DNA from: an uncultured Desulfobulbaceae bacterium
Lineage (GTDB): Bacteria; Desulfobacterota; Desulfobulbia; Desulfobulbales; Desulfocapsaceae
Reading direction: 5' to 3'
Assembly: GCA_947311315.1 (NCBI GenBank)
Contig: CAMZKN010000070.1
Location: 1-64,000, forward strand
DNA length: 64,000 nucleotides
The stretch's first letter is position 1, and each line of letters opens with the position of its first letter. Shown here one piece after another: positions 1 to 64,000 of this stretch. The notes under the pieces were generated by a model. That model did not search any database. It worked only from the letters and a program-made list of their open reading frames with translations, and was not told the DNA's origin. The translations under genes were made by a program, and so were the position numbers.

Positions 1-76
1 ATAGAAACACTGGTAGGGATTTGCAAGAAGAAAATAAATATTTACAGAAATTAATTCTGTTAAATTAAGAAGTTGA

Positions 77-122
77 ACCGGTAATTATAGTTGTCGCTGA
101 CCGGTAATTATAATTGTCGTTG
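77..122. repeat. Two tandem copies of a 23-bp repeat
   Basis: The unit ACCGGTAATTATA(G/A)TTGTCG(C/T)TG occurs twice head to tail with 21 of 23 positions identical. It lies downstream of the lpxB stop codon in a non-coding stretch at the window edge. Repeated 20-bp-class units are typical of the ends of some insertion sequences such as the IS21 family, but no transposase is visible, so that origin is only a guess. A small palindrome (ACAGAA-ATTAA-TTCTGT) lies just to its left at 44-60. Confidence 0.6.
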
Positions 123-215
123 AACATAAGTGTTTTCAGATCTTTTGGTGAAAAGGAATGAAGGTCGAGTATTCCGTCTATTGGTAGTGTTATGGTTTCT
201 GAAATAGTAATCTCT

Positions 216-1379
216 TTAACCATCCGCTGATTTTTCCTCCAGTAACTGCAGTACTACCTCCGCTGCCTTATCAGATGCTCCCCTGCTGCCAAGTTTTTGT
301 CTGACTTCAGCAAGAGCCTTTTTGACAGTTTGTCCCCTATTATCCGACGTGAGAATAGACTTCAGATTTTCTGCAATATGCTCTGGAGTTACTTCGTCCT
401 GCAAGAGTTCCGGAACAGCTTCATAACCAGCAATAAGATTAACGAGGGAAAAGTGATCGAGCTTGACAAGTATCTTGGCAATACGATAAGAGAGTGTAGA
501 CAGTCTATAGGTAACGACCATTGGTACTTCGAGAATAGCCAACTCGAGAGTTACTGTTCCGGACGCAGCCACAACAGCATTACACGAGGCCATCATTTGG
601 TACCGTTCTTCAAGGACAATGCGAATGTCTAAAGTATTCTGATAGAAGGAAAGACCTGCATCATCAAGGTCTTTTTTTGAAATCGTTGTTGCCTGGGGTA
701 AAAAAAATGTTATCTTTTCATTACTTGATTCCTGTAACAACCGGGCAGCCTCCAGGAAATCAGGCAAAAGCGATGCTATTTCACGTCTTCTGCTGCCTGG
801 AAGTAAACCTACACATATGGTTTTCTCAGGCAGATTGTAGCCTTGTAAAAATTCTTTCTTTGTTGAATTGGAATATACCACGTCGAGCAAAGGATGACCG
901 ACATAGTGGGCGTCAATATTGTGGTGCCTAAAAAAATCCTCTTCAAAAGGTAGGATTACTCCAATTTTATCGACTCTTTTGCGTATTGTTTTCACCCTGC
1001 CGGATCGCCATGCCCAGACCTGTGGTGTAATATAATAAAATACTGGAATCCCAAGTTGTTTTGCTTTTTTGGCAAGCATGAGATTAAAATCAGGGAGGTC
1101 GATAATGATCAGAAGATCAGGTCGATTTTTGCGTAGGCGACGACGCAGCACTTTCTGGGCAAGAAAAATGTCTCCAAGATGGGAAACGACCTCAAAAATA
1201 CCGACTACGGAAATTTTAGCAGCATCAAATAGAATTTCAACACCACAGGACGCAAGCTCTGGCCCACCCATTCCAGAAAATGATAAATCAGGTTTTTTAT
1301 TAACCAATGATCGAACAAGATTTGCTCCATGGAGATCACCCGAAGCCTCACCGGTTACAATCAAAATATTTGAGGTCAT
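216..1379 (-). CDS. lpxB: Lipid-A-disaccharide synthase
   Basis: This GT19 glycosyltransferase joins UDP-2,3-diacylglucosamine to lipid X, forming the beta-1,6 disaccharide of lipid A at the inner membrane. The 387-residue length is normal for the family. The N-terminal GEASGDLHG motif (residues 10-18), the [14 protein letters not shown] segment and the [10 protein letters not shown] nucleotide-sugar loop are clear LpxB signatures. The gene begins 4 nt after the stop of the upstream oxidoreductase gene, so the two are almost certainly cotranscribed. Other lipid A genes in the window (lpxK, lpxC) are on the opposite strand and separately transcribed. Identification is very secure. Confidence 0.97.
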
Positions 1380-1383
1380 CTGT

Positions 1384-2361
1384 TCAGGAAGGGTGTCGTA
1401 AATCTTTGAAAAGTTCGAGGCTTTGATGCTCTTTTATCTGAGCCATTACCTGCAATGCGACAGCAAGAGCGCGTCTCCCCTCTGCACCCGACACGGCTGG
1501 TTTGCTTCTTGTCTCTACATGTTGAGTAAATGCAACTATTTCACTTCGTAAAGCATCACCGTCCTCAAATGTTCGCAGGTCAACCACCTGTTTAGGCATA
1601 CCGCTTTCGAGTAATTCGTCGGACAACTTTATTGTCATTACCTTTTTATTGCCAAAATCAACTTTAATATAAGAACCAGGTTGAAAGATGCGCATTTTCC
1701 TGACATTTGTTCGTGCAATTCTACTAACGGTCACATTAGCGGTTGCACCGTTTTCAAAGATCAACCTTGCATTGGCAATATCAGTATTGCTTGTGACGAC
1801 AGGAGCGCCTACTGTGTGAATGGTTTTTAGTGGTGATTGTACGATATTGAGTATGATATCGATATCATGAATCATGAGGTCGAGTACAACATCTACGTCT
1901 ACACCTCTATTTTTGAATGTTGCGATACGATTACTTTCGATAAAAACAGGTGTTGTCAGCAGTGGTTCCATGGCCTGTACAGCAGGATTAAACCGTTCAA
2001 GATGACCAATCTGCAGGATAAGCTTTTTGTTTTCGGCTTTTGCAATAAGATCATCCGCTTCCTCGAGAGTGACTGTCATAGGTTTTTCGAGCAGAATATC
2101 AACCCCTGAATGAATACAGTCACAGGCAACCTCATAATGGTATGAGGTCGGGACGACAATTGAAACAGCATCGACCTGTTTGATTAATTCTTTATAGTCA
2201 GTAAAAAAAGCACAATGACACTCTTTGGCAACATTCTGGCATTGTTTTTTGTCAATGTCAGCTACACCAACAAGTGTTACATTTTCCTGCTCAGCGTATT
2301 TTTGCGCGTGAAATCGCCCTAAATAACCGACACCAATGACTCCAACTTTTAGATTCTTCAT
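1384..2361 (-). CDS. Gfo/Idh/MocA family NAD(P)-dependent oxidoreductase
   Basis: This is a sugar-type dehydrogenase with an N-terminal Rossmann fold ([10 protein letters not shown], residues 6-15) and the family EKP motif (LLEKPMTV), followed by the C-terminal substrate domain. The ORF track starts at a GTG five codons upstream, but the ATG giving [10 protein letters not shown] fits the family start better. Neither has a well-spaced ribosome binding site. It sits directly upstream of lpxB. Gfo/Idh proteins often neighbour lipid A genes in deltaproteobacteria, which suggests a nucleotide-sugar substrate, but the actual substrate cannot be read from the sequence. Confidence 0.85.
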
Positions 2362-2543
2362 ATCCTGCAAAATCACTTAGAAATTTTTAAAGGCATACAT
2401 GATATTTGAGACTGTATCGACCTTTGTAGGGTGTTAACGCAGACAAGCTGCTTAAGTACCGTTAGGAAGTATCTAACTATTTCGATGGTCAAATACTTTG
2501 ATCATTTTATAGTTTTTCTTTACTGGTTCCAGGGAGCAAGGTA

Positions 2544-3251
2544 CTAAATGCCAAGGTAGGCTTTTTGGATGTCAGGATTAGAAAGCATATCTTTGGCCGT
2601 ACCGGAAAAGCTGATTCCTCCATTTTCCATAACATAAGCACGATCAGCGACTCGAAGAGCCTGATTCGCATTCTGTTCCACCAGGAAAATAGTTGTATCC
2701 TGCTCTTTATTAATTTGTCCTATTATTTCAAATATCTGTTTAATAACCAGCGGCGCAAGTCCCATTGATGGTTCATCAAGGAGTAATAACTGGGGTTTTG
2801 CCATTAAAGCTCTGGACATTGCCAGCATCTGCTGTTCCCCACCACTGAGAGTTCCACCATCTTGATTGCGTCTTTCAGCAAGGATTGGAAAAAGCGAGAA
2901 GACATAGTCCATATCCCTTTTTATCTGTTCTTTGTCTTTTCGTAGAAAAGCTCCCATGTCAAGATTCTCTTTGACGGTCAGTTCAGGAAATATATGTCGT
3001 CCTTCGGGAACCTGACAGATGCCCATGCTGACAATTTCATCAGGATTTTTTTTCTGGATTTCCTCTTCCTGAAATGTAATCCTTCCAGACCTGCAGGCAA
3101 CGACACCACATATAGTCATAAGGGTGGTGCTTTTACCAGCACCATTTGCGCCGATCAGGGAAATTATCTCACCCTTTTTAATCTCAATGGATATATCTTT
3201 AATGGCAAGTTTGTTTCCATAACCTGATTGTACGTTTTCGAGTTTAAGCAT
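2544..3251 (-). CDS. livF: Branched-chain amino acid ABC transporter, ATPase LivF
   Basis: One of the two ATPase subunits of a high-affinity branched-chain (hydrophobic) amino acid importer. Walker A (GANGAGKST), the ABC signature (LSGGEQQM) and Walker B (LLLLDEP) are all present, and the 235-residue length is typical of LivF. The ORF track begins 24 codons upstream, but the ATG at 3251 yields the standard MLKLENVQSGYG start and overlaps the livG stop by 8 nt, as expected for translational coupling. It is the last gene of the livKHMGF run. I see no obvious intrinsic terminator in the 180 nt after it. Confidence 0.95.
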   Translation of the reverse strand: MLKLENVQSGYGNKLAIKDISIEIKKGEIISLIGANGAGKSTTLMTICGVVACRSGRITFQEEEIQKKNPDEIVSMGICQVPEGRHIFPELTVKENLDMGAFLRKDKEQIKRDMDYVFSLFPILAERRNQDGGTLSGGEQQMLAMSRALMAKPQLLLLDEPSMGLAPLVIKQIFEIIGQINKEQDTTIFLVEQNANQALRVADRAYVMENGGISFSGTAKDMLSNPDIQKAYLGI

Positions 3252-4038
3252 TAACTTCCTCACCAAGATAAGCCTTAATAACTGCGGAGTTGTTTCTGAT
3301 TTCAGCGGGTGTTCCCTGAGCAATTTTTTTGCCGTAATCCATTACAAAAATACGATCAGAAAGGCTCATAACAAGTTTCATATCGTGCTCTATTAGAAGG
3401 ATGGATTGCCCTTCCCTTGATATCTCTTTAATTAATACATCAAGGTCCATGGTTTCCTGTGGATTCATGCCGGCAGCAGGTTCATCGAGAAGGAGCAACA
3501 ACGGTTCGGTTGCAAGGGCACGCGCAATCTCAAGACGCCTCTGCGCTCCATATGGTAAGTTATCAGCAAACTCATTTGCAAAATCGGCGAGACCAACTTT
3601 TTCAAGGACATGATAACTGAATTCCAGGATAGATCGTTCTTCTTTCCGTGTTGCGGCATTTCTTAAAATGGCACCAAATATAAAGGCTTTTGTCCTGCAG
3701 TGTCTGCCGATCATGACATTCTCAAGAACTGTCATTTTCTCAAACAATCGGATATTCTGAAAGGTTCGTGCAAGTCCTTTTTCTGTAACCTGATTAGGTT
3801 TTAAACCTTTGAGGTTTATCTGTTTATTACTGTCAGGCGGCGTGACAAAAACATCGCCGGCAGTCGGTGTATAGATCCCTGTTATACAGTTGAAAAAAGT
3901 AGTTTTCCCTGCACCATTCGGGCCTATAAGGGCAACGATTTCACCACTGTTAACATCGAGATCGAGAGAGTCCAAGGCTCGAATACCGCCAAAATCCATA
4001 GTGAGATTACTCACGTTTAATATCGGTTTATTCATCAT
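3244..4038 (-). CDS. livG: Branched-chain amino acid ABC transporter, ATPase LivG
   Basis: Second ATPase of the liv importer, working as a heterodimer with LivF below the LivH/LivM permeases. It has Walker A GPNGAGKTT, the liv-type signature LPYGAQRRLEIARAL and Walker B LLLLLDEPAAGMNP. The insertion around residues 70-90 and the overall 264 residues match LivG rather than LivF. Its start overlaps the livM stop by 4 nt (ATGA type), and its 3' end overlaps livF by 8 nt, so expression is tightly coupled across the operon. Confidence 0.95.
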   Translation of the reverse strand: MMNKPILNVSNLTMDFGGIRALDSLDLDVNSGEIVALIGPNGAGKTTFFNCITGIYTPTAGDVFVTPPDSNKQINLKGLKPNQVTEKGLARTFQNIRLFEKMTVLENVMIGRHCRTKAFIFGAILRNAATRKEERSILEFSYHVLEKVGLADFANEFADNLPYGAQRRLEIARALATEPLLLLLDEPAAGMNPQETMDLDVLIKEISREGQSILLIEHDMKLVMSLSDRIFVMDYGKKIAQGTPAEIRNNSAVIKAYLGEEVNA

Positions 4039-5252
4039 TTCGGCGTAGTTTTGAGGTTTGTTTTATCAAATTTGTATGTGCGCCGGATGTTTGATATCAG
4101 CCCCTGTGGCCTGAATATCATCATACAGACAAGAATAGCACCAAACGCCAGCATTCTATATTCGGAAAGTGCACGTAAGTATTCAGGCATGAGAATGAGT
4201 ATGAGTGCACCGAAAATAACTCCAATTATAGATCCCATTCCTCCAAGAACTACTATTGAAAGTATGATAGCAGATTCAAGAAAAGTAAAACTTGCAGGAT
4301 TTATAAAAGTTGTTTTCGCAGCAAAAATTACACCTACTGCGCCAGCCCAAAATGCGCCCAACGAGAATGCGACAAGTTTAGTTTTTCGTTTGTCGATGCC
4401 CATGGCCTGGCAGGCAATTTCATCTTCACGGAGGGCAATCCATGCTCTTCCCAGGCGCGAATCCTGCAGACGATTGACTACAAAAATCGTAATGATCACA
4501 AAAACAATCATCAGATAGTAGGTGTAATTTATTGCCTGACCAAGAGAGAGGTCTAGACCAAAAAGAGAAGGTCTGGGGATATTGGAGATACCGCTTGGTC
4601 CTTGTGAAAACGTTCCCCAGTTTTCGAGAATAAGCCGTATTATTTCACCAAACCCCAGGGTGACAATTGCCAGGTAGTCACCACGCAGTCTCAAGACAGG
4701 AAATCCAAGCATGATGCCAAAAAAGGCAGCCATCAAACCGCCAATAGGCAGTACTGTCCAGAAACCAAGACCAAAATGGAGATTGAGCAAGGCATAAGAA
4801 TAGGCCCCCACAGCATAAAATGCCACAAAGCCCAGATCAAGGAGTCCGGCAAGTCCGACAACTATATTAAGCCCAAGCCCAAGGACGACATACATGAGAG
4901 CAGTCGTCATTACATTCGTTTGATAAGATGAAACAAATTGTGGGAAAAGAAGAGCAACAGCGAGGACAGTACCAATGAAAATATTTCGTTTTCGGGTGTC
5001 TAACAGAGTTTTTTGCAGTATCGAGTCATTAGAATCTTTTTGGGTATCCTTTTTCATCTCCTTTCTCTGCATATAAAACTTCATAATGAAAAAGATACAA
5101 AAAGTTCCAATAGCCATATAAACGGCATTATGCCAACGCCAGGTTATTGTCCTTTCAAAAGGGTCAACTTTAATAACCATTATTGGGAAAGTTAAAAATA
5201 CGAACCAAAGCGACGTTAAAAGTCCTTTTTTCAGTTCTTTTAAAGAAATCAT
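4035..5252 (-). CDS. livM: Branched-chain amino acid ABC transporter, permease LivM
   Basis: Integral membrane permease of the liv system with about ten hydrophobic segments. The family hallmark is visible in the conserved loop GDYLAIVTLGFGEIIRLILENW. The 405 residues include an N-terminal extension of roughly 100 residues (two membrane segments and a charged linker KKDTQKDSND) before the core, resembling E. coli LivM. It follows livH by 12 nt. The start codon lacks a clear Shine-Dalgarno sequence, so an internal start cannot be fully excluded. Confidence 0.93.
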   Translation of the reverse strand: MISLKELKKGLLTSLWFVFLTFPIMVIKVDPFERTITWRWHNAVYMAIGTFCIFFIMKFYMQRKEMKKDTQKDSNDSILQKTLLDTRKRNIFIGTVLAVALLFPQFVSSYQTNVMTTALMYVVLGLGLNIVVGLAGLLDLGFVAFYAVGAYSYALLNLHFGLGFWTVLPIGGLMAAFFGIMLGFPVLRLRGDYLAIVTLGFGEIIRLILENWGTFSQGPSGISNIPRPSLFGLDLSLGQAINYTYYLMIVFVIITIFVVNRLQDSRLGRAWIALREDEIACQAMGIDKRKTKLVAFSLGAFWAGAVGVIFAAKTTFINPASFTFLESAIILSIVVLGGMGSIIGVIFGALILILMPEYLRALSEYRMLAFGAILVCMMIFRPQGLISNIRRTYKFDKTNLKTTPK

Positions 5253-5264
5253 AATATTAGAAGG

Positions 5265-6167
5265 TTAAACTTTTTGGTTGGTTGTTTTTCCTAATAAGCC
5301 TGATGGCTTGAAAATAAGAATCAGTACAAGGAGTGAAAATGCAAACACATCTTCATAATCACTTGAGACATACCCCGTTGCAAAACTTTCCGTCAAACCA
5401 AGAATCAGGCTACCGAGAACAGCACCGGGAATAGAACCAATTCCACCTAAAACTGCAGCAGTAAACGCTTTGATACCTGCAATAAAACCAATATAGAAAT
5501 TTATCTGGCCTATATGTGAGGCAATTAATAATCCACCAATAGCTGCCAGAGCTGAACCGACGATGAACGTTGCTGAGATCACACTATTAACATTGATTCC
5601 AACAAGAGTTGCCATCATTCTGTCCTGCGCTGTTGCCCGCATCGCTTTACCGATTTTGCTGAATTTAATGATGATGGTGAGAATTATCATTACGATAAAA
5701 GTGGTTATAAGAATAACCAGATCTGAGCTGCCAACGATATGTGCTATTGGTTCCATAAATGCAAATTCAGGGATTAAAGCAGGGAAAGGTAGAAAATCAG
5801 AAGTTTGTGCAAGCAAAACGTAATTTTGCAAAAAAATTGACATTCCTATGGCACTGATTAATGGGGATAATCGTGGGGCGTGCCGCAAGGGTTTGTAAGC
5901 AATTTTTTCAATGGTGTAGGCATATGAACTCGACCAAACTACTGCTGCGACACCGGCTATAACAACAATAGCCAATAAAGGAAAACCATAAATAGATAAG
6001 ACTGTTGCCACAATAAAAGCGGTAAAAGCCCCTATCATATAAATCTCACCGTGGGCAAAGTTGATAAGCCCAATAATTCCATAAACCATCGTATAGCCAA
6101 GGGCTATGAGTGCGTATATGGAGCCTCTAGTCAGTCCACTGAAAAACAGTTCTATAAAATAGTCCAT
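5265..6167 (-). CDS. livH: Branched-chain amino acid ABC transporter, permease LivH
   Basis: Integral membrane permease that pairs with LivM. The N-terminal LTRGSIYALIALGYTMVYGIIGLINFAHGEIYMIGA segment is the classic LivH signature, and the C-terminal AVLGGIGSIPGAVLGSLILGL motif is also conserved. Length (300 residues) is standard. It lies downstream of livK across a strong hairpin terminator (6176-6221), so livHMGF are probably expressed by partial read-through or from a weak promoter in that gap, at a lower level than the binding protein. Confidence 0.95.
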   Translation of the reverse strand: MDYFIELFFSGLTRGSIYALIALGYTMVYGIIGLINFAHGEIYMIGAFTAFIVATVLSIYGFPLLAIVVIAGVAAVVWSSSYAYTIEKIAYKPLRHAPRLSPLISAIGMSIFLQNYVLLAQTSDFLPFPALIPEFAFMEPIAHIVGSSDLVILITTFIVMIILTIIIKFSKIGKAMRATAQDRMMATLVGINVNSVISATFIVGSALAAIGGLLIASHIGQINFYIGFIAGIKAFTAAVLGGIGSIPGAVLGSLILGLTESFATGYVSSDYEDVFAFSLLVLILIFKPSGLLGKTTNQKV

Positions 6168-6175
6168 AAATACAT

Positions 6176-6221
6176 AAAAAAAATCTGAAGTATGCGGGGC
6201 AATGCCTTACATACTTCAGAT
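6176..6221 (-). terminator. Intrinsic terminator between livK and livH
   Basis: On the minus strand a perfect 12-bp stem (ATCTGAAGTATG / CATACTTCAGAT) closes a 15-nt loop and is followed by a run of eight T. It sits in the 76-nt gap after the livK stop codon and before livH. An intercistronic terminator here would reduce transcription into the membrane and ATPase genes relative to the periplasmic binding protein, a common design in ABC import operons. Confidence 0.88.
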
Positions 6222-6243
6222 AAGAAAAGATTTAACGTTGATG

Positions 6244-7374
6244 TTATTTCACTACAACATATTTACCATCTTTAACAACGTACATTGAAAATCCAACACC
6301 AATAGCATCGCCATTTTTGTCAAAGCTCACATCTCCAACGGGGGTTGCCACTTTTTCAGTCTGTAAAACTTTCTTTAAATCTTCGAGCTTTGTGGAGTCA
6401 GCTTTTTCTATTGCGTTTAGCATGGCAATTGTAGCTGCGTAAGCACCCTCAAAGAAAGCACCCGGGTCTTTTTTAAATGCAGCTTTATGTTCTTTTTTAG
6501 CGTCGGTAGCCATTGCGTTGGTTGAATTATCCTGTGGGCCTGCAGTATATACACCCTCTGCCGCTTTACCGGCAACTTTAATAAAGGTGTCATCTTTTAC
6601 ACCGTCATCAGAGACAAAAGCTGTCTTAAGGCGTTTTTTCTTCATGATGGTGACGATTTTGGAAGCTTCAGGATGATACCCACCAAAAATAACAACATCG
6701 GCGCCGGATTTTTTGATTTTCTGGACTATTGCAGAATAGTCCATGGCACCTGGAGTAATTCCTTCAAAAAGTACTACTTTGGCTTTGCCACCTTCCTCAA
6801 TATATTTTTTTGCACCTTCAGCAAGTGGTTTGCCGTAATCACCTTTATCGTGAATAACAGCTATTTTCGTAAAACCAAGTTTATTAATTGCAAAATCAAC
6901 CATGGCTGGAGATTGAGCGGCATTAGGAGCGATTGTTCTGAAAAAATTGGGGTAATCCCCACTAAGGGTCAGTTCATCACTTGTAGCGGAGGGCGACATT
7001 ACAAGTATGCCGGCATCTTTGTAAATTGGCATGGCAGCTTTCGTTGCACCTGAACAAATATGCCCAAGAACTACATCAACACCGTCTGAAACGAGTTTGG
7101 TTGCGGTATTAGTGGCAATTTCAGGTTTACAAACATCATCTTCAACGAGCATTTCAATTTTTTTTCCGTTAATACCACCCTTGGCATTGATTTTATCAAT
7201 AACAAGTTTGGCTGCATTTATAGAAGGTAGTCCGTATGATGCAAGGTCGCCACTATGCGGGCCTGCAACACCAAATTTAATTGTATCGCCAGCAGAACTC
7301 GCTGAAGGTACAGACAGGGCAATGACAGCACAAGCTGCTACAGAAAACAATGTACCACTAAGACTCAACTTCAT
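6244..7374 (-). CDS. livK: Branched-chain amino acid ABC transporter, periplasmic binding protein
   Basis: Periplasmic receptor (leucine/isoleucine/valine-binding type) that delivers substrate to LivHM. A signal peptide is evident (MKLSLSGTLFSVAACAVIALSVPSASSA) followed by the mature start GDTIKFGVAGPHSGDLASYG. The type I periplasmic-binding fold is complete at 376 residues. A strong ribosome binding site (GGGAGGAAAAAA) precedes the ATG. It is the first liv gene, divergent from lpxK. Actual ligand preference (aliphatic amino acids or related amides) cannot be set from sequence. Confidence 0.92.
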   Translation of the reverse strand: MKLSLSGTLFSVAACAVIALSVPSASSAGDTIKFGVAGPHSGDLASYGLPSINAAKLVIDKINAKGGINGKKIEMLVEDDVCKPEIATNTATKLVSDGVDVVLGHICSGATKAAMPIYKDAGILVMSPSATSDELTLSGDYPNFFRTIAPNAAQSPAMVDFAINKLGFTKIAVIHDKGDYGKPLAEGAKKYIEEGGKAKVVLFEGITPGAMDYSAIVQKIKKSGADVVIFGGYHPEASKIVTIMKKKRLKTAFVSDDGVKDDTFIKVAGKAAEGVYTAGPQDNSTNAMATDAKKEHKAAFKKDPGAFFEGAYAATIAMLNAIEKADSTKLEDLKKVLQTEKVATPVGDVSFDKNGDAIGVGFSMYVVKDGKYVVVK

Positions 7375-7679
7375 TTTTTTTCCTCCCTCTTAATAGTTGA
7401 AAATTATACCCCCGCTTTTATAGTCTCTCTTTAAAAGAGAGATGCTGAAAGTGAGCATATGCTACGATGTCGTAATAATAGTCTTTTATAATTCTTTTTG
7501 CAAAATCAAAAAAACACCCTTTTCTAAAGTGAAAAAAAGCAGTGCTGTAGTTTTCAAGTAATATCTACCTTTTTGCTTGCCAGCAATATCATTCTGGTGT
7601 TTTAACAAATCATTGTTCAGGTTTTACCGTCACTGGTAAAAATATTTGCACGTAATAACCTATTTCTCAGGACAAAGCT
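7375..7679. other. Divergent livK/lpxK intergenic region
   Basis: This 305-nt non-coding stretch separates the divergent livK and lpxK genes and should hold both promoters. Two palindromes stand out: TCTCTCTTT-A-AAAGAGAGA (7424-7442), which lies in the livK leader about 50 nt before its start, and TTTTACC-GTCACT-GGTAAAA (7622-7641), about 40 nt before lpxK. Either could be an operator or an RNA hairpin. I could not assign convincing -35/-10 pairs. The lpxK start is preceded by an AGGA motif. Confidence 0.5.
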
Positions 7680-8729
7680 ATGTCATACAGTTTTAAAGCA
7701 CTTTTTTTTATTGGTCGTCCGTTGAGTCCTCTTTACAGTGCTATTATGAAAATTCGCGAAATGCTTTACAAAAAAAAAATATTTAAAAGTTATAGCTTTC
7801 CCATACCTGTAATTTCTGTTGGGAATCTTGTAATGGGTGGCACAGGTAAGACCCCAATTGTACGACACATCTCAGAACTTCTCAAGAAAAAAGGCTATAG
7901 CCCTGCTGTAATCAGCAGGGGATATGGAGGTAAGTCTAAACAGAGAGTTAATGTCGTTTCCGATGGGACAAAAGTACACCTGGCCCCGACCGATGCAGGC
8001 GATGAACCTTATATGCTCGCTATGACTTTAAAAAACATACCAGTATTAACGGGAACAAGACGTTCTTTTCCCTGCGCCTACGCAATACACAATTTCAATA
8101 CAAATGTTCTGTTGCTTGATGATGGTTTTCAACATCTTTCGGTACAGAGAAACCTTGATATAGTTCTTTTTGACGCTACAGCTCTTGCAGGCAACAGTCG
8201 TGTTTTTCCAGGCGGTGAACTCAGAGAGCCAGTCTCTGCACTGGGGAGATGTCATCTTTTTTTAATTACCGGAGTAAGTACTGACAATATATCAAGTGCT
8301 GTCAAATTTCAGAATCTGCTAAAAGAAAAATTTCCGAACAAGCCTGTTTTTTTTGCAGAACACGATAGCTACCAGTTGTGGAACAATGAAGGAGAAGAAC
8401 TTTCTGCTGAACAAGAGGTGGAACACTATGCTTTTTGCGGGATAGCCAATCCTTTACGTTTTAAAAACTCTCTTGAAAATCATGGTCTTAAGATTAGTGG
8501 ATTTGAACCACTGAAGGATCACGTCAGTTATACACAATCTTTGGTCACGAATCTTTGCAAGAGAGCTATAAAATCCAGAGCAAAAATTCTAATCACTACG
8601 GAAAAGGACTTTGTAAAACTCAAAAACTTTCAGACAGAGCTTCCCCTTATTTATTTTACAATCAGTCACCGGGTGGATATTAAATTTGATGATTTTATTC
8701 TAAATTATCTCTCTCGTGCTGGTCTTTGA
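7680..8729 (+). CDS. lpxK: Tetraacyldisaccharide 4'-kinase
   Basis: LpxK phosphorylates the 4' position of the lipid A disaccharide at the inner membrane, the step after LpxB. The conserved P-loop segment GNLVMGGTGKTPIV and the following VISRGYGGKSK and LLDDGFQHL motifs are present in the expected order. Length (349 residues) and the N-terminal amphipathic or membrane-associated region fit the family. It is monocistronic or leads into lpxC, which follows 201 nt later and has its own candidate promoter. Confidence 0.96.
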   Translation: MSYSFKALFFIGRPLSPLYSAIMKIREMLYKKKIFKSYSFPIPVISVGNLVMGGTGKTPIVRHISELLKKKGYSPAVISRGYGGKSKQRVNVVSDGTKVHLAPTDAGDEPYMLAMTLKNIPVLTGTRRSFPCAYAIHNFNTNVLLLDDGFQHLSVQRNLDIVLFDATALAGNSRVFPGGELREPVSALGRCHLFLITGVSTDNISSAVKFQNLLKEKFPNKPVFFAEHDSYQLWNNEGEELSAEQEVEHYAFCGIANPLRFKNSLENHGLKISGFEPLKDHVSYTQSLVTNLCKRAIKSRAKILITTEKDFVKLKNFQTELPLIYFTISHRVDIKFDDFILNYLSRAGL

Positions 8730-8866
8730 TTGTTCTGTCGTGTGTTTTTAAAACAACATTTTTCTCCGTTTCGTGTTATTAACCACACACTTTCAACGAA
8801 GTGCCTTCCGTTGCAATTCCCCTGCATGTTACCGGTATACTGTGATTACTTCACATAAAAACAAAC

Positions 8867-8896
8867 TTGACTACTCAGGCATAAACATTGCATATA
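8867..8896 (+). promoter_or_regulatory. Candidate sigma-70 promoter for lpxC
   Basis: TTGACT is followed after 18 nt by CATATA, about 35 nt before the lpxC start. The -35 is a near-consensus match, the -10 only moderate. Position and the lack of a better alternative support it weakly. Confidence 0.4.
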
Positions 8897-8930
8897 AATA
8901 GTAACTTTAATATTATCCTCAGGACACGCT

Positions 8931-9923
8931 ATGAATATGCCAATTGATCCATTTCAATATACATTAAGAAAACAAGTGAATTGTTGTGGTGTTGGTTTGC
9001 ATTCAGGACGAACTGTTAATCTTACTATAAAACCTGCTGTCGTAAACAATGGGATTCGGTTTTTTCGTAGCGACATGCCCACCAGTGAACATGTTCAGGC
9101 CCATATGGATAAAGTAGTTGATACCCAGCTTGCTACCACAATTGGAAATGACCATTTCCGTATTTCTACAACAGAGCATCTACTGGCGGCCCTTAATGGA
9201 TTTGGTATCGATAATGCTGATGTCGAATTAGACGCCTCTGAAGTGCCAATTATGGACGGTAGCGCTGATCCATTCTTTCAATTGTTAAAAGATTGTGGGA
9301 AAAAACGACAGAAGGGCTTGAAAAAAGTTTTGAGAATTACCAAAACCATCTCTTATTCAGATGGCGATAAGTTGATAACTATTTCCCCTTACGAAGGTTT
9401 CAAAGTTACCGGTGAAATTTGTTTTGATGACACATTAATTGATACCCAAAGATATACTTTTGACCTTGCGATGGGTGGTTTTGGTGACGAACTCGCTCGT
9501 GCCAGAACATTTGGGTATGTTGAGCAGGTTGAGGAACTCTGGGCTAATGGCTTGGCGCTTGGTGGGTCTCTTGCTAATGTGATTGCCATTCACTGGAATC
9601 GTAAATCTGTATTGAATGAAGACGGTTTGCGGTATAAAGATGAGTTTATACGACATAAAGTACTAGATCTCGTAGGAGATCTAGCTTTGTTGGGATGTCC
9701 TGTCTTGGGTCATGTAAATGCATATAAAGTTGGCCACGCACAGCATCTGGGCCTTATGAAGGCAATTGCTGATTCTCCAAAATGTTGGGAATTCATTGAA
9801 ATGAAACGAAACGGTTCCCATTCTGTTCTCGATAAGTTTGCTGCTAAATCAAAAGCTGCAGGTGAAGCTCTTTTGATGCCATTTTTTAATGATCCGTCCC
9901 TTTCTCCCGTTCCCTCTGCCTGA
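8931..9923 (+). CDS. lpxC: UDP-3-O-acyl-N-acetylglucosamine deacetylase
   Basis: This zinc enzyme catalyses the committed step of lipid A synthesis. The sequence has the zinc-site motif TTEHLLAALNGFGIDNADVELD, the RHKVLDLVGDLALLG segment and the C-terminal GHVNAYKVGHAQHLGLMKAI region with the remaining metal and catalytic histidines. Length (330 residues) is close to the usual ~305 with a short C-terminal tail. A good ribosome site (CAGGA) precedes the ATG. It lies downstream of lpxK on the same strand. Confidence 0.97.
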   Translation: MNMPIDPFQYTLRKQVNCCGVGLHSGRTVNLTIKPAVVNNGIRFFRSDMPTSEHVQAHMDKVVDTQLATTIGNDHFRISTTEHLLAALNGFGIDNADVELDASEVPIMDGSADPFFQLLKDCGKKRQKGLKKVLRITKTISYSDGDKLITISPYEGFKVTGEICFDDTLIDTQRYTFDLAMGGFGDELARARTFGYVEQVEELWANGLALGGSLANVIAIHWNRKSVLNEDGLRYKDEFIRHKVLDLVGDLALLGCPVLGHVNAYKVGHAQHLGLMKAIADSPKCWEFIEMKRNGSHSVLDKFAAKSKAAGEALLMPFFNDPSLSPVPSA

Positions 9924-10045
9924 TTGCTGCAATACCCTTTTTATTCTGTGTAGTTTTTCTTTCTCAAACTGTATTACTGCGTCCATACGTGAATTACATA
10001 AATACACTTAGATCAAAATGTGCTCATGCCAAGTTAGGTGACACA

Positions 10046-10073
10046 TTGACTACTTCTTAAAAAGAAGTATACT
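10046..10073 (+). promoter_or_regulatory. Sigma-70 promoter with a palindromic operator-like spacer
   Basis: TTGACT and TATACT are separated by 16 nt and stand about 95 nt before the SleB-type hydrolase gene. The spacer and -10 are covered by an inverted repeat, TACTTCTT-AAA-AAGAAGTA (10051-10069), exactly where a repressor would block RNA polymerase. Promoter assignment is by consensus match, and the operator role is inferred. Confidence 0.6.
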
Positions 10074-10165
10074 TTAACCAGTAGATGGATCTGTTGACGT
10101 GGAAATATAGAGCAGAAAACATGTGTCTGTTTTCCGGTATTAAAAAATAAACGGGGGAATACCCG

Positions 10166-10528
10166 ATGACATTGCTTGAAGGATTGTTGTGGCTTACTTT
10201 AAATGTTTATCACGAGGCGCGTTCAGAACCTCAAATAGGACAAATAGCAGTGGCATTTGTTACATTAAATCGTGCCAATGAAGAACATAAACCTGTAAAA
10301 GATATCGTGCAGCAACCGTACCAATTCAGTTGGACTTTGCAGAAGTCATCATATTTCCCAGAAGATCCGAAAGCATTTCTGGAATGTTTACGCTCTGTCT
10401 ATATTGCCCTGCAAAGCAAAGATTTTACGAAAGGAGCAACACATTATCATCTTGACAGTGTCACTCCTTACTGGACCAGTCAGTATACTTTTTTGAATCA
10501 GTATGGGTCACATAAATTTTATAAATAG
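10166..10528 (+). CDS. Short SleB-type cell wall hydrolase (Hydrolase_2 domain)
   Basis: The 120-residue protein consists almost entirely of a Hydrolase_2 domain like that of the spore cortex-lytic enzyme SleB, a lytic transglycosylase that cuts peptidoglycan. The diagnostic NVYHEARSEP motif at residues 13-22 contains the expected catalytic Glu (E17), followed by GQIAVAFVTLNR. There is no signal peptide or wall-binding domain, unlike most chromosomal relatives, which resembles small phage lysozyme-like enzymes. An upstream palindromic promoter suggests tight control. Its stop codon is part of the 8-bp duplication bordering the adjacent MITE. Confidence 0.8.
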   Translation: MTLLEGLLWLTLNVYHEARSEPQIGQIAVAFVTLNRANEEHKPVKDIVQQPYQFSWTLQKSSYFPEDPKAFLECLRSVYIALQSKDFTKGATHYHLDSVTPYWTSQYTFLNQYGSHKFYK

Positions 10529-10693
10529 GTAACTGCTCACAGGCCCCCCATCTTCGCACGGTCACATTTGCCGGTATAGATGGGCTATAACGGGAAAATG
10601 TGCCTGCACAAATATGGAGCACCTGTGAGCAGTTACAACTCAGAGGTAATAAAAACATGGAGTTATGAACTCCGTGAGTAGTTACATAAATAG
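10521..10693. mobile_element. MITE-like non-autonomous element with 8-bp target duplication
   Basis: The element proper (10529-10685, 157 bp) starts GTAACTGCTCACAGG and ends CCGTGAGTAGTTAC, so its termini are imperfect inverted repeats (12 of 15). It is bounded on both sides by ATAAATAG (10521-10528 and 10686-10693), a perfect 8-bp direct repeat. A second, perfect 15-bp complement of the left end occurs internally at 10622-10636, plus a GGAGTT-ATG-AACTCC hairpin. It has no ORF. GTAA-type ends with 8-bp duplications are a known trait of IS66-family elements, so an IS66-driven MITE is the best guess. Confidence 0.75.
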
Positions 10694-10698
10694 TAGAG

Positions 10699-11901
10699 TT
10701 ATACCTTGCTGGCCAACGTAAGAGCTTTACGCATTGCATTTATTTTGTCTTCGTTCATTATGATGGAAACAGGATAAATAAGCGTTCGAGCCAGCAAATC
10801 AGAGGATGCAGGTAACGCCTGCGGGTCATATACAATTCTTTTTCTTCCTCCAGGTTCTGCAAAGGGGTAGCCGCTGGAAGTGAGTGTTTTCCCTTCGAGC
10901 AAATGTTCCCATTTTGGGAAAAAATGCCAGCTGTTTTCTGAAAAATTTATTGCACCCTGCCCTTCGTTTTTCAAACAATCATTTACTCTTTTACAATGTT
11001 CTGCATTTTCAAGTGTAAATGCGAAAAATGTAGCTGAATCACCATTTTCATCCAGTATTTCACGGAATTTCACCCCGGGAATCCCGGTTGTGACTTCCTT
11101 GAGTTTGCTCTTGTTTTTTTGTTGTTCGGCTACCATGAAATCCAGTTTTGCCAGTTGCGCGATCCCAATTGCTCCCTGTAATTCCATCATACGATAATTA
11201 AAACCGATAAACCGCCTTCCTTCTCCACCCCTTGCTCCAGGGTTTACCTTATGGTCATGACCATGATCCTGATATTCTGACATTGAACGCCATAAATCCT
11301 CATTGTCGGTGATAATCATGCCACCCTCACCGGTTGTCATTGTTTTTACTGAATCAAAGGAAAATGTGCCACAATCTCCAAATGTACCAAGATGTTGCCC
11401 CTGGATTCGACATCCTGCAGCCTGGGCAGTATCTTCAAGTACACAGATGTTGTGTTTGTTTGCAATAACAACAATTTGTTGGATATTAGCTGCAGCGCCA
11501 AGCATATGGACAGGAATAATACACTTTGTCTTTGAAGTAATTTTCTTTTCCAGATCAGCCGGATCCATATTAAGGGTAGTATCAATTTCTGTAAAAACAG
11601 GGATCGCCCCAACCTCCAAAATTGCTTCCCAGGTGGCAACAAAGGTGAAGCCCTGGGTTATAACTTCATCACCGGGACCTACTCCTAATGCTGTAAGAGC
11701 GACCTTTAGAGCTGCTGTGCCTGAAGTCACTGCCTGACTGAACCGGCAACCGCAATATTGAGAGAATTGTTCCTCAAATTCTCTGACCTTAAACACACCT
11801 TTCCGTTGTTCGTTAAATTCGTAACGGAACAGCACACCTGTATCAAGTACATCCGCAATCTCTTTTTTTTCTTCCTTTCCGAAAATTTCAAACCCAGGCA
11901 T
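10699..11901 (-). CDS. DegT/DnrJ/EryC1/StrS family PLP aminotransferase
   Basis: Members of this fold-type I family typically transfer an amino group to nucleotide-linked keto sugars for surface polysaccharides or secondary metabolites. The N-terminal TSGTAALKVAL phosphate-binding segment, the VLEDTAQAAGC aspartate region and the cofactor lysine K186 in SFDSVKTMTTGEGG are all present. Length is 400 residues, and a strong ribosome site (GAGGAG) precedes the ATG. It is downstream of panC on the same strand, with no other sugar genes nearby, so its substrate is unknown. The MITE lies immediately beyond its stop. Confidence 0.88.
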   Translation of the reverse strand: MPGFEIFGKEEKKEIADVLDTGVLFRYEFNEQRKGVFKVREFEEQFSQYCGCRFSQAVTSGTAALKVALTALGVGPGDEVITQGFTFVATWEAILEVGAIPVFTEIDTTLNMDPADLEKKITSKTKCIIPVHMLGAAANIQQIVVIANKHNICVLEDTAQAAGCRIQGQHLGTFGDCGTFSFDSVKTMTTGEGGMIITDNEDLWRSMSEYQDHGHDHKVNPGARGGEGRRFIGFNYRMMELQGAIGIAQLAKLDFMVAEQQKNKSKLKEVTTGIPGVKFREILDENGDSATFFAFTLENAEHCKRVNDCLKNEGQGAINFSENSWHFFPKWEHLLEGKTLTSSGYPFAEPGGRKRIVYDPQALPASSDLLARTLIYPVSIIMNEDKINAMRKALTLASKV

Positions 11902-11927
11902 TTTCTGCTCCTCTTCATTATCTCATT

Positions 11928-12782
11928 TTAATCTGGAAAAAGTCGACCATTGTCAATGAGCCGAACCGTACCATCAATTTTAGCCGCAAGAACAAGTATG
12001 GAGTCACTAGAAACAACGACATCATCGAGTAATGTAGACTCGTCTTTTAATACTGCATATTCCAGAGCAGCACCAGCCCTGGCGATAATCTCTTTAGTTT
12101 GCTCGATAACCGTTTGAGCCAGAATTTTGTCCCTGCTCTCAGTTACCAGTTCGCGGGCGGCAATAATTGAGCTATAGAGGCAAAGTGCCTGTTGCCGAGA
12201 ATCACCGTGCAAATATTTATTTCTTGAACTCATTGCCAACCCATCGTCCTCACGGACTATTGGGCTGCCTATAATCTGAATTGGAAAATTGAGATCTTTG
12301 ACAAGCTGACGAATTACTGCTAGCTGTTGGAAATCTTTTTGACCAAATACGGCACTGTCAGCACGAGTCAGGTTGAACAGTTTTGCAACCACAGTCGACA
12401 CGCCGTCAAAATGACCGGGTCTGTCTTTACCGCACATCCCCTGGGAGAGTTTTGAAACTGTAACAGCAGTCTGAAAAGAATCTCCGTACATATATTTGTT
12501 TTCAGGGCAGAAAACTGCGTCAACCCCTTCATTTTCTGCCAGTTCACAATCTATGACAAATTGTCGAGGATAAGACGCAAGATCTTCATTTGGGCCAAAT
12601 TGCAGAGGATTGACAAAAATGGAAACGATAACTTTACCACCCATATCTTTTGCTTTGCGCATAAGAGACAAGTGACCTTCATGCAGACAACCCATGGTTG
12701 GTACAAGGGAAATAGTTTGCCCTTGTTTTTTCCATGAAGATGTCAGCTGGGAAATATCGGTTAATGAAGGAACTATTTTCAC
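11928..12782 (-). CDS. panC: Pantothenate synthetase
   Basis: PanC condenses pantoate and beta-alanine using ATP, the last step of pantothenate and hence coenzyme A precursor synthesis, in the cytosol. The nucleotidyltransferase HxGH motif is seen in PTMGCLHEGHLSL (H34-H37), the FGQKDFQQL segment is intact, and GLAMSSRNKYL replaces the KMSKS-type loop as usual. Length (284 residues) is standard. It uses a GTG start overlapping the stop of the upstream TPR gene (GTGA), so the two are translationally coupled. panB and panD are not in the window. Confidence 0.96.
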   Translation of the reverse strand: MKIVPSLTDISQLTSSWKKQGQTISLVPTMGCLHEGHLSLMRKAKDMGGKVIVSIFVNPLQFGPNEDLASYPRQFVIDCELAENEGVDAVFCPENKYMYGDSFQTAVTVSKLSQGMCGKDRPGHFDGVSTVVAKLFNLTRADSAVFGQKDFQQLAVIRQLVKDLNFPIQIIGSPIVREDDGLAMSSRNKYLHGDSRQQALCLYSSIIAARELVTESRDKILAQTVIEQTKEIIARAGAALEYAVLKDESTLLDDVVVSSDSILVLAAKIDGTVRLIDNGRLFPD

Positions 12783-13474
12783 TGTTTAGCCTTCAACATT
12801 GCAATTCTTGATAGAACTTCAGCGCGTGATTGTGCAAATGAAGGATCGTCACCTGCAGTGAGAATAAAGTTATTGTAAATGGCAATTGCTTTATCGTCAT
12901 TATGTTGTGCTTCTTCCAATCGTCCTAAACTCATATAACCAACATGCTTATAGCCATCAATTTCTTTAAGCAGATCGTAGTTTCTCCCGGCATCGGGATA
13001 TTTTTCACTAGCCTCAAAGGCCTGGGCCAGTCCAAAAAGAACCAGAGGATACAACTGGTCATTAGCACCGAGTGATGAAAGCAGTGCACCATATTTTACT
13101 GCAGCCTGTTCGTAATCACTTTTTTGCATATCAAGATGAGCAAGTTCTACTTTAGCCCACAAACCTGAGGTCGTTGATCCATACTGCTCAGTCACCTTGG
13201 AAAGTGCATCTGAACGTAGCGATGATTCCTGCAGCATTGCCTGGGATAATGCTGAGGCGGCTTCTTCACGGACACGATCCTTATAGGATCCATAAAATGA
13301 CCAGAAGACTATAGCAGCTATAAAAACAATAATTGCAAAAAGTAACGCCCTATTGTTTGCACGGATGAATTCAATTACCTTAGGGGACAGATTTAAATGG
13401 TCGAGCACACCTTCAACTTTATCCATTTTGGTTTCTGCTGTCAGCCGCTTATTATACGCACTTTCGTGGGACAT
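12779..13474 (-). CDS. YfgM-like membrane-anchored TPR protein
   Basis: The 231-residue protein has a cytosolic N-terminal tail, one membrane segment (about residues 43-61, ALLFAIIVFIAAIVFWSFYG) and a C-terminal periplasmic region of TPR-like helices (tetratricopeptide_9 / TPR_21 type). This matches YfgM, which in E. coli is an accessory factor of the SecYEG translocon and links to periplasmic chaperones. In E. coli yfgM neighbours bamB, whereas here it precedes panC. A strong GAGGAGGAAAT ribosome site fixes the start. Family assignment is by architecture, so the exact role is inferred. Confidence 0.75.
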   Translation of the reverse strand: MSHESAYNKRLTAETKMDKVEGVLDHLNLSPKVIEFIRANNRALLFAIIVFIAAIVFWSFYGSYKDRVREEAASALSQAMLQESSLRSDALSKVTEQYGSTTSGLWAKVELAHLDMQKSDYEQAAVKYGALLSSLGANDQLYPLVLFGLAQAFEASEKYPDAGRNYDLLKEIDGYKHVGYMSLGRLEEAQHNDDKAIAIYNNFILTAGDDPSFAQSRAEVLSRIAMLKAKQ

Positions 13475-13616
13475 GCGATTTCCTCCTCGTCATTTTTAGT
13501 CGTATTTTTATATTAAAAGAGAGAACACAAGTTGACCTATATAATATATAGCGGTATGTCTGTCTATGCGTAAACATCGAGAATATTCACTCTTCACCTT
13601 CATTATCTGAAATCAT

Positions 13617-14972
13617 ATGCCCTCCTTTGCAAGTCAAACTGTTCTCACTGTCACTCAACTGACTCGATCAATTAAAACAATTCTTGAAAACGAATATCGT
13701 TTTATCCGTATCAGTGGAGAAATATCCAACCTCAAGACTCCATATTCCGGCCATTCTTATTTCACCCTAAAAGACGGCAGCTCTCAAATTAGAGGTGTAT
13801 TGTTTAAACAGCAAAAAAGATATCTCAATCTCTCTTTGAAAGATGGCCAACAGGTTATATGTTTTGGGCGAATTACGGTATATGAACCAAGAGGTGATTA
13901 CCAGATTATTGTTGATACAGTGGAATTGTTCGGCACAGGTAAATTACAGATTCAATATGAGAAATTAAAACAAAAACTGTTGGACAAAGGCTATTTTGAC
14001 GAATCTCAAAAACAGTCCCTCCCGTTATTTCCTCGAAAAATCGTTATTATTTCCTCGGCAACAGGGGCTGCAATCCATGATTTTCTAAAGATTGTTAAAA
14101 ACAGAAATTCCCACATGCATCTTCAGATTATTCCTGTAAGAGTTCAGGGGAAAACAGCTGCATCGGAGATTGCGAAAGCCATTGCATCAGCAAATACCCT
14201 TGCTGGAGTAGAGATTATAGTTCTTTGCCGAGGGGGTGGATCTCTTGAGGATCTCTGGGCTTTTAATGAAGAAGAAGTCGCCGAGGCGATTTTTTTAGCA
14301 GAGATACCAATCGTGACCGGCATAGGACATGAAATAGATTTTACAATAGCTGATTTTTGCGCAGATTTCCGATGCCCTACGCCCACAGGCGTTGCAGAAA
14401 AAATAATACCTGATAATGATCAGCTAAAAAAACGTCTGACAGTACTGAGAACAAGCCTTGTAAATCGCATTCGACAGAAAATAAATATTTCAGAGCAGGA
14501 ATTAGATCACAGGATAAAAGCACTTGGCAGCCTGAAAACAATCCTTAGCAGCTCTTCTTTCAGATTGTCCATGAGTGAGGCTATGCTCTGTCGGGTAATG
14601 GAAAAACAACTGGCAGATAAAAGCAGAACTGTGTTTGAATTGCGCCAAAATCTTGAGTCAAAAGCTCCTTTGTCACGCATAAAATTACAGGTAAATCGCC
14701 TGCATTTTTTAACACGGCAACTCAAACAAGGTATTGAAAATATTCTTGCATCCCGACAGGCTGAACTCGCAGGGTATGCAAACCTGTTAAACGGAGTAAG
14801 TCCTCTGGCAACGCTTGCAAGGGGCTATTCAATTGTCAGAAAAGTTGACAAACCAGGTGGAAATTATCGTGTGATATCAAAAGTAACTGACACGTTTGCT
14901 GGTGACAAAATTAATATACTATTACATGAAGGGCAGATAGATTGTACCGTGAATACAGTTCAGAAAGATTGA
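13617..14972 (+). CDS. xseA: Exodeoxyribonuclease VII large subunit
   Basis: XseA is the catalytic subunit of ExoVII, a single-strand DNA exonuclease used in repair. The N-terminal OB fold (FIRISGEISNLKTPYSGHSYFTLKD) is followed by the catalytic domain with the conserved VLCRGGGSLEDLWAFNEEEVAEAIF and GIGHEIDFTIADFCADFRCPTPT segments and a coiled-coil C-terminal region. Length is 451 residues. The small subunit gene xseB, often adjacent, is not found next to it. Its 3' end faces ndk. Confidence 0.96.
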   Translation: MPSFASQTVLTVTQLTRSIKTILENEYRFIRISGEISNLKTPYSGHSYFTLKDGSSQIRGVLFKQQKRYLNLSLKDGQQVICFGRITVYEPRGDYQIIVDTVELFGTGKLQIQYEKLKQKLLDKGYFDESQKQSLPLFPRKIVIISSATGAAIHDFLKIVKNRNSHMHLQIIPVRVQGKTAASEIAKAIASANTLAGVEIIVLCRGGGSLEDLWAFNEEEVAEAIFLAEIPIVTGIGHEIDFTIADFCADFRCPTPTGVAEKIIPDNDQLKKRLTVLRTSLVNRIRQKINISEQELDHRIKALGSLKTILSSSSFRLSMSEAMLCRVMEKQLADKSRTVFELRQNLESKAPLSRIKLQVNRLHFLTRQLKQGIENILASRQAELAGYANLLNGVSPLATLARGYSIVRKVDKPGGNYRVISKVTDTFAGDKINILLHEGQIDCTVNTVQKD

Positions 14973-14991
14973 GATGTTTGGGGCAAATTAA

Positions 14992-15038
14992 TACGGTGCA
15001 CCTGATCATGAGTCACAACCCATAAAAGGCGCACCGTA
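14992..15038. terminator. Hairpin between convergent xseA and ndk
   Basis: TACGGTGCACC pairs with GGCGCACCGTA with one mismatch across a 25-nt loop, in the 74-nt gap between convergent stop codons. No clear T-run follows on either strand, so it may help termination or simply protect transcript ends. Confidence 0.4.
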
Positions 15039-15046
15039 CGGTAACG

Positions 15047-15460
15047 TTAGAGTAATTCCAGTCCTGAGAAAAAATAACCGATCTCAAATGTTGCTGTTTC
15101 AGGGGCATCCGATCCATGGGTTGCATTTTCTCCAAGAGAAGCACCGAATTCACGACGCAGTGTGCCTTCAGCCGCATCAGCCGGGTTTGTCGCCCCCATC
15201 AGATCCCTCCATTTCTGGATTGCATTCTCTGCTTCAAGTACCATGACGACACATGGTCCACTCGACATAAATTCTGTGAGTTCTCCGAAAAATGGTCTTT
15301 CTTTGTGGACGTAATAAAAACCCTCTGCCTCAACCTGACTTAAAAAAAGTTTCTTCAAACCAACAATTTTAAAGCCTTCTTCATAAATACGGCTGATAAT
15401 TTTTCCACTGTTGCCATCTGCGAAAGCGTTCGGCTTTATTATTGCAAAAGTTTGTTCCAT
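15047..15460 (-). CDS. ndk: Nucleoside diphosphate kinase
   Basis: Ndk balances nucleoside triphosphate pools by a ping-pong transfer through a phosphohistidine. The active-site motif [10 protein letters not shown] places the catalytic histidine at H115, and the N-terminal [10 protein letters not shown] and the [15 protein letters not shown] regions are typical. Length (137 residues) is normal. An AGGAGA ribosome site precedes the ATG. It is the last gene of a long minus-strand run, 39 nt after the orphan secreted-protein gene. Confidence 0.97.
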
Positions 15461-15499
15461 GCTGAAAATCTCCTGAAATATAATAATTTGATTGTGCAG

Positions 15500-15979
15500 T
15501 TAATCCCTCAAAAGTGTTTCTACTTCATCACCTATCTGGGCAAGAACGAGAGTAAGGTAGCCATTATCTTTATTGGCAGCTTCTTTCAGGCTGTCACCCC
15601 AACTGTCGAGCTGATTTGTGTCAATCTTTCTAACAGTATTATCCTTGGACCATTCAGTTCCAATAATAATGCCCATACGCTGAATAAAGCGTCTGATCTG
15701 TTTTTGTTTTTCTATTGGATACTGGCTTACAATTGACTGGGAAATGTCTTGCCAGCCATCAAAGAACAATACACCTTCGTTAAATCTCTGGTACCATTTG
15801 AGTTGGTCTGCATCCAAAGAATTAATGATATCCTGATCAATTGGTAAAATGTTCAGGAATTCCAATTCTTTAGTTCTGTTTTCATATTCATCGTTCTGGG
15901 CCGCCGAAACATGTAAGACAGTACCAAAATAAAAGAGTGCCACCGGGAAAAACAACCGATAAAAAGTATGCAGTTTCAT
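15500..15979 (-). CDS. Small secreted protein of unknown function
   Basis: I do not recognise a family. The first ~27 residues (MKLHTFYRLFFPVALFYFGTVLHVSA) form a clear signal peptide, and the remaining ~130 residues are polar with a helical look, including the motif LDADQLKWYQRFNEGVLFFDGW. There are no cysteines in the mature part. It lies 26 nt downstream of cbiB and 39 nt upstream of ndk, so it probably shares their transcript, but nothing in the sequence ties it to cobalamin metabolism. Periplasmic or secreted location is the only firm inference. Confidence 0.6.
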   Translation of the reverse strand: MKLHTFYRLFFPVALFYFGTVLHVSAAQNDEYENRTKELEFLNILPIDQDIINSLDADQLKWYQRFNEGVLFFDGWQDISQSIVSQYPIEKQKQIRRFIQRMGIIIGTEWSKDNTVRKIDTNQLDSWGDSLKEAANKDNGYLTLVLAQIGDEVETLLRD

Positions 15980-16005
15980 GACAACGTTGTAAGGTCAGAA
16001 TAAAT

Positions 16006-17001
16006 TTAATACATCGTAGCAGCGCCATAGAGGCACATCATTAACACAAAGAAAATCAATGCACCGACGATTGCGAGACGATGTGTTCTCAATATATCTT
16101 CAGGAGATATCTTTTGATAACTGTCTCCCATAAAGGGTTTTTCTACAATTGTACCAAAATAGACAGATGGTCCTCCGAGTTTCACTCCAAGAGCTCCGGC
16201 TACAACGGCCTCAGGATGGCCCGCATTTAGGCTTGAGTGTTGCAATCTATCTCTAAAAAAGATTCTCGTTGCACCTCTGTAATCCAATTTTAAAAAAAAT
16301 GCAGCCATAATAAGACAAATACTACTTATTCGAGCCGGAATAAAATTCACAAAGTCATCGAGTTTAGCAGCAACTCTACCAAAATTGAGATAGGTCTCAT
16401 TTTTATAACCAATCATTGAATCAAGTGTGTTCACCGATTTATAAAAATAAGCACCAGCTGCAGAGCAACCGATTGGTGAAATATTTAAAAAAGATGAAGC
16501 TAAGCCTGCAGTTATTGCAAAGAAAAGTGGCGCAGTTATACCATCAACCATGTTTTCAGCCACTGTTTCAATACATGCTTTACTTACATCCTCACTGTTC
16601 AGTTGTTGAGTATCCCGGCCAACGATTTGTCCAAGTGCCTGTCTTGCGCTATCAAGGGAGTCTTCTTTAACAAGAAGTGAATAAACAGTATTGGAATGTT
16701 TCAAGAGATCTCTTGCAGCAATGGCTGTGTACAACAAAACGATGGAGATAATATCACCGAAAATTGAATCAATGGAATATGCTGTTATCACAATAGATAA
16801 AACAACCAGAGTTGTGGTAATGATCACAATACCGACGGTTACCATGCCAGCAATAACTTCCGCTGCGATAAATCTTCGTGTAATGTTTTCACTAAATGTA
16901 CATAACCTTCCTATAATTCTAACCGGATGTGGATACCAGTGCGGATCTCCGAAAAGAATATCCAGAAATATGGCGATTGAGAGCTGAAAAAAGTAGGTCA
17001 T
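16006..17001 (-). CDS. cbiB: Adenosylcobinamide-phosphate synthase (CbiB)
   Basis: This membrane enzyme attaches (R)-1-amino-2-propanol phosphate to adenosylcobyric acid, giving adenosylcobinamide phosphate. The N-terminal LDILFGDPHWYPHPVRIIG motif, the IVGRDTQQLN segment and SLNAGHPEAVVAGALGVKLGG near the C-terminus are characteristic, with several membrane segments. Length is 331 residues. It follows the CobD-CobQ fusion by 15 nt. The fusion supplies both substrates: the amidated cobyric acid and the aminopropanol phosphate. Confidence 0.95.
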   Translation of the reverse strand: MTYFFQLSIAIFLDILFGDPHWYPHPVRIIGRLCTFSENITRRFIAAEVIAGMVTVGIVIITTTLVVLSIVITAYSIDSIFGDIISIVLLYTAIAARDLLKHSNTVYSLLVKEDSLDSARQALGQIVGRDTQQLNSEDVSKACIETVAENMVDGITAPLFFAITAGLASSFLNISPIGCSAAGAYFYKSVNTLDSMIGYKNETYLNFGRVAAKLDDFVNFIPARISSICLIMAAFFLKLDYRGATRIFFRDRLQHSSLNAGHPEAVVAGALGVKLGGPSVYFGTIVEKPFMGDSYQKISPEDILRTHRLAIVGALIFFVLMMCLYGAATMY

Positions 17002-17016
17002 CGTGATGATATGTTT

Positions 17017-19590
17017 TTACAGTCCCATGATGTTATAGATACGATTCATATCGACATTTTCTCTCAGGCAGGCAGCCAATCGGTCAAATGCTTCTTCAAG
17101 ATCGTAGGGAGCAACTATTTCTCCAACAGGTGAGATACCGATGTTACTCCGTAGCCTGTCTATAAACCAGCGCCTGAAAGCATCTCCGTCAAATATTCCA
17201 TGCAGATAACTTCCCCATATCTGTTCAGACCTGCTCATTGATCCACATGTGCTTCCATCATTAAAGCGCACTAAAGGGGCACTGTCTACAGTTGAGACAC
17301 CATGGTGAATTTCATATCCGGATATTGTTTTTCCGGACAGAGAATGGACGCCTTCTTTTCTTGTAAGTCGTTTATCTCTTTCTATAACTGTTTCGATATT
17401 GAGATAACCAAGGCCGGACAATATTTGGCCGTCCGCTGATTCGATTTCAAAGGGATCTTTTATTGCTTTACCAAGCATTTGGTAGCCACCGCAGATTCCG
17501 ACAATTTCGCACCCAGCCTCAATACATCTGTCAATTTCACTGACAAATCCTGCAGATTTCAAAAAAGCAAGATCGGAAATCACATTTTTTGAACCAGGTA
17601 AAATAATAGCCTGAGGAGAGCCAAGTTTAGATGCTTTTTCAATGATTCTCAATGTTACATCCGGTTCATTTAGAAATGGCTCAACATCTGTAAAATTGGA
17701 AATATGAGGGATGCTTATAACCGCAATTTCCACGCCTTCATCTGTGGATTTGACACTATTAAAACTCCCCTTCTTAAAGGAGACGGAGTCTTCCTCGGGT
17801 AGACCAAGATTCCCTATATAAGGTACAACCCCAAGGACCTCACGACCGGTATGCATTTTCACATACTCGTGGGCTGATGCTAGCAGCGATGACTGGCCCC
17901 GAAACTTATTGACGAGAAATCCTGCAACAAGTTGTCGTTCCCATTCGGCAAGAACCTCCATAATGCCAACAAAAGACGCATAAACACCACCTCTGTCAAT
18001 ATCACCAACGATCAAAACAGGTGCCTCTGCATATTTGGCCATTTTCATATTGACAATATCATCGCGTTTGAGATTCACTTCACCGGGGGAACCAGCACCC
18101 TCTAAAACAACGACTTCATATTCATCTGCCAGTGAATCAAAACTTGCACACACCGATTGCCAAACCTTGGGTTTGTAACCATTATATTCGAGAACCGTCA
18201 TATTACCCACAGGCTGCCCTTTAACTATTATCTGGCTGCCCACATCAGAATTTGGTTTAAGAAGGATCGGGTTCATTCGACTATCGGGAATAACACCTGC
18301 GGCTTGGGCCTGAACGACCTGGGCCCTACCCATTTCATCGCCATGAAGAGTCACAAAGGAATTAAGAGACATGTTTTGGGATTTAAACGGGGCAACCTTC
18401 AATCCATCCTGGTGGAAAATCCTGCAAAGAGCTGCCGTAATAATTGATTTTCCGGCATCAGAACATGTGCCTTGCAGCATAATTGAACTCTGTTTTTTGG
18501 GAGCGACAACTTTTTTCGGTTTGGTTGATTTATTTGAAAAAAAACTTTTGAATGTGGCAATTAATCTGCTGTTTTCTTGATTGTTTTTCACAGCAATTCT
18601 GAAATAATTATCGTCGAGACCTCGATAATTGTCACATTTGCGGATCATAATCCGCCTGGATAGGCAAAAAAATGCTAAATCTTCAACATTCCCCCCCGTG
18701 ACCATTTTAACAAAAAGATAGTTTGCTGTAGCCGGGTAAACATACAATTCGTTAAAGGTTTGGAGTGATCGAATTAGATTGTTGCGCAGTTCAGTACAAT
18801 TAAGCCTTGTTTCTTCCTGATAAACAGTGTCTTGCAAAGCCCTGGTTCCAACAGCCTGGGCCAATGAATTTACTGTCCAGGGTGGAAGGTTTTCTTTGAT
18901 ACGTTTGGCAAGTTCAACAGGGAAAATGCCATACCCGATCCGCAACCCGGGAACACCGTAAAATTTAGTCATCGAGTTCATCGTCATAACATTTGGCGCA
19001 ATTGCACCATATGGTTGCTCTCCGTCGACAAAGTCAAGAAATGCTTCGTCTATGAGAAAGTAACTCGATGAAAACTCTTCGATCAGGGAACAGAGACTCT
19101 TTCTGTCAACAGTCCTGCCCGTTGGATTATTGGGAGTTGCAATAATAACCAGATCACCAGCTTCAATGATCAAGGAAAGTTGTTTGAAATTGAGGATAAA
19201 ATCGTCTTCTTCACGTATATCAACCGTAGTAACCGACATTCCCCCAAGTTCCGCAGCTCTTATATAATCAACATAGGACGGAACAGGGATGACAGCCTTT
19301 TTACAGGGCAATATTCTCGTTAGAGTATACAGCAATTCCGTAGTACCATTTGCTGCGACGATATGGTCGCATGATATGCCTGTATGTCTACTGATTGCCT
19401 CTACAAAAGAGGTGTTTTCAGGGTCCGGGTAGTGAATGAGGTTTTCAAGATTATTTGAGATGAATGGACGTAACCATTCAGGCGGTCCAAGGGGATTAAT
19501 ATTGGCGCTGAAATCCAGAAGTTGTTTCCCATCGCCTGGAGAGTTCCGCAGGATTTTATGTATATTGCCACCGTGTTCAAATGTTTTCAT
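17017..19590 (-). CDS. Fusion of threonine-phosphate decarboxylase (CobD) and cobyric acid synthase (CobQ)
   Basis: Residues 1-350 form a HisC-like PLP enzyme matching CobD, which decarboxylates threonine phosphate to aminopropanol phosphate. ATPNNPTGR, DEAFLDFVDGEQ and the PLP lysine K209 in NSMTKFYGVPGLRIGYG are intact. After a Lys/Pro-rich linker (351-368), residues 371-857 form a complete CobQ: the ATP-binding segment GTCSDAGKSIITAALCR, PFKSQNMSLNS, and a glutamine amidotransferase domain with the nucleophile in VGICGGYQMLG and HG at GSYLHGIFD. CobQ amidates adenosylcobyrinic acid a,c-diamide. Both halves are full length with no frameshift, so the fusion appears real. It begins 6 nt after cobS. 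Confidence 0.93.
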   Translation of the reverse strand: MKTFEHGGNIHKILRNSPGDGKQLLDFSANINPLGPPEWLRPFISNNLENLIHYPDPENTSFVEAISRHTGISCDHIVAANGTTELLYTLTRILPCKKAVIPVPSYVDYIRAAELGGMSVTTVDIREEDDFILNFKQLSLIIEAGDLVIIATPNNPTGRTVDRKSLCSLIEEFSSSYFLIDEAFLDFVDGEQPYGAIAPNVMTMNSMTKFYGVPGLRIGYGIFPVELAKRIKENLPPWTVNSLAQAVGTRALQDTVYQEETRLNCTELRNNLIRSLQTFNELYVYPATANYLFVKMVTGGNVEDLAFFCLSRRIMIRKCDNYRGLDDNYFRIAVKNNQENSRLIATFKSFFSNKSTKPKKVVAPKKQSSIMLQGTCSDAGKSIITAALCRIFHQDGLKVAPFKSQNMSLNSFVTLHGDEMGRAQVVQAQAAGVIPDSRMNPILLKPNSDVGSQIIVKGQPVGNMTVLEYNGYKPKVWQSVCASFDSLADEYEVVVLEGAGSPGEVNLKRDDIVNMKMAKYAEAPVLIVGDIDRGGVYASFVGIMEVLAEWERQLVAGFLVNKFRGQSSLLASAHEYVKMHTGREVLGVVPYIGNLGLPEEDSVSFKKGSFNSVKSTDEGVEIAVISIPHISNFTDVEPFLNEPDVTLRIIEKASKLGSPQAIILPGSKNVISDLAFLKSAGFVSEIDRCIEAGCEIVGICGGYQMLGKAIKDPFEIESADGQILSGLGYLNIETVIERDKRLTRKEGVHSLSGKTISGYEIHHGVSTVDSAPLVRFNDGSTCGSMSRSEQIWGSYLHGIFDGDAFRRWFIDRLRSNIGISPVGEIVAPYDLEEAFDRLAACLRENVDMNRIYNIMGL

Positions 19591-19596
19591 ATCACC

Positions 19597-20376
19597 TTAC
19601 AAAAAAGTCAGGGAAGCACTAAAAGAAATTGCCGTAACGGCCTCGCCAATCTCACATATAGCACCTAGGGTATCACCGGTTGCTCCGCCCAACCGTGCCT
19701 TGCACCACTTATTAAATAAAAAGAGGGCCATTACTAAGAAAACGATAAGAAATGGCAAATGTTTAGGTGAGAGCAGGCCAAGCAGCAGACACACAATAAT
19801 GGAACTTGTCAGTGCAATGGTGGAGCTGTTCTCAGCATAAAAATGACTTCCTAGCCCACCCTCTGGCCGACCATATTTTTGGGTGGCCATAGTAATTAAA
19901 ATTGACAACCTGCCAATAACAGGCATAAAAAAAATTGCCAGTGCGAGTGATTTCGCGTCGACGGAACAGAGTGCCGCATATTTTGCGAGTAAAACAAAAA
20001 ACACGACCACAACTCCCATCGCCCCAACTCTGCTATCTTTCATTATCTCAAGTGCTTTTTCTCTGGGGCGTGCGCAAAGCAGGCCATCAGCGCTATCTGA
20101 CAAGCCATCAAGGTGCAGACAACCGGAAATAAAAGCAAGGTAAATAAGAGCAATAACAACGACTACCTGCTGGGGAAAAAAAAGAAGGAAAACCTGAGTT
20201 AAAAGCCAGCCAATAGCTCCAACCAGGACACCAATGAGGGAAAAAAAGAGATGGCAGCTGTGAAAATGTTCAGAATCATCTTCTGCTCTCCATCCCACCG
20301 GTATTACGGTCATAAAACGTAATGCCGTTAAAAAGCGCTGTAAATACAATATAAACAATAAGCGTGGTTTTTTCAT
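19597..20376 (-). CDS. cobS: Adenosylcobinamide-GDP ribazoletransferase
   Basis: CobS is the inner-membrane cobalamin synthase that joins adenosylcobinamide-GDP with alpha-ribazole (phosphate). The family motif GCLHLDGLSDSADGLLC with its aspartates is present, as is the N-terminal RFLTALRFMTVIPV and several hydrophobic segments. Length (259 residues) is standard. Its start overlaps the cobT stop by 4 nt, consistent with translational coupling, as CobT makes its ribazole phosphate substrate. Confidence 0.95.
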   Translation of the reverse strand: MKKPRLLFILYLQRFLTALRFMTVIPVGWRAEDDSEHFHSCHLFFSLIGVLVGAIGWLLTQVFLLFFPQQVVVVIALIYLAFISGCLHLDGLSDSADGLLCARPREKALEIMKDSRVGAMGVVVVFFVLLAKYAALCSVDAKSLALAIFFMPVIGRLSILITMATQKYGRPEGGLGSHFYAENSSTIALTSSIIVCLLLGLLSPKHLPFLIVFLVMALFLFNKWCKARLGGATGDTLGAICEIGEAVTAISFSASLTFL

Positions 20377-21440
20377 TTATCAGAGCCGGCAACGGCTGCT
20401 TCCTCGAAAGTTGCGACCTCTGTAAGAATTGCCACAGCTCCTTCAACAAGATTCATGGCTACGGCTGCACCAGTTCCCTCCCCTAACCTGAAATTCAGAT
20501 CAAGCAAAGGTTTTTTGCAACCAAGAGTTTCCTGCATGGCCTTATGGCCAGGTTCAACGGAACGATGGGCAAATATCAGGTAATCTTTGATAAAGGGCTC
20601 GATTTTTCCGGCAATAAGTGCACCGGCTGTTGAGATAAAGCCATCTATCACAACAGGCATGCCTTGGGCAGCTGCTCCAAGAATAAGCCCTGCAATACCA
20701 CCTATTTCAAAACCACCAACCTTTGCAAGTATGTCAAGACCATCTTTTGCGTCTGGTTTATTCACTTCAAGAGCCTGCTCAATAATCTTAATTTTATGCA
20801 GCAGTTGATCATCGTTTAAACCTGTTCCACGCCCGGCAAGATCAGCAACGTTTTTTCCTGTACAGATTGCTGCGATTGCTGTTGAAGGTGTAGTATTGCC
20901 AATACCCATATCGCCAGTACCAATGATATCGAATGTACTGGACAGTTCAGTGGCAATATCTATACCGGACTCTATGGATCGTACAGCCATGGCGTGACTC
21001 ATAGCAGGACCTTTGGCTATATTTTTAGTGCCGAGGCCAACCTTTTTATTGATGATCTTTTTTTGTTCGACAAGGCTGTTTAAATCACCGGCAACACCCA
21101 TATCAACAACAAATATTTCCGCATTCGCCTGTTTGGCCAAAGCATTTATCCCTGCACCACCATTGACAAAATTGTATACCATCTGGGTAGTTACTTCGCT
21201 TGGGAATTTACTCACATTTTCGACAACAACACCATGATCGCCAGCCATCGTAACAATAGCTTTTCTCGAAATTTTTGGAGTTATTGTTCTGGTAATCCCG
21301 GCTATATCAAGAGCAAGATCCATAAGATCACCAAGTGCCCAATGGGGCAGAGCAAGATTGTTGAGACGATCTTGAGCATTCTCTCTTGCCATACTATCCT
21401 GTGGAAAAATTTTCTTTAGTGTACTCTCCAGATTTGCCAT
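20373..21440 (-). CDS. cobT: Nicotinate-nucleotide:dimethylbenzimidazole phosphoribosyltransferase
   Basis: CobT activates the lower-ligand base by transferring ribose phosphate from nicotinate mononucleotide. MAGDHGVVVENVSKFPSEVTTQMV, the GDMGIGNTTPSTA segment and the catalytic-glutamate motif RLGEGTGAAVAMNLVEGA are conserved. Length (355 residues) is typical. It starts 10 nt after cobU. No base-synthesis genes (bluB or bza) are visible in the window, so the identity of the lower ligand cannot be deduced. Confidence 0.96.
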   Translation of the reverse strand: MANLESTLKKIFPQDSMARENAQDRLNNLALPHWALGDLMDLALDIAGITRTITPKISRKAIVTMAGDHGVVVENVSKFPSEVTTQMVYNFVNGGAGINALAKQANAEIFVVDMGVAGDLNSLVEQKKIINKKVGLGTKNIAKGPAMSHAMAVRSIESGIDIATELSSTFDIIGTGDMGIGNTTPSTAIAAICTGKNVADLAGRGTGLNDDQLLHKIKIIEQALEVNKPDAKDGLDILAKVGGFEIGGIAGLILGAAAQGMPVVIDGFISTAGALIAGKIEPFIKDYLIFAHRSVEPGHKAMQETLGCKKPLLDLNFRLGEGTGAAVAMNLVEGAVAILTEVATFEEAAVAGSDK

Positions 21441-21450
21441 TATTTTTGTC

Positions 21451-21993
21451 CTATTTTTTTATAAAAAGTGGTACACCACAGCTCACAAGAACTACCTGAT
21501 CTGCTGTTTTACCAATAAGCTGATTGCAGGTACCGACAAGATCCCTGTATGTTCGTGCAAGTGCGTTGTCCGGGACGATACCAAGCCCAACCTCATTTGT
21601 TACGCAGATGACAGTACCGGAGAAATTTTTCGTTTTCTCGAGCCATTCGCCACAGAGCCTCTTAATGTGAAGATCGTCAACAACAGTGCTCGTATTGTGG
21701 AATCCATGGAGAATATTATTTACCCACAGGGTAATACAATCCACCAGAATAACATCAAATTCATGGAGGTCTTCGCTAAAAAAATCTGAAAGATGTACCT
21801 CGATTTCTCGGGTTTTCCAGCCTCTTCCCTGCCGCTCTTCTTTATGGCGTCGAACTCTGTCTGACATTTCATTATCAATATCAGGACAGGTTGCAACAAA
21901 GAGTTTTTTCTCTGAAATGTGCTCTGCCATATCCAGAGCAAAAGAACTTTTCCCGCTTCTCGCTCCACCTGTAATAAGTGTAATTCTAGCCAC
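21451..21993 (-). CDS. cobU: Adenosylcobinamide kinase / adenosylcobinamide-phosphate guanylyltransferase
   Basis: CobU phosphorylates adenosylcobinamide and then transfers GMP, preparing it for CobS. The P-loop GGARSGKS at the N-terminus, the guanylylation-histidine region (RRHKEERQGRGWKTREIE) and VTNEVGLGIVPDNALAR are all diagnostic. The ORF track starts at a TTG five codons further up. The GTG at 21993, preceded by GGTAAGG, gives the expected MARITLITGG start. That ribosome site overlaps the cobC stop codon region. Confidence 0.94.
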   Translation of the reverse strand: MARITLITGGARSGKSSFALDMAEHISEKKLFVATCPDIDNEMSDRVRRHKEERQGRGWKTREIEVHLSDFFSEDLHEFDVILVDCITLWVNNILHGFHNTSTVVDDLHIKRLCGEWLEKTKNFSGTVICVTNEVGLGIVPDNALARTYRDLVGTCNQLIGKTADQVVLVSCGVPLFIKK

Positions 21994-21997
21994 TACC

Positions 21998-22588
21998 TTA
22001 CCCTGCAAAATTAAATTTGGTGAGAACTCCGCCTTCAGAATACAACTTCACACAACACATTTTCCCAGGCTGCACATCAAAAACAAGATAGTTTTTAACC
22101 GATAGATTTAAAAAATAACAGAGCAAATATCGTATTACACCTCCATGGGCTACAATCAATACCTTCTGGTGCCGATTTTGAGCTATTTGTCGTCCTGCAT
22201 TAAAAATCCTGTCCTGAAAATCGACAACGGATTCTCCACCTGGAAAACAGAAGAGATCAGGTTCCTGTACCCATCTGTCAACCTGCTCTTTACCGGTTTT
22301 AACGATTTCATCAAAACTTTTCCCTTCCCAGTGACCAAAATCTATCTCTTTTAACTGATTGAGATATTCATATGTATCATTGAGTAAGAGCAAATCCAGG
22401 GTTTGACGGCAACGCAGCATTGGACTGCAGTAGATATGGTCAAAAGAAATTTTCTCTATTGACTTGCCAAGCCTTTCGACCTGTTCGGTACCGGTAGAAC
22501 TCAAACCAATGTCCAACGACCCGACATAGCGACCATTCATTGTAGTTCTGCCATGTCGTATGAAATGGATATCCTTTGCGTACTTCAT
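21998..22588 (-). CDS. cobC: Alpha-ribazole phosphatase-like histidine phosphatase
   Basis: A phosphoglycerate-mutase-fold phosphatase with the catalytic RHGRTTMNGRYVG motif (H12 is the expected phosphohistidine), the YCSPMLRCRQTLDLL segment and the second histidine in VAHGGVIRYLL. In the cobalamin pathway CobC removes the phosphate from alpha-ribazole phosphate or cobalamin phosphate. Operon position between acrB and cobU supports that role, although this superfamily is broad. Length is 196 residues. It begins 27 nt after the acrB stop. Confidence 0.85.
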   Translation of the reverse strand: MKYAKDIHFIRHGRTTMNGRYVGSLDIGLSSTGTEQVERLGKSIEKISFDHIYCSPMLRCRQTLDLLLLNDTYEYLNQLKEIDFGHWEGKSFDEIVKTGKEQVDRWVQEPDLFCFPGGESVVDFQDRIFNAGRQIAQNRHQKVLIVAHGGVIRYLLCYFLNLSVKNYLVFDVQPGKMCCVKLYSEGGVLTKFNFAG

Positions 22589-22615
22589 TCTATATACCTG
22601 ACCAGAATGTAAAAA

Positions 22616-25600
22616 TTATGAGGACACAGGAGGACTTTTTCTGGAGAATTTTTCACTCAGAGTCTGAAGCACCTTATAAAATACCGGAACAAAGAGTACT
22701 GCAAGAAAAGTTGCGGCGATCATACCGCCAAAGACAGCGGTTCCCAGGGCTTGCCGACTTGCACCACCAGCACCACTTGCAATTACCAGTGGATACACAC
22801 CTAGAATGAATGCAAACGAAGTCATCAGGATGGGACGAAAACGAAGATTCGCGGCATCAATTGCAGCATCAAATATGGACATGCCCTTTTTTTCACGTGC
22901 TTCCACTGCAAATTCAATAATCAGAATAGCATTTTTACAGGCAAGAGCAATAAGCAGGACAATACCTATCTGGGTATAGACATTATTATCCATATGCCGA
23001 ACCATAAGAGCAATCACAGTTCCTAATAGAGCAAGGGGAACTGCCAATATAACGCCTAAAGAAATTGTCCAACTTTCATACTGTGCACAAAGCACAAGGT
23101 AGACAAGTATAACACAGAGGGCAAATATAGGCCCTGGATTTGCTGCACTTTTTTCCTGATAAGACATTCCTGTCCACTCTGAACCCATCGAAGCGGGTAA
23201 TGCCCTTTCGGCAACTTTTTCCATGGCGGACATGGCCTGACCACTATTGAATCCAATCCCGTTTGCACCTGTGATCGTTGCTGTCGGGTACATATTGTAC
23301 CTTGTGACAATTTCAGGTCCAAAAATTTCCTGAACCGATACCAGTGTCGCAAGTGGTATCATCTTCCCATCTGCTGACCGTACCTGCAACCGGCCTATAT
23401 CATCTACCTGAGCTCTTGCAGAAGATTCTGCCTGTATGTTTACCTGGAATGTTCGATTGAATTTATTAAAATCGTTTACATATGCAGCACCAAGAAAAGC
23501 CTGCATGGAACCAAATATTTCAGAAAGCTGTATATTCATGCTTTTTGCTTTGGGTCGATTGATATCAGCAAACAACTGTGGAACGTTTGCCCTGAAAGTT
23601 GTATAGGCACTACTGATTTCAGGCTCTTTTGTAGCCTCAAGAGAAAGATCCTCAGCTACCTCCTGCAGAGCATTAAGACCTATACCTCCTCTGTCTTCTA
23701 CCTGCAATTGGAAACCACCGGCATTACCAATACCGGAAATTGGTGGTGGTGGAAATTGGAGAATGCGTGCTTCCTGAATTTTACTCCCTGCAACTGCCAT
23801 TTGCCGGAGAATATTCTGCAGATCATGACCACTGGGAATACGTTCGGCAAACTCATCGAAAACTACCCAAAGCGCTGCACCATTAGACATGCCGGCACCA
23901 TCAAGCAGAGAAAAACCGGAAACGGAGGTAACATCTTTTACACCTTCCATCTTTGAAAGAGCAATTCTGAGTTTTTCAACTACCGCTTCTGTCCTTTGCA
24001 GGGATGAAGCATCTGGTAACTGCACGGCATACATGGCATATCCCTGATCTTCTGTTGGGATAAAGCCTGTGGGCAGGCTGGTGAAGCCACTCCAGGCTGC
24101 AAACGAGATACCTGCAAAAATAATCATGACGATGAACGAGCGACGTACCATGAGTTTAACTATTGCCAGATAGACATTTCGAGATTTATCAAAAAAGGTA
24201 TCAAACCAGCGAAAAAAGATCATTTTTTTGGCGGGTGTCGGTCTGAGAATCAGAGCACAAAGGGCAGGACTGAGTGTTAGTGCATTGATTGAGGAAAAAA
24301 AAGTGGATGCAGCAATGGTGAGCGCAAACTGACGATAGAGTTGTCCGGTAATACCATCCAGAAAAGCGGTGGGAATAAATACGGAAAGTAATACAAGGGT
24401 CGTAGCGACAATAGGCCCGGTGACCTCTTCCATTGCGGCAAGAGCTCCTTCTTTGGGACTCATGTTGTGTTCGTCAATATTTCGCATGGTATTTTCAACG
24501 ACAACAATAGCATCATCCACAACAATACCAATGGCAAGAACAATACCAAAAAGAGTTATCATGTTAATTGAGAACCCAATCAGACCCATAGCCGCAAAGG
24601 TTCCAATCAGTGAGACGGGTATGGTAATAAGTGGAATCAGTGTTGCACGCCAGTCTTGAAGAAATACAAAAATTACAATGAGTACCAGTGCAATGGCTAT
24701 CCAGAGTGTGGTTTCGACTTCTGCAATTGCCTCTTCTACAAAAATGGTGGTATCAAAAGGAATATGATACTCCAGATCGGCGGGAAACGTTTTTTTCAAT
24801 TCATCCATCTTTTCCCGTACCTTCTCTGCAAGTTCTATGGCATTGGCACCAGGAAGTTGATAGATCATCATAATGGCATTTTCATTGCCATTCAGCCTGG
24901 TATCAAACCCATACTGTTTGGAACCCATCTCCACCCGGGCAATATCCTTCACCCTCGTCATTCGACCGCCTTCGGTCTGTTTAAGGATTATATTACCAAA
25001 CTGTTCAGGGTCGCTCAATCTACCTAGAGTACTAATCGTATATTCAAAGGCCTGACCTTCAAGAGCTGGAGAGGCACCTATTCGGCCTGCAGCAACCTGA
25101 ACATTTTGTTCTTTGAGTGCTGTCATAACGTCACTTGTGGTAAGATCCCGTGCTTTAAGCAAATCTGGATCGATCCATAAACGCATGGAATAGTCGCCTG
25201 CACCATATGCCTGGACATCACCGACACCTTCGATTCTTGAAACTTCGTCCAGTAGTCGTAATGTAATATAATTACTAAGATAATATCTGTCGTAGGTTTC
25301 GTTTGGCGAGGTTAGTGAAACCATTAATACAATGGAGTTTGAACGTTTTTTTGTAGTTACACCAATTTGTTTAACTTCCTGGGGTAAAGAAGCCATGGCT
25401 ATGGCAACCCGGTTCTGGACGAGGACTGCAGCCATATCTGCATCTGTTCCAGGTGCAAAAGAAACTGTGAGTGCGTATGTTCCGGAATTGGTGGAGGTGC
25501 TGGACATGTAGATCATGCCTTCAACACCATTCACCTGTTGCTCAATAGGTGCTGCGACTGTATCGGCAATGACCTTTGCGTTAGCTCCTGGATATGCTGT

Positions 25601-25738
25601 TGATACCTGTACTGTAGGAGGGGCAAGTTCTGGATATTGGGCAATGGGAAGTCCTGCCAGGGTTACAAGGCCTGCAAGTACAATGATGATGGAGATAACC
25701 GCTGCAAAAATAGGGCGGTTGATAAAAAATCGACTCAT
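22616..25738 (-). CDS. RND multidrug efflux transporter (AcrB/HAE1 family)
   Basis: Inner-membrane proton-driven pump that exports hydrophobic compounds through the MFP and outer-membrane channel. At 1040 residues it has the typical 12 membrane segments and two large periplasmic loops. The proton-relay aspartates are seen in [19 protein letters not shown] (membrane segment 4). The N-terminus ([23 protein letters not shown]) matches HAE1-type pumps. It follows the adaptor gene by 11 nt. Substrate range cannot be read from the sequence, and no regulator gene is adjacent. The next gene downstream is cobC. Confidence 0.95.
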
Positions 25739-25749
25739 AAATCAACCCT

Positions 25750-26916
25750 CTATTGTGCAGTATCGGTAACGGGTGACGGCTTGGAATCATCTTCAGCCAT
25801 GGGAGTAACGGCGGAACCCGGCCGCGCTCGTTGAAGTCCTTTCATAATGACTCTATCTGTTGCATCGAGCCCTTGGGTTATGACTCGCATACCATCTTGA
25901 AGTGCACCAATTTGCACAGGTTTATAGATAACAGTGTTCTTGTTATCAACCGTCAGGAGGAAACGACCTCGCTGATCAGCTGAAAGTGCAACTTCAGGTA
26001 CCAGTATTGCGTTATCAACTTTTCCAATGGGAACACGCACTTTGGCATATTGCCCTGGTAGGATAAAAAAGTCTGTATTTTCAAACGTTGCACGTGCCAT
26101 GATTGTGCCGGTTGCAAGATCTACCTTATTATCAATATATTCTATAAAACCCTGCCTTGAATAGTTCTTTTCACCTTCGAGGGCAAGATTGATAGGGATT
26201 CTTGATCGATCAATTTGAGCAGCTTTTGTATCTCTATTGTGTTCTTTGAAGGCCATCAAAGAACTTTCATCGATGTTGAAATAGACAAAAATTGGGGCAT
26301 AGTTCACGATGTTTGCTAAAAGAGTTTTATCGCCACCACTACCAACAAGATTGCCGGCATCAACAAGATTTCGGCTGATGCGACCCCGGATTGGAGAGAC
26401 AATCCGGGTGTAGGACAAATTAAGCCGGGCCTCCGTCACTGCAGATTCAGCACCCATGACTTCAGCCTCTGTTTTACTGACATTTGCTTTTTCTTCGAGT
26501 ACTGCAAGTTCACTGACTGCACGTTGTTTAAAAGAACTTTCTTTGCGTTTCAATGTTGCCTTGGCAAGTTTTGCTTCAGCCTGCTTTGTTTTCAGGCTCG
26601 CTATGCGTTGAGCAACCTCGGATTCGTAGGGTTTTGGGTCAATGATAAAAAGGAGATCACCTACTTCAACCATACCACCTGATGGAAGGGAAACATGATC
26701 AAGATTTCCTTCAACTCTCGCACGCAGTTCGATATATTTTCTGGCTTTGGTGTATCCTGTGAAGTACGCATAATTGATGATACCTTTAATTTGCGGTTGC
26801 GTTACAGTTACTTGTGGAGGTGGTGGCGCATGAACCTCTGGCTTATCCTGATTACACCCTTGAAGCATAAAAAAAGAAACTGATAAAAAGAAGAAATAAC
26901 GTATGGGAAGAGTCAT
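25750..26916 (-). CDS. RND efflux periplasmic adaptor (membrane fusion protein)
   Basis: Membrane fusion protein that links the RND pump to the outer-membrane channel. It is a lipoprotein: the signal peptide ends in a lipobox (FFMLQGC at about residue 21). The order of domains is normal: a barrel-sandwich/lipoyl segment split by an alpha-helical hairpin (residues about 95-165, KQAEAKLAKATLKRKESSFKQRAVSELAVLEEKANVSKTEAEV), then beta-barrel and membrane-proximal domains. The 388-residue length fits the AcrA family. It sits between nodT and acrB in one operon. Confidence 0.94.
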   Translation of the reverse strand: MTLPIRYFFFLSVSFFMLQGCNQDKPEVHAPPPPQVTVTQPQIKGIINYAYFTGYTKARKYIELRARVEGNLDHVSLPSGGMVEVGDLLFIIDPKPYESEVAQRIASLKTKQAEAKLAKATLKRKESSFKQRAVSELAVLEEKANVSKTEAEVMGAESAVTEARLNLSYTRIVSPIRGRISRNLVDAGNLVGSGGDKTLLANIVNYAPIFVYFNIDESSLMAFKEHNRDTKAAQIDRSRIPINLALEGEKNYSRQGFIEYIDNKVDLATGTIMARATFENTDFFILPGQYAKVRVPIGKVDNAILVPEVALSADQRGRFLLTVDNKNTVIYKPVQIGALQDGMRVITQGLDATDRVIMKGLQRARPGSAVTPMAEDDSKPSPVTDTAQ

Positions 26917-26955
26917 GGTCTTTTTTACAAAGATAGAGGTTGTATGTATGTGTAT

Positions 26956-28389
26956 TTAAAGGTTGTTTTGCTGTGTATTCCAGCCACCAGCAAGAGACTT
27001 ATATAACCCGACAAGTTGAATGGAGGTGTTACCCCGGGCAAGATCAAGATTGTTTTCGGCGCTGAGAAGCGATCGTTGCGCATCGAGTACATTCTGAAAG
27101 CCGGTTAAGCCGTCCTTATAAAGTTTAGTAGACATATCGAGCACTTCCCGTGATGCCTGTAACGCTTCAAAGCGCAAGCGTTGTTCGTGGTAGCCAACAA
27201 GACTGTCTTCAACTTCTTTAATGGCCTTTAACATTGTTAACTCATACTGGTGCAGTGCCTGCTCGGTTTTTGCATCTTCAACTTCAATCTGTTGTCGAAT
27301 TTTGCCCATATTAAAAATATTCCAGTTAAAGGATGGGCCAAAACCATAGACCTGACTTTTTGAGTTAAAAACATTTCCGGAATTCAGTGCAGAAAAACCA
27401 AATGTTCCGGTAAGGGAAAAACTTGGATACAGATCAGCAGTGGCGATGCCGATACGGGCTGTTTGTGCCGCCAGATTTCGTTCAGCTTTTCGTATATCAG
27501 GCCGCATGCGAACCCTGTCAGTAGGAATACCAACAGTAACAGTCTCAGGAGGAAGTGGCGTAATATGAACCTGTTGAAGTTCATTTCTCAAAAGGTCAGA
27601 AGGTTCACCTGTCAATACAGACAGGCTGGTTATGTTTTGTGAGAGAGCTGTCCTGATTACAGGGAGATCAGCTTCTGTAGAGGTCAGTACCTGGGTTGCC
27701 TGGGCAACGTCAAGGTACGTGGCAAGACCATTTTCGTATCTCACCTTCGTGATTTTCAGCATGGAGCCTTGAGAAACAATATTTGCAAGAGACGTTTGCA
27801 GTTGCGCCTGTTGGGTTCGAATACGTAAATAGTTGCTGGCTACCTCTGCGAGTACGGTAATCAAAACGTCATTGTGGTCTTCCCAGGTGGCCTGATAGTC
27901 TGCTGTTGCTGCTTCTATAGAACGACGAACCCTTCCAAAGAGATCTATTTCCCAGCTTGCATCTGCCGACAAATCATATCTTGTCTGTTCGCTGGTGGCT
28001 TGAGGGGTTACACTTTCGCTTTCTTTACCCCAGCCTATTGAGCCATTGGCATCAAGTACAGGATAGAGGCCGGAATCAACAACTCCAATAATTGCTCTTG
28101 CCTCACGCATTCTGGCCAGGGCGATTTTTAAATCAAGATTGCCGGTCTCAGCCTTTTTAATCAACGAAGTGAGTAATGGATCATTGAAAACAGCCCACCA
28201 TCGGCTGAGATCCTTATTTTCAAGTTGAACACCAGAATGTTTTGTCGTGCTGATAGTAAGTTCCTGCGTGCCATCTGGTTTTCTATAATCAGGGCCAACC
28301 ATACACCCTGTGAGAAGTACAACAGCCAGAATGCACGTCATAAAGGACAAGACTGCAGGTCTATTTTGCCGAAAAAATAAGTGATCCAT
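26956..28389 (-). CDS. Outer membrane efflux lipoprotein (NodT/TolC family)
   Basis: Outer-membrane channel subunit of the tripartite efflux system. It has a lipoprotein signal (VVLLTGC, lipid-modified Cys near residue 29) followed by MVGPDYRKPD, the characteristic start of NodT-type proteins, and two copies of the long-helix OEP repeat. The 477-residue length is normal. It is the first gene of the efflux operon, 104 nt after the Sel1 gene. A ribosome site is not obvious ahead of the ATG. Confidence 0.93.
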   Translation of the reverse strand: MDHLFFRQNRPAVLSFMTCILAVVLLTGCMVGPDYRKPDGTQELTISTTKHSGVQLENKDLSRWWAVFNDPLLTSLIKKAETGNLDLKIALARMREARAIIGVVDSGLYPVLDANGSIGWGKESESVTPQATSEQTRYDLSADASWEIDLFGRVRRSIEAATADYQATWEDHNDVLITVLAEVASNYLRIRTQQAQLQTSLANIVSQGSMLKITKVRYENGLATYLDVAQATQVLTSTEADLPVIRTALSQNITSLSVLTGEPSDLLRNELQQVHITPLPPETVTVGIPTDRVRMRPDIRKAERNLAAQTARIGIATADLYPSFSLTGTFGFSALNSGNVFNSKSQVYGFGPSFNWNIFNMGKIRQQIEVEDAKTEQALHQYELTMLKAIKEVEDSLVGYHEQRLRFEALQASREVLDMSTKLYKDGLTGFQNVLDAQRSLLSAENNLDLARGNTSIQLVGLYKSLAGGWNTQQNNL

Positions 28390-28493
28390 TTGTGAAGTAG
28401 CTTTCTACTTGTAATTATGTTGGTGGAAACGAGTTATGGATCCTTTCAGCATACTCAATAGCAAAAATGAAATCAAAATTATTAAATTCAATC

Positions 28494-29240
28494 TTATTTT
28501 TTCAGAAGAGATAATGAAAGCTGCTGGGCCTGTGTCATTTCTTCTTTGCTAAGTGTCGTTTCCAGAAAATTCCTGGCAGCAATTGCCGGTTGATGCCCAT
28601 TGGATGCAGCAATATTCATCCAGGAATATGCTTTTTTGAGGTCTGCGTCCTGTACGCCATTGCCTGTATAGTAGAGGATACCCATATTGTACTGTGCTAT
28701 AGCCAATCCATTTTCAGCGGCCTGTAAAAACAATTTTGCAGCTTTTTCAGGATCGTGTTTTACGCCATTGCCGGAAAAATACATATAGCCTAACTCATTC
28801 TGCGCTTCGCTATTGCCGTTTTCAGCAGAAAGAGCATACCATTTGAGAGCCTCTTTATAGTTTTTTGGTACGCCGGAACCAAGCAAAAAAGCCTGCCCTA
28901 TTATTTGTTGAGATATCGAACTGGACTTGCCGTTAAGAGCAGCCTGGTGCAACAATTTAAAAGCTGCTGGAAAGTTTTTCCTGGTGCCGAGCCCCTCAAA
29001 ATACATGCCTCCGCTGATATATTGAGCTTCAGCGTCGCCACGCCCAGCAGCTTTCAAATATAATTTTAATGCCTTTTCATAACTTTGTTCCCCTCTTCTG
29101 CCCTTGTAATAATCTCTGGCCTGCGACTTTAGTGTTGATATGGAATCAACGGCTGCAGCATGATTTGCAAAGGAAAATATAAAGGAGAAAACTGCTGATA
29201 GTATAAGGATCAATCTCGGTAATGCACGAAAATGTGACAT
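28494..29240 (-). CDS. Secreted Sel1-repeat protein
   Basis: A 248-residue protein with an N-terminal signal peptide (about residues 1-30, ending NHAAA) and a run of about five Sel1-like (SLR) repeats, for example GDAEAQYISGGMYFEGLGTRKNFPAAFKLLHQAA and NSEAQNELGYMYFSGNGVKHDPEKAAKLFLQAA. Such alpha-solenoids are protein-protein scaffolds, usually periplasmic when secreted. It follows ycaO by 18 nt, so the two are likely cotranscribed, but no partner is evident. Confidence 0.85.
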   Translation of the reverse strand: MSHFRALPRLILILSAVFSFIFSFANHAAAVDSISTLKSQARDYYKGRRGEQSYEKALKLYLKAAGRGDAEAQYISGGMYFEGLGTRKNFPAAFKLLHQAALNGKSSSISQQIIGQAFLLGSGVPKNYKEALKWYALSAENGNSEAQNELGYMYFSGNGVKHDPEKAAKLFLQAAENGLAIAQYNMGILYYTGNGVQDADLKKAYSWMNIAASNGHQPAIAARNFLETTLSKEEMTQAQQLSLSLLKK

Positions 29241-29258
29241 TAGCAGGCCAACTATTGT

Positions 29259-30998
29259 TTAAGTAAGATCGGTAAGAAGTTCACGTGCAAACTCCAGGCT
29301 TGGATCGAGAGTAAGGGCAAGGGTCAAAAATTCAATAGCAGACTCTTTTTCGCCAATTTTACTGTAATTCACACCAAGATTCGCATAATCGATTCCAGAG
29401 GCTGGGTTGAGTTCCACTGCCCGATGAAAGTGAGTGATTGCTTTTTGATACTCCTGTTTTTTAAAATAACATACGCCTGCACTATTATGCAAATCCGGTC
29501 GTTCCTCATCTTCCTTCAGTCCCTTTTGGATGGAAAGCAACGCCTCATCGTACTGGCCCAGGTCTTTTAAACACGTTCCCATATAAGAATAAATATAGGG
29601 GAGATCCTCACCTTCCGGTTGCCGGGTAAGTGCTCTGTTAAAATGAAAAAGTGCTAACTCCGAAGATCCCATATTGAAGTAATTACGTCCTCTGTAAAAT
29701 TCAAGATAATAGGCATCGGGCAAAAGTGTCTCCATTTGGGCCAGCTTTTGTTCAAGTAATTCGGCATCTGAAACGCGCTCAACGAGAAGCTTTGCCGAAA
29801 AGAGACCGACGTCATTTATCATGGAGCGTTCTCTAAAATGTGCACCCGGAACAATAGTGTACAAAGCTGGTATATCAAGATCTTCATTGGTTACATCAAT
29901 CATCAGGATATCAAGATTAATGTTCTTTAATGCTGCAATACAGTTGTCGATCTCAGTATTTAAGTTTTGATCTGTGATATTATTCATCCCGGAGATTGCC
30001 ACAGTTTCAGAAGATTCCGTCAAGTATTCAACCTCTTTCATGGAAAGAGGCTTTGGTAGTCCCGACGCAATATAATTGGAGCTGGAATTAAAATCTCCAC
30101 CAAGTTGTGCAACCTCTGTAACTGCTCGAATAATCGCTTTTTTCGGGTCAGTTGCCGTTCCAGCAGTATAGACTATTTCGCTTTTATCGGGAAACGTCGC
30201 CCGATCAATTGCAAGTGCCGCCACAGTGCAGATCCCAGTATCAAGGCTGAAATCACTCAGATACATATCAATTTTATTTCTACTGAATTTTTCCAGCAGA
30301 TTTTTTGTAACCTTATCCGTAACGGAGTCAGCAATAATACGTGGTGTGGAAATCTTTCCATTATTAATAACAGAACAGACATGTCTTTCAATTATTTCAC
30401 AGATGCCCTGTAGAGCTGCCTCCTCGAGAGTATTGCCTGCAGAAGGCCCATTAAACTCATTGATGGCGAAGAACCATGAAAAAGGAATAAGAACATCTTT
30501 TCCCGTAGTGATATTTGTGCCCCAGGCCCATTGCAACGGAATATCACTTAAAAGTTTTTCCAGTAGATCCTTACTTGAGTGTGAATCATGGACAGATAGG
30601 AGGAGATATTCAATATCAAGAACCGGATGCCCTGCATCCCGCATGGCTGCATAATCCCCCGTCAGAAAATTTTCATTTTCCTCCTTGTAATGGAAAAATG
30701 AAAATCTTTCCGCAAGTTCCATGCATGCAGACGCTTCTGCCTGTAAAGGTGAAGCACCCTTACCCATCTGTTTTTTGGTGCCTGTCAACAGATGTGCATC
30801 GTCACCACATACACTGAAATAGACAGGAATGTCCAATCTTCCGTTATCAATTCGTTTTACTTCATTGAGTATGTTGATATCAAGTGAATGCACTTTGGAA
30901 TAAAAATACTCTAACGTTTCTTCGGGACTTTTTGCTTTATCCTGATCTGTAGTGAATTTTTTAATACAATCCTTAAATTTAATAGATTTTTTCTTCAT
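29259..30998 (-). CDS. ycaO: YcaO cyclodehydratase-fold protein with C-terminal TPRs
   Basis: The N-terminal ~390 residues form a YcaO domain with the ATP-binding glutamates in QAEASACMELAERFSF and LEEAALQGICEIIERH, and the AIIRAVTEVAQ segment. The C-terminal ~170 residues carry four to five TPR units (for example NSAGVCYFKKQEYQKAITHFHRAVELNP). Total length (579) and architecture match E. coli YcaO, which is implicated in beta-methylthiolation of ribosomal protein S12, rather than the azoline-forming peptide-toxin enzymes. No precursor peptide, TfuA or dehydrogenase partner lies nearby. It heads a small unit with the Sel1 gene. Confidence 0.85.
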   Translation of the reverse strand: MKKKSIKFKDCIKKFTTDQDKAKSPEETLEYFYSKVHSLDINILNEVKRIDNGRLDIPVYFSVCGDDAHLLTGTKKQMGKGASPLQAEASACMELAERFSFFHYKEENENFLTGDYAAMRDAGHPVLDIEYLLLSVHDSHSSKDLLEKLLSDIPLQWAWGTNITTGKDVLIPFSWFFAINEFNGPSAGNTLEEAALQGICEIIERHVCSVINNGKISTPRIIADSVTDKVTKNLLEKFSRNKIDMYLSDFSLDTGICTVAALAIDRATFPDKSEIVYTAGTATDPKKAIIRAVTEVAQLGGDFNSSSNYIASGLPKPLSMKEVEYLTESSETVAISGMNNITDQNLNTEIDNCIAALKNINLDILMIDVTNEDLDIPALYTIVPGAHFRERSMINDVGLFSAKLLVERVSDAELLEQKLAQMETLLPDAYYLEFYRGRNYFNMGSSELALFHFNRALTRQPEGEDLPYIYSYMGTCLKDLGQYDEALLSIQKGLKEDEERPDLHNSAGVCYFKKQEYQKAITHFHRAVELNPASGIDYANLGVNYSKIGEKESAIEFLTLALTLDPSLEFARELLTDLT

Positions 30999-31062
30999 CT
31001 GAATCCTTATATATGCTTAAATAATTTAATGTTTAATACGTTACTGTGTTACTTTTTTTTCG

Positions 31063-31551
31063 TTAATCTTCCATGAGTTGTCTGCATTTATTCACCAGTA
31101 AAAGAAGATCATGGCTGTACTCGGTTCCTGGTTCCATCACTACTGTTCTTGATTCATCGTCGTTGAGTATAATTTTAAGAGACAATCTCTGCTCAGGCAG
31201 TATCTCTGTTGCTCGTTCCGACCATTCTATAATGGTTAATCCGGACATATAAAAATACTCATCAAAGCCAAGATCTTCAACTTCTGCCGCATCCTGTAAA
31301 CGATAAAAATCCATGTGAAACAACGGTATCCTGCCTGGATATTCATGCATTATCGCAAAAGAAGGACTTGTTACATAACAATTCTTGTCCACATCAAGCC
31401 CCCGTGCAATTGCCTGGGTCAATGTAGTTTTTCCTGCACCGAGATCCCCGTCAAGACAAATGATATCACCTGAATTTGCATTTTGACCAAGGTACAGGCC
31501 GAAAATTTCAGTGGCCGTAAGAGAATCTAACTGTAGTGTGTATTTTTTCAC
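31063..31551 (-). CDS. tsaE: tRNA threonylcarbamoyladenosine biosynthesis ATPase
   Basis: TsaE is the ATPase that supports TsaBD in forming t6A at position 37 of ANN-decoding tRNAs. The P-loop GDLGAGKTTLTQAIARGL, MDFYRLQDAAEVEDLGFDEY and IIEWSERA segments are characteristic. The ORF track starts at 31575. A GTG at 31551, preceded by AGAGG at 5-nt spacing, gives a cleaner VKKYTLQLDSL start and 162 residues, but the longer form is possible. In many bacteria tsaE neighbours nnr, which in this window lies 11 kb away. Confidence 0.92.
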   Translation of the reverse strand: MKKYTLQLDSLTATEIFGLYLGQNANSGDIICLDGDLGAGKTTLTQAIARGLDVDKNCYVTSPSFAIMHEYPGRIPLFHMDFYRLQDAAEVEDLGFDEYFYMSGLTIIEWSERATEILPEQRLSLKIILNDDESRTVVMEPGTEYSHDLLLLVNKCRQLMED

Positions 31552-31695
31552 AAACACCTCTAACATCCTGTACATATGCGTACAATAAACAATGATGAGT
31601 CTCTTTCACGCAAAAAACCTGCAGATGAAAGTATAAAAGGTGCCTTATACAAAACATCCAAGAAAAATCACAACAAAAGTTTTTATGTCATGAAA

Positions 31696-31741
31696 CGAAA
31701 AACCCCATTACAGCTCTCATAAAAAAGTCTGCAATGGGGTT
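31696..31741 (-). terminator. Intrinsic terminator after the cold-shock gene
   Basis: On the minus strand AACCCCATTGCAG pairs with CTGTAATGGGGTT (one G-U pair) and runs into TTTTTCG. It lies 27 nt after the csp stop, ending a monocistronic transcript. Confidence 0.85.
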
Positions 31742-31767
31742 GAATAAACGTATTTTTGTTCAAATAA

Positions 31768-31983
31768 TCAATTCATTTTTGTGACGTCTTCTGCCTGCAA
31801 TCCTTTGTCGGTTGTGCTAATAGTGAATTCAACCTCCTCTCCTTCTTCAAGGCTTCTAAAGCCATCCCCTTGTATTGCACTGAAATGAACAAAAACATCG
31901 GCTTCCCCATCAGGTCTTTCCAAAAAACCGTACCCCTTACTTGCATTAAACCACTTCACCTTACCTTTTACGCGATCAGACAT
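31768..31983 (-). CDS. Cold-shock domain protein
   Basis: A 71-residue CspA-type nucleic-acid chaperone. Both RNA-binding motifs are visible: KGYGFLE (RNP1 type) and VFVHFSAI (RNP2 type). It begins [16 protein letters not shown], as is usual. The gene stands alone, with a strong terminator after it and about 200 nt of non-coding DNA before it, room for the long 5' leader that controls many csp genes. The Shine-Dalgarno region is unusually G-rich (CGGGGGGCTC). The specific paralogue cannot be named. Confidence 0.93.
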
Positions 31984-32183
31984 CTTGCGAGCCCCCCGAA
32001 AAGACAGATCAAGCAGAACATACCCATTAATGTTTACTACGTAAAACCTGATCTGTGTTGATAAATACGCTTCCTGTCAAGCAGGACACATACTGAATGC
32101 GTATCAGATAGAACAGGTTCAAGTTAAGGAAAAAATGTCACATTTCACGAAGTTTCACTACGTTACGAATAAATTATCACAAC

Positions 32184-33989
32184 TTATTGCAATTGATTGT
32201 CAGTCCACCAGGTCATAAGCAGTTGAAATGGATAATAATAGAGAGGGCTCTTTTCCGGCATTGCAAAGACATTCTTATAACTCAGTCTATAGTATGGTAG
32301 ATACCAGTTAGGTACCAGATAATAACCGTACCAGAGAACCCTGTCCAGTGCCCGGCAGGCAGCAACAAGCTCTTCTTTTTTTTCAGCATAAATTATTTTA
32401 TCTACAAGACTGTCTACCGCAGCAGAATGAATTCCTGCATAATTTCTTGAACCGGGAATTGCTGCCGATGCAGATGTCCAGTAATTTCTCTGTTCGTTGC
32501 CTGGTGATTGTGACTGTCCATAACTGGTGACGATCATATCAAAATCAAACTTTTTGATCTTTTCAACATAGAGTGCCTGATCAATTGTTCTATAGGAGGC
32601 TTGTATGCCAAGCTTTTTGAGATTTTTAACATAAGAAGCCATCACCCTCTCAAAACTGGGAGAAACAAGAGTAATTGCAAATTGAAATGGTTCCCCTTTC
32701 TCATTAACAAGAACCCCACCTTTAACGTGCCATCCGGATTCATTGAGTAACAGTTTTGCTTTTCTCAGGTTGACTCGAATTCCATGCTTACCTGTGGTAG
32801 TTGGTGCTGCGGGAGCAGTGGTGAATACCTCTTTAGGCAGAGTATCCTTAAATGGTAACAGATATTCAAGCTCCAGGGGTGAGGGTAATCCTTTGGCTGC
32901 CAAGATAGAGTTGCTGAAAAATGAATTGTTTCTTGTGTATTGATCAAAAAACAGAGAACGGTTTATCCAGCTAAAATCGAGGGCAAGGCCCATTGCCTGA
33001 CGAACCCGACGATCTTTAAAAACTGTTCGGCGACTATTCATCACAAAGCCCTGGATACCGGCGTTATTATCGTGCGGGAATGGCTTTTTTATGAATTGAC
33101 CATCTGTGAACTTTGGACCTTTGATATCACGTGCCCACTGCTTGGCGATATTAATGGAAATAAAATCAAATTCACCCGCTTTAAATGCCTCCAGAGCGAT
33201 CACCTGATCTTTATAGTATTTTACGGTTATTTGATCAAAATTATACATTCCTTTGCGGGTTGGCAGGTCTTTTGCCCAATACTTTTCATTTCGTTGATAG
33301 GTTATTGATTTTCCAAGTGCAACATGGGAAACAATATAGGGGCCGGATCCTATAGGAGATTCAGGAGTATTTGAAGATGACTCTTCAGTAAATCCATTAC
33401 GGATGTGATATTTTTTGGGCAACACTCTGATCTGCCCGGCAATCAACGGTAACTCTCTGTTAACTGAACTAAAAAGAAAACGTATCCTTTTCTTACCAAG
33501 AATTTCAGAACCTGCAATATCTCTATAGTAAGATTGATAGTGGGGGTGAACTTTCGAGCTTTTCAGTAAAGCAAGTGTATACGCCACATCTTCTGCTGTA
33601 ACGTCACTGCCATCTGAAAAACGTGCCTGCGGATCAAGGGTAAAGATAACTGATTTTTTATCCTTTGCAATTTCAATATCCTGTGCAAGTAATCCGTAAA
33701 CAGAGAAAGGTTCGTCAAGACTTGATGCCATCAGAGGTTCAAAAAGCAAAGTCTCTATTTCCAGGGGTGATTCACCTTTTAAAGTAAATGGATTGAGCTT
33801 ATCAAAGCTACCAATATCATGCAGGGTGACCTCCCCACCTTTTATCGAATTTTCAGAGGTATATTGAAAGTGCTTAAAGTCATTTCTATATTTAAGAGAA
33901 CCGTTAATCGCAATGCCGGAACCGGCAAAAGATGGCAGGGCAATGCAAAAAAATAAAACCTGAAATAGAGAAAACAGAGATAACTGCAA
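32184..33989 (-). CDS. Periplasmic solute-binding protein, family 5 (YejA-like)
   Basis: A 601-residue extracellular family 5 binding protein with a signal peptide (MQLSLFSLFQVLFFCIALPSFAG). The mature N-terminus GGEVTLHDIGSFDKLNPFTLKGESPLE and the total length resemble YejA, the receptor of the YejABEF peptide importer in enterobacteria. Conserved family segments such as RFSDGSDVTAEDVAYTL and RVRQAMGLALDF are present. No permease or ATPase gene is adjacent, so it is either an orphan receptor or works with a transporter encoded elsewhere. Ligand (oligopeptide) is inferred from family. Confidence 0.88.
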   Translation of the reverse strand: MQLSLFSLFQVLFFCIALPSFAGSGIAINGSLKYRNDFKHFQYTSENSIKGGEVTLHDIGSFDKLNPFTLKGESPLEIETLLFEPLMASSLDEPFSVYGLLAQDIEIAKDKKSVIFTLDPQARFSDGSDVTAEDVAYTLALLKSSKVHPHYQSYYRDIAGSEILGKKRIRFLFSSVNRELPLIAGQIRVLPKKYHIRNGFTEESSSNTPESPIGSGPYIVSHVALGKSITYQRNEKYWAKDLPTRKGMYNFDQITVKYYKDQVIALEAFKAGEFDFISINIAKQWARDIKGPKFTDGQFIKKPFPHDNNAGIQGFVMNSRRTVFKDRRVRQAMGLALDFSWINRSLFFDQYTRNNSFFSNSILAAKGLPSPLELEYLLPFKDTLPKEVFTTAPAAPTTTGKHGIRVNLRKAKLLLNESGWHVKGGVLVNEKGEPFQFAITLVSPSFERVMASYVKNLKKLGIQASYRTIDQALYVEKIKKFDFDMIVTSYGQSQSPGNEQRNYWTSASAAIPGSRNYAGIHSAAVDSLVDKIIYAEKKEELVAACRALDRVLWYGYYLVPNWYLPYYRLSYKNVFAMPEKSPLYYYPFQLLMTWWTDNQLQ

Positions 33990-33991
33990 AA

Positions 33992-34918
33992 TTAGAGGCC
34001 TAGTTGTTGAAGCTGTTTGACGACTTTTTCCTGCTCCTCAGTGAGTTCCTTTGGTACCTTAACGCCAATTTTCACATATAAGTCCCCGCGATTTCCGAGT
34101 GGGCCTGTGGGCAAGCCAAATCCCTTTATACGCAACCTGGAATCATGAACAGTTCCAGGAGCAATCTTTACCATGAATTTTTTGCCGCCAATCGATTCGA
34201 CTTCTATTTTCGTCCCAAAGCATGCTTCACTAAAAGATATAAGTTTGCTCACAATTAAGTCATCTCCCTCTCGTGCAAACTGTTTGTCTGGTGCTATTTC
34301 AACTTTAAGGAAGAGATCACCTGGCGGCCCTCCATTGCCTGAAGTGCCACCTTTGCCCTGCAGACGAAGTTTTTTTCCTTCCTCAATTCCTTTCGGAATT
34401 TTCACAGAAACATTTTGTGTAGATCCATTTTTTCTCAAAGTAATTGTTCGTTCTGCACCATTTAGGATTTCATCGAGGGTGACGGTTATCTGGTACGTCA
34501 TATCCTGCCCCTTCTCCGGTGCAGTCTGGCATCCTCCCCCACCACAGCCACCACCCTGTCCCTGGCTAAAAAAAGAGCCAAATGGACTCCCTCCACCACC
34601 TGTAGCAGAACGAAAACTCGTCGATTGCCTGCCACCACTGAATTGGCGCAGGATATCATTTATATCAAAACCTTTAAAAATATCTTCCTGGGAATACCGC
34701 TGACGAAAATCATTGGACCCGTAGAGATCATATTGCTGTTTTTTCTCGGGATCAGAAAGGACAGCATATGCCTCGCTAATTTCTTTGAATTTATCCTCTG
34801 CCCCCTTATCACCTTTGTTCTTGTCGGGGTGAAATTTAAGTGCGAGTTTTCTGTATGCCTTTTTTATATCTGTTGAGGAGGATTCCTTACTTACTCCCAG
34901 TGTTTTGTAATAGTCCAT
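33992..34918 (-). CDS. Class II Hsp40 (DnaJ/CbpA-like co-chaperone)
   Basis: An N-terminal J domain with the HPD motif at residues 30-32 stimulates DnaK-type Hsp70. It is followed by a G/F-rich linker, then two C-terminal substrate-binding beta domains. The DnaJ zinc-finger region is absent, making this a CbpA-like class II protein of 308 residues. An oddity is the linker stretch [11 protein letters not shown] (about residues 121-131) with two cysteines in an otherwise Gly-rich run. It overlaps or abuts the YejA-like gene (3 nt apart), but functional linkage is not implied. Confidence 0.9.
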
Positions 34919-35029
34919 ATCTCTCTATTTTATTGTGTGTTTTGTAAAAAATATCGTCTTTTCATATGCACCACACAATATGAATGGTTGAATAGACAGT
35001 CAACTAACTTTTAACGCTTCGATCTGAAT

Positions 35030-35069
35030 AAAAAAAAGGGAGTAATTCTCCATTGAAAATTACTCCCTT
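35030..35069 (-). terminator. Intrinsic terminator downstream of ssb
   Basis: A perfect 12-bp stem AAGGGAGTAATT / AATTACTCCCTT with a 10-nt loop, followed on the minus strand by seven T. It lies about 140 nt after the ssb stop and before the Hsp40 gene, so ssb is transcribed separately from the chaperone. Confidence 0.9.
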
Positions 35070-35210
35070 GGTAATAATGCGAATTTTTCAGAAGAAAGGT
35101 TCTAACGCGGTAAACCGCAAGTAAGTATCTTGGAAATATAGACCTATTTTCCCAGCTAAATACTCCGTTCAATTTCTTGTTTTTTATTACAGCTTTTATA
35201 GAGTAAGGTT

Positions 35211-35642
35211 CTAAAAAGGAACTTCTTCTCCCGTTCCCCCGCCGGATTGTGATCCAAAAGGCTCAGGAGGCAGGGGCGGTTCACTAAAACCACCACCCGT
35301 TCCACCACCATCACTGGGACGCGGGGTCAGATTCTGTACACTATTCGCTATAATTTCTGTTGTATATTTATCATTTCCGGACTGATCCTGCCATTTCCTG
35401 GTCTGCAACCTTCCTTCAACGTATATTTTAGAACCTTTAGAGAGATAATTCCCGCAAAATTCGGCACTTGCTGCCCAGACTATAACCCGGTGCCATTCAG
35501 TTTCATCCTTCATGTTCCCCTCTTTGTCTTTCCATTTTCTGCTTGTTGCAAGATTGAGAGTGGCCACAGCAGTTCCGGTTTGAGTATAACGAAGTTCTGG
35601 ATCCGCGCCTAAATTGCCAATAAGAATAACTTTGTTTACCAT
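35211..35642 (-). CDS. ssb: Single-stranded DNA-binding protein
   Basis: Homotetrameric OB-fold protein that coats single-stranded DNA in replication and repair. [33 protein letters not shown] is the standard N-terminal OB-fold sequence, followed by a Gly/Pro-rich linker. The C-terminal tip ends GEEVPF, a variant of the acidic DDDIPF peptide that recruits partner proteins. The ATG at 35642 is preferred over the GTG two codons upstream because GGGGAAG is then correctly spaced. Three 12-bp repeats occur just upstream. It is not next to rpsF, unlike in many bacteria. Confidence 0.96.
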
Positions 35643-35658
35643 AATCACTTCCCCATGG

Positions 35659-35694
35659 GTAAAAGAGTTTGTAAAAGAGTTTGTAAAAGAGCTT
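35659..35694. repeat. Three tandem 12-bp repeats upstream of ssb
   Basis: GTAAAAGAGTTT occurs twice perfectly and a third time as GTAAAAGAGCTT, directly upstream of the ssb ribosome site. Slippage could change the leader length. The functional role is unknown. Confidence 0.8.
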
Positions 35695-35781
35695 AAAAGA
35701 AATATCTACTTCGAAAAGTTCAATATACGATAGAATTAGTTTACCGCAAGTATTCAATTAAAGGTCACCTTGTAAAAACAA

Positions 35782-36897
35782 TCAACGTACCGAAGCATCA
35801 AGCATTTTCGGTAAGCCACCTTTTTCATGGGGAGCAAAACCCATGACTTCCTGCCATATTTCATCGCTTTCCATGCAAAAATAAACACAAGTTTTGTCAA
35901 CCGTTCTCTCTTTTAGAAGAGAATATATAACCTTATACATATTTACACGTTCAGGGCGAAAATATCGATTCTTGCCATCAAGTCCCTGAATAAATTCATT
36001 AAAATAAATGCGAGTTGCCGGGAAACGTTGAATTCCAATGTCTTTCAAGGAGGGCAGAAATCGCAGTGCGCCAAGTGATATCCAGGCAATGGCGTCAGCC
36101 GGTACCACCTCGAAAAGTCTGGTAATTGTTTCAGTGTATTCTTCCTGCCAGTGTGGATGCTCTATAATGGGATCAAAATGAAATGCGAGTTTATATCCCC
36201 AGGCGGCACATTGTTGTGCAGCCTGAATTCTCTCCTCAAATGTGGCGGATCGTATTTCCTGTTTTGCCATAACCGATGTACTGTTCAATGACCAGGCGAC
36301 AATTGTTCTACCTTTGTGGTCGAGATTTTCAAGGTTTGCAATGACGCCGCTTTTAGTTTTTAACTCGAGGACGCCGTTTTTTTTATGGCTCATATAGCGA
36401 ACCAGCTTACTACTCAATGCAGTAAGTCGGTCAATGGCTAAGGAATCGGTAAATTCGCCGGTTCCTATTCGAAAAAACGTATCCTGCTTCTGCTTAAATG
36501 ACTCTTCAAGCTCAGAAAAGAGTTGCTCTGTATTCATATAAAAAGTTAACCAGGGGCTATTGAGATACGCCTGTAAAATGCAATAAACGCAATCAATAGG
36601 GCAATTTGTCCCGGTGTTAAGAACCTGATAATCACAGCATTGATATTCACGTGTTCCTGGACATGGTTTGAAAAAGGTACCTCTATTATTACAGAGAAAC
36701 AGTTGTTTTTTTCCAGCTGTCAAATTATAGACATAGTCATTACTCAGATTGTTTGGTTTTGTCTTTTCGGGAACAACGGACCATGGCAGCTTGGCTCTTG
36801 CCAGTATTTCTTGTGTATACTCCAGGTCTACGCACGACTCTTCCACATAAATTTTATTGATATACCTGGAAGGATCTACCCACGATTGTTTTTGCAT
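35782..36897 (-). CDS. Spore photoproduct lyase-like radical SAM protein
   Basis: The protein matches the SPL family over its length and contains the radical SAM cluster motif CPIDCVYC (about C106, C110, C113 in ORF-track numbering), which binds a 4Fe-4S cluster and S-adenosylmethionine. Canonical SPL reverses the spore photoproduct in DNA using a hydrogen-donor Cys in an EAACTSDI context. Here the aligned segment reads TGEFTDSLAI with no Cys, so it is probably not a true photoproduct lyase. Start at 36897 is chosen because AGGGAG precedes it. The next gene upstream is a glycosyltransferase with no clear link. Function is unknown. Confidence 0.8.
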   Translation of the reverse strand: MQKQSWVDPSRYINKIYVEESCVDLEYTQEILARAKLPWSVVPEKTKPNNLSNDYVYNLTAGKKQLFLCNNRGTFFKPCPGTREYQCCDYQVLNTGTNCPIDCVYCILQAYLNSPWLTFYMNTEQLFSELEESFKQKQDTFFRIGTGEFTDSLAIDRLTALSSKLVRYMSHKKNGVLELKTKSGVIANLENLDHKGRTIVAWSLNSTSVMAKQEIRSATFEERIQAAQQCAAWGYKLAFHFDPIIEHPHWQEEYTETITRLFEVVPADAIAWISLGALRFLPSLKDIGIQRFPATRIYFNEFIQGLDGKNRYFRPERVNMYKVIYSLLKERTVDKTCVYFCMESDEIWQEVMGFAPHEKGGLPKMLDASVR

Positions 36898-36919
36898 TAT
36901 TTCTCCCTGGCAGGCCATT

Positions 36920-37789
36920 CTAAGGCAACGTACTTCCGAGTACAGAAGGTCTATACTCGGAGATTAAATCAAGATAGCTGTTGCCAATGGTTGTATTACC
37001 ATGTTTTAGACAGCCATTTCCAAAAACATGTATCTTCTTAACAAACTCTTCGAACGCTAATGTCTGTTGTTCGTTGTTTAACGTTCCAGAATCCAGTAAT
37101 TTTTTCAGGCTATCGATGCGAAAACGATCCATCCCCATCCTGTAGATGCAGGATACCTGATCTTCACGTCCGCCTTCTTTGGTTGTCAGCGGTTTGTCGA
37201 GGAGTAAAAAAGGGAATTTGCAACTCACCCTTAACCAGAAATCATAATCTTCACAACAACGCATCGACTCATCAAAATAACCAACCGACAGAAAAAGTTC
37301 TTTCTTTACCATTACCGTTGACATTCCAACAGCACAAAGTAACAGGCTGTGCTGAAAAATATCACCATGCTTCGGTATATGTTTTTTTTTCTGGTTCAGA
37401 TGAACACCTCTTCGTAACCATTTCTCTTTTGTATGGCTTATAAGAAAATCATTATTATCTCTCATCAAACCATATTGAAACTCAAGTTTTCTCTTATGCC
37501 AATGATCATCCGAATCAAGAAAAGCGATATAATCACATTTGGCCTCTGATATTCCACGGTTTCGTGCTGCTGCAGGCCCTCCGTTTTCCTGTTGAATAAT
37601 TTTCAGCTTTCTTTTTTTCTCTATTGCGAGAAAAGCGAGATAATCTCGAGTTGCATCCGTTGAACCATCGTCAACAATAACAATTTCTTCGCATTGCACA
37701 GTTTGCCTATGGATTGAATCGATTGCACGTGGTAATAATGCGCAACGATTAAAAGTTGGAATAACTACAGATACAGGGCATGATTTCAT
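36920..37789 (-). CDS. Family 2 glycosyltransferase
   Basis: A GT-A fold transferase of 289 residues. The N-terminal PVSVVIPTFNRCALLPRAIDSIHRQT and VDDGSTDATRDY motifs bind the nucleotide sugar, and FLDSDDHWH supplies the DxD metal site. There are no membrane segments. Such enzymes add sugars to surface polysaccharide, LPS or glycoprotein. No polysaccharide cluster surrounds it, so donor and acceptor are unknown. It ends 22 nt before the SPL-like gene. Confidence 0.88.
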   Translation of the reverse strand: MKSCPVSVVIPTFNRCALLPRAIDSIHRQTVQCEEIVIVDDGSTDATRDYLAFLAIEKKRKLKIIQQENGGPAAARNRGISEAKCDYIAFLDSDDHWHKRKLEFQYGLMRDNNDFLISHTKEKWLRRGVHLNQKKKHIPKHGDIFQHSLLLCAVGMSTVMVKKELFLSVGYFDESMRCCEDYDFWLRVSCKFPFLLLDKPLTTKEGGREDQVSCIYRMGMDRFRIDSLKKLLDSGTLNNEQQTLAFEEFVKKIHVFGNGCLKHGNTTIGNSYLDLISEYRPSVLGSTLP

Positions 37790-37992
37790 TTTTTATTCAG
37801 CCACCTTTATATTGAACCATTTTTCGAGTTTATTATCAGCTGGATACAGCTTTTTGTAGCCTTGTTATTTTGAAAAATTTAAATTTTATTACATATGGCA
37901 ATTTTTCACAAAAATGCTGTATACTAACAAGTTCAAAGATAATACTCCTTCCTTTTGAGGAAGTCTCAATATTTGCTTAACACGGCTTTAGA

Positions 37993-39489
37993 ATGACCAC
38001 AGAAATACTAATTAACGCAACGAGCTATGAGGTGCGTCTTGCGCTTGTAGAGGATGGAAACCTGAGCGAATTCCATATGCAGAGGCCTACAGATAAAGGC
38101 CTTATGGGAAATGTTTATAAGGGAAGAATTGTACGGGTTCTGCCTGGTATGCAGGCAGCCTTTGTTGATATCGGCCTTGAAAGAACTGGGTTTCTCTACG
38201 TTGATGATGTCTGTGTTGCTTCTAATTCTTCACAATATAATCCTTGTATTACTGATTGTTCTCAAACACCGACCCGCTCTATCGGCCCTCGTATTGAAGA
38301 TCTTATTTCAGAGGGACAGGATTTGCTTGTTCAGGTGAGTAAAGATCCTATTGGAACCAAAGGTGCAAGGTTAACCTGCCATATTACTCTCCCCTGTCGT
38401 AACCTCGTTTTTATACCTCAAACAGACCATATAGGCGTTTCAAGGAAAATTGAAGATGAAGAGTTGCGAGCCGAATTAAAAACGCTAATAGAGGAAATAC
38501 GACCCCAGTCTGCCGGATTTATCTTACGAACGGTTGCCGAGCATGCAACCCGTGAAGAATTAGAGGCAGATATGGAGTACCTACTCATTCTCTGGGATGA
38601 GATCATAGACAAGGCTGACACCAGGGAATCACCCTCTCTCGTGCATGAAGATCTCAGTATTGTTTTGAGATCTATTAGAGATTTTTTCACTATGGACGTG
38701 GATCACCTCATTATTGATGATAAAAATGCCTATGAACAGTTGCTGGCTCACGTACAAACATTTGCACCACAGTTGGCTGAAAAGATTTCTCTCTATCAGG
38801 ATGAAACACCACTTTTTGAAGCACACAATATTGAAGTTGAGATAGGCCGTGCAATTGAGAAAAAAGTGTGGCTTCGTTCTGGTGGATATATCATCATCGA
38901 AAGCACCGAAGCACTCTCGGTAATTGACGTTAATACAGGGAGATACGTTGGGAAAAGTGATCTTAATTCAACAATCTTTAAAACTAATATGGAAGCTGCA
39001 ATTGAGATAGCATATCAGCTTCGATTGAGAAATATTGGTGGGATCATAATTATTGATTTTATCGATATGGAAGATGATGCCCATAGGGAAGAACTTTTTG
39101 CAACCTTCAAAGAGGCCGTTAAAAAGGATAAAAGCAGAAATAATATTCTTAAATTATCTGAATTTGGTCTGGTCCAAATGACCAGAAAAAGAAACAGTGA
39201 AAACCTGCACCAGTTGATGTGTGAACCCTGCCACTACTGTTCCGGTGAGGGTATGATAAAGTCGAGGCGTACCATCTGTTACGACATATTCAGAAAAATA
39301 AGCAGAAAAGCAAAAAGCTCCCACGGCAGTACAATAACATTAAGAGTTCATCAGAAAATTGCCGATATGCTCCATAACGAAGAAGAACCAACTCTGTTGA
39401 AGGTTGAAAAAGATTTCAACAAAAGAATCATCGTCGCCCCCTCGAAAGAGTTACATATCGAAAAATACGAAATAATCTGGCAAAGGTAG
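37993..39489 (+). CDS. rng: Ribonuclease G
   Basis: RNase E/G-family endonuclease of 498 residues, close to E. coli RNase G, lacking the long C-terminal scaffold of RNase E. The N-terminal S1 domain (GNVYKGRIVRVLPGMQAAFVDIGLERTGFLYVDD), the catalytic core with IDVNTGRYVG and IIIDFIDM, and the zinc-link motif CEPCHYC are present. It processes 16S rRNA ends and degrades mRNA. The leader has a TATACT -10-like box (37920-37925) and a small CTTCCT-TTTG-AGGAAG hairpin. The M23 peptidase gene follows 43 nt later. Confidence 0.95.
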   Translation: MTTEILINATSYEVRLALVEDGNLSEFHMQRPTDKGLMGNVYKGRIVRVLPGMQAAFVDIGLERTGFLYVDDVCVASNSSQYNPCITDCSQTPTRSIGPRIEDLISEGQDLLVQVSKDPIGTKGARLTCHITLPCRNLVFIPQTDHIGVSRKIEDEELRAELKTLIEEIRPQSAGFILRTVAEHATREELEADMEYLLILWDEIIDKADTRESPSLVHEDLSIVLRSIRDFFTMDVDHLIIDDKNAYEQLLAHVQTFAPQLAEKISLYQDETPLFEAHNIEVEIGRAIEKKVWLRSGGYIIIESTEALSVIDVNTGRYVGKSDLNSTIFKTNMEAAIEIAYQLRLRNIGGIIIIDFIDMEDDAHREELFATFKEAVKKDKSRNNILKLSEFGLVQMTRKRNSENLHQLMCEPCHYCSGEGMIKSRRTICYDIFRKISRKAKSSHGSTITLRVHQKIADMLHNEEEPTLLKVEKDFNKRIIVAPSKELHIEKYEIIWQR

Positions 39490-39532
39490 GTGTTTTTCAT
39501 CTCCCTGAACATGATATAAGGACAGTAATACT

Positions 39533-40909
39533 ATGACATTACGAAGTAAAATCCGACACTCCAAATCCCGTCGTTTTTTCACTACCTTTTTTTTAATTCT
39601 GATTATTGGACTGGGGGCAGGAGGTTTCATTCTTTTTTTTGAAGGCGAACACCCCGTTATAAACCTGGATCAGACCAAAAGTTTTATTGGTAAGAACGGA
39701 GAGATCCTCTACGATGTTTCAGATGGTGGAAATGGCCTTCGATCGATTGTGGTATGGGGAACACAAGGATCCTTTAAAAAAGAGCTCTTTTCCACATCTT
39801 TTCCGCGAGTTTCATATACAGGACAGGCTGGACCACCATCGGATCTAAGAAAAATTACTTTTGATGCATTGAAAGAAGGGTTTAAGGATGGCCCTATGAC
39901 AATCCTTGTTCAAGCTACAGATTTTTCTATGCAAAACTGGTTTAAGGGCAATACAACAATTCTGGAGAAAACCGTTACCGTTGATACAGTACCCCCACGA
40001 ATTCAGATTCTACATAGTGAAAAATATATCTCACCTGGTGGAACTGGAATTTCAATCTACAGACTTTCTGACAAAGATTCCATACATGGTGTCAATGTAA
40101 ATGGTGTTTTTAATCCAGGTTTTCTTGTTGGAGATGGAAGAGATGATACATATATCAGTTATTTTGCATTGCCTTATTATGCAGATACAATTGAATCTCT
40201 GGACGTATCAGCAGTGGATAAAGCTGGAAACAATGGACTGGTCACCTTCACAACTATATTTAAAAATTCGCATTTCAAGAAAGATACTATAAATGTAAGT
40301 AATGGGTTTTTAAAGAGTAAAATACCTGAATTACAACAGTATTATCCGGAAATGAAAGGCGAGTTTCTTGACAAATATCTGTACGCTAATAATACAATAC
40401 GAAAAAACAACAACGCCAAGATTTCTGATCTTTGCAGGAACCCTTCGCCTAAAAGACTGTGGAGTGGCAAATTCAACAGAATGTCTGGAAGTTCCCGGGC
40501 CGGTTTTGCAGACCACAGAACCTATTATTTTAACAAGAAAGCGATAGATAAACAGGTTCATCTGGGAATGGACATAGCTTCTACACGACGGGCAGATGTA
40601 CGGGCTGCGAATTCGGGGATAGTTATATATGCAGAATATCTTGGAATATATGGTAATATGGTAATGGTCGACCATGGCCAGGGTGTTTTTAGTCTCTACT
40701 CGCACCTGAGCCAAATTAACGTCAAACCCGGTGACAACGTGAATAAGAAATCAGTCCTGGGCTTGACGGGAACCACGGGTATGGCAGGCGGTGACCACCT
40801 GCATTTTTCGATGCTCGTTAACGGTATTTTTGCAACACCTAAAGAATGGTGGGACCAGCACTGGGTTGAAGTAACCATCGATGAACCATTAATTGATTCG
40901 AAATTTTAA
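39533..40909 (+). CDS. Membrane-anchored M23 metallopeptidase
   Basis: The 458-residue protein has an N-terminal membrane anchor (about residues 16-37) and a long periplasmic region, ending in a LytM/M23 peptidase domain with zinc-site motifs HLGMD and HLHF in GGDHLHFSMLV. These enzymes cut peptide bridges in peptidoglycan or activate amidases. The middle ~250 residues (residues 45-290) look beta-rich and are not assigned to a family. It follows rng on the same strand. Catalytic residues appear intact, so it is likely active. Confidence 0.9.
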   Translation: MTLRSKIRHSKSRRFFTTFFLILIIGLGAGGFILFFEGEHPVINLDQTKSFIGKNGEILYDVSDGGNGLRSIVVWGTQGSFKKELFSTSFPRVSYTGQAGPPSDLRKITFDALKEGFKDGPMTILVQATDFSMQNWFKGNTTILEKTVTVDTVPPRIQILHSEKYISPGGTGISIYRLSDKDSIHGVNVNGVFNPGFLVGDGRDDTYISYFALPYYADTIESLDVSAVDKAGNNGLVTFTTIFKNSHFKKDTINVSNGFLKSKIPELQQYYPEMKGEFLDKYLYANNTIRKNNNAKISDLCRNPSPKRLWSGKFNRMSGSSRAGFADHRTYYFNKKAIDKQVHLGMDIASTRRADVRAANSGIVIYAEYLGIYGNMVMVDHGQGVFSLYSHLSQINVKPGDNVNKKSVLGLTGTTGMAGGDHLHFSMLVNGIFATPKEWWDQHWVEVTIDEPLIDSKF

Positions 40910-40922
40910 CAATAAGACCATT

Positions 40923-41090
40923 TTAATCTTCAAAATCGTAATCCGGTCCTTTGCAGAGGGAACAACGGAGAGTTTGATCGTGCTTATCAAAAATCCATTC
41001 CCATCTCTTTTCTTCAATCATGTCGCGTTGTTCAACGCCGCAGGTTACACAAACCCACCTGTCACCTTCTTCTGTTTCAAATAAATGCAT
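40923..41090 (-). CDS. 55-residue zinc-ribbon protein (not in ORF track)
   Basis: On the minus strand an ATG at 41090 opens a 55-codon frame: MHLFETEEGDRWVCVTCG, then a Trp-rich middle, then CSLCKGPDYDFED. The paired CVTC and CSLC motifs are 27 residues apart and resemble a rubredoxin-like or zinc-ribbon fold. GGGGAA lies 6-10 nt before the start. It is too short for the supplied ORF list, and the plus-strand ORF there has no such motif. It sits convergent to the M23 peptidase and divergent from lptF. Function is unknown. Confidence 0.7.
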   Translation of the reverse strand: MHLFETEEGDRWVCVTCGVEQRDMIEEKRWEWIFDKHDQTLRCSLCKGPDYDFED

Positions 41091-41233
41091 ATCTTATTCC
41101 CCAACAATTTGTATTTTATCTTGATGCCTGTTTTGTCGATACGAGCCAACACAACCTCTCTGTACCTTATTCTTGATCAAAATACCAAACATTCCCCGAT
41201 TTTTAATTTTTTTGAGTAAATACGTTTTTCTCT

Positions 41234-42661
41234 ATGAAAGTTTTTTCTAAAATACCTTTTCTTCTTTACAGTTACCTGGCAACAGAAATGCTTGCGCCGT
41301 TTTTTGCAAGTTTTCTCATAATGAACTGTGTTTTCTTTCTTGTTAAACTCATTCCTTTTCTCAATTTTGTTCTCGAATTAAATATTCGGTTCGCGGATTT
41401 TTTACGCCTTTTTTCGTACCTTTTCCCAAATATTTTTCTTTACTCCATACCGATGTCCGCAATGATGGGTATTACCATCGGTTTTGCCAGGCTGTCCAAT
41501 GATTCAGAAATTCTGGCCCTCAAGGCAAGTGGTATCAGTAGTTATCAAATTTTACCTCCAGTGATAATAGTTGCGACACTTATTGCTCTGCTAACCAGTT
41601 ATTTTTCCATAAAACTTATTCCACTCAGTGAAATTGCATTAAAACAACTCACATATCAACTCCTCAAGGAAAAGATAAATAAGGGCATTAAAGAACAGAT
41701 GTTTACAGAAGCACTGGGCGATGTGGTTGTCTATGTTGAAAATATCGATAAAAAAAGTGGTGAATGGGGAAAGGTGTGGGTTTCTGATATGCGTGGAGTC
41801 AAAAACCCTGTTATAACTATGGCTTCAACCGGATATATGAAGAGCAGTATGAAGGACATGACAATTTCCATTGTTCTCAACAACGGCAGTTTACATAGGC
41901 CAAATGACAAAAGTGCGCAAATAGTCCAGTTTGCAAAGTATCAGATTGACATTCCATTACGACCTCCTTCTTCCAAAGCTACACACCTGAAAAGAACTGC
42001 TTTTACCATGAAAGAGCTTTTGCGCGAGGCAGATAAGGTCAAAGAAAACACACTACATAAACGAAAATTATATATAGAATTTCACAGACGCCTTGTACTG
42101 CCTTTTGGCTGCCTGATGTTAAGCCTTATAGGTTTGCCTTTAGGCCTCCAGGCCCGACCCGGCAAAAGAGCAATTGGCATACAGGCAGGTCTTGCTATTT
42201 TTATCTTATATTACATCTTGTTTACCTTTGGTAAAACAATGGTTGAGGAAGATGCATTGCCTGTTGTCTTTGCCATGTGGGCTCCCAACTTTATTTTCTT
42301 TTCACTCGCAGTGTATTGGATAATTCAAATTGCTAATGAACGTTCTCTCGTCCCGGAATGGATAACAGGCTTATATGCTAAGTTTACATATGCCTTCTCC
42401 AGCTTAATTTTAAAACCTCTTAAAAAACAAATTCGAGTTTTACGTGGATTGGATGAAGATTTGGCATTATCGACTGATGATAGAGATGTCAGACAACAGC
42501 CCATGACAATACGGGGAAATGCAAAAAGCAGAGTTTTTCATCTTCCCGCCTGTGAATATTATCATTGTAAAAACTGCACTCTGGAATTTAAAAATATTGA
42601 GGTGGCTCTTGATGCGGGTTTTGACCCATGCAGATTTTGTAACCACCTGATAGATGAATAA
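41234..42661 (+). CDS. lptF: LPS export permease LptF with C-terminal Cys-rich tail
   Basis: LptF/LptG family permease of the LptB2FGC complex that extracts LPS from the inner membrane. The N-terminal ATEMLAPFFASFLIMNCVFFLVKLIPFL, the periplasmic beta-rich domain (residues about 150-270) and the C-terminal membrane segments are complete. After the last membrane segment the protein continues for about 85 residues and ends in FHLPACEYYHCKNCTLEFKN with a second CRFC pair (Cys 440, 445, 448, 466, 469), resembling Ada-type metal-binding domains. That tail is unusual for LptF. The partner lptG is not in the window. Confidence 0.88.
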   Translation: MKVFSKIPFLLYSYLATEMLAPFFASFLIMNCVFFLVKLIPFLNFVLELNIRFADFLRLFSYLFPNIFLYSIPMSAMMGITIGFARLSNDSEILALKASGISSYQILPPVIIVATLIALLTSYFSIKLIPLSEIALKQLTYQLLKEKINKGIKEQMFTEALGDVVVYVENIDKKSGEWGKVWVSDMRGVKNPVITMASTGYMKSSMKDMTISIVLNNGSLHRPNDKSAQIVQFAKYQIDIPLRPPSSKATHLKRTAFTMKELLREADKVKENTLHKRKLYIEFHRRLVLPFGCLMLSLIGLPLGLQARPGKRAIGIQAGLAIFILYYILFTFGKTMVEEDALPVVFAMWAPNFIFFSLAVYWIIQIANERSLVPEWITGLYAKFTYAFSSLILKPLKKQIRVLRGLDEDLALSTDDRDVRQQPMTIRGNAKSRVFHLPACEYYHCKNCTLEFKNIEVALDAGFDPCRFCNHLIDE

Positions 42662-42745
42662 AAGTCATCTTATAAAATTGCTTTTTGCCCCACTTTTTTG
42701 CTGTTTTAAAAAATCAGAACGTAAATAGCTGAGGAGGAGAAAAAA

Positions 42746-44350
42746 ATGAAACTAACCACAGCTCTTGAGATGCAACACCTCGATCACTCAGCGAGCAAGG
42801 ATTTCGGCATTCCCAGTATTGTTTTAATGGAAAATGCCGGTTTAGGTACTGTTCGTATGATTGAAAGGGTTCTTGGGCCAAGCACGAACACGTTTGCGCT
42901 GATTTTTGTTGGGCCTGGGAACAACGGTGGTGACGGGTTGGTAATAGGCAGGCATCTGCACCAGAGAGGTTGTCACCCGGTATTTATTTTTCTTATGAAC
43001 CCCGATAGTTTAAGAGGTGACGCTGCAGTTAACCTGCAAATAATCACAAAGCTCAGATTACCATTTCATGTTATCGATAATCCGGCCAGAGTCGAAACTA
43101 TTCCCATCCTGTTTAAGCAATTTGAAACAAGAGGATTACCCTGCTATTCAATAGTAGATGCAATTTTTGGAATTGGCCTCAGCCGTGAAGTAACAAATCA
43201 TTTCGCAGATACTATCAGGCTGATTAACAAACAGGAATTTGCACCCCGGGTTCCTGTGGTTTCAGTAGATACACCTTCTGGCATGAACTCAGATACTGGC
43301 AAAATCCTGGGCACCTGTGTTCGTGCCGATTATACTGCAACATATTGTTGTGCAAAGCCAGGACACTTCATCCATGGTTCAACATCCTGGACAGGAAAGC
43401 TTGAAATAATAGATATCGGAATACCACCGGAAGTTATTGAGCAACACAACCTGAAAACTGAACTTGTCACTGCAAAAAAAGTGAGAAACCTTGCGAAAAA
43501 TCTCATTCGGGAAAAAGCATCCCATAAAGGCAATCATGGGCATGTACTTATCATTGCAGGATCTAAAGGAAAAACAGGCGCAGCAATCCTGGCAGCAAAG
43601 GGTGCGCTTCGCAGTGGTGCAGGCCTCGTGAGTCTTTGTGTACCTCATAACCTTAACTCAATCTTTGAAATAAGTTTGCCGGAGGCGATGACCATTCCTT
43701 TGCCCCAGAGTAACGGTTTCTTTTCTATTGGAGACTGGGATCTTATCAAGCAAAATATCCTATCTAAACAGGCCATTATTGTTGGGCCTGGGATTGGTAC
43801 GGAGACTAAAACAGCAGAACTTGTCTTCAGTTTATATGGAACAGTGAAATGTCCTCTGATCATTGATGCAGATGCTCTGAACCTTATAGCCAGATATCGT
43901 GATAAACTCCCTGAACCGGCAGGACCCAGGATTTTTACTCCACACCCTAGAGAACTCAGCAGGCTGTTAAATATTTCTGTCGAAACCATTCAAAATAACA
44001 GGCTGGAAGCTGCAGCACAGGGATGCGATCTCTTTAAAAACAGCAGCCATAAAACGGTTCTTGTTCTTAAGGGTGCAGGTACAATCATCGCTGCTGGTGA
44101 TGGAACTGCAAGCATCAATACAAGTGGTAATCCTGGTATGGCAACAGGTGGCATGGGCGACGTGCTCAGTGGGGTAATTGGAACCCTGGCGGGTATCGGC
44201 CTTGATTCACTGAGTAGTGCTATTGCAGGAGTATATTTACACGGAAGTGCTGCCGATCAACTTTATAAAGAGCGAGGAGTCGGTTTCAGTGCCACTGAAG
44301 TTGCAGATGCAATTCCTCTTGCGGTTAAACAGTATTCAGAGTCACTCTGA
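42746..44350 (+). CDS. nnr: Bifunctional NAD(P)H-hydrate epimerase / ADP-dependent dehydratase
   Basis: Repairs hydrated NAD(P)H. The N-terminal YjeF_N domain (residues about 1-220, VGPGNNGGDGLVIGRHL) interconverts the epimers, and the C-terminal ribokinase-like domain (GHVLIIAGSKGKTGAAILAA, and NTSGNPGMATGGMGDVLSGVIG) dehydrates the S form. The 534-residue length matches the bifunctional protein. A very strong ribosome site GAGGAGGAG precedes the ATG. tsaE, its frequent neighbour, is elsewhere in this window. Confidence 0.96.
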   Translation: MKLTTALEMQHLDHSASKDFGIPSIVLMENAGLGTVRMIERVLGPSTNTFALIFVGPGNNGGDGLVIGRHLHQRGCHPVFIFLMNPDSLRGDAAVNLQIITKLRLPFHVIDNPARVETIPILFKQFETRGLPCYSIVDAIFGIGLSREVTNHFADTIRLINKQEFAPRVPVVSVDTPSGMNSDTGKILGTCVRADYTATYCCAKPGHFIHGSTSWTGKLEIIDIGIPPEVIEQHNLKTELVTAKKVRNLAKNLIREKASHKGNHGHVLIIAGSKGKTGAAILAAKGALRSGAGLVSLCVPHNLNSIFEISLPEAMTIPLPQSNGFFSIGDWDLIKQNILSKQAIIVGPGIGTETKTAELVFSLYGTVKCPLIIDADALNLIARYRDKLPEPAGPRIFTPHPRELSRLLNISVETIQNNRLEAAAQGCDLFKNSSHKTVLVLKGAGTIIAAGDGTASINTSGNPGMATGGMGDVLSGVIGTLAGIGLDSLSSAIAGVYLHGSAADQLYKERGVGFSATEVADAIPLAVKQYSESL

Positions 44351-44390
44351 CACCCCACAGGGGGATACTGAAAAGAGTTGCTGCTTTTAA

Positions 44391-45056
44391 TCACCATTTT
44401 ATGGGTGGCAGCTCATTACGTTGAAGGTACTCGTTACATTTAACAAAAACATCAGAACCAAGAAAGCCCCTGTGTGCAGAAAGTGGTGATGGGTGGCTTG
44501 TGGCCAGGACGAGGTGTTTGCTCTCATCAATCAAGCCTCTCTTCTTTTGAGCAAATGCACCCCATAGCATAAAAACGATAGTTGTTTTTTTCTTTGCAAT
44601 AGTTTCAATGATGCTGTCTGTTAATTCATGCCAGCCGAGCTTGCTGTGAGAGTTTGATTGCTTTGCAACAACTGTAAAGCTGGCGTTGAGCAAAAGAACA
44701 CCTTGTACTGCCCAGCGTGTCAAATCAGTCTCGGTGCTGACCTGCCGCCCTTCGTAGAGGCTTCTATTAACTTCTCTAAGGATATTTCTAAGTGATGGTG
44801 GAACAGGCATTCCCTCTCGAACCGAAAAACATAAACCATGAGCCTCCGGGCCCAGCATGGGATGTTCGTTGATATATGGATCCTGTCCGATAATAACTAC
44901 TCTGGTATTGCCGAGAGAAGTCTCCCTCATTGCTGCAAAGACATTTTCGCGTATAGGGAATATTTTCTTTTTTCCTGCCTGGCCTTCATAAGCTCGTTGT
45001 ACAAGATCCTTATGTACGCCCTGCTGCATCAGGGGAACATTTTCTTCCCAAAGCAT
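44391..45056 (-). CDS. ung: Uracil-DNA glycosylase
   Basis: Family 1 UDG that removes uracil from DNA, starting base excision repair. The catalytic aspartate lies in IIGQDPYINEHPMLGPEAHGLCFSV (D59) and the second site HPSPLSAHRGFLGSD contains the conserved His. The usual GQDPYHGPGQAHGL reads here with His replaced by Ile and about five extra residues, a variant of the active-site loop. Length is 221 residues. A GAGGAA ribosome site precedes the ATG. It ends the minus-strand proBA-nadD block and converges with nnr. Confidence 0.92.
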   Translation of the reverse strand: MLWEENVPLMQQGVHKDLVQRAYEGQAGKKKIFPIRENVFAAMRETSLGNTRVVIIGQDPYINEHPMLGPEAHGLCFSVREGMPVPPSLRNILREVNRSLYEGRQVSTETDLTRWAVQGVLLLNASFTVVAKQSNSHSKLGWHELTDSIIETIAKKKTTIVFMLWGAFAQKKRGLIDESKHLVLATSHPSPLSAHRGFLGSDVFVKCNEYLQRNELPPIKW

Positions 45057-45109
45057 TTGTTTTTCCTCGGTGACATATTCAAAGTTTATGGTTCCATCAC
45101 GCGCTGGAA

Positions 45110-46336
45110 TTATGCTGCCACTATATTGACTTTTGCGCTGTAATGAAGGTTTTTTATCTTTTCTACCAGTTCCAAAGAGCTACAGGTCTCCAGGATATGA
45201 CATTTTGCGAGAGTATGTTGACTCATTTGCTTGCAGTAACATTCTTCCGGATCCAGCACGACAGGAACACCTTCATTCTCAATCAGTGTACCAATCCCTC
45301 TATCACCTTCATTTTCCAGACCTGAAAGAAGGACCCCTGCCAGTCTTTTTTTCATTATAATACTGGCTGAAGTAAGCAGAACATCAATCGCACCTTCTCC
45401 AGAGAATTTTTTTTCCACTTTTTGTAAAGTTAATTGAGCGGTGTAAGGTCTAAGACTCATATATTCCTGAGCGGAAGTTATATAACAATTACCGCCTTCA
45501 ATTGTTATTCCATTCCTTGCACGAATGACTTCCATTTCAGAGATGGCATCAAGATATTCTGTAAAATTATTCAGATGTTCAGTAGTTGCATGAATAACTA
45601 CAATTATTGCACCTCCCATCTCGGGTTCGAAATGTGGAATAATATGCAAAAGATTTGCAAAACTACCTTCTCCCCCTCCAATTACGGTAATAAAAGTGTT
45701 CCGTCTAAATTGTTTCTGAGCAGACAGGCTGAGATCAATAATATCACCACAGTGAGTACAGGTTACACTGTTGGCAGAGCTTGATTTCCTGTTCAGATTC
45801 ACAACTTCCTGTTGACCGCATTCTTCACAGAAAACCACTTGTTTATCGGTTTTTTGATTAGCTTTGCTATCCGGGGAAGGTGTCAAAACTGGTTCTTTGG
45901 CTCTGGTTATAATGCGGGCAGCTCTTCTTATTTTATCTGTAAGTAATTTTTTGTGACTTTGTTGGTTATTCTCATGAAAGATGAAATCTTTGCAGATAAA
46001 ATCAACGGCACCATTTTTCATTGTATCAAAGCAGCGAGCAGTTCCTTCGTCAGTAAGACTGGAAAACATAATTGTCGGAGTTGGGCGATGAATCATCAGG
46101 TGCTGCAATGCTGTCATACCATCCATCAGAGGCATTTCGACGTCGAGCAAAATAACATCAGGTTTTGTCTTTAAAACCATATCGAGAGCTTCAATTCCGT
46201 TTTCCGCTTCACCCACAATCTCAATATCTTCACAATCTTCTACAATGTCACCAATAAATCGCCTGAAGACGAGAGAATCATCGACCACAAGGATAGAGAT
46301 TTTCTTCCGACAAATTGTAACATTTTGATTTTTCAT
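45110..46336 (-). CDS. CheB-like response regulator with degenerate methylesterase site
   Basis: Residues 12-135 form a receiver domain with acidic residues D19/D20 and phosphoacceptor D65 (ILLDVEMP). A linker carries two CxxC pairs (C170/C173, C193/C196), a likely zinc ribbon. Residues 215-405 align with the CheB methylesterase domain, but the GASTGG nucleophile motif is GGGEGS (Ser replaced by Gly222), His249 is retained in VVIHATTEHLNNFTEYL, and the catalytic Asp of GNDGA is Glu343 in ENEGDRG. It is therefore probably not an active esterase. No chemotaxis genes are nearby. It follows nadD by 50 nt. Confidence 0.85.
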   Translation of the reverse strand: MKNQNVTICRKKISILVVDDSLVFRRFIGDIVEDCEDIEIVGEAENGIEALDMVLKTKPDVILLDVEMPLMDGMTALQHLMIHRPTPTIMFSSLTDEGTARCFDTMKNGAVDFICKDFIFHENNQQSHKKLLTDKIRRAARIITRAKEPVLTPSPDSKANQKTDKQVVFCEECGQQEVVNLNRKSSSANSVTCTHCGDIIDLSLSAQKQFRRNTFITVIGGGEGSFANLLHIIPHFEPEMGGAIIVVIHATTEHLNNFTEYLDAISEMEVIRARNGITIEGGNCYITSAQEYMSLRPYTAQLTLQKVEKKFSGEGAIDVLLTSASIIMKKRLAGVLLSGLENEGDRGIGTLIENEGVPVVLDPEECYCKQMSQHTLAKCHILETCSSLELVEKIKNLHYSAKVNIVAA

Positions 46337-46386
46337 AAAACCGTGTATTTTAGAGAACAGGTACCTATTCAGGCTATATTTTCCCT

Positions 46387-47031
46387 CTAAGGAGTTCTGT
46401 AAAGATTATTAGCCTCTATATAATTAATTACCTTTTCAGGGAGATACTGTCGAGGAATTTCGTTTTTTATGAACATTTCCCTGATAATTGACGAACTGTG
46501 AGAGTCTGGGACTTTTTCTAGAAAAAGGACATCTTTCATACTGTGAATGCCTTTCCATCTCTTCCCTACCTGGGTAAAGCCAAGATCACGTAAAAAATCT
46601 GTTAAAAGAGCTTTCTGTAATCCTTTTCTATTTGCAATAACAACATGAACACGTTTAAAAATATCCTGATAGGATTTCCACCCTGGAAAATCAAGTAACG
46701 AGTCGCCACCAATGATAAAAAACAACTGTGAATCAAGGTTCTGTCTTTGCAAGTGTTTTAATGTGTCAATGGTATAGGATGGTTTTGGTAAGTCCTTTTC
46801 AACATGACTAACAGAGAAATTGTTTTGAGAGGAACAGACAATCTCTAGCATGGCAAGTCGATGACGAAAAGATGAAATATTTAAATGTTCTTTGTGCGGA
46901 GGATGTGCTGCAGGGATAAAAACAATTTTCTCAAGAGAACATTCCTTCAGTGCTGCTCCAGCTAATTGAAGATGTCCAAAATGCACAGGATCAAATGTTC
47001 CCCCGAGTATACCAATTCTTTTTTCTGTCAC
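46387..47031 (-). CDS. nadD: Nicotinate-nucleotide adenylyltransferase
   Basis: NadD adenylylates nicotinate mononucleotide, the penultimate step of NAD synthesis. The nucleotidyltransferase motif GGTFDPVHFGHLQLA and the C-terminal SSSIIREMF loop are intact over 214 residues. It starts at GTG overlapping the proA stop (GTGA) and so is coupled to proline synthesis genes, the arrangement obg-proB-proA-nadD being common in this lineage. No ribosome-silencing factor gene rsfS follows, which is where it is often found. Instead a CheB-like gene comes next. Confidence 0.96.
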   Translation of the reverse strand: MTEKRIGILGGTFDPVHFGHLQLAGAALKECSLEKIVFIPAAHPPHKEHLNISSFRHRLAMLEIVCSSQNNFSVSHVEKDLPKPSYTIDTLKHLQRQNLDSQLFFIIGGDSLLDFPGWKSYQDIFKRVHVVIANRKGLQKALLTDFLRDLGFTQVGKRWKGIHSMKDVLFLEKVPDSHSSSIIREMFIKNEIPRQYLPEKVINYIEANNLYRTP

Positions 47032-48284
47032 ACCCGGACCTGTCCCTGTCCATAAATAACAAATTTCCTTGTTGTCAGTTCTTCGAGCCCCATCGGGCCA
47101 TAAGCATGAAGTTTGGTAGTGCTTATGCCAATCTCTGCTCCCAACCCAAGCTGTCCTCCATCATTAAATCGAGTTGAAGCATTGACCATGACAGCAGAAG
47201 CATCGATCTCTGCAATAAATCGTTGAGCAGTAGTATAATTTTCAGTGACAATTGATTCTGTATGGCGCGATCCATACCGCTGGATGTACGCTTTTGCATC
47301 GTCAAAAGATGTAACAATTTTCACACAGAGAATTAAATCGAGAAACTCAGTTCCCCAATCGCTTTCTTCTGCTGCAACTATATGGGGTAATATAACCTTG
47401 CTTCGTTCACAACCACGTAATTCAACACCTTTTTCCGCCATACTATCCGTAAGCTGTTTCAAAAATGTTTCAGCAACAGCTTCATGTACAAGAAGTCCTT
47501 CAAGTGCATTGCAGACGCCAGGACGATGCGTTTTGGAGTTAATCGTAAGACGTACTGCTTTTTCAAGATCTGCTTCTTTATCAATAAACAGATGGCAGAC
47601 ACCTTTGTAATGTTTAAGAACCGGTATCCTGGAATTTTCTGTGACAAAGCGGATGAGACCTTCACCACCTCTTGGAATAACGAGGTCGATCTCTTCCTCT
47701 AAAGAGAGAAGCTCGGTTATGGCTGCTCTATCAGTAGTTGGAATAACCTGTATAGCATCTACTGATATCTGCTGAGCAGCAAGTGCTTTTTTAAATATTG
47801 CAGCAAGTGCAATGTTGGAGTGAATAGCTTCTGAACCACCTCGAAGGATTACGCAATTTCCGGTTTTCAAACAAAGAGCAGCCGCATCGATTGTAACGTT
47901 AGGCCGGGACTCATATATCATGGCAATAACTCCAAGCGGTACCCTCATCCTGCCAACAAGTAATCCATTTGGTCTTTTGACTAAATTTTCAATGCCTCCT
48001 ATAGGATCAACCAGAGAACATAACTCACGAAGGCTTGTAACCATCGAATCGATAACATTGTCGGAGATGGTCAATCTATCGAGCATTGCCGGAGAAATAC
48101 CTTTTGATTGAGCTGCAGCGATATCTTTTTTGTTTTCCGTTTGAATATATGATTTTTCTTCTAGCAAAAGATCAGCTACAGACAACAAAACCCTGTTTTT
48201 AGTTTCTGTTGAAAGAACAGCCAGAGAAGCTGAGGCATCTTTTGATTTTTGTGCCAGTTCTAAAATTTCCTTTTTAATTTCCAT
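47028..48284 (-). CDS. proA: Glutamate-5-semialdehyde dehydrogenase (gamma-glutamyl phosphate reductase)
   Basis: ProA reduces gamma-glutamyl phosphate to the semialdehyde in proline synthesis. The catalytic cysteine lies in THRPGVCNALEGLLVH, and SRPNVTIDAAALCLKTGNCVILRGGSEA and FNDGGQLGLGAEIGISTTKLHAYGPMG are typical. The ORF track begins at 48302, but AAAGGAG is correctly spaced before the ATG at 48284, giving 418 residues. It lies 31 nt after proB. Confidence 0.96.
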   Translation of the reverse strand: MEIKKEILELAQKSKDASASLAVLSTETKNRVLLSVADLLLEEKSYIQTENKKDIAAAQSKGISPAMLDRLTISDNVIDSMVTSLRELCSLVDPIGGIENLVKRPNGLLVGRMRVPLGVIAMIYESRPNVTIDAAALCLKTGNCVILRGGSEAIHSNIALAAIFKKALAAQQISVDAIQVIPTTDRAAITELLSLEEEIDLVIPRGGEGLIRFVTENSRIPVLKHYKGVCHLFIDKEADLEKAVRLTINSKTHRPGVCNALEGLLVHEAVAETFLKQLTDSMAEKGVELRGCERSKVILPHIVAAEESDWGTEFLDLILCVKIVTSFDDAKAYIQRYGSRHTESIVTENYTTAQRFIAEIDASAVMVNASTRFNDGGQLGLGAEIGISTTKLHAYGPMGLEELTTRKFVIYGQGQVRV

Positions 48285-48315
48285 CTCTTCTCCTTTGAAC
48301 AATACGGTAAACTGT

Positions 48316-49473
48316 TTAGAGCAGGACTAAGTTATTTCTATGTAACACTTCATCGTACTCTTTATACCCGAGTATGGATTCTATTAAATTTGTCTGTTGC
48401 CCCTTTATCTTTTCAAGGTCTTCTGCTTTAAAATTAGTTAAGCCCACAGCAATAGCCTCCCCTGACTCACTCACACACTGAACAGAATCTCCTATATCAA
48501 ATTCACCTTTTACAGAGATCACTCCAGAAGGCAATAGACTTCGACCTCCTTTTGCAAGAGCTTTACAGGCTCCGGAATCAAGTTCCAACGTGCCTTGTGG
48601 CTTCAACACATAAGCTATCCATCGCTTACGCCCCTGCATTTTTTCTTTATGTGGTAGAAAAAAAGTCCCTAACAGTTCTCCTGAAAAAAGATGTTTCAAT
48701 ATGTCGTCTTGCCGTCCAGGACCAATAAATGAACTGGCGCCGCCAATTGCGACCATTTGGGCAGCAAGAATTTTGCTCTGCATGCCGCCTGTGCCCAGTA
48801 CACTTTTGCTGTTTCCAGCCATATTCAAAATTTCTTCGGTCACTTTTTCAACGGTATAAATGATTTTAGCAGTCGGGTCTGTAGTGGGGTTTTTGTCATA
48901 AAGGCCATCAACATCTGTCAGGCAGATAAACATATCAGCCTCTATAAGGTTTGTGACCAGAGCTCCCAGGTTGTCGTTATCACTGAATTTCAATTCTTCA
49001 GTGGAAACAGTGTCGTTTTCATTAATAACAGGTATTACGCCAAGTTTAAAAAGTGTCTGGATAGTATTACGAATGTTAAGATATCGTTTTCTATTGGAAA
49101 GATCGGAATGGGTGAGGAGGATCTGGGCGATGTTTTTTTTATTGCGGGCAAATGCTTCATCATAGTCATGCATAAGGCAGGATTGACCTATAGCTGCGAG
49201 AGCCTGTTTCTCCGGCATGGATAGTGTTTTACTGTCACTGTATTGCAGTTTGCGTTTTCCTGCTGCAACAGCGCCGGAAGTAACTAAAATCACCTCCCTG
49301 CCACTGTTATGTAAAAATGAAATTTCCCTGGCAAGGTTGTGTAATACATGACGATCGAGACCGTTTTTATCTGCGAGAACTGCACTCCCAACTTTTACGA
49401 CGATCCTCTTTGCCTTGTCAAACAGAGTCTGTCGATAATAGAGACCTTCTTCAAATTCTATCTGTAAACTCAT
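48316..49473 (-). CDS. proB: Glutamate 5-kinase
   Basis: ProB makes gamma-glutamyl phosphate, the first and feedback-controlled step of proline synthesis. The amino acid kinase domain (VVKVGSAVLADKNGLD, VTSGAVAAGKRKL, PVINENDTVSTEEL) is followed by a C-terminal PUA domain of ~110 residues. The ORF-track start is a TTG. I prefer the ATG at 49473, four codons in, which follows the obgE stop by 12 nt. Length is 385 residues. Confidence 0.95.
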   Translation of the reverse strand: MSLQIEFEEGLYYRQTLFDKAKRIVVKVGSAVLADKNGLDRHVLHNLAREISFLHNSGREVILVTSGAVAAGKRKLQYSDSKTLSMPEKQALAAIGQSCLMHDYDEAFARNKKNIAQILLTHSDLSNRKRYLNIRNTIQTLFKLGVIPVINENDTVSTEELKFSDNDNLGALVTNLIEADMFICLTDVDGLYDKNPTTDPTAKIIYTVEKVTEEILNMAGNSKSVLGTGGMQSKILAAQMVAIGGASSFIGPGRQDDILKHLFSGELLGTFFLPHKEKMQGRKRWIAYVLKPQGTLELDSGACKALAKGGRSLLPSGVISVKGEFDIGDSVQCVSESGEAIAVGLTNFKAEDLEKIKGQQTNLIESILGYKEYDEVLHRNNLVLL

Positions 49474-49485
49474 ATTGTTCCACAA

Positions 49486-50579
<1,094 letters not shown>

Positions 50580-50704
50580 AAATCCTGCTAGACCCACTTA
50601 GGTGGACTCAGGAATAATTCTATAAAACCAATACCCCCGAAGGAGGAGAACCTACCTTCGTGGAATTCATTCCGTTGGCAGGAATGAATATATAAGGTAC
50701 TCTA
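50580..50704 (-). ncRNA. Structured 3' region downstream of rpmA (candidate 3'UTR-derived RNA)
   Basis: Between the rpmA stop and the terminator, the minus strand can fold two hairpins: ATTCATTCC-TGCCAAC-GGAATGAAT (50665-50689) and CGAAGG...CCTTCG (50638-50660), plus a small CCAC-CTAA-GTGG loop. Together with the terminator this makes a compact ~165-nt structured tail with no ORF. It may be only an RNA stabiliser. A small RNA released from the 3' end is possible but unproven. Confidence 0.35.
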
Positions 50705-50962
50705 CTAGGCTTCCGGGTACACGCTGACCCGCTTTCGTTTTTTACCAAAATCTTCGTAGGTCACAACTCCATCAACTTTGGCAAACAATGTGTAATCACG
50801 CCCGCAACCAACGTTTGTTCCAGGGTGAATTTTTGTACCTAATTGACGAACCAGTATATTGCCTGCTTTGACAACCTGACCACCAAAACGTTTGACACCA
50901 CGTCTCTGGCCAGCACTGTCACGTCCATTTCTCGAACTACCACCCGCTTTCTTATGAGCCAT
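50705..50962 (-). CDS. rpmA: Ribosomal protein bL27
   Basis: Large-subunit protein near the peptidyl transferase centre. [48 protein letters not shown] is the standard N-terminal sequence, without the cleavable extension found in Firmicutes. Length is 85 residues. It follows rplU by 78 nt in the usual order and is followed by the strong hairpin terminator. Confidence 0.99.
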
Positions 50963-51040
50963 TTCCTACTCCTTCTCTCCAACAGTGATGATCCTATCTG
51001 TTGGTAAATCTTGAAAAAATCGTATAATTATAATAAATTT

Positions 51041-51352
51041 TTATGCTGAAATTTCCTCAATTTTCAAGGAAGTATACATTTGTCTGTGTCCCCTTCTCAA
51101 ACGATACCCCTTGCGGCGTTTTTTCTTGAAAACAATCACTTTCTTGCTTTTACCATGCTCTGCAATTTTAGCTGTGACTTTTGCATTTTCAAGTACAGGT
51201 TGTCCAACTGTAACATTCTCACCATCTACAATCATAAGTACATCATTCAGGTCTACACTGTCACCAACATTGCCTTCAAGTTTTTCAACTCGCAGTTGAT
51301 CTCCACACGCTACCTGATATTGTTTTCCACCTGTACGAACTATCGCATACAT
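51041..51352 (-). CDS. rplU: Ribosomal protein bL21
   Basis: Large-subunit protein that binds 23S rRNA. MYAIVRTGGKQYQVACGDQLRVEKLEG and the C-terminal VFKKKRRKGYRLRRGHRQMYTSLKIEEI region are characteristic. Length is 103 residues. It is the first gene of rplU-rpmA, with a candidate promoter about 70 nt upstream and an AAAGAGG ribosome site. Confidence 0.99.
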   Translation of the reverse strand: MYAIVRTGGKQYQVACGDQLRVEKLEGNVGDSVDLNDVLMIVDGENVTVGQPVLENAKVTAKIAEHGKSKKVIVFKKKRRKGYRLRRGHRQMYTSLKIEEISA

Positions 51353-51422
51353 TATATAAACCTCTTTGAGTAAATCTTTCCTAACTTAAACGAATTCCTG
51401 CGTATCATTACAAGAATTTGGC

Positions 51423-51451
51423 ATCTAACTCTTTAGACAAAAAAAAGTCAA
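51423..51451 (-). promoter_or_regulatory. Candidate sigma-70 promoter for rplU-rpmA
   Basis: On the minus strand TTGACT and TTAGAT are separated by 17 nt, about 70 nt before rplU. The -35 is near consensus and the -10 is weaker. Confidence 0.5.
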
Positions 51452-51590
51452 CACAAATTAACAACAGTCTTGAAAAATCTGCTGACACCATACCCGACAA
51501 CCACAGGTAGAGCATATGAGACGTTCCTTTCGGCTGTCTAAAAAAAACAACCAGAAAGAAGCTCAATATGATTACTATGCTGGAGAAAAC

Positions 51591-52037
51591 TTACACAGAG
51601 TATTCAAGGCGTGCTTTTTCTTTTTCCTGACGAATAGCACAAGCTCTTGCAAAAGCAGACTTTTTCCCATGCTTGGCAATGGAAACAGAAGTTTTGCCCT
51701 GTTTACCCTGATGGGTAACCCAACTTACTTCATATCGGTTGAGCTTGTCATTGAGACGAACACCAACAACACCAGTACCGGAATTGCTGACAGTAACCAT
51801 ATGTTTGTTCGTTCTGACTTTCCCAAGCTTTTTTTCTGTTTTATCACGCCACGAAATTGCAGAAAGCAAACTGGAATACCTGCCACCACATTTCCTGTCT
51901 GAGAAAAATTTTGAGTGTGTTTTACCTAAGAACCGAACCCGTACATACCAACCATGCGTTCTTTTCGATTCCTGATCAATTCTGGCTATATCCTTATGCT
52001 TTTCTAAAAGGATCTTTTGTTTTTTATCATCTTCCAT
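51591..52037 (-). CDS. AP2-domain DNA-binding protein
   Basis: A 148-residue basic protein. Residues about 85-140 (GTGVVGVRLNDKLNRYEVSWVTHQGKQGKTSVSIAKHGKKSAFARACAIRQE) match the AP2/ERF DNA-binding fold found in plants, phages and some bacterial mobile elements. Residues about 15-70 look like a diverged second copy (HGWYVRVRFLGKTHSKFFSD). The ORF track begins earlier, but AGAGGAAAATTT places the start at 52037. There is no nuclease or integrase domain attached. It lies alone between rplU and mazG. A transcription-factor or former homing-element role is a guess. Confidence 0.75.
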   Translation of the reverse strand: MEDDKKQKILLEKHKDIARIDQESKRTHGWYVRVRFLGKTHSKFFSDRKCGGRYSSLLSAISWRDKTEKKLGKVRTNKHMVTVSNSGTGVVGVRLNDKLNRYEVSWVTHQGKQGKTSVSIAKHGKKSAFARACAIRQEKEKARLEYSV

Positions 52038-52320
52038 AAATTTTCCTCTATATATTTTAAAACATGTTGTCATTTGGAGTGAAGAAATCCTGATGACAAC
52101 TATTAACAGTGAATGTACAGTACTCACTGCGAAGTGGAGAAGATGTCAATAAATAGCTCCTCAACCTGACAACACCCTCCAGCAAAGCTACTTAGTTGCT
52201 CAAGGGAATAAAGTCAACATTTTTTACTCTTCAGTTAGAAGAAAACCATTGAATTATCGGCCGTTCCGGGTATTTCTTACAATAATCTTACAATAATAAT
52301 ACTAACCACAACCAGCAAAC

Positions 52321-52716
52321 ATGAACAAAACAAACAAAGATCTACAAAATCTGATAGAGACAATCCGAACTTTACGCGGGGAAAACGGGTGCCCCTGGGA
52401 TAAAAAACGAACAAATGAGACCCTGGTTAAATATCTACAATCGGAGTCCGCTGAACTTGTTGAAGCGATACATAAAAGCGACCACGCTAACATCTGCGAA
52501 GAGATTGGAGATGTCCTCTATATATTGATTATGCTAACTGAAATTAACTCTACAAATGGTTTTTTTAAGTTAAGTGATGTAATGGTCGGTATTACCGAAA
52601 AACTCATTAGACGCCACCCTCATGTTTTTGCAGGTGCGACGTACTCCAGTGAAGAAGAACTTGCCATTCAATGGCAGGCTATCAAAGATGAAGAAAAGAA
52701 AAAAAATACTATTTGA
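52321..52716 (+). CDS. mazG: Single-domain MazG nucleotide pyrophosphohydrolase
   Basis: A MazG-type NTP pyrophosphohydrolase. GCPWDKKRTNETLVKYLQSESAELVEAI and EEIGDVLYILIML give the four acidic metal-binding residues (ExxE...ExxD). RRHPHVF follows in the usual place. At 131 residues it has one MazG domain instead of the two in the ~260-residue E. coli enzyme. The family clears aberrant nucleotides. Its stop codon overlaps the -35 box of the rpsF promoter. Confidence 0.88.
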   Translation: MNKTNKDLQNLIETIRTLRGENGCPWDKKRTNETLVKYLQSESAELVEAIHKSDHANICEEIGDVLYILIMLTEINSTNGFFKLSDVMVGITEKLIRRHPHVFAGATYSSEEELAIQWQAIKDEEKKKNTI

Positions 52717-52741
52717 CACGACCTCACTACATTTGTAGTAT
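52713..52741 (+). promoter_or_regulatory. Sigma-70 promoter of the rpsF operon
   Basis: Perfect TTGACA, 17-nt spacer, then TAGTAT, with the -35 overlapping the mazG stop codon. The expected transcript would have a leader of about 170 nt before rpsF. Confidence 0.72.
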
Positions 52742-52802
52742 ATGCAGTTTTTATTCAAAAGTAAACTTGTTTGATCCTTTTTTCAGGTAGGCCTTTTGAA
52801 AA

Positions 52803-52887
52803 GCATAATAGAATTTTATTATGCACCCTTCTCGCTCTCTGCTGTACAGCAAAGTATGCGAGGGCCGTAATATGCGGAACAAACCGC
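52803..52887 (+). promoter_or_regulatory. Structured rpsF leader (candidate S6:S18 autoregulatory site)
   Basis: The leader can form GCATAATA-GAATTT-TATTATGC (52803-52824), a second hairpin with CTCGC/GCGAG around TGCTGTACAGCA (831-862), and GCGG-AACAAA-CCGC (874-887), with CCG triplets. rpsF leaders in many bacteria carry an S6:S18-binding motif with a CCG element, so this is a plausible location, but I cannot confirm the consensus. Confidence 0.4.
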
Positions 52888-52916
52888 TTTAGACATGAGT
52901 CCAAGAGGAGGAACAC

Positions 52917-53363
52917 ATGCGCAGGTACGAAACGATCTTTATTCTTCGCCCAAATGTTGGAGAGGAAGAGATCAACAAAGTTATTGAAAGCACCAGTCAG
53001 ATCATCCTTGATGAAAAAGGTTCGATCATTGACCTGAACAAATGGGGAATGAAGAAACTAGCATATCTCATAAAAAAAGAGTCACTCGGCTATTACATTT
53101 ATTGTGATTTTGCCGGCACACCTGCAGCAGTTGCAGAATTTGAACGTAAGTTCAGGATTGACGACTCTGTAATGAAATATATGACAATCAAAACAGCAGC
53201 CAGCATCAGCGAGGAAGAGATTCAGCAAATCAAAGATGACCTTTCAGCTAAGAAAACAGCTGAAATTGAGCAGGCTGCTGCAGCGGAAAAAGAAGCTGAA
53301 GAACAGACTGAAGAAAAACCAGCTGAGAAAAAGCCTGAAGAAAAAAAGACTGCTGATAATTAA
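52917..53363 (+). CDS. rpsF: Ribosomal protein bS6
   Basis: Small-subunit protein that pairs with S18 on the platform. [24 protein letters not shown] and [26 protein letters not shown] are standard. The C-terminal ~45 residues form a Glu/Lys-rich charged tail longer than in E. coli (148 versus 135 residues). A GAGGAGG ribosome site precedes the ATG. It starts the rpsF-rpsR-DUF2232-rplI unit. The usual ssb between rpsF and rpsR is absent. Confidence 0.98.
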
Positions 53364-53401
53364 AAAGTCACATTTTTTGTGCGATACAAGAGGTAAATAT
53401 C

Positions 53402-53647
53402 ATGGCACCAAGACCACAGAAAAAACTTTTTTCCCGAAGGAAATCATGCCGGTTTTGCGGGGACAAAGAACTTGTTATTGACTATAAGGAAGTAAAAACA
53501 CTTAGAAATTTCGTTTCTGAAAGGGGTAAAATTATACCGCGTCGCATTGTCGGCACATGCGCAACTCACCAGAGACAGTTATGTGAGGCGATAAAACGTG
53601 CACGACAGATAGCGTTTCTGCCGTATTCCGGCTCGTCTCAAGGTTGA
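53402..53647 (+). CDS. rpsR: Ribosomal protein bS18 (zinc-binding type)
   Basis: Small-subunit protein that binds S6. [30 protein letters not shown] is the conserved C-terminal region. The N-terminal SCRFCGDK pair together with the two later cysteines suggests the C+ (zinc-binding) form. Length is 81 residues. An AGAGGT ribosome site precedes the ATG. The DUF2232 frame opens directly after its stop. Confidence 0.98.
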
Positions 53648-53671
53648 TTGCTCATTAAGGACTGGAAAAAC

Positions 53672-54643
53672 GTGGCTAACCAGGAGTACGCACATCCTGA
53701 ACTGGGTGGAGTAATCAGAAAAATTCTTTTGACGGTTTCTGTGATTATTCTTCCCTGTATCCAATGGTCTATTTTTGGCTGGCTGCATATTGTTTTTCCA
53801 TTGCTCTCGTTCTTTATGCTGAGCAAGTATGGATTGCAGGTCGGAAGAAGGTTGCTGGTAACAGCAGTTGTCATTTCTTTTGTTGTGTATATTGGCTTAA
53901 ACAGTGCTGATCTTTTTATTTTTTCAATAGCACTGTTGTTTACCGGTTATATTCTGTTCAAATCAACTGAACGGCACGATACCCCTGCCATGAGCGGTTT
54001 TAAAGCATTTATAGTGTTGGCAGGATGTTGGTTTATTGTTTTAAATATATTGTCAGTTGAGCCAGGATTATCGGCCTATGGCCAATTAATAAAGGCTTTA
54101 GATGAGGGCATCATAGAAACCCTCAAATATTATAGGGAAAGCAGTAAGTTTGAAGCAGAGACCCTTTTGATGCTAGAGACAACTCTTATGCAAATGAGAG
54201 CTCTTGTACCTATTATTATGCCGGCAATACTTGCTTCTTTTGTGTTGTTCATTATCTGGTTCACAATGGTAGTAGGAAATATACTTGTATCTCAGATGTG
54301 TGGTAAAGTCGCCTGGGCAAGCTATCGATTCTGGCAGCTACCTGATAAACTTATCTGGCTGGTTATCTGCATGGGTGTTGTGGTTTTGATCCCACACCCG
54401 CTGCTCCGTTTATTGAGCATAAACAGCCTTATTTTATTGGCGATTATCTACTGTTTTCAGGGTTTAGCTATTAATGTTTTTTTCATGAACAAATGGAATG
54501 TCCCACTATTGTTGAGATCATTCATTTACGTCATGATTATTTTTCAGTCGCTAGGCACACTTCTTTTACTTGTTTTTGGAATCGCAGATATATGGTTTGA
54601 TTTCAGAAAGCTACGAATTAGTACCGAAAAAACTGGCGAATGA
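53672..54643 (+). CDS. DUF2232-type polytopic membrane protein
   Basis: Integral membrane protein of about 323 residues with eight or so hydrophobic segments, matching the YybS/DUF2232 type that in many bacteria lies between rpsR and rplI. The only firm clue is that position. Its function is unknown. The ORF track begins at a TTG (53648). I prefer GTG at 53672, preceded by AAGGA, but either is possible. A weak hairpin follows it before rplI. Confidence 0.75.
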   Translation: MANQEYAHPELGGVIRKILLTVSVIILPCIQWSIFGWLHIVFPLLSFFMLSKYGLQVGRRLLVTAVVISFVVYIGLNSADLFIFSIALLFTGYILFKSTERHDTPAMSGFKAFIVLAGCWFIVLNILSVEPGLSAYGQLIKALDEGIIETLKYYRESSKFEAETLLMLETTLMQMRALVPIIMPAILASFVLFIIWFTMVVGNILVSQMCGKVAWASYRFWQLPDKLIWLVICMGVVVLIPHPLLRLLSINSLILLAIIYCFQGLAINVFFMNKWNVPLLLRSFIYVMIIFQSLGTLLLLVFGIADIWFDFRKLRISTEKTGE

Positions 54644-54644
54644 G

Positions 54645-54672
54645 TGTACACCTGTGTGGTGTGTCTTTTTTT
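54645..54672 (+). terminator. Weak terminator between DUF2232 gene and rplI
   Basis: ACACC-TGTGT-GGTGT followed by GTC and seven T. The stem is only 5 bp, so it probably gives partial termination. A TATAAT box at 54719-54724 may restart transcription for rplI. Confidence 0.45.
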
Positions 54673-54789
54673 CGGATCAGGTATATTAAAAAGACGAAAT
54701 AGATTTTTCAGTTATTATTATAATATGAGCATGTCAGAAGTGATTTAAGTACTTATTGCTCATCAGGTTTTAAAAACAGGAGTTTAAAA

Positions 54790-55245
54790 ATGGAACTCAT
54801 TTTAAAAGAAACAATCAGTGCTCTTGGTCGTGAAGGTGATGTTGTTACCGTGAAACCAGGATATGGACGTAATTATCTTTTACCCCAGGGTAAAGCTGTT
54901 AATGCTACAACGGAAAACCTTTTTGCCCTTGAACAAAATAGAGCGGCAATTCAAAGTCGCCTCGCAAAAGATCAGGCAATTGCAGAAAAACTTGCTAAAA
55001 AGATCTCAGGATTCAATATAGTTATAGAACAACTGGCAGGAGACGATGAACGTCTTTTCGGGTCTGTTACCAATGCTGATCTGGCCGCAAAACTTGAAGA
55101 ATCCAATGTGAAAATCGACAAAAAACAGATTTTATTAATCGATCCAATTAAAACTATTGGTGAGACCAGGGTTCAAGTAAAAATTGGTTTCGATGTCACT
55201 GCCGAAATTGTTGTTAATGTTGTGCCGCTTAAAACCGAGAAATAG
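54790..55245 (+). CDS. rplI: Ribosomal protein bL9
   Basis: Large-subunit protein with the classic N-terminal domain MELILKETISALGREGDVVTVKPGYGRNYLLPQGKAV, a long connecting helix and a C-terminal domain (GSVTNADLAAKLEESNVKIDKKQI). The 151-residue length is normal. An AGGAG ribosome site precedes the ATG. It ends the rpsF operon and is followed by a strong terminator, then dnaB in the common order. Confidence 0.98.
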   Translation: MELILKETISALGREGDVVTVKPGYGRNYLLPQGKAVNATTENLFALEQNRAAIQSRLAKDQAIAEKLAKKISGFNIVIEQLAGDDERLFGSVTNADLAAKLEESNVKIDKKQILLIDPIKTIGETRVQVKIGFDVTAEIVVNVVPLKTEK

Positions 55246-55373
55246 TAACTCTTTCTGGAATATGATGCTCTGAACTTTTTTCATTAAGCAAAAGACATGT
55301 TCTTTTGCTTAAAACATATTCCTTGAATACTATTTATTCTCTGCGGATAATCAAGAGAATCATGCGAACAAAG

Positions 55374-55410
55374 CACACCTTAAGGCTTGACCTTAATGGT
55401 GTGTTTTTGT
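55374..55410 (+). terminator. Intrinsic terminator after rplI
   Basis: CACACC-TTAAGG pairs with CCTTAA-(T)-GGTGTG with a single bulged T, 12 bp in all, followed by TTTTTGTTT. It closes the rpsF-rplI operon before dnaB. Confidence 0.88.
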
Positions 55411-55494
55411 TTAATGACTGCTTATCGCAGGTACTTTCAGGGTACCTCCTTCAAATTTACTTTTTAGCTAGTTAACATCTCGGTTGTAGAGGAT

Positions 55495-56874
55495 GTGAAT
55501 ACAAACATGACAGAACAGATGAGACCAATAGTTGCATCGAGAGTGCCCCCTCAAAACATTGAAGCGGAACAGGCAGTTCTTGGCTCTATACTTTTAAAAT
55601 CAGATGTCTTTGGCACGGTACTTGAGACTCTCAAACCGCAGGATTTCTATAAGGAAAGCCATCGACTCATATACAGTTCGATGATTGACCTGTTTGATCA
55701 AAACGAACCGCAAGATCTTTTGACTGTTTCCAATTTACTGAACAACAGTAACAAAATGGAACAAATCGGAGGACCAATGTATCTTGCGTCACTCACCTCT
55801 CTTGTTCCGGTAACCGCTAATATTGGAAGTTACGCCAAAATTATTCGCGAAAAAGCGGTATTACGGAAATTAATAGAAGTAAACACAGATATAGCTGCCA
55901 GGTGCTACGAAGAACAAAATGATATAGACATTCTTGTTGACCAGGCAGAGCAGGCTATATTTGATATTGCCGGTTCCAAGGGTGATAAAACTTTCACCCA
56001 CATTAAAAGAATAGTCCCTAAAGCATTTGAGGTTGTAGAACAATTATACAAAAGAAAGGAGCTGATCACCGGAGTCCCCACAGGATATACTGAAATTGAT
56101 AAAATGACTGCGGGATTACAGGGGTCTGATCTTATCATTGTTGCAGCTCGCCCGTCGATGGGCAAAACTTCTTTTGCTATGAATATAGCTCAGCATGCAG
56201 CCCTTGTTGAAAAAACCGGCGTTGCCGTTTTTAGTCTTGAAATGTCAAAAGAACAGCTGGTTATGCGTCTCATGAGTTCGGTCGGGCACATTGATTCCCA
56301 ACGTATCAGGACAGGAAAGCTTCGAAGTGAAGATTGGCCAAAACTTACACGCGCTGTAGGAATGTTATCCGAAGCTCCGATTTACATAGATGATACACCC
56401 GCCATTTCCGTGCTTGAAATGCGTGCTAAGGTGAGAAGGCTTGCATCGCAATATGATATCGGCTTGATCATAGTCGACTACCTGCAACTTATGAGAGGTC
56501 GAAGTACTGAAAACCGAACCCAGGAGATAAGTGACATCTCCCGCTCACTAAAAGCACTTGCAAAAGAACACAATATCCCTGTTATTGCGCTTTCCCAGTT
56601 AAACAGAGGGCTGGAAAGCCGCACGGATAAGCGCCCGATGATGGCCGACTTGCGAGAATCCGGTGCAATTGAACAGGACGCAGATGTCATCTGTTTTATC
56701 TATAGAGATGAAGTATACAATAAATCCGAGGATAATCCGGAACGTGGAATCGCCGAAATTATCATAGGTAAACAGAGAAACGGCCCTACAGGTGTCTCAC
56801 GATTGACTTTTATAAAAGAATACACCATGTTTGAAAATTTAAGTAATTACGATCAGCAGGATGATTTTGCCTGA
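55495..56874 (+). CDS. dnaB: Replicative DNA helicase
   Basis: Hexameric 5'-3' helicase of the replisome. The N-terminal DnaB domain begins VPPQNIEAEQAVLGSILL. The RecA-like motor has Walker A ARPSMGKTSFAMNIAQ, LIIVDYLQLM and QLNRGLESRTDKRP. Length is 459 residues. The ORF track starts at GTG just behind AGAGGAT. An ATG four codons later is also possible. There is no intein. The gene follows rplI and precedes leuS by 59 nt. Confidence 0.97.
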   Translation: MNTNMTEQMRPIVASRVPPQNIEAEQAVLGSILLKSDVFGTVLETLKPQDFYKESHRLIYSSMIDLFDQNEPQDLLTVSNLLNNSNKMEQIGGPMYLASLTSLVPVTANIGSYAKIIREKAVLRKLIEVNTDIAARCYEEQNDIDILVDQAEQAIFDIAGSKGDKTFTHIKRIVPKAFEVVEQLYKRKELITGVPTGYTEIDKMTAGLQGSDLIIVAARPSMGKTSFAMNIAQHAALVEKTGVAVFSLEMSKEQLVMRLMSSVGHIDSQRIRTGKLRSEDWPKLTRAVGMLSEAPIYIDDTPAISVLEMRAKVRRLASQYDIGLIIVDYLQLMRGRSTENRTQEISDISRSLKALAKEHNIPVIALSQLNRGLESRTDKRPMMADLRESGAIEQDADVICFIYRDEVYNKSEDNPERGIAEIIIGKQRNGPTGVSRLTFIKEYTMFENLSNYDQQDDFA

Positions 56875-56933
56875 TAGTTTTTCAAATCCTGCACCCAAAA
56901 ACGCTTTTCTAATGTTATTTTCGAGGCTAAGCA

Positions 56934-59426
56934 ATGACGACAACAAACACTATTTCCAATCGATATTCATTTAAATCAATTGAAGAAAAGTGGCAAAACT
57001 TCTGGCAAAGCAACGCCACATATAAAGTCACAGAGGATGAGACCAAAGAAAAATATTATGTACTGGAAATGTTTCCCTACCCTTCTGGCCGAATCCATAT
57101 GGGCCATGTGAGAAACTATTCAATTGGTGATGTCGTTGCCAGATACAAGAGACTTCGTGGTTACAACGTCCTGCACCCAATGGGTTGGGATGCATTTGGT
57201 CTTCCCGCCGAAAATGCAGCCGTAAAAAATAACAGCCATCCGGCTACATGGACCTATTCAAATATTGATTATATGCGTAATCAATTAAAGAAACTTGGAC
57301 TTTCATATGACTGGGACAGGGAAATCGCCACATGTAACCCAAAATATTATCAGTGGGAACAGCTTCTTTTTCTTGAAATGTTTAAGAAAGGACTTGCCTA
57401 TCAGAAAACAACTACCGTCAATTGGTGTGAATCCTGTCATACAGTACTTGCCAACGAGCAAGTGATAGAGGGCGCATGCTGGCGATGTGACGAAATGGTC
57501 GAACCACGTAAAATGAATGGCTGGTTCTTTAAAATTACTGATTACGCAGAAGAACTGCTTGATGATCTTGATAAACTTTCCGGATGGCCCGAAAAAGTTA
57601 TTACGATGCAGAAAAACTGGATCGGGAAATCAACAGGACTTTCCTGTGATTTCGAGGTTGAAGGTCTCAAAGAGAAAATTTCCATCTTTACAACACGACC
57701 GGATACAATTTTCGGAGTAACGTTTATGTCGATTGCAGCAGAACATCAGATGCTCGACACCCTTATTTCCGGAACAAAAAATGAACAAAAAGTTCGTGAT
57801 TTTGTTCACAATACGATTCTTGAAAAACAACAACAATCCCTTGATACAGAACCTGAGAAAAAGGGTATTTTTACAGGTCAGTATTGTATTAACCCATTCA
57901 ACGGGGAAAGGTTGCCAATCTATGTTGCAAATTTTGTCCTTGTTGAGTATGGAACCGGTGCAGTTATGGCCGTTCCCGCTCACGATGAAAGAGATTTTGA
58001 ATTTGCCAAGAAATATGATCTACCCATAAGGCCCGTAGTTTTTCCTTCTGGAGAAACCCTTAATGCTGAGAACATGGAGGAGGCATCAACTGTTCCTGGA
58101 GTTCTTGCCAATTCCGGTCAGTTTGATGGAGAAGACTCCATTAAAGCCCAGAACACTATAATTAAATATGCTGAACAACATGGTTTTGGTTCGGCCCATA
58201 TTACGTATCGATTAAGAGACTGGGGAATTTCCAGACAGAGATACTGGGGTGCGCCAATCCCCGTTGTATATTGCGAGGCCTGTGGTGTACAACCTTTACA
58301 TGCCAGTGACTTGCCATTAATCTTACCTGAAGATGTTGAGTCAGGCAGCAGTTGCGTTCCTCTTCATCAGCGTGAAACTTTCATTAAAACGACATGTCCT
58401 CAGTGCGGAAAAGACGCAAAAAGAGAAACAGATACCATGGATACATTCATGGAGTCATCCTGGTATTTTGCCAGATACGCCAGCCCAAGACATACAGAAG
58501 CACCACTTGACCAGGCAAAAGCAAAATACTGGCTTCCAGTTGACCAGTACATTGGTGGCGTGGAACATGCCATTCTCCACCTGCTCTATTCCCGTTTTTT
58601 TACAAAAGTACTGAGAGATCTTGGCCATCTTGATATTGACGAGCCGTTTACCAATCTTTTGACCCAAGGGATGGTTATTAAAGACGGGACTAAAATGTCC
58701 AAATCAAAGGGTAATGTTGTCGACCCCAATGATCTGATACAGGAATATGGTGCAGATACCGTCAGGCTCTTCAGTCTTTTTGCAGCACCACCGGAGAGAG
58801 ATCTTGAATGGAACTCCCAGGGAGTCGAAGGCTCATCCCGTTTTTTAAACAGGGTCTACAGGCTCATAACTTCCAACCATGATCGACTTGACTGTTCTTC
58901 AGATATTCCGACAGAACTCAGCGAACAGGGAAAAATACTGCATCGCAAGACACACCAAACCATACAGAGGGTCACAGACTCCATTGAGCTCAATTTCCAT
59001 TTTAACACTGCCATCAGTGGCATGATGGAACTGGTTAATGTCCTCTCCAGTGCGGTAGCTGAAGATAACAGGCAGGAGGTTGAACCACCAGTGATTCGAG
59101 AGGCAATATCAGTTCTTCTTATTCTTCTTTCTCCCATGGTTCCCCATTTCAGTGCAGAAATGTGGCAGATAATAGGGAATAATGATTCTGTTGAGGAGCA
59201 ATCCTGGCCACAGGTTGATGAGGAAGCTGTCAAAGAGGATCTGATTACCATAGTCATTCAAGTTAATGGCAAGGTACGATCCCGGCTCCAGGTGGCTTCT
59301 GATATTACAGAGGAGTCGCTGGTCCAGCTGGCACATGGGGATGAGAATACCAATAAATTTATAGCAGACAAACCAATTAAAAAGACTATTGTCATCCAGA
59401 AGAAACTTGTGAATATTGTTGTTTGA
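56934..59426 (+). CDS. leuS: Leucyl-tRNA synthetase
   Basis: Class Ia synthetase of 830 residues. The HIGH motif appears as PYPSGRIHMGHVRNY (HMGH at 55-58), the KMSKS loop as KMSKSKGNVVDP, and the CP1 editing domain with TTRPDTIFGVTFMSIAAEH lies between them. A zinc-type CESCHTVLANEQV...CWRCD segment is present. Complete and normal length. Its 3' end overlaps the lptE reading frame upstream region but not the chosen lptE start. Confidence 0.98.
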   Translation: MTTTNTISNRYSFKSIEEKWQNFWQSNATYKVTEDETKEKYYVLEMFPYPSGRIHMGHVRNYSIGDVVARYKRLRGYNVLHPMGWDAFGLPAENAAVKNNSHPATWTYSNIDYMRNQLKKLGLSYDWDREIATCNPKYYQWEQLLFLEMFKKGLAYQKTTTVNWCESCHTVLANEQVIEGACWRCDEMVEPRKMNGWFFKITDYAEELLDDLDKLSGWPEKVITMQKNWIGKSTGLSCDFEVEGLKEKISIFTTRPDTIFGVTFMSIAAEHQMLDTLISGTKNEQKVRDFVHNTILEKQQQSLDTEPEKKGIFTGQYCINPFNGERLPIYVANFVLVEYGTGAVMAVPAHDERDFEFAKKYDLPIRPVVFPSGETLNAENMEEASTVPGVLANSGQFDGEDSIKAQNTIIKYAEQHGFGSAHITYRLRDWGISRQRYWGAPIPVVYCEACGVQPLHASDLPLILPEDVESGSSCVPLHQRETFIKTTCPQCGKDAKRETDTMDTFMESSWYFARYASPRHTEAPLDQAKAKYWLPVDQYIGGVEHAILHLLYSRFFTKVLRDLGHLDIDEPFTNLLTQGMVIKDGTKMSKSKGNVVDPNDLIQEYGADTVRLFSLFAAPPERDLEWNSQGVEGSSRFLNRVYRLITSNHDRLDCSSDIPTELSEQGKILHRKTHQTIQRVTDSIELNFHFNTAISGMMELVNVLSSAVAEDNRQEVEPPVIREAISVLLILLSPMVPHFSAEMWQIIGNNDSVEEQSWPQVDEEAVKEDLITIVIQVNGKVRSRLQVASDITEESLVQLAHGDENTNKFIADKPIKKTIVIQKKLVNIVV

Positions 59427-59494
59427 GACTATTATCGGTGAATAGTGTTTTGGCAACCATTAAGAATGACACGTTTAAAATAGAGGAGCACGCA

Positions 59495-60016
59495 GTGAAA
59501 ACTGTTTACAAACTTATCCTTTTACTTATTTCAGTATTCATCGTAACCGGATGTGGATACCACAACCCAAACGTATACTCAGGCCCGGAAAAAAGTGTCT
59601 ATATTACTGAGTGGAAAAACAGAACAAGCAACCTTGGTCTTGATTCACAAATATATCGATCACTGAGCAAATGGTTTCAAAAATCCGGCTCAATTTCTAT
59701 TGTCAGGCAGAAAAAAGGTGCAGATTTGATACTTGGCGGAGAAATTATTTCAATTGATCTGCCCAGTCTCGCCTATGGCGTCGACAATATTACTACAGAG
59801 GTAAAAGTTAAATTGAGAGTGCGGTACCTGCTCAAGGAAATCAGCACAAATAAAATTATCCTGGAAATCCCGGATGAAACATGGACAGAAGACTATCTCG
59901 TAACCACAAACATTTCAACAAACCGTGATAACGAGGCTGAAGCTCTTAAAATTATAATCGAAGACCTTTCTCAAAAGATTTACCAAAGAACTGTCTCTCA
60001 ATTACCCAAGTTGTAA
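59495..60016 (+). CDS. lptE: LPS-assembly lipoprotein LptE
   Basis: Outer-membrane lipoprotein that plugs LptD in the final step of LPS transport. The signal peptide VKTVYKLILLLISVFIVTGC ends in a lipobox with C20, and GYHNPNVYSGPEKSVYI follows, as expected for the family. The ORF track starts earlier, but GAGGAG directly precedes the GTG at 59495, giving 173 residues. leuS-lptE is a conserved gene pair in proteobacteria, supporting the call despite low sequence conservation. Confidence 0.88.
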   Translation: MKTVYKLILLLISVFIVTGCGYHNPNVYSGPEKSVYITEWKNRTSNLGLDSQIYRSLSKWFQKSGSISIVRQKKGADLILGGEIISIDLPSLAYGVDNITTEVKVKLRVRYLLKEISTNKIILEIPDETWTEDYLVTTNISTNRDNEAEALKIIIEDLSQKIYQRTVSQLPKL

Positions 60017-60083
60017 CTCTTTGTCTCGGGGATAAATACAGCGGTTTTATATTACTGAATTTATCCCCGGCCTTTTTCTCACA

Positions 60084-61034
60084 ATGCTTCATATCGCCCA
60101 CCTTTCTTTTGCATCTCCTCTGATTCTTGCACCTTTAGCCGGGTATACAGATCTTCCTTTTCGTCTACTTTGTCGAAGGTACGGCGCAGGTTACTGCGTC
60201 TCAGAAATGATCAGCTGCCATGGCCTTGTATATCAGCAAAAAAAAACTCTGGAAATGCTGCAGTCCGTCGACCAGGAGAAACCTGTTTCCTTCCAACTCT
60301 TTGGTGCTGATCCTGCAGTCATGGCAGATGCAGCAGAAATACTCGCAAGCTATAAACCTGATATGATCGATGTGAATATGGGATGTCCAGTTAAAAAAGT
60401 TACGAAGAATGGTGCAGGGGCTGCACTAATGACAACTCCAGACATTGCCGAACACATTTTAACGCAAATATGTGCGAGAATCTCTCTTCCTGTTACCGTT
60501 AAAATTAGAGCCGGGAAGGATTCCACTCATATTAATTGTGCAGAATTTGCTAAAATGGCGCAATGCAGTGGTGTTTCTGCAATTGCAATACATGGTCGGA
60601 CATGGGCGCAGGGGTTTTCAGGCACCATAGATAAAAACACTCTATCAGCTGTGAAAAAAGCCGTTACCATTCCAGTGATCGGCAACGGTGATGTTCATTC
60701 TTTCAGGCAAGCTCATGAATTGATGACTGAGACCGGATGTGATGGTGTAATGATAGGTAGAGGTGCACTTGGTAACCCATGGGTGTTTTCCAGAGGCGGG
60801 CGACCTTCAACCCTTGACGGAATTCTTTCCGGTGCAGTTGCACACCTACAACTTATTGAACAGTATCTCCCGGCTGACAAGTTACTTGGTTATGTAAAAA
60901 GCCAGATGTGCAGTTATTTTAAAGGGCTTCCTGGAAGCTCAAGGATGCGTAAAGAAATTTTCAGTGCAGAAAATATTGTAGCTCTTAAATGTACAATGGC
61001 AGCATTTGAAAAGTTTTTCAACACGACTGAATGA
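60084..61034 (+). CDS. dusB: tRNA-dihydrouridine synthase
   Basis: FMN-dependent Dus-family enzyme that reduces uridine in the tRNA D-loop. LAPLAGYTDLPFRLLCRRYGAGYCVSEMIS, the catalytic Cys region DVNMGCPVKKVTKNGAGAALM and MIGRGALGNPWVF are characteristic. Length (316 residues) and the motif pattern fit DusB, though paralogue naming is approximate. Its stop codon abuts that of the convergent M48 gene with no gap. Confidence 0.92.
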   Translation: MLHIAHLSFASPLILAPLAGYTDLPFRLLCRRYGAGYCVSEMISCHGLVYQQKKTLEMLQSVDQEKPVSFQLFGADPAVMADAAEILASYKPDMIDVNMGCPVKKVTKNGAGAALMTTPDIAEHILTQICARISLPVTVKIRAGKDSTHINCAEFAKMAQCSGVSAIAIHGRTWAQGFSGTIDKNTLSAVKKAVTIPVIGNGDVHSFRQAHELMTETGCDGVMIGRGALGNPWVFSRGGRPSTLDGILSGAVAHLQLIEQYLPADKLLGYVKSQMCSYFKGLPGSSRMRKEIFSAENIVALKCTMAAFEKFFNTTE

Positions 61035-62435
61035 TCAACTTCGCATTTTCTTAATTTTCATGAGGAGCTCTTTACTTTCTTTCTTCATCTCATCTGGTGT
61101 TTTCTTATGACGCATAGCATGTCTAAAATTTATTTCAGCAAGTTTTAATTTACCTTCGTACAGATCAAATTTACCTAGATAAAACTGTGCTTTTCCCTGT
61201 TGTTTATTATCAGAGGCAATCTTTCCCAGTTCAAAATACACCTGTGAAAATTCCGGTAGTTGAGATTCCACTATTTTGAAATATTTTTCAGCCTCACTGT
61301 TTTCACCAATTTTTCTTAATAATGTAGCAAGATTAAATGCCGCATACATATCTTCAGTGTCACGTTTCAAAGCCTCTTTAAATGTCCTCTCGGCGATATC
61401 AAAGTGGCCACTTTCACCTTCAATAATAGCCATATCCGTTTTTAGAATATTTTTTTTCGGAAATGCTGCAATTACCTTTTTTATCAGCTCCAGACTCTCT
61501 TTTCGATCGTTTTCTACCCTTGCAACCTGCGACAGGCCAAACAAAGCCATATTTTTTGAAAAATTCGTACCGTTCTTATCAGCAACTTTTCTCAGCAAAA
61601 AGGTTTTAAAGAGTTGTATATCTTTAACTTTTGAAAGAATTCTATATTTGAAACGTAAAAATTCAAAATCATCTGTTACCACTGAATTCTCTTTAATGGA
61701 TTGTTCATCTATATCCAATAAAGACTCAATATAATGTAATCTTCCTTCAGGATTGGGATGGGTAAGGAGATACTGTGGCAATTGATCACTTCTATATCGT
61801 GCAATACGCCTCATGGATCCGAGCATTTTTGCTTGGGCCTCGGGGGTTCTTTTCATTTTTTTCATCCACCCGTAGGCAAGGAGATCCGCTTCTTCTTCGT
61901 GCTGTCTGCTAAAATGCAGATTTATGCTTTGCCCTGTTGCGAGTGCTCCAGCCAAAAGTGCGGGAGTCGCGGCCCCGCCAAATGCAATGGCAGCAAGTGC
62001 AAGTCCAAGAGATGCAATGGAGCTATACTTTCCCTTCTCTACCCTTGCAGCAAGGTGCCTTTTAACAGTATGGCCAATCTCATGCGCCATTACAGAAACA
62101 AGCTCATCCTCACTATCCATGGTTGCAATCAAGCCGGAATAGAAGAAGATTAAGCCGGACGGAGCAGCAAATGCGTTAAAAGCCTTATTATTGATGACAT
62201 AAAAGTGATAATTAAAAAACTGAATACCGGTGACTTCAAGAACCGTTTGCCCAAGATTATTTATATATTGTACAATATCAGGATCTTCTACTAGATCAAA
62301 AGTAGAACGTACAGAATAGAGAAGTTTTTCACCTATTGCCCTTTCTTCACCGATGGAAAAGGCAAGTGATTGAGAAACATTGCTAAACAGTGAAAATACT
62401 ACTATCAATACCCAGATAATACCTTTTGTTCTCAT
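61035..62435 (-). CDS. M48 metallopeptidase with TPR domain (BepA-like)
   Basis: A periplasmic zinc protease with an N-terminal signal (about residues 1-26), the HEIGH zinc motif (H118, H122) and the third ligand region EEEADLLAYGWM. The C-terminal ~200 residues contain TPR repeats (for example MYAAFNLATLLRKIGENSEAEKYFKIVE). This architecture matches BepA/YfgC, which degrades misfolded LptD and assists outer-membrane assembly. Length is 466 residues. The presence of lptE nearby fits that theme but is not proof. It lies 4 nt after oleD. Confidence 0.88.
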   Translation of the reverse strand: MRTKGIIWVLIVVFSLFSNVSQSLAFSIGEERAIGEKLLYSVRSTFDLVEDPDIVQYINNLGQTVLEVTGIQFFNYHFYVINNKAFNAFAAPSGLIFFYSGLIATMDSEDELVSVMAHEIGHTVKRHLAARVEKGKYSSIASLGLALAAIAFGGAATPALLAGALATGQSINLHFSRQHEEEADLLAYGWMKKMKRTPEAQAKMLGSMRRIARYRSDQLPQYLLTHPNPEGRLHYIESLLDIDEQSIKENSVVTDDFEFLRFKYRILSKVKDIQLFKTFLLRKVADKNGTNFSKNMALFGLSQVARVENDRKESLELIKKVIAAFPKKNILKTDMAIIEGESGHFDIAERTFKEALKRDTEDMYAAFNLATLLRKIGENSEAEKYFKIVESQLPEFSQVYFELGKIASDNKQQGKAQFYLGKFDLYEGKLKLAEINFRHAMRHKKTPDEMKKESKELLMKIKKMRS

Positions 62436-62439
62436 AGCT

Positions 62440-63462
62440 TCACTTGTTTTTAAGCCATTTTATGCTTCTCATAAGACCTTCTTCTGTCGTTACGAGAGGT
62501 TCATAGCCAAAATCATTACGACCATTTTCAATTGAAAAAAAATGGCTTTTAGAAAGTTGTTCCGCAACAAATCTTGTCATGGGTGGTTCCCTTTGTACCA
62601 TAAGTCCTTTATAGACCAATTCAAGAAGGTAACCTAACCGGTACGCAGTAGAAAAAGAAACTGATTGTTCCACGGGAGGAATATCCATTGCTTTAAACAA
62701 TGTATTTATCCAGTCCCAAAGGTTGACAGGCTCTCCCTGGCTGACAAAATATGCTTTGCCGGCACAAACAGCCGTGGTGTTAAGGTTTTGTGCAGCTAAT
62801 ACATGGGCATGAGCTACATTGTCAACATATGAAATATCAACGAGATTTGTGCCGTCCCCCACTCTCTTGAGCTGTTTTTTTCTTCCCTTTTCGATTAGTC
62901 GTGGCAATAAATGAGGATCTCCCGGTCCCCATATGAGATGAGGTCTTAAAGCACAGGTCAAAAGATTTTGCCCATTTGCCTGCAATATCATTTTTTCGGC
63001 CATGACCTTACTGCGCGCATAATGACAGAGAAAATATTGTGCATAGGGTAGATCTTCGTTACCACCAATAATATCAGATCTATCAAAAACTACAGATGGA
63101 GTTGATGTGTAGAGAAGAGAAGAGACATCGTTTTTCAAACAACTCTCGATAACATTTTGAGTGCCAATGACATTACAGCCATAGTAGTCGTTCCATTTAC
63201 CCCAAATACCGGCAAGTGCAGCTATATGGAAAACAGTATCCATTCCCTTAACAGCATGCATTAAAAAAGATACGTTCTGTATATCACCAACAAGGCATTC
63301 AACTCCCATTTTCTGGAGATCCGGGTAGTTATTACGGCCTACAACGGTACATTCCACTCCCTGGCGAACGAGCATTTTAACAACAGCTTTGCCTACAAAG
63401 CCACCGCCCCCCGTCACTAATGCTTTTTTTATTATTGGGGAAAAATTTTGTTTTGTGCCCAT
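62440..63462 (-). CDS. oleD: NAD(P)-dependent 3-beta-hydroxysteroid dehydrogenase-like OleD
   Basis: An extended short-chain dehydrogenase of 340 residues. ALVTGGGGFVGKAVVKMLV is the NAD-binding site, and the catalytic YxxxK is seen in YAQYFLCHYARSKVMAEK. In the olefin pathway OleD reduces the beta-keto acid made by OleA. It directly follows oleC with a 31-nt overlap (63432-63462), and that pairing is what identifies it, as the family also includes sterol and NSDHL-like enzymes. Confidence 0.85.
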   Translation of the reverse strand: MGTKQNFSPIIKKALVTGGGGFVGKAVVKMLVRQGVECTVVGRNNYPDLQKMGVECLVGDIQNVSFLMHAVKGMDTVFHIAALAGIWGKWNDYYGCNVIGTQNVIESCLKNDVSSLLYTSTPSVVFDRSDIIGGNEDLPYAQYFLCHYARSKVMAEKMILQANGQNLLTCALRPHLIWGPGDPHLLPRLIEKGRKKQLKRVGDGTNLVDISYVDNVAHAHVLAAQNLNTTAVCAGKAYFVSQGEPVNLWDWINTLFKAMDIPPVEQSVSFSTAYRLGYLLELVYKGLMVQREPPMTRFVAEQLSKSHFFSIENGRNDFGYEPLVTTEEGLMRSIKWLKNK

Positions 63463-64000
63463 ATTGCCAGCTTTTCACGAAATATTTTAGCGTTGTGCCG
63501 AATATCAACCGGAAATTTCTCATGAATAAGAAAGTGTTCAATACTTTGTGTAAGTCTACTTTTTTTTGCCAGAGTCTGTACTTCAGCAAGAACGTTTCGT
63601 TTGTTTATTTTTTTTGACTGAATTAATTCAACTATTAAAACAGGGCATTGGTTACCGGAAGAACCTTTCTTGTTTATGCCAACAAGAGCTGATCTAAATA
63701 CACTAGGGTGTTCATTGACTATCGCCTCACAGGGGATGGAAAACAGGGTTTCATTTTTTGTTTCAACCCTGTGCGCCTTACGACCACAAAACCAGAGCCT
63801 GCACTGCTCGTCCAGATAACCTATATCCCCCATTCTATGCCAGAAGGTTTTCCCGTCCCTTATTTTTGCAAGAAGTGTCTCAGTGGAATTTTTTTCGTAC
63901 GCTTTGGTTACAACGTCTCCACGAACAATTATTTCTCCTTTTTCCATAGTACCAAGGATAAGGTCTTCTGTTAACTCTTCAACAACAGTATCTTTGATTG
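63432..64000 (-). CDS. oleC: OleC beta-lactone synthetase, 3' part (runs off the window)
   Basis: C-terminal portion of an acyl-AMP synthetase-fold enzyme. The frame is open to the edge, beyond the M at 63947. [64 protein letters not shown] and [20 protein letters not shown] match OleC, which converts beta-hydroxy acids to beta-lactones in long-chain olefin synthesis. The N-terminal adenylation part and oleA/oleB are outside the window. The gene is complete only if it continues upstream. Confidence 0.88.
   Translation of the reverse strand, partial: [188 protein letters not shown]

Follow-up and report, generated by a model that had tools for sequence, protein, structure and literature searches.

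A CheB-derived response regulator of the Desulfocapsaceae that lacks the catalytic serine: a probable receiver-gated binding protein outside chemotaxis

Annotation routinely treats a CheB domain as the mark of a chemotaxis methylesterase. In the genome paper of Desulfocapsa sulfexigens, two CheBs are placed under chemotaxis (PMC3739170). One of these, UWK_02813, may be a copy of the gene described here, as its gene number fits the position of that gene in a similar genome. The gene lies in the window, the stretch of 64 000 nucleotides of Desulfocapsaceae DNA that was analysed, and encodes a receiver joined to a CheB-type domain in which the nucleophile serine is replaced (pseudo-CheB; Table 1). 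The question is what such a protein does, and whether it still belongs to chemotaxis.

Table 1. Features of the pseudo-CheB locus, with positions in the window
Feature	Position	Strand	Basis
Pseudo-CheB gene (response regulator with receiver, zinc ribbon and pseudo-CheB domain, in this order)	45110..46336	(-)	ORF, ATG start, 408 aa
Receiver domain, residues 13-118 (D19, D20, D65, S92, K116)	45983..46300	(-)	Pfam PF00072
Four-Cys zinc-ribbon-like module, residues 164-203 (C170, C173, C193, C196)	45728..45847	(-)	Cys in 54/54 relatives
Pseudo-methylesterase domain, residues 214-390	45167..45697	(-)	Pfam PF01339, dN/dS
G222 codon (aligned with the CheB nucleophile Ser)	45671..45673	(-)	Alignments to 1A2O/6YMZ; Gly in 53/53
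H249 codon (aligned with the catalytic His)	45590..45592	(-)	His in 26/55 relatives
E343 codon (aligned with the catalytic Asp)	45308..45310	(-)	Asp 44/54, Glu 3
nadD, upstream neighbour, 50-bp gap	46387..47031	(-)	Synteny kept in relatives
proA, proB, obg, remainder of the conserved upstream run	47028..50526	(-)	Synteny
ung, downstream neighbour, 53-bp gap	44391..45056	(-)	Adjoins the gene in most relatives

Both domains of the window protein are matched by Pfam above cut-off, Response_reg over residues 15–118 (E 2e-19) and CheB_methylest over residues 218–386 (E 1e-25), and the profile match to the Salmonella-type CheB 1A2O extends over the full length (E 1.7e-53). The receiver has the residues expected of a response regulator, namely an acidic pair, a phospho-acceptor (D65), S92 and K116, in agreement with the functional appearance attributed to it in a preliminary description of the sequence. 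In phmmer and hmmsearch alignments, the motif GGGEGS lies opposite the GASTGG of 1A2O and 6YMZ, as had been proposed, and the catalytic triad reads G222 for Ser, H249 for His and E343 for Asp. Between the two domains are two CxxC pairs (C170/C173 and C193/C196) in a CxxC-x19-CxxC arrangement. This spacing is typical of structural zinc ribbons. Curated zinc-ribbon Pfam models gave several matches to the window protein, all of them sub-threshold. A single-sequence AlphaFold2 model of the protein was unreliable (pLDDT 39, pTM 0.23).

An alignment of 56 pseudo-CheB sequences, all from the window's family (Desulfocapsaceae), reveals Gly at the nucleophile position in 53/53 relatives, and each of the four ribbon cysteines is kept in 54/54, giving the two CxxC knuckles with invariant Cys that mark a zinc ribbon. 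The loss of the Ser and the conservation of the Cys pairs between the domains, both anticipated in the preliminary description, thus extend to the orthologues and are not a product of chance. The remaining triad positions are less uniform: His is present in 26 of 55 relatives, i.e. it is lost in more than half, and the catalytic Asp is still Asp in 44 of 54, with Glu, as in the window, in three. Among the triad changes, only the loss of Ser characterizes the family, and E343 is a peculiarity of the window. The preliminary description took the three triad residues together, with His alone kept; this holds for the window sequence but not for the family. S225, considered as a substitute nucleophile, is ruled out, since the position is Ser in just 12 of 53 relatives and Gly, Cys or Ala in most. 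In the canonical CheBs of the same family (29 read), GxSTGG, QHMP and GMGxDG are present throughout, and there is no CxxC in the linker and no ribbon; at one further locus (L109), the GxSTGG motif was not readable.

D19, D20, D65, S92 and K116 of the receiver are retained throughout the family, with the exception of two degenerate sequences, from genomes G039 and G055. In the G055 copy, D19 and S92 are changed. The G039 copy (L114, 5431–6699) has lost all of the receiver phosphorylation residues, and its ribbon and pseudo-esterase domain remain. In G040, a single-contig genome, the gene at the same locus (L127, 6438–7106) encodes a receiver and ribbon only (223 aa), the esterase domain having gone.

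Pseudo-CheB, including its dead esterase domain, is under purifying selection. Pairwise dN/dS, calculated by the Nei–Gojobori method for 14 close pairs, was about 0.07–0.22 for the whole protein and about 0.05–0.16 for the dead domain, and purifying selection was also seen in a pair that includes G073, a genome without a CheA or MCP match. Of the three segments, the ribbon is under the weakest constraint, with inter-Cys loops that vary freely, yet its cysteines never change, as is consistent with a structural metal site.

The gene was found in 49 of 60 sampled genomes of the family, a count that sets aside G022 and G056, where the matches cover the receiver only. Full-length relatives, at about 41–63 % identity, are found both within the window's genus and in further genera of its family. 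Among 193 genomes at class level, full-length matches of such strength were confined to the window's family, the hits in other families being paralogues, and in a phylum sample of 297 genomes the window genome alone matched at E 1e-58 or better. A search of genome contigs for related loci gave just two, with similarity at the level of the receiver; L001, the one that was read, is not an orthologue. Among the families sampled, pseudo-CheB was found in this one and not elsewhere.

Within the family, the gene (X) forms part of a conserved run, rplU-obg-proB-proA-nadD-X(-ung)-nnr, the exceptions being contig ends and the copy in G055 (L126), which lies outside that context. No che genes were seen next to it at any of the loci examined, in the window or in relatives, and the conserved neighbourhood contains no metal or redox genes. 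The proBA-nadD-ung context without che genes that had been described holds for the neighbourhood but not for the genome, which has a canonical CheB (GISTGG) in a cheW-cheB-cheR cluster elsewhere, as well as CheA. Clean losses are evident in G011 and G056, with nadD–ung spacings of 59 and 183 bp, respectively; in G064 and G054, the spacing without the gene is 234 and 719 bp, and the frames show no obvious remnant. The stability of the locus suggests a role tied to the neighbouring genes, but may equally reflect shared transcription. Near rplU, at 51591–52127 (-), there is also a gene for an AP2-domain protein (PF00847, E 1.5e-10). Its copies in the family and the order share 74–96 % identity, and it is often better conserved than ribosomal protein L21, encoded nearby. 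Such conservation is unusual for an AP2 protein.

In phylogenetic trees, the window's group is a single clade (support 100/100), which joins a lineage of CheB paralogues from chemosensory clusters of the Desulfobacterota (branches 95/89 and 96/89). Its nearest relatives outside the clade are CheB paralogues clustered with MCP, CheW, CheY and CheA. Some members of this lineage elsewhere in the phylum (L162, L163 and L165) keep the Ser (GASEGGY), which places its loss inside the lineage, after the lineage arose. Cluster paralogues within the order Desulfobulbales have Ala or Gly at this position, and the loss in these and in the window's group may represent either one event or several. When the phylum was searched at 1e-55 with the alignment of the paralogues, canonical CheBs were recovered as well, and the tally was therefore not used as a count of pseudo-CheB. 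The chemosensory clusters L158, L156 and L160 encode up to three CheB-type proteins, several without the Ser/His. The L158 cluster (3988–18138) is from G042, a member of the window's own family; it has three CheB-type proteins, together with PilZ proteins, an ABC transporter of the NMT1 type and a ParA-like ATPase that gives a zinc-ribbon hit.

Gene content bears on the link to chemotaxis. The CheA dimer domain is absent in 17 of the 60 family genomes, the MCP signalling domain in 15 and both in 15; some of these 15 genomes are incomplete drafts, and four (G073, G037, G038 and G039) are 94–97 % complete. Pseudo-CheB is present in 10 of the 15, compared with 39 of the 45 others, which is not a significant difference (Fisher p 0.12). 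Several of the CheA/MCP-free genomes have no other CheB-type gene, and neither does any of the five genomes sampled from genus g25. It is conceivable that pseudo-CheB still serves a chemosensory array, its dead domain binding the methylation helices of MCPs and competing with CheB or CheR. Its nearest relatives in clusters with CheA, CheW, CheY and MCP are consistent with this, as are the presence of MCPs in most genomes that carry it and its coexistence with a canonical CheB in the window genome. A role of this kind nevertheless seems unlikely, as the gene is kept where CheA and MCPs are absent, shows no significant tie to them and is never adjacent to che genes; in its persistence without CheA and MCPs and its lack of adjacent che genes, it also departs from a CheB of a chemosensory pathway. 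The best reading is that pseudo-CheB has left chemotaxis.

The four-Cys module might alternatively be a sensor, in which reversible zinc binding, or disulfides formed under oxidative stress, gate the output. The cysteines are invariant even where the receiver has decayed (G039) or the output domain is missing (G040), and a redox switch might profit anaerobes. Their spacing, however, resembles that of an ordinary structural ribbon, as the sub-threshold Pfam matches also suggest, and free variation of the loops and a neighbourhood devoid of metal or redox genes make a sensor distinctly improbable. From the sequence pattern, the zinc site is probably structural. Of the two roles offered in the preliminary description for a receiver-controlled protein derived from CheB, binding fits these observations, and metal sensing was discarded as the principal interpretation, as nothing connects the gene to metal homeostasis. 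Loss of the Ser may, by itself, be compatible with a different chemistry, and the protein could be an enzyme with a site elsewhere on the CheB fold, e.g. around C284 and C366, which are kept in 53/54 and 54/54 relatives, respectively. C366, however, lies opposite a Cys found also in canonical CheB (ASCVV in 1A2O and 6YMZ), C284 is common to the cluster paralogues, whose relatives retain the original Ser, and the whole domain is absent in G040; a new enzyme is thus very unlikely. The clean losses in G011 and G056, the seemingly non-coding sequence left in G054 and G064 and the domain loss in G040 could be taken as signs of a decaying, functionless pseudogene lineage, but this is scarcely credible in view of the low dN/dS, the retention of one locus across many genera and the intact frames of almost all copies.

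Universal loss of the nucleophile, together with purifying selection, an intact receiver and persistence without CheA and MCPs, fits a receiver-controlled binding protein, and the gain of the ribbon likewise suggests that pseudo-CheB is probably switchable and not an enzyme. On these comparative grounds, we favour, with moderate confidence, a non-catalytic, receiver-gated binding or adaptor protein that derives from CheB and acts outside chemotaxis; confidence in any specific binding partner would be much lower. In such a protein, a histidine kinase would phosphorylate D65, and phosphorylation would alter how the receiver packs onto the output domain, as in CheB, here across a rigid hinge held by zinc. 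Re-packing could expose or hide a protein-binding surface on the former esterase domain, and pseudo-CheB would thereby be an adaptor that can be switched, or a factor that sequesters its partner, with an RssB-like logic that does not imply homology. Loss of the output domain in G040 and decay of the receiver in G039 indicate that a two-part switch is not universal. A more tentative proposal, which we regard as possible but doubtful, is that these proteins constitute a family-specific class of response regulator independent of chemotaxis, in which the CheB esterase has become a phosphorylation-gated, zinc-ribbon-held adaptor beside obg-proBA-nadD, possibly regulating a product of that run (ribosome assembly, proline synthesis or NAD synthesis).

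A literature search, with subscription papers mostly outside its reach, found nothing relevant on inactive CheB or on CheB combined with DUF4388. Pseudo-CheB calls for caution in automatic annotation and when chemotaxis systems are counted. It also completes a natural series, from cluster paralogues with the Ser, through those without it, to a dead version that is free of chemotaxis and has a module resembling a metal site, and makes it tractable to follow how an enzyme of the response-regulator type becomes a non-catalytic signalling output.

Among known systems, CheB itself (PF00072 and PF01339; 1A2O) has the same order of receiver and esterase fold, and pseudo-CheB differs from it in the Gly for Ser, the unconserved His, the inter-domain ribbon, the lack of che neighbours and survival without CheA/MCP. 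The closest lineage in the tree, the cluster CheB paralogues with an EGGY or STGGY motif (e.g. L157, 9568–10608; L155, 9186–10964), shares the C284-type Cys with pseudo-CheB; unlike it, these paralogues belong to che clusters that contain CheA, CheW and MCP and have no central ribbon, and several bear an N-terminal DUF4388. The same clusters encode Zn_ribbon–receiver–CheB-like (–PilZ) proteins (L156, 2852–4087; L158, 3988–5709), which resemble pseudo-CheB in having a zinc-ribbon motif, FCE(E/D)CG, and a CheB-type domain that lacks the Ser-His-Asp set, but their ribbon is N-terminal and they form a very long, separate branch of the tree. A further parallel is with RssB, a response regulator whose partners, sigma S and ClpXP, are known. 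RssB-type response regulators (PMC7226468) work in a way to which pseudo-CheB may be likened, in that the receiver controls an adaptor output domain; the likeness is one of operation, as the output domain of RssB is not homologous to that of pseudo-CheB.
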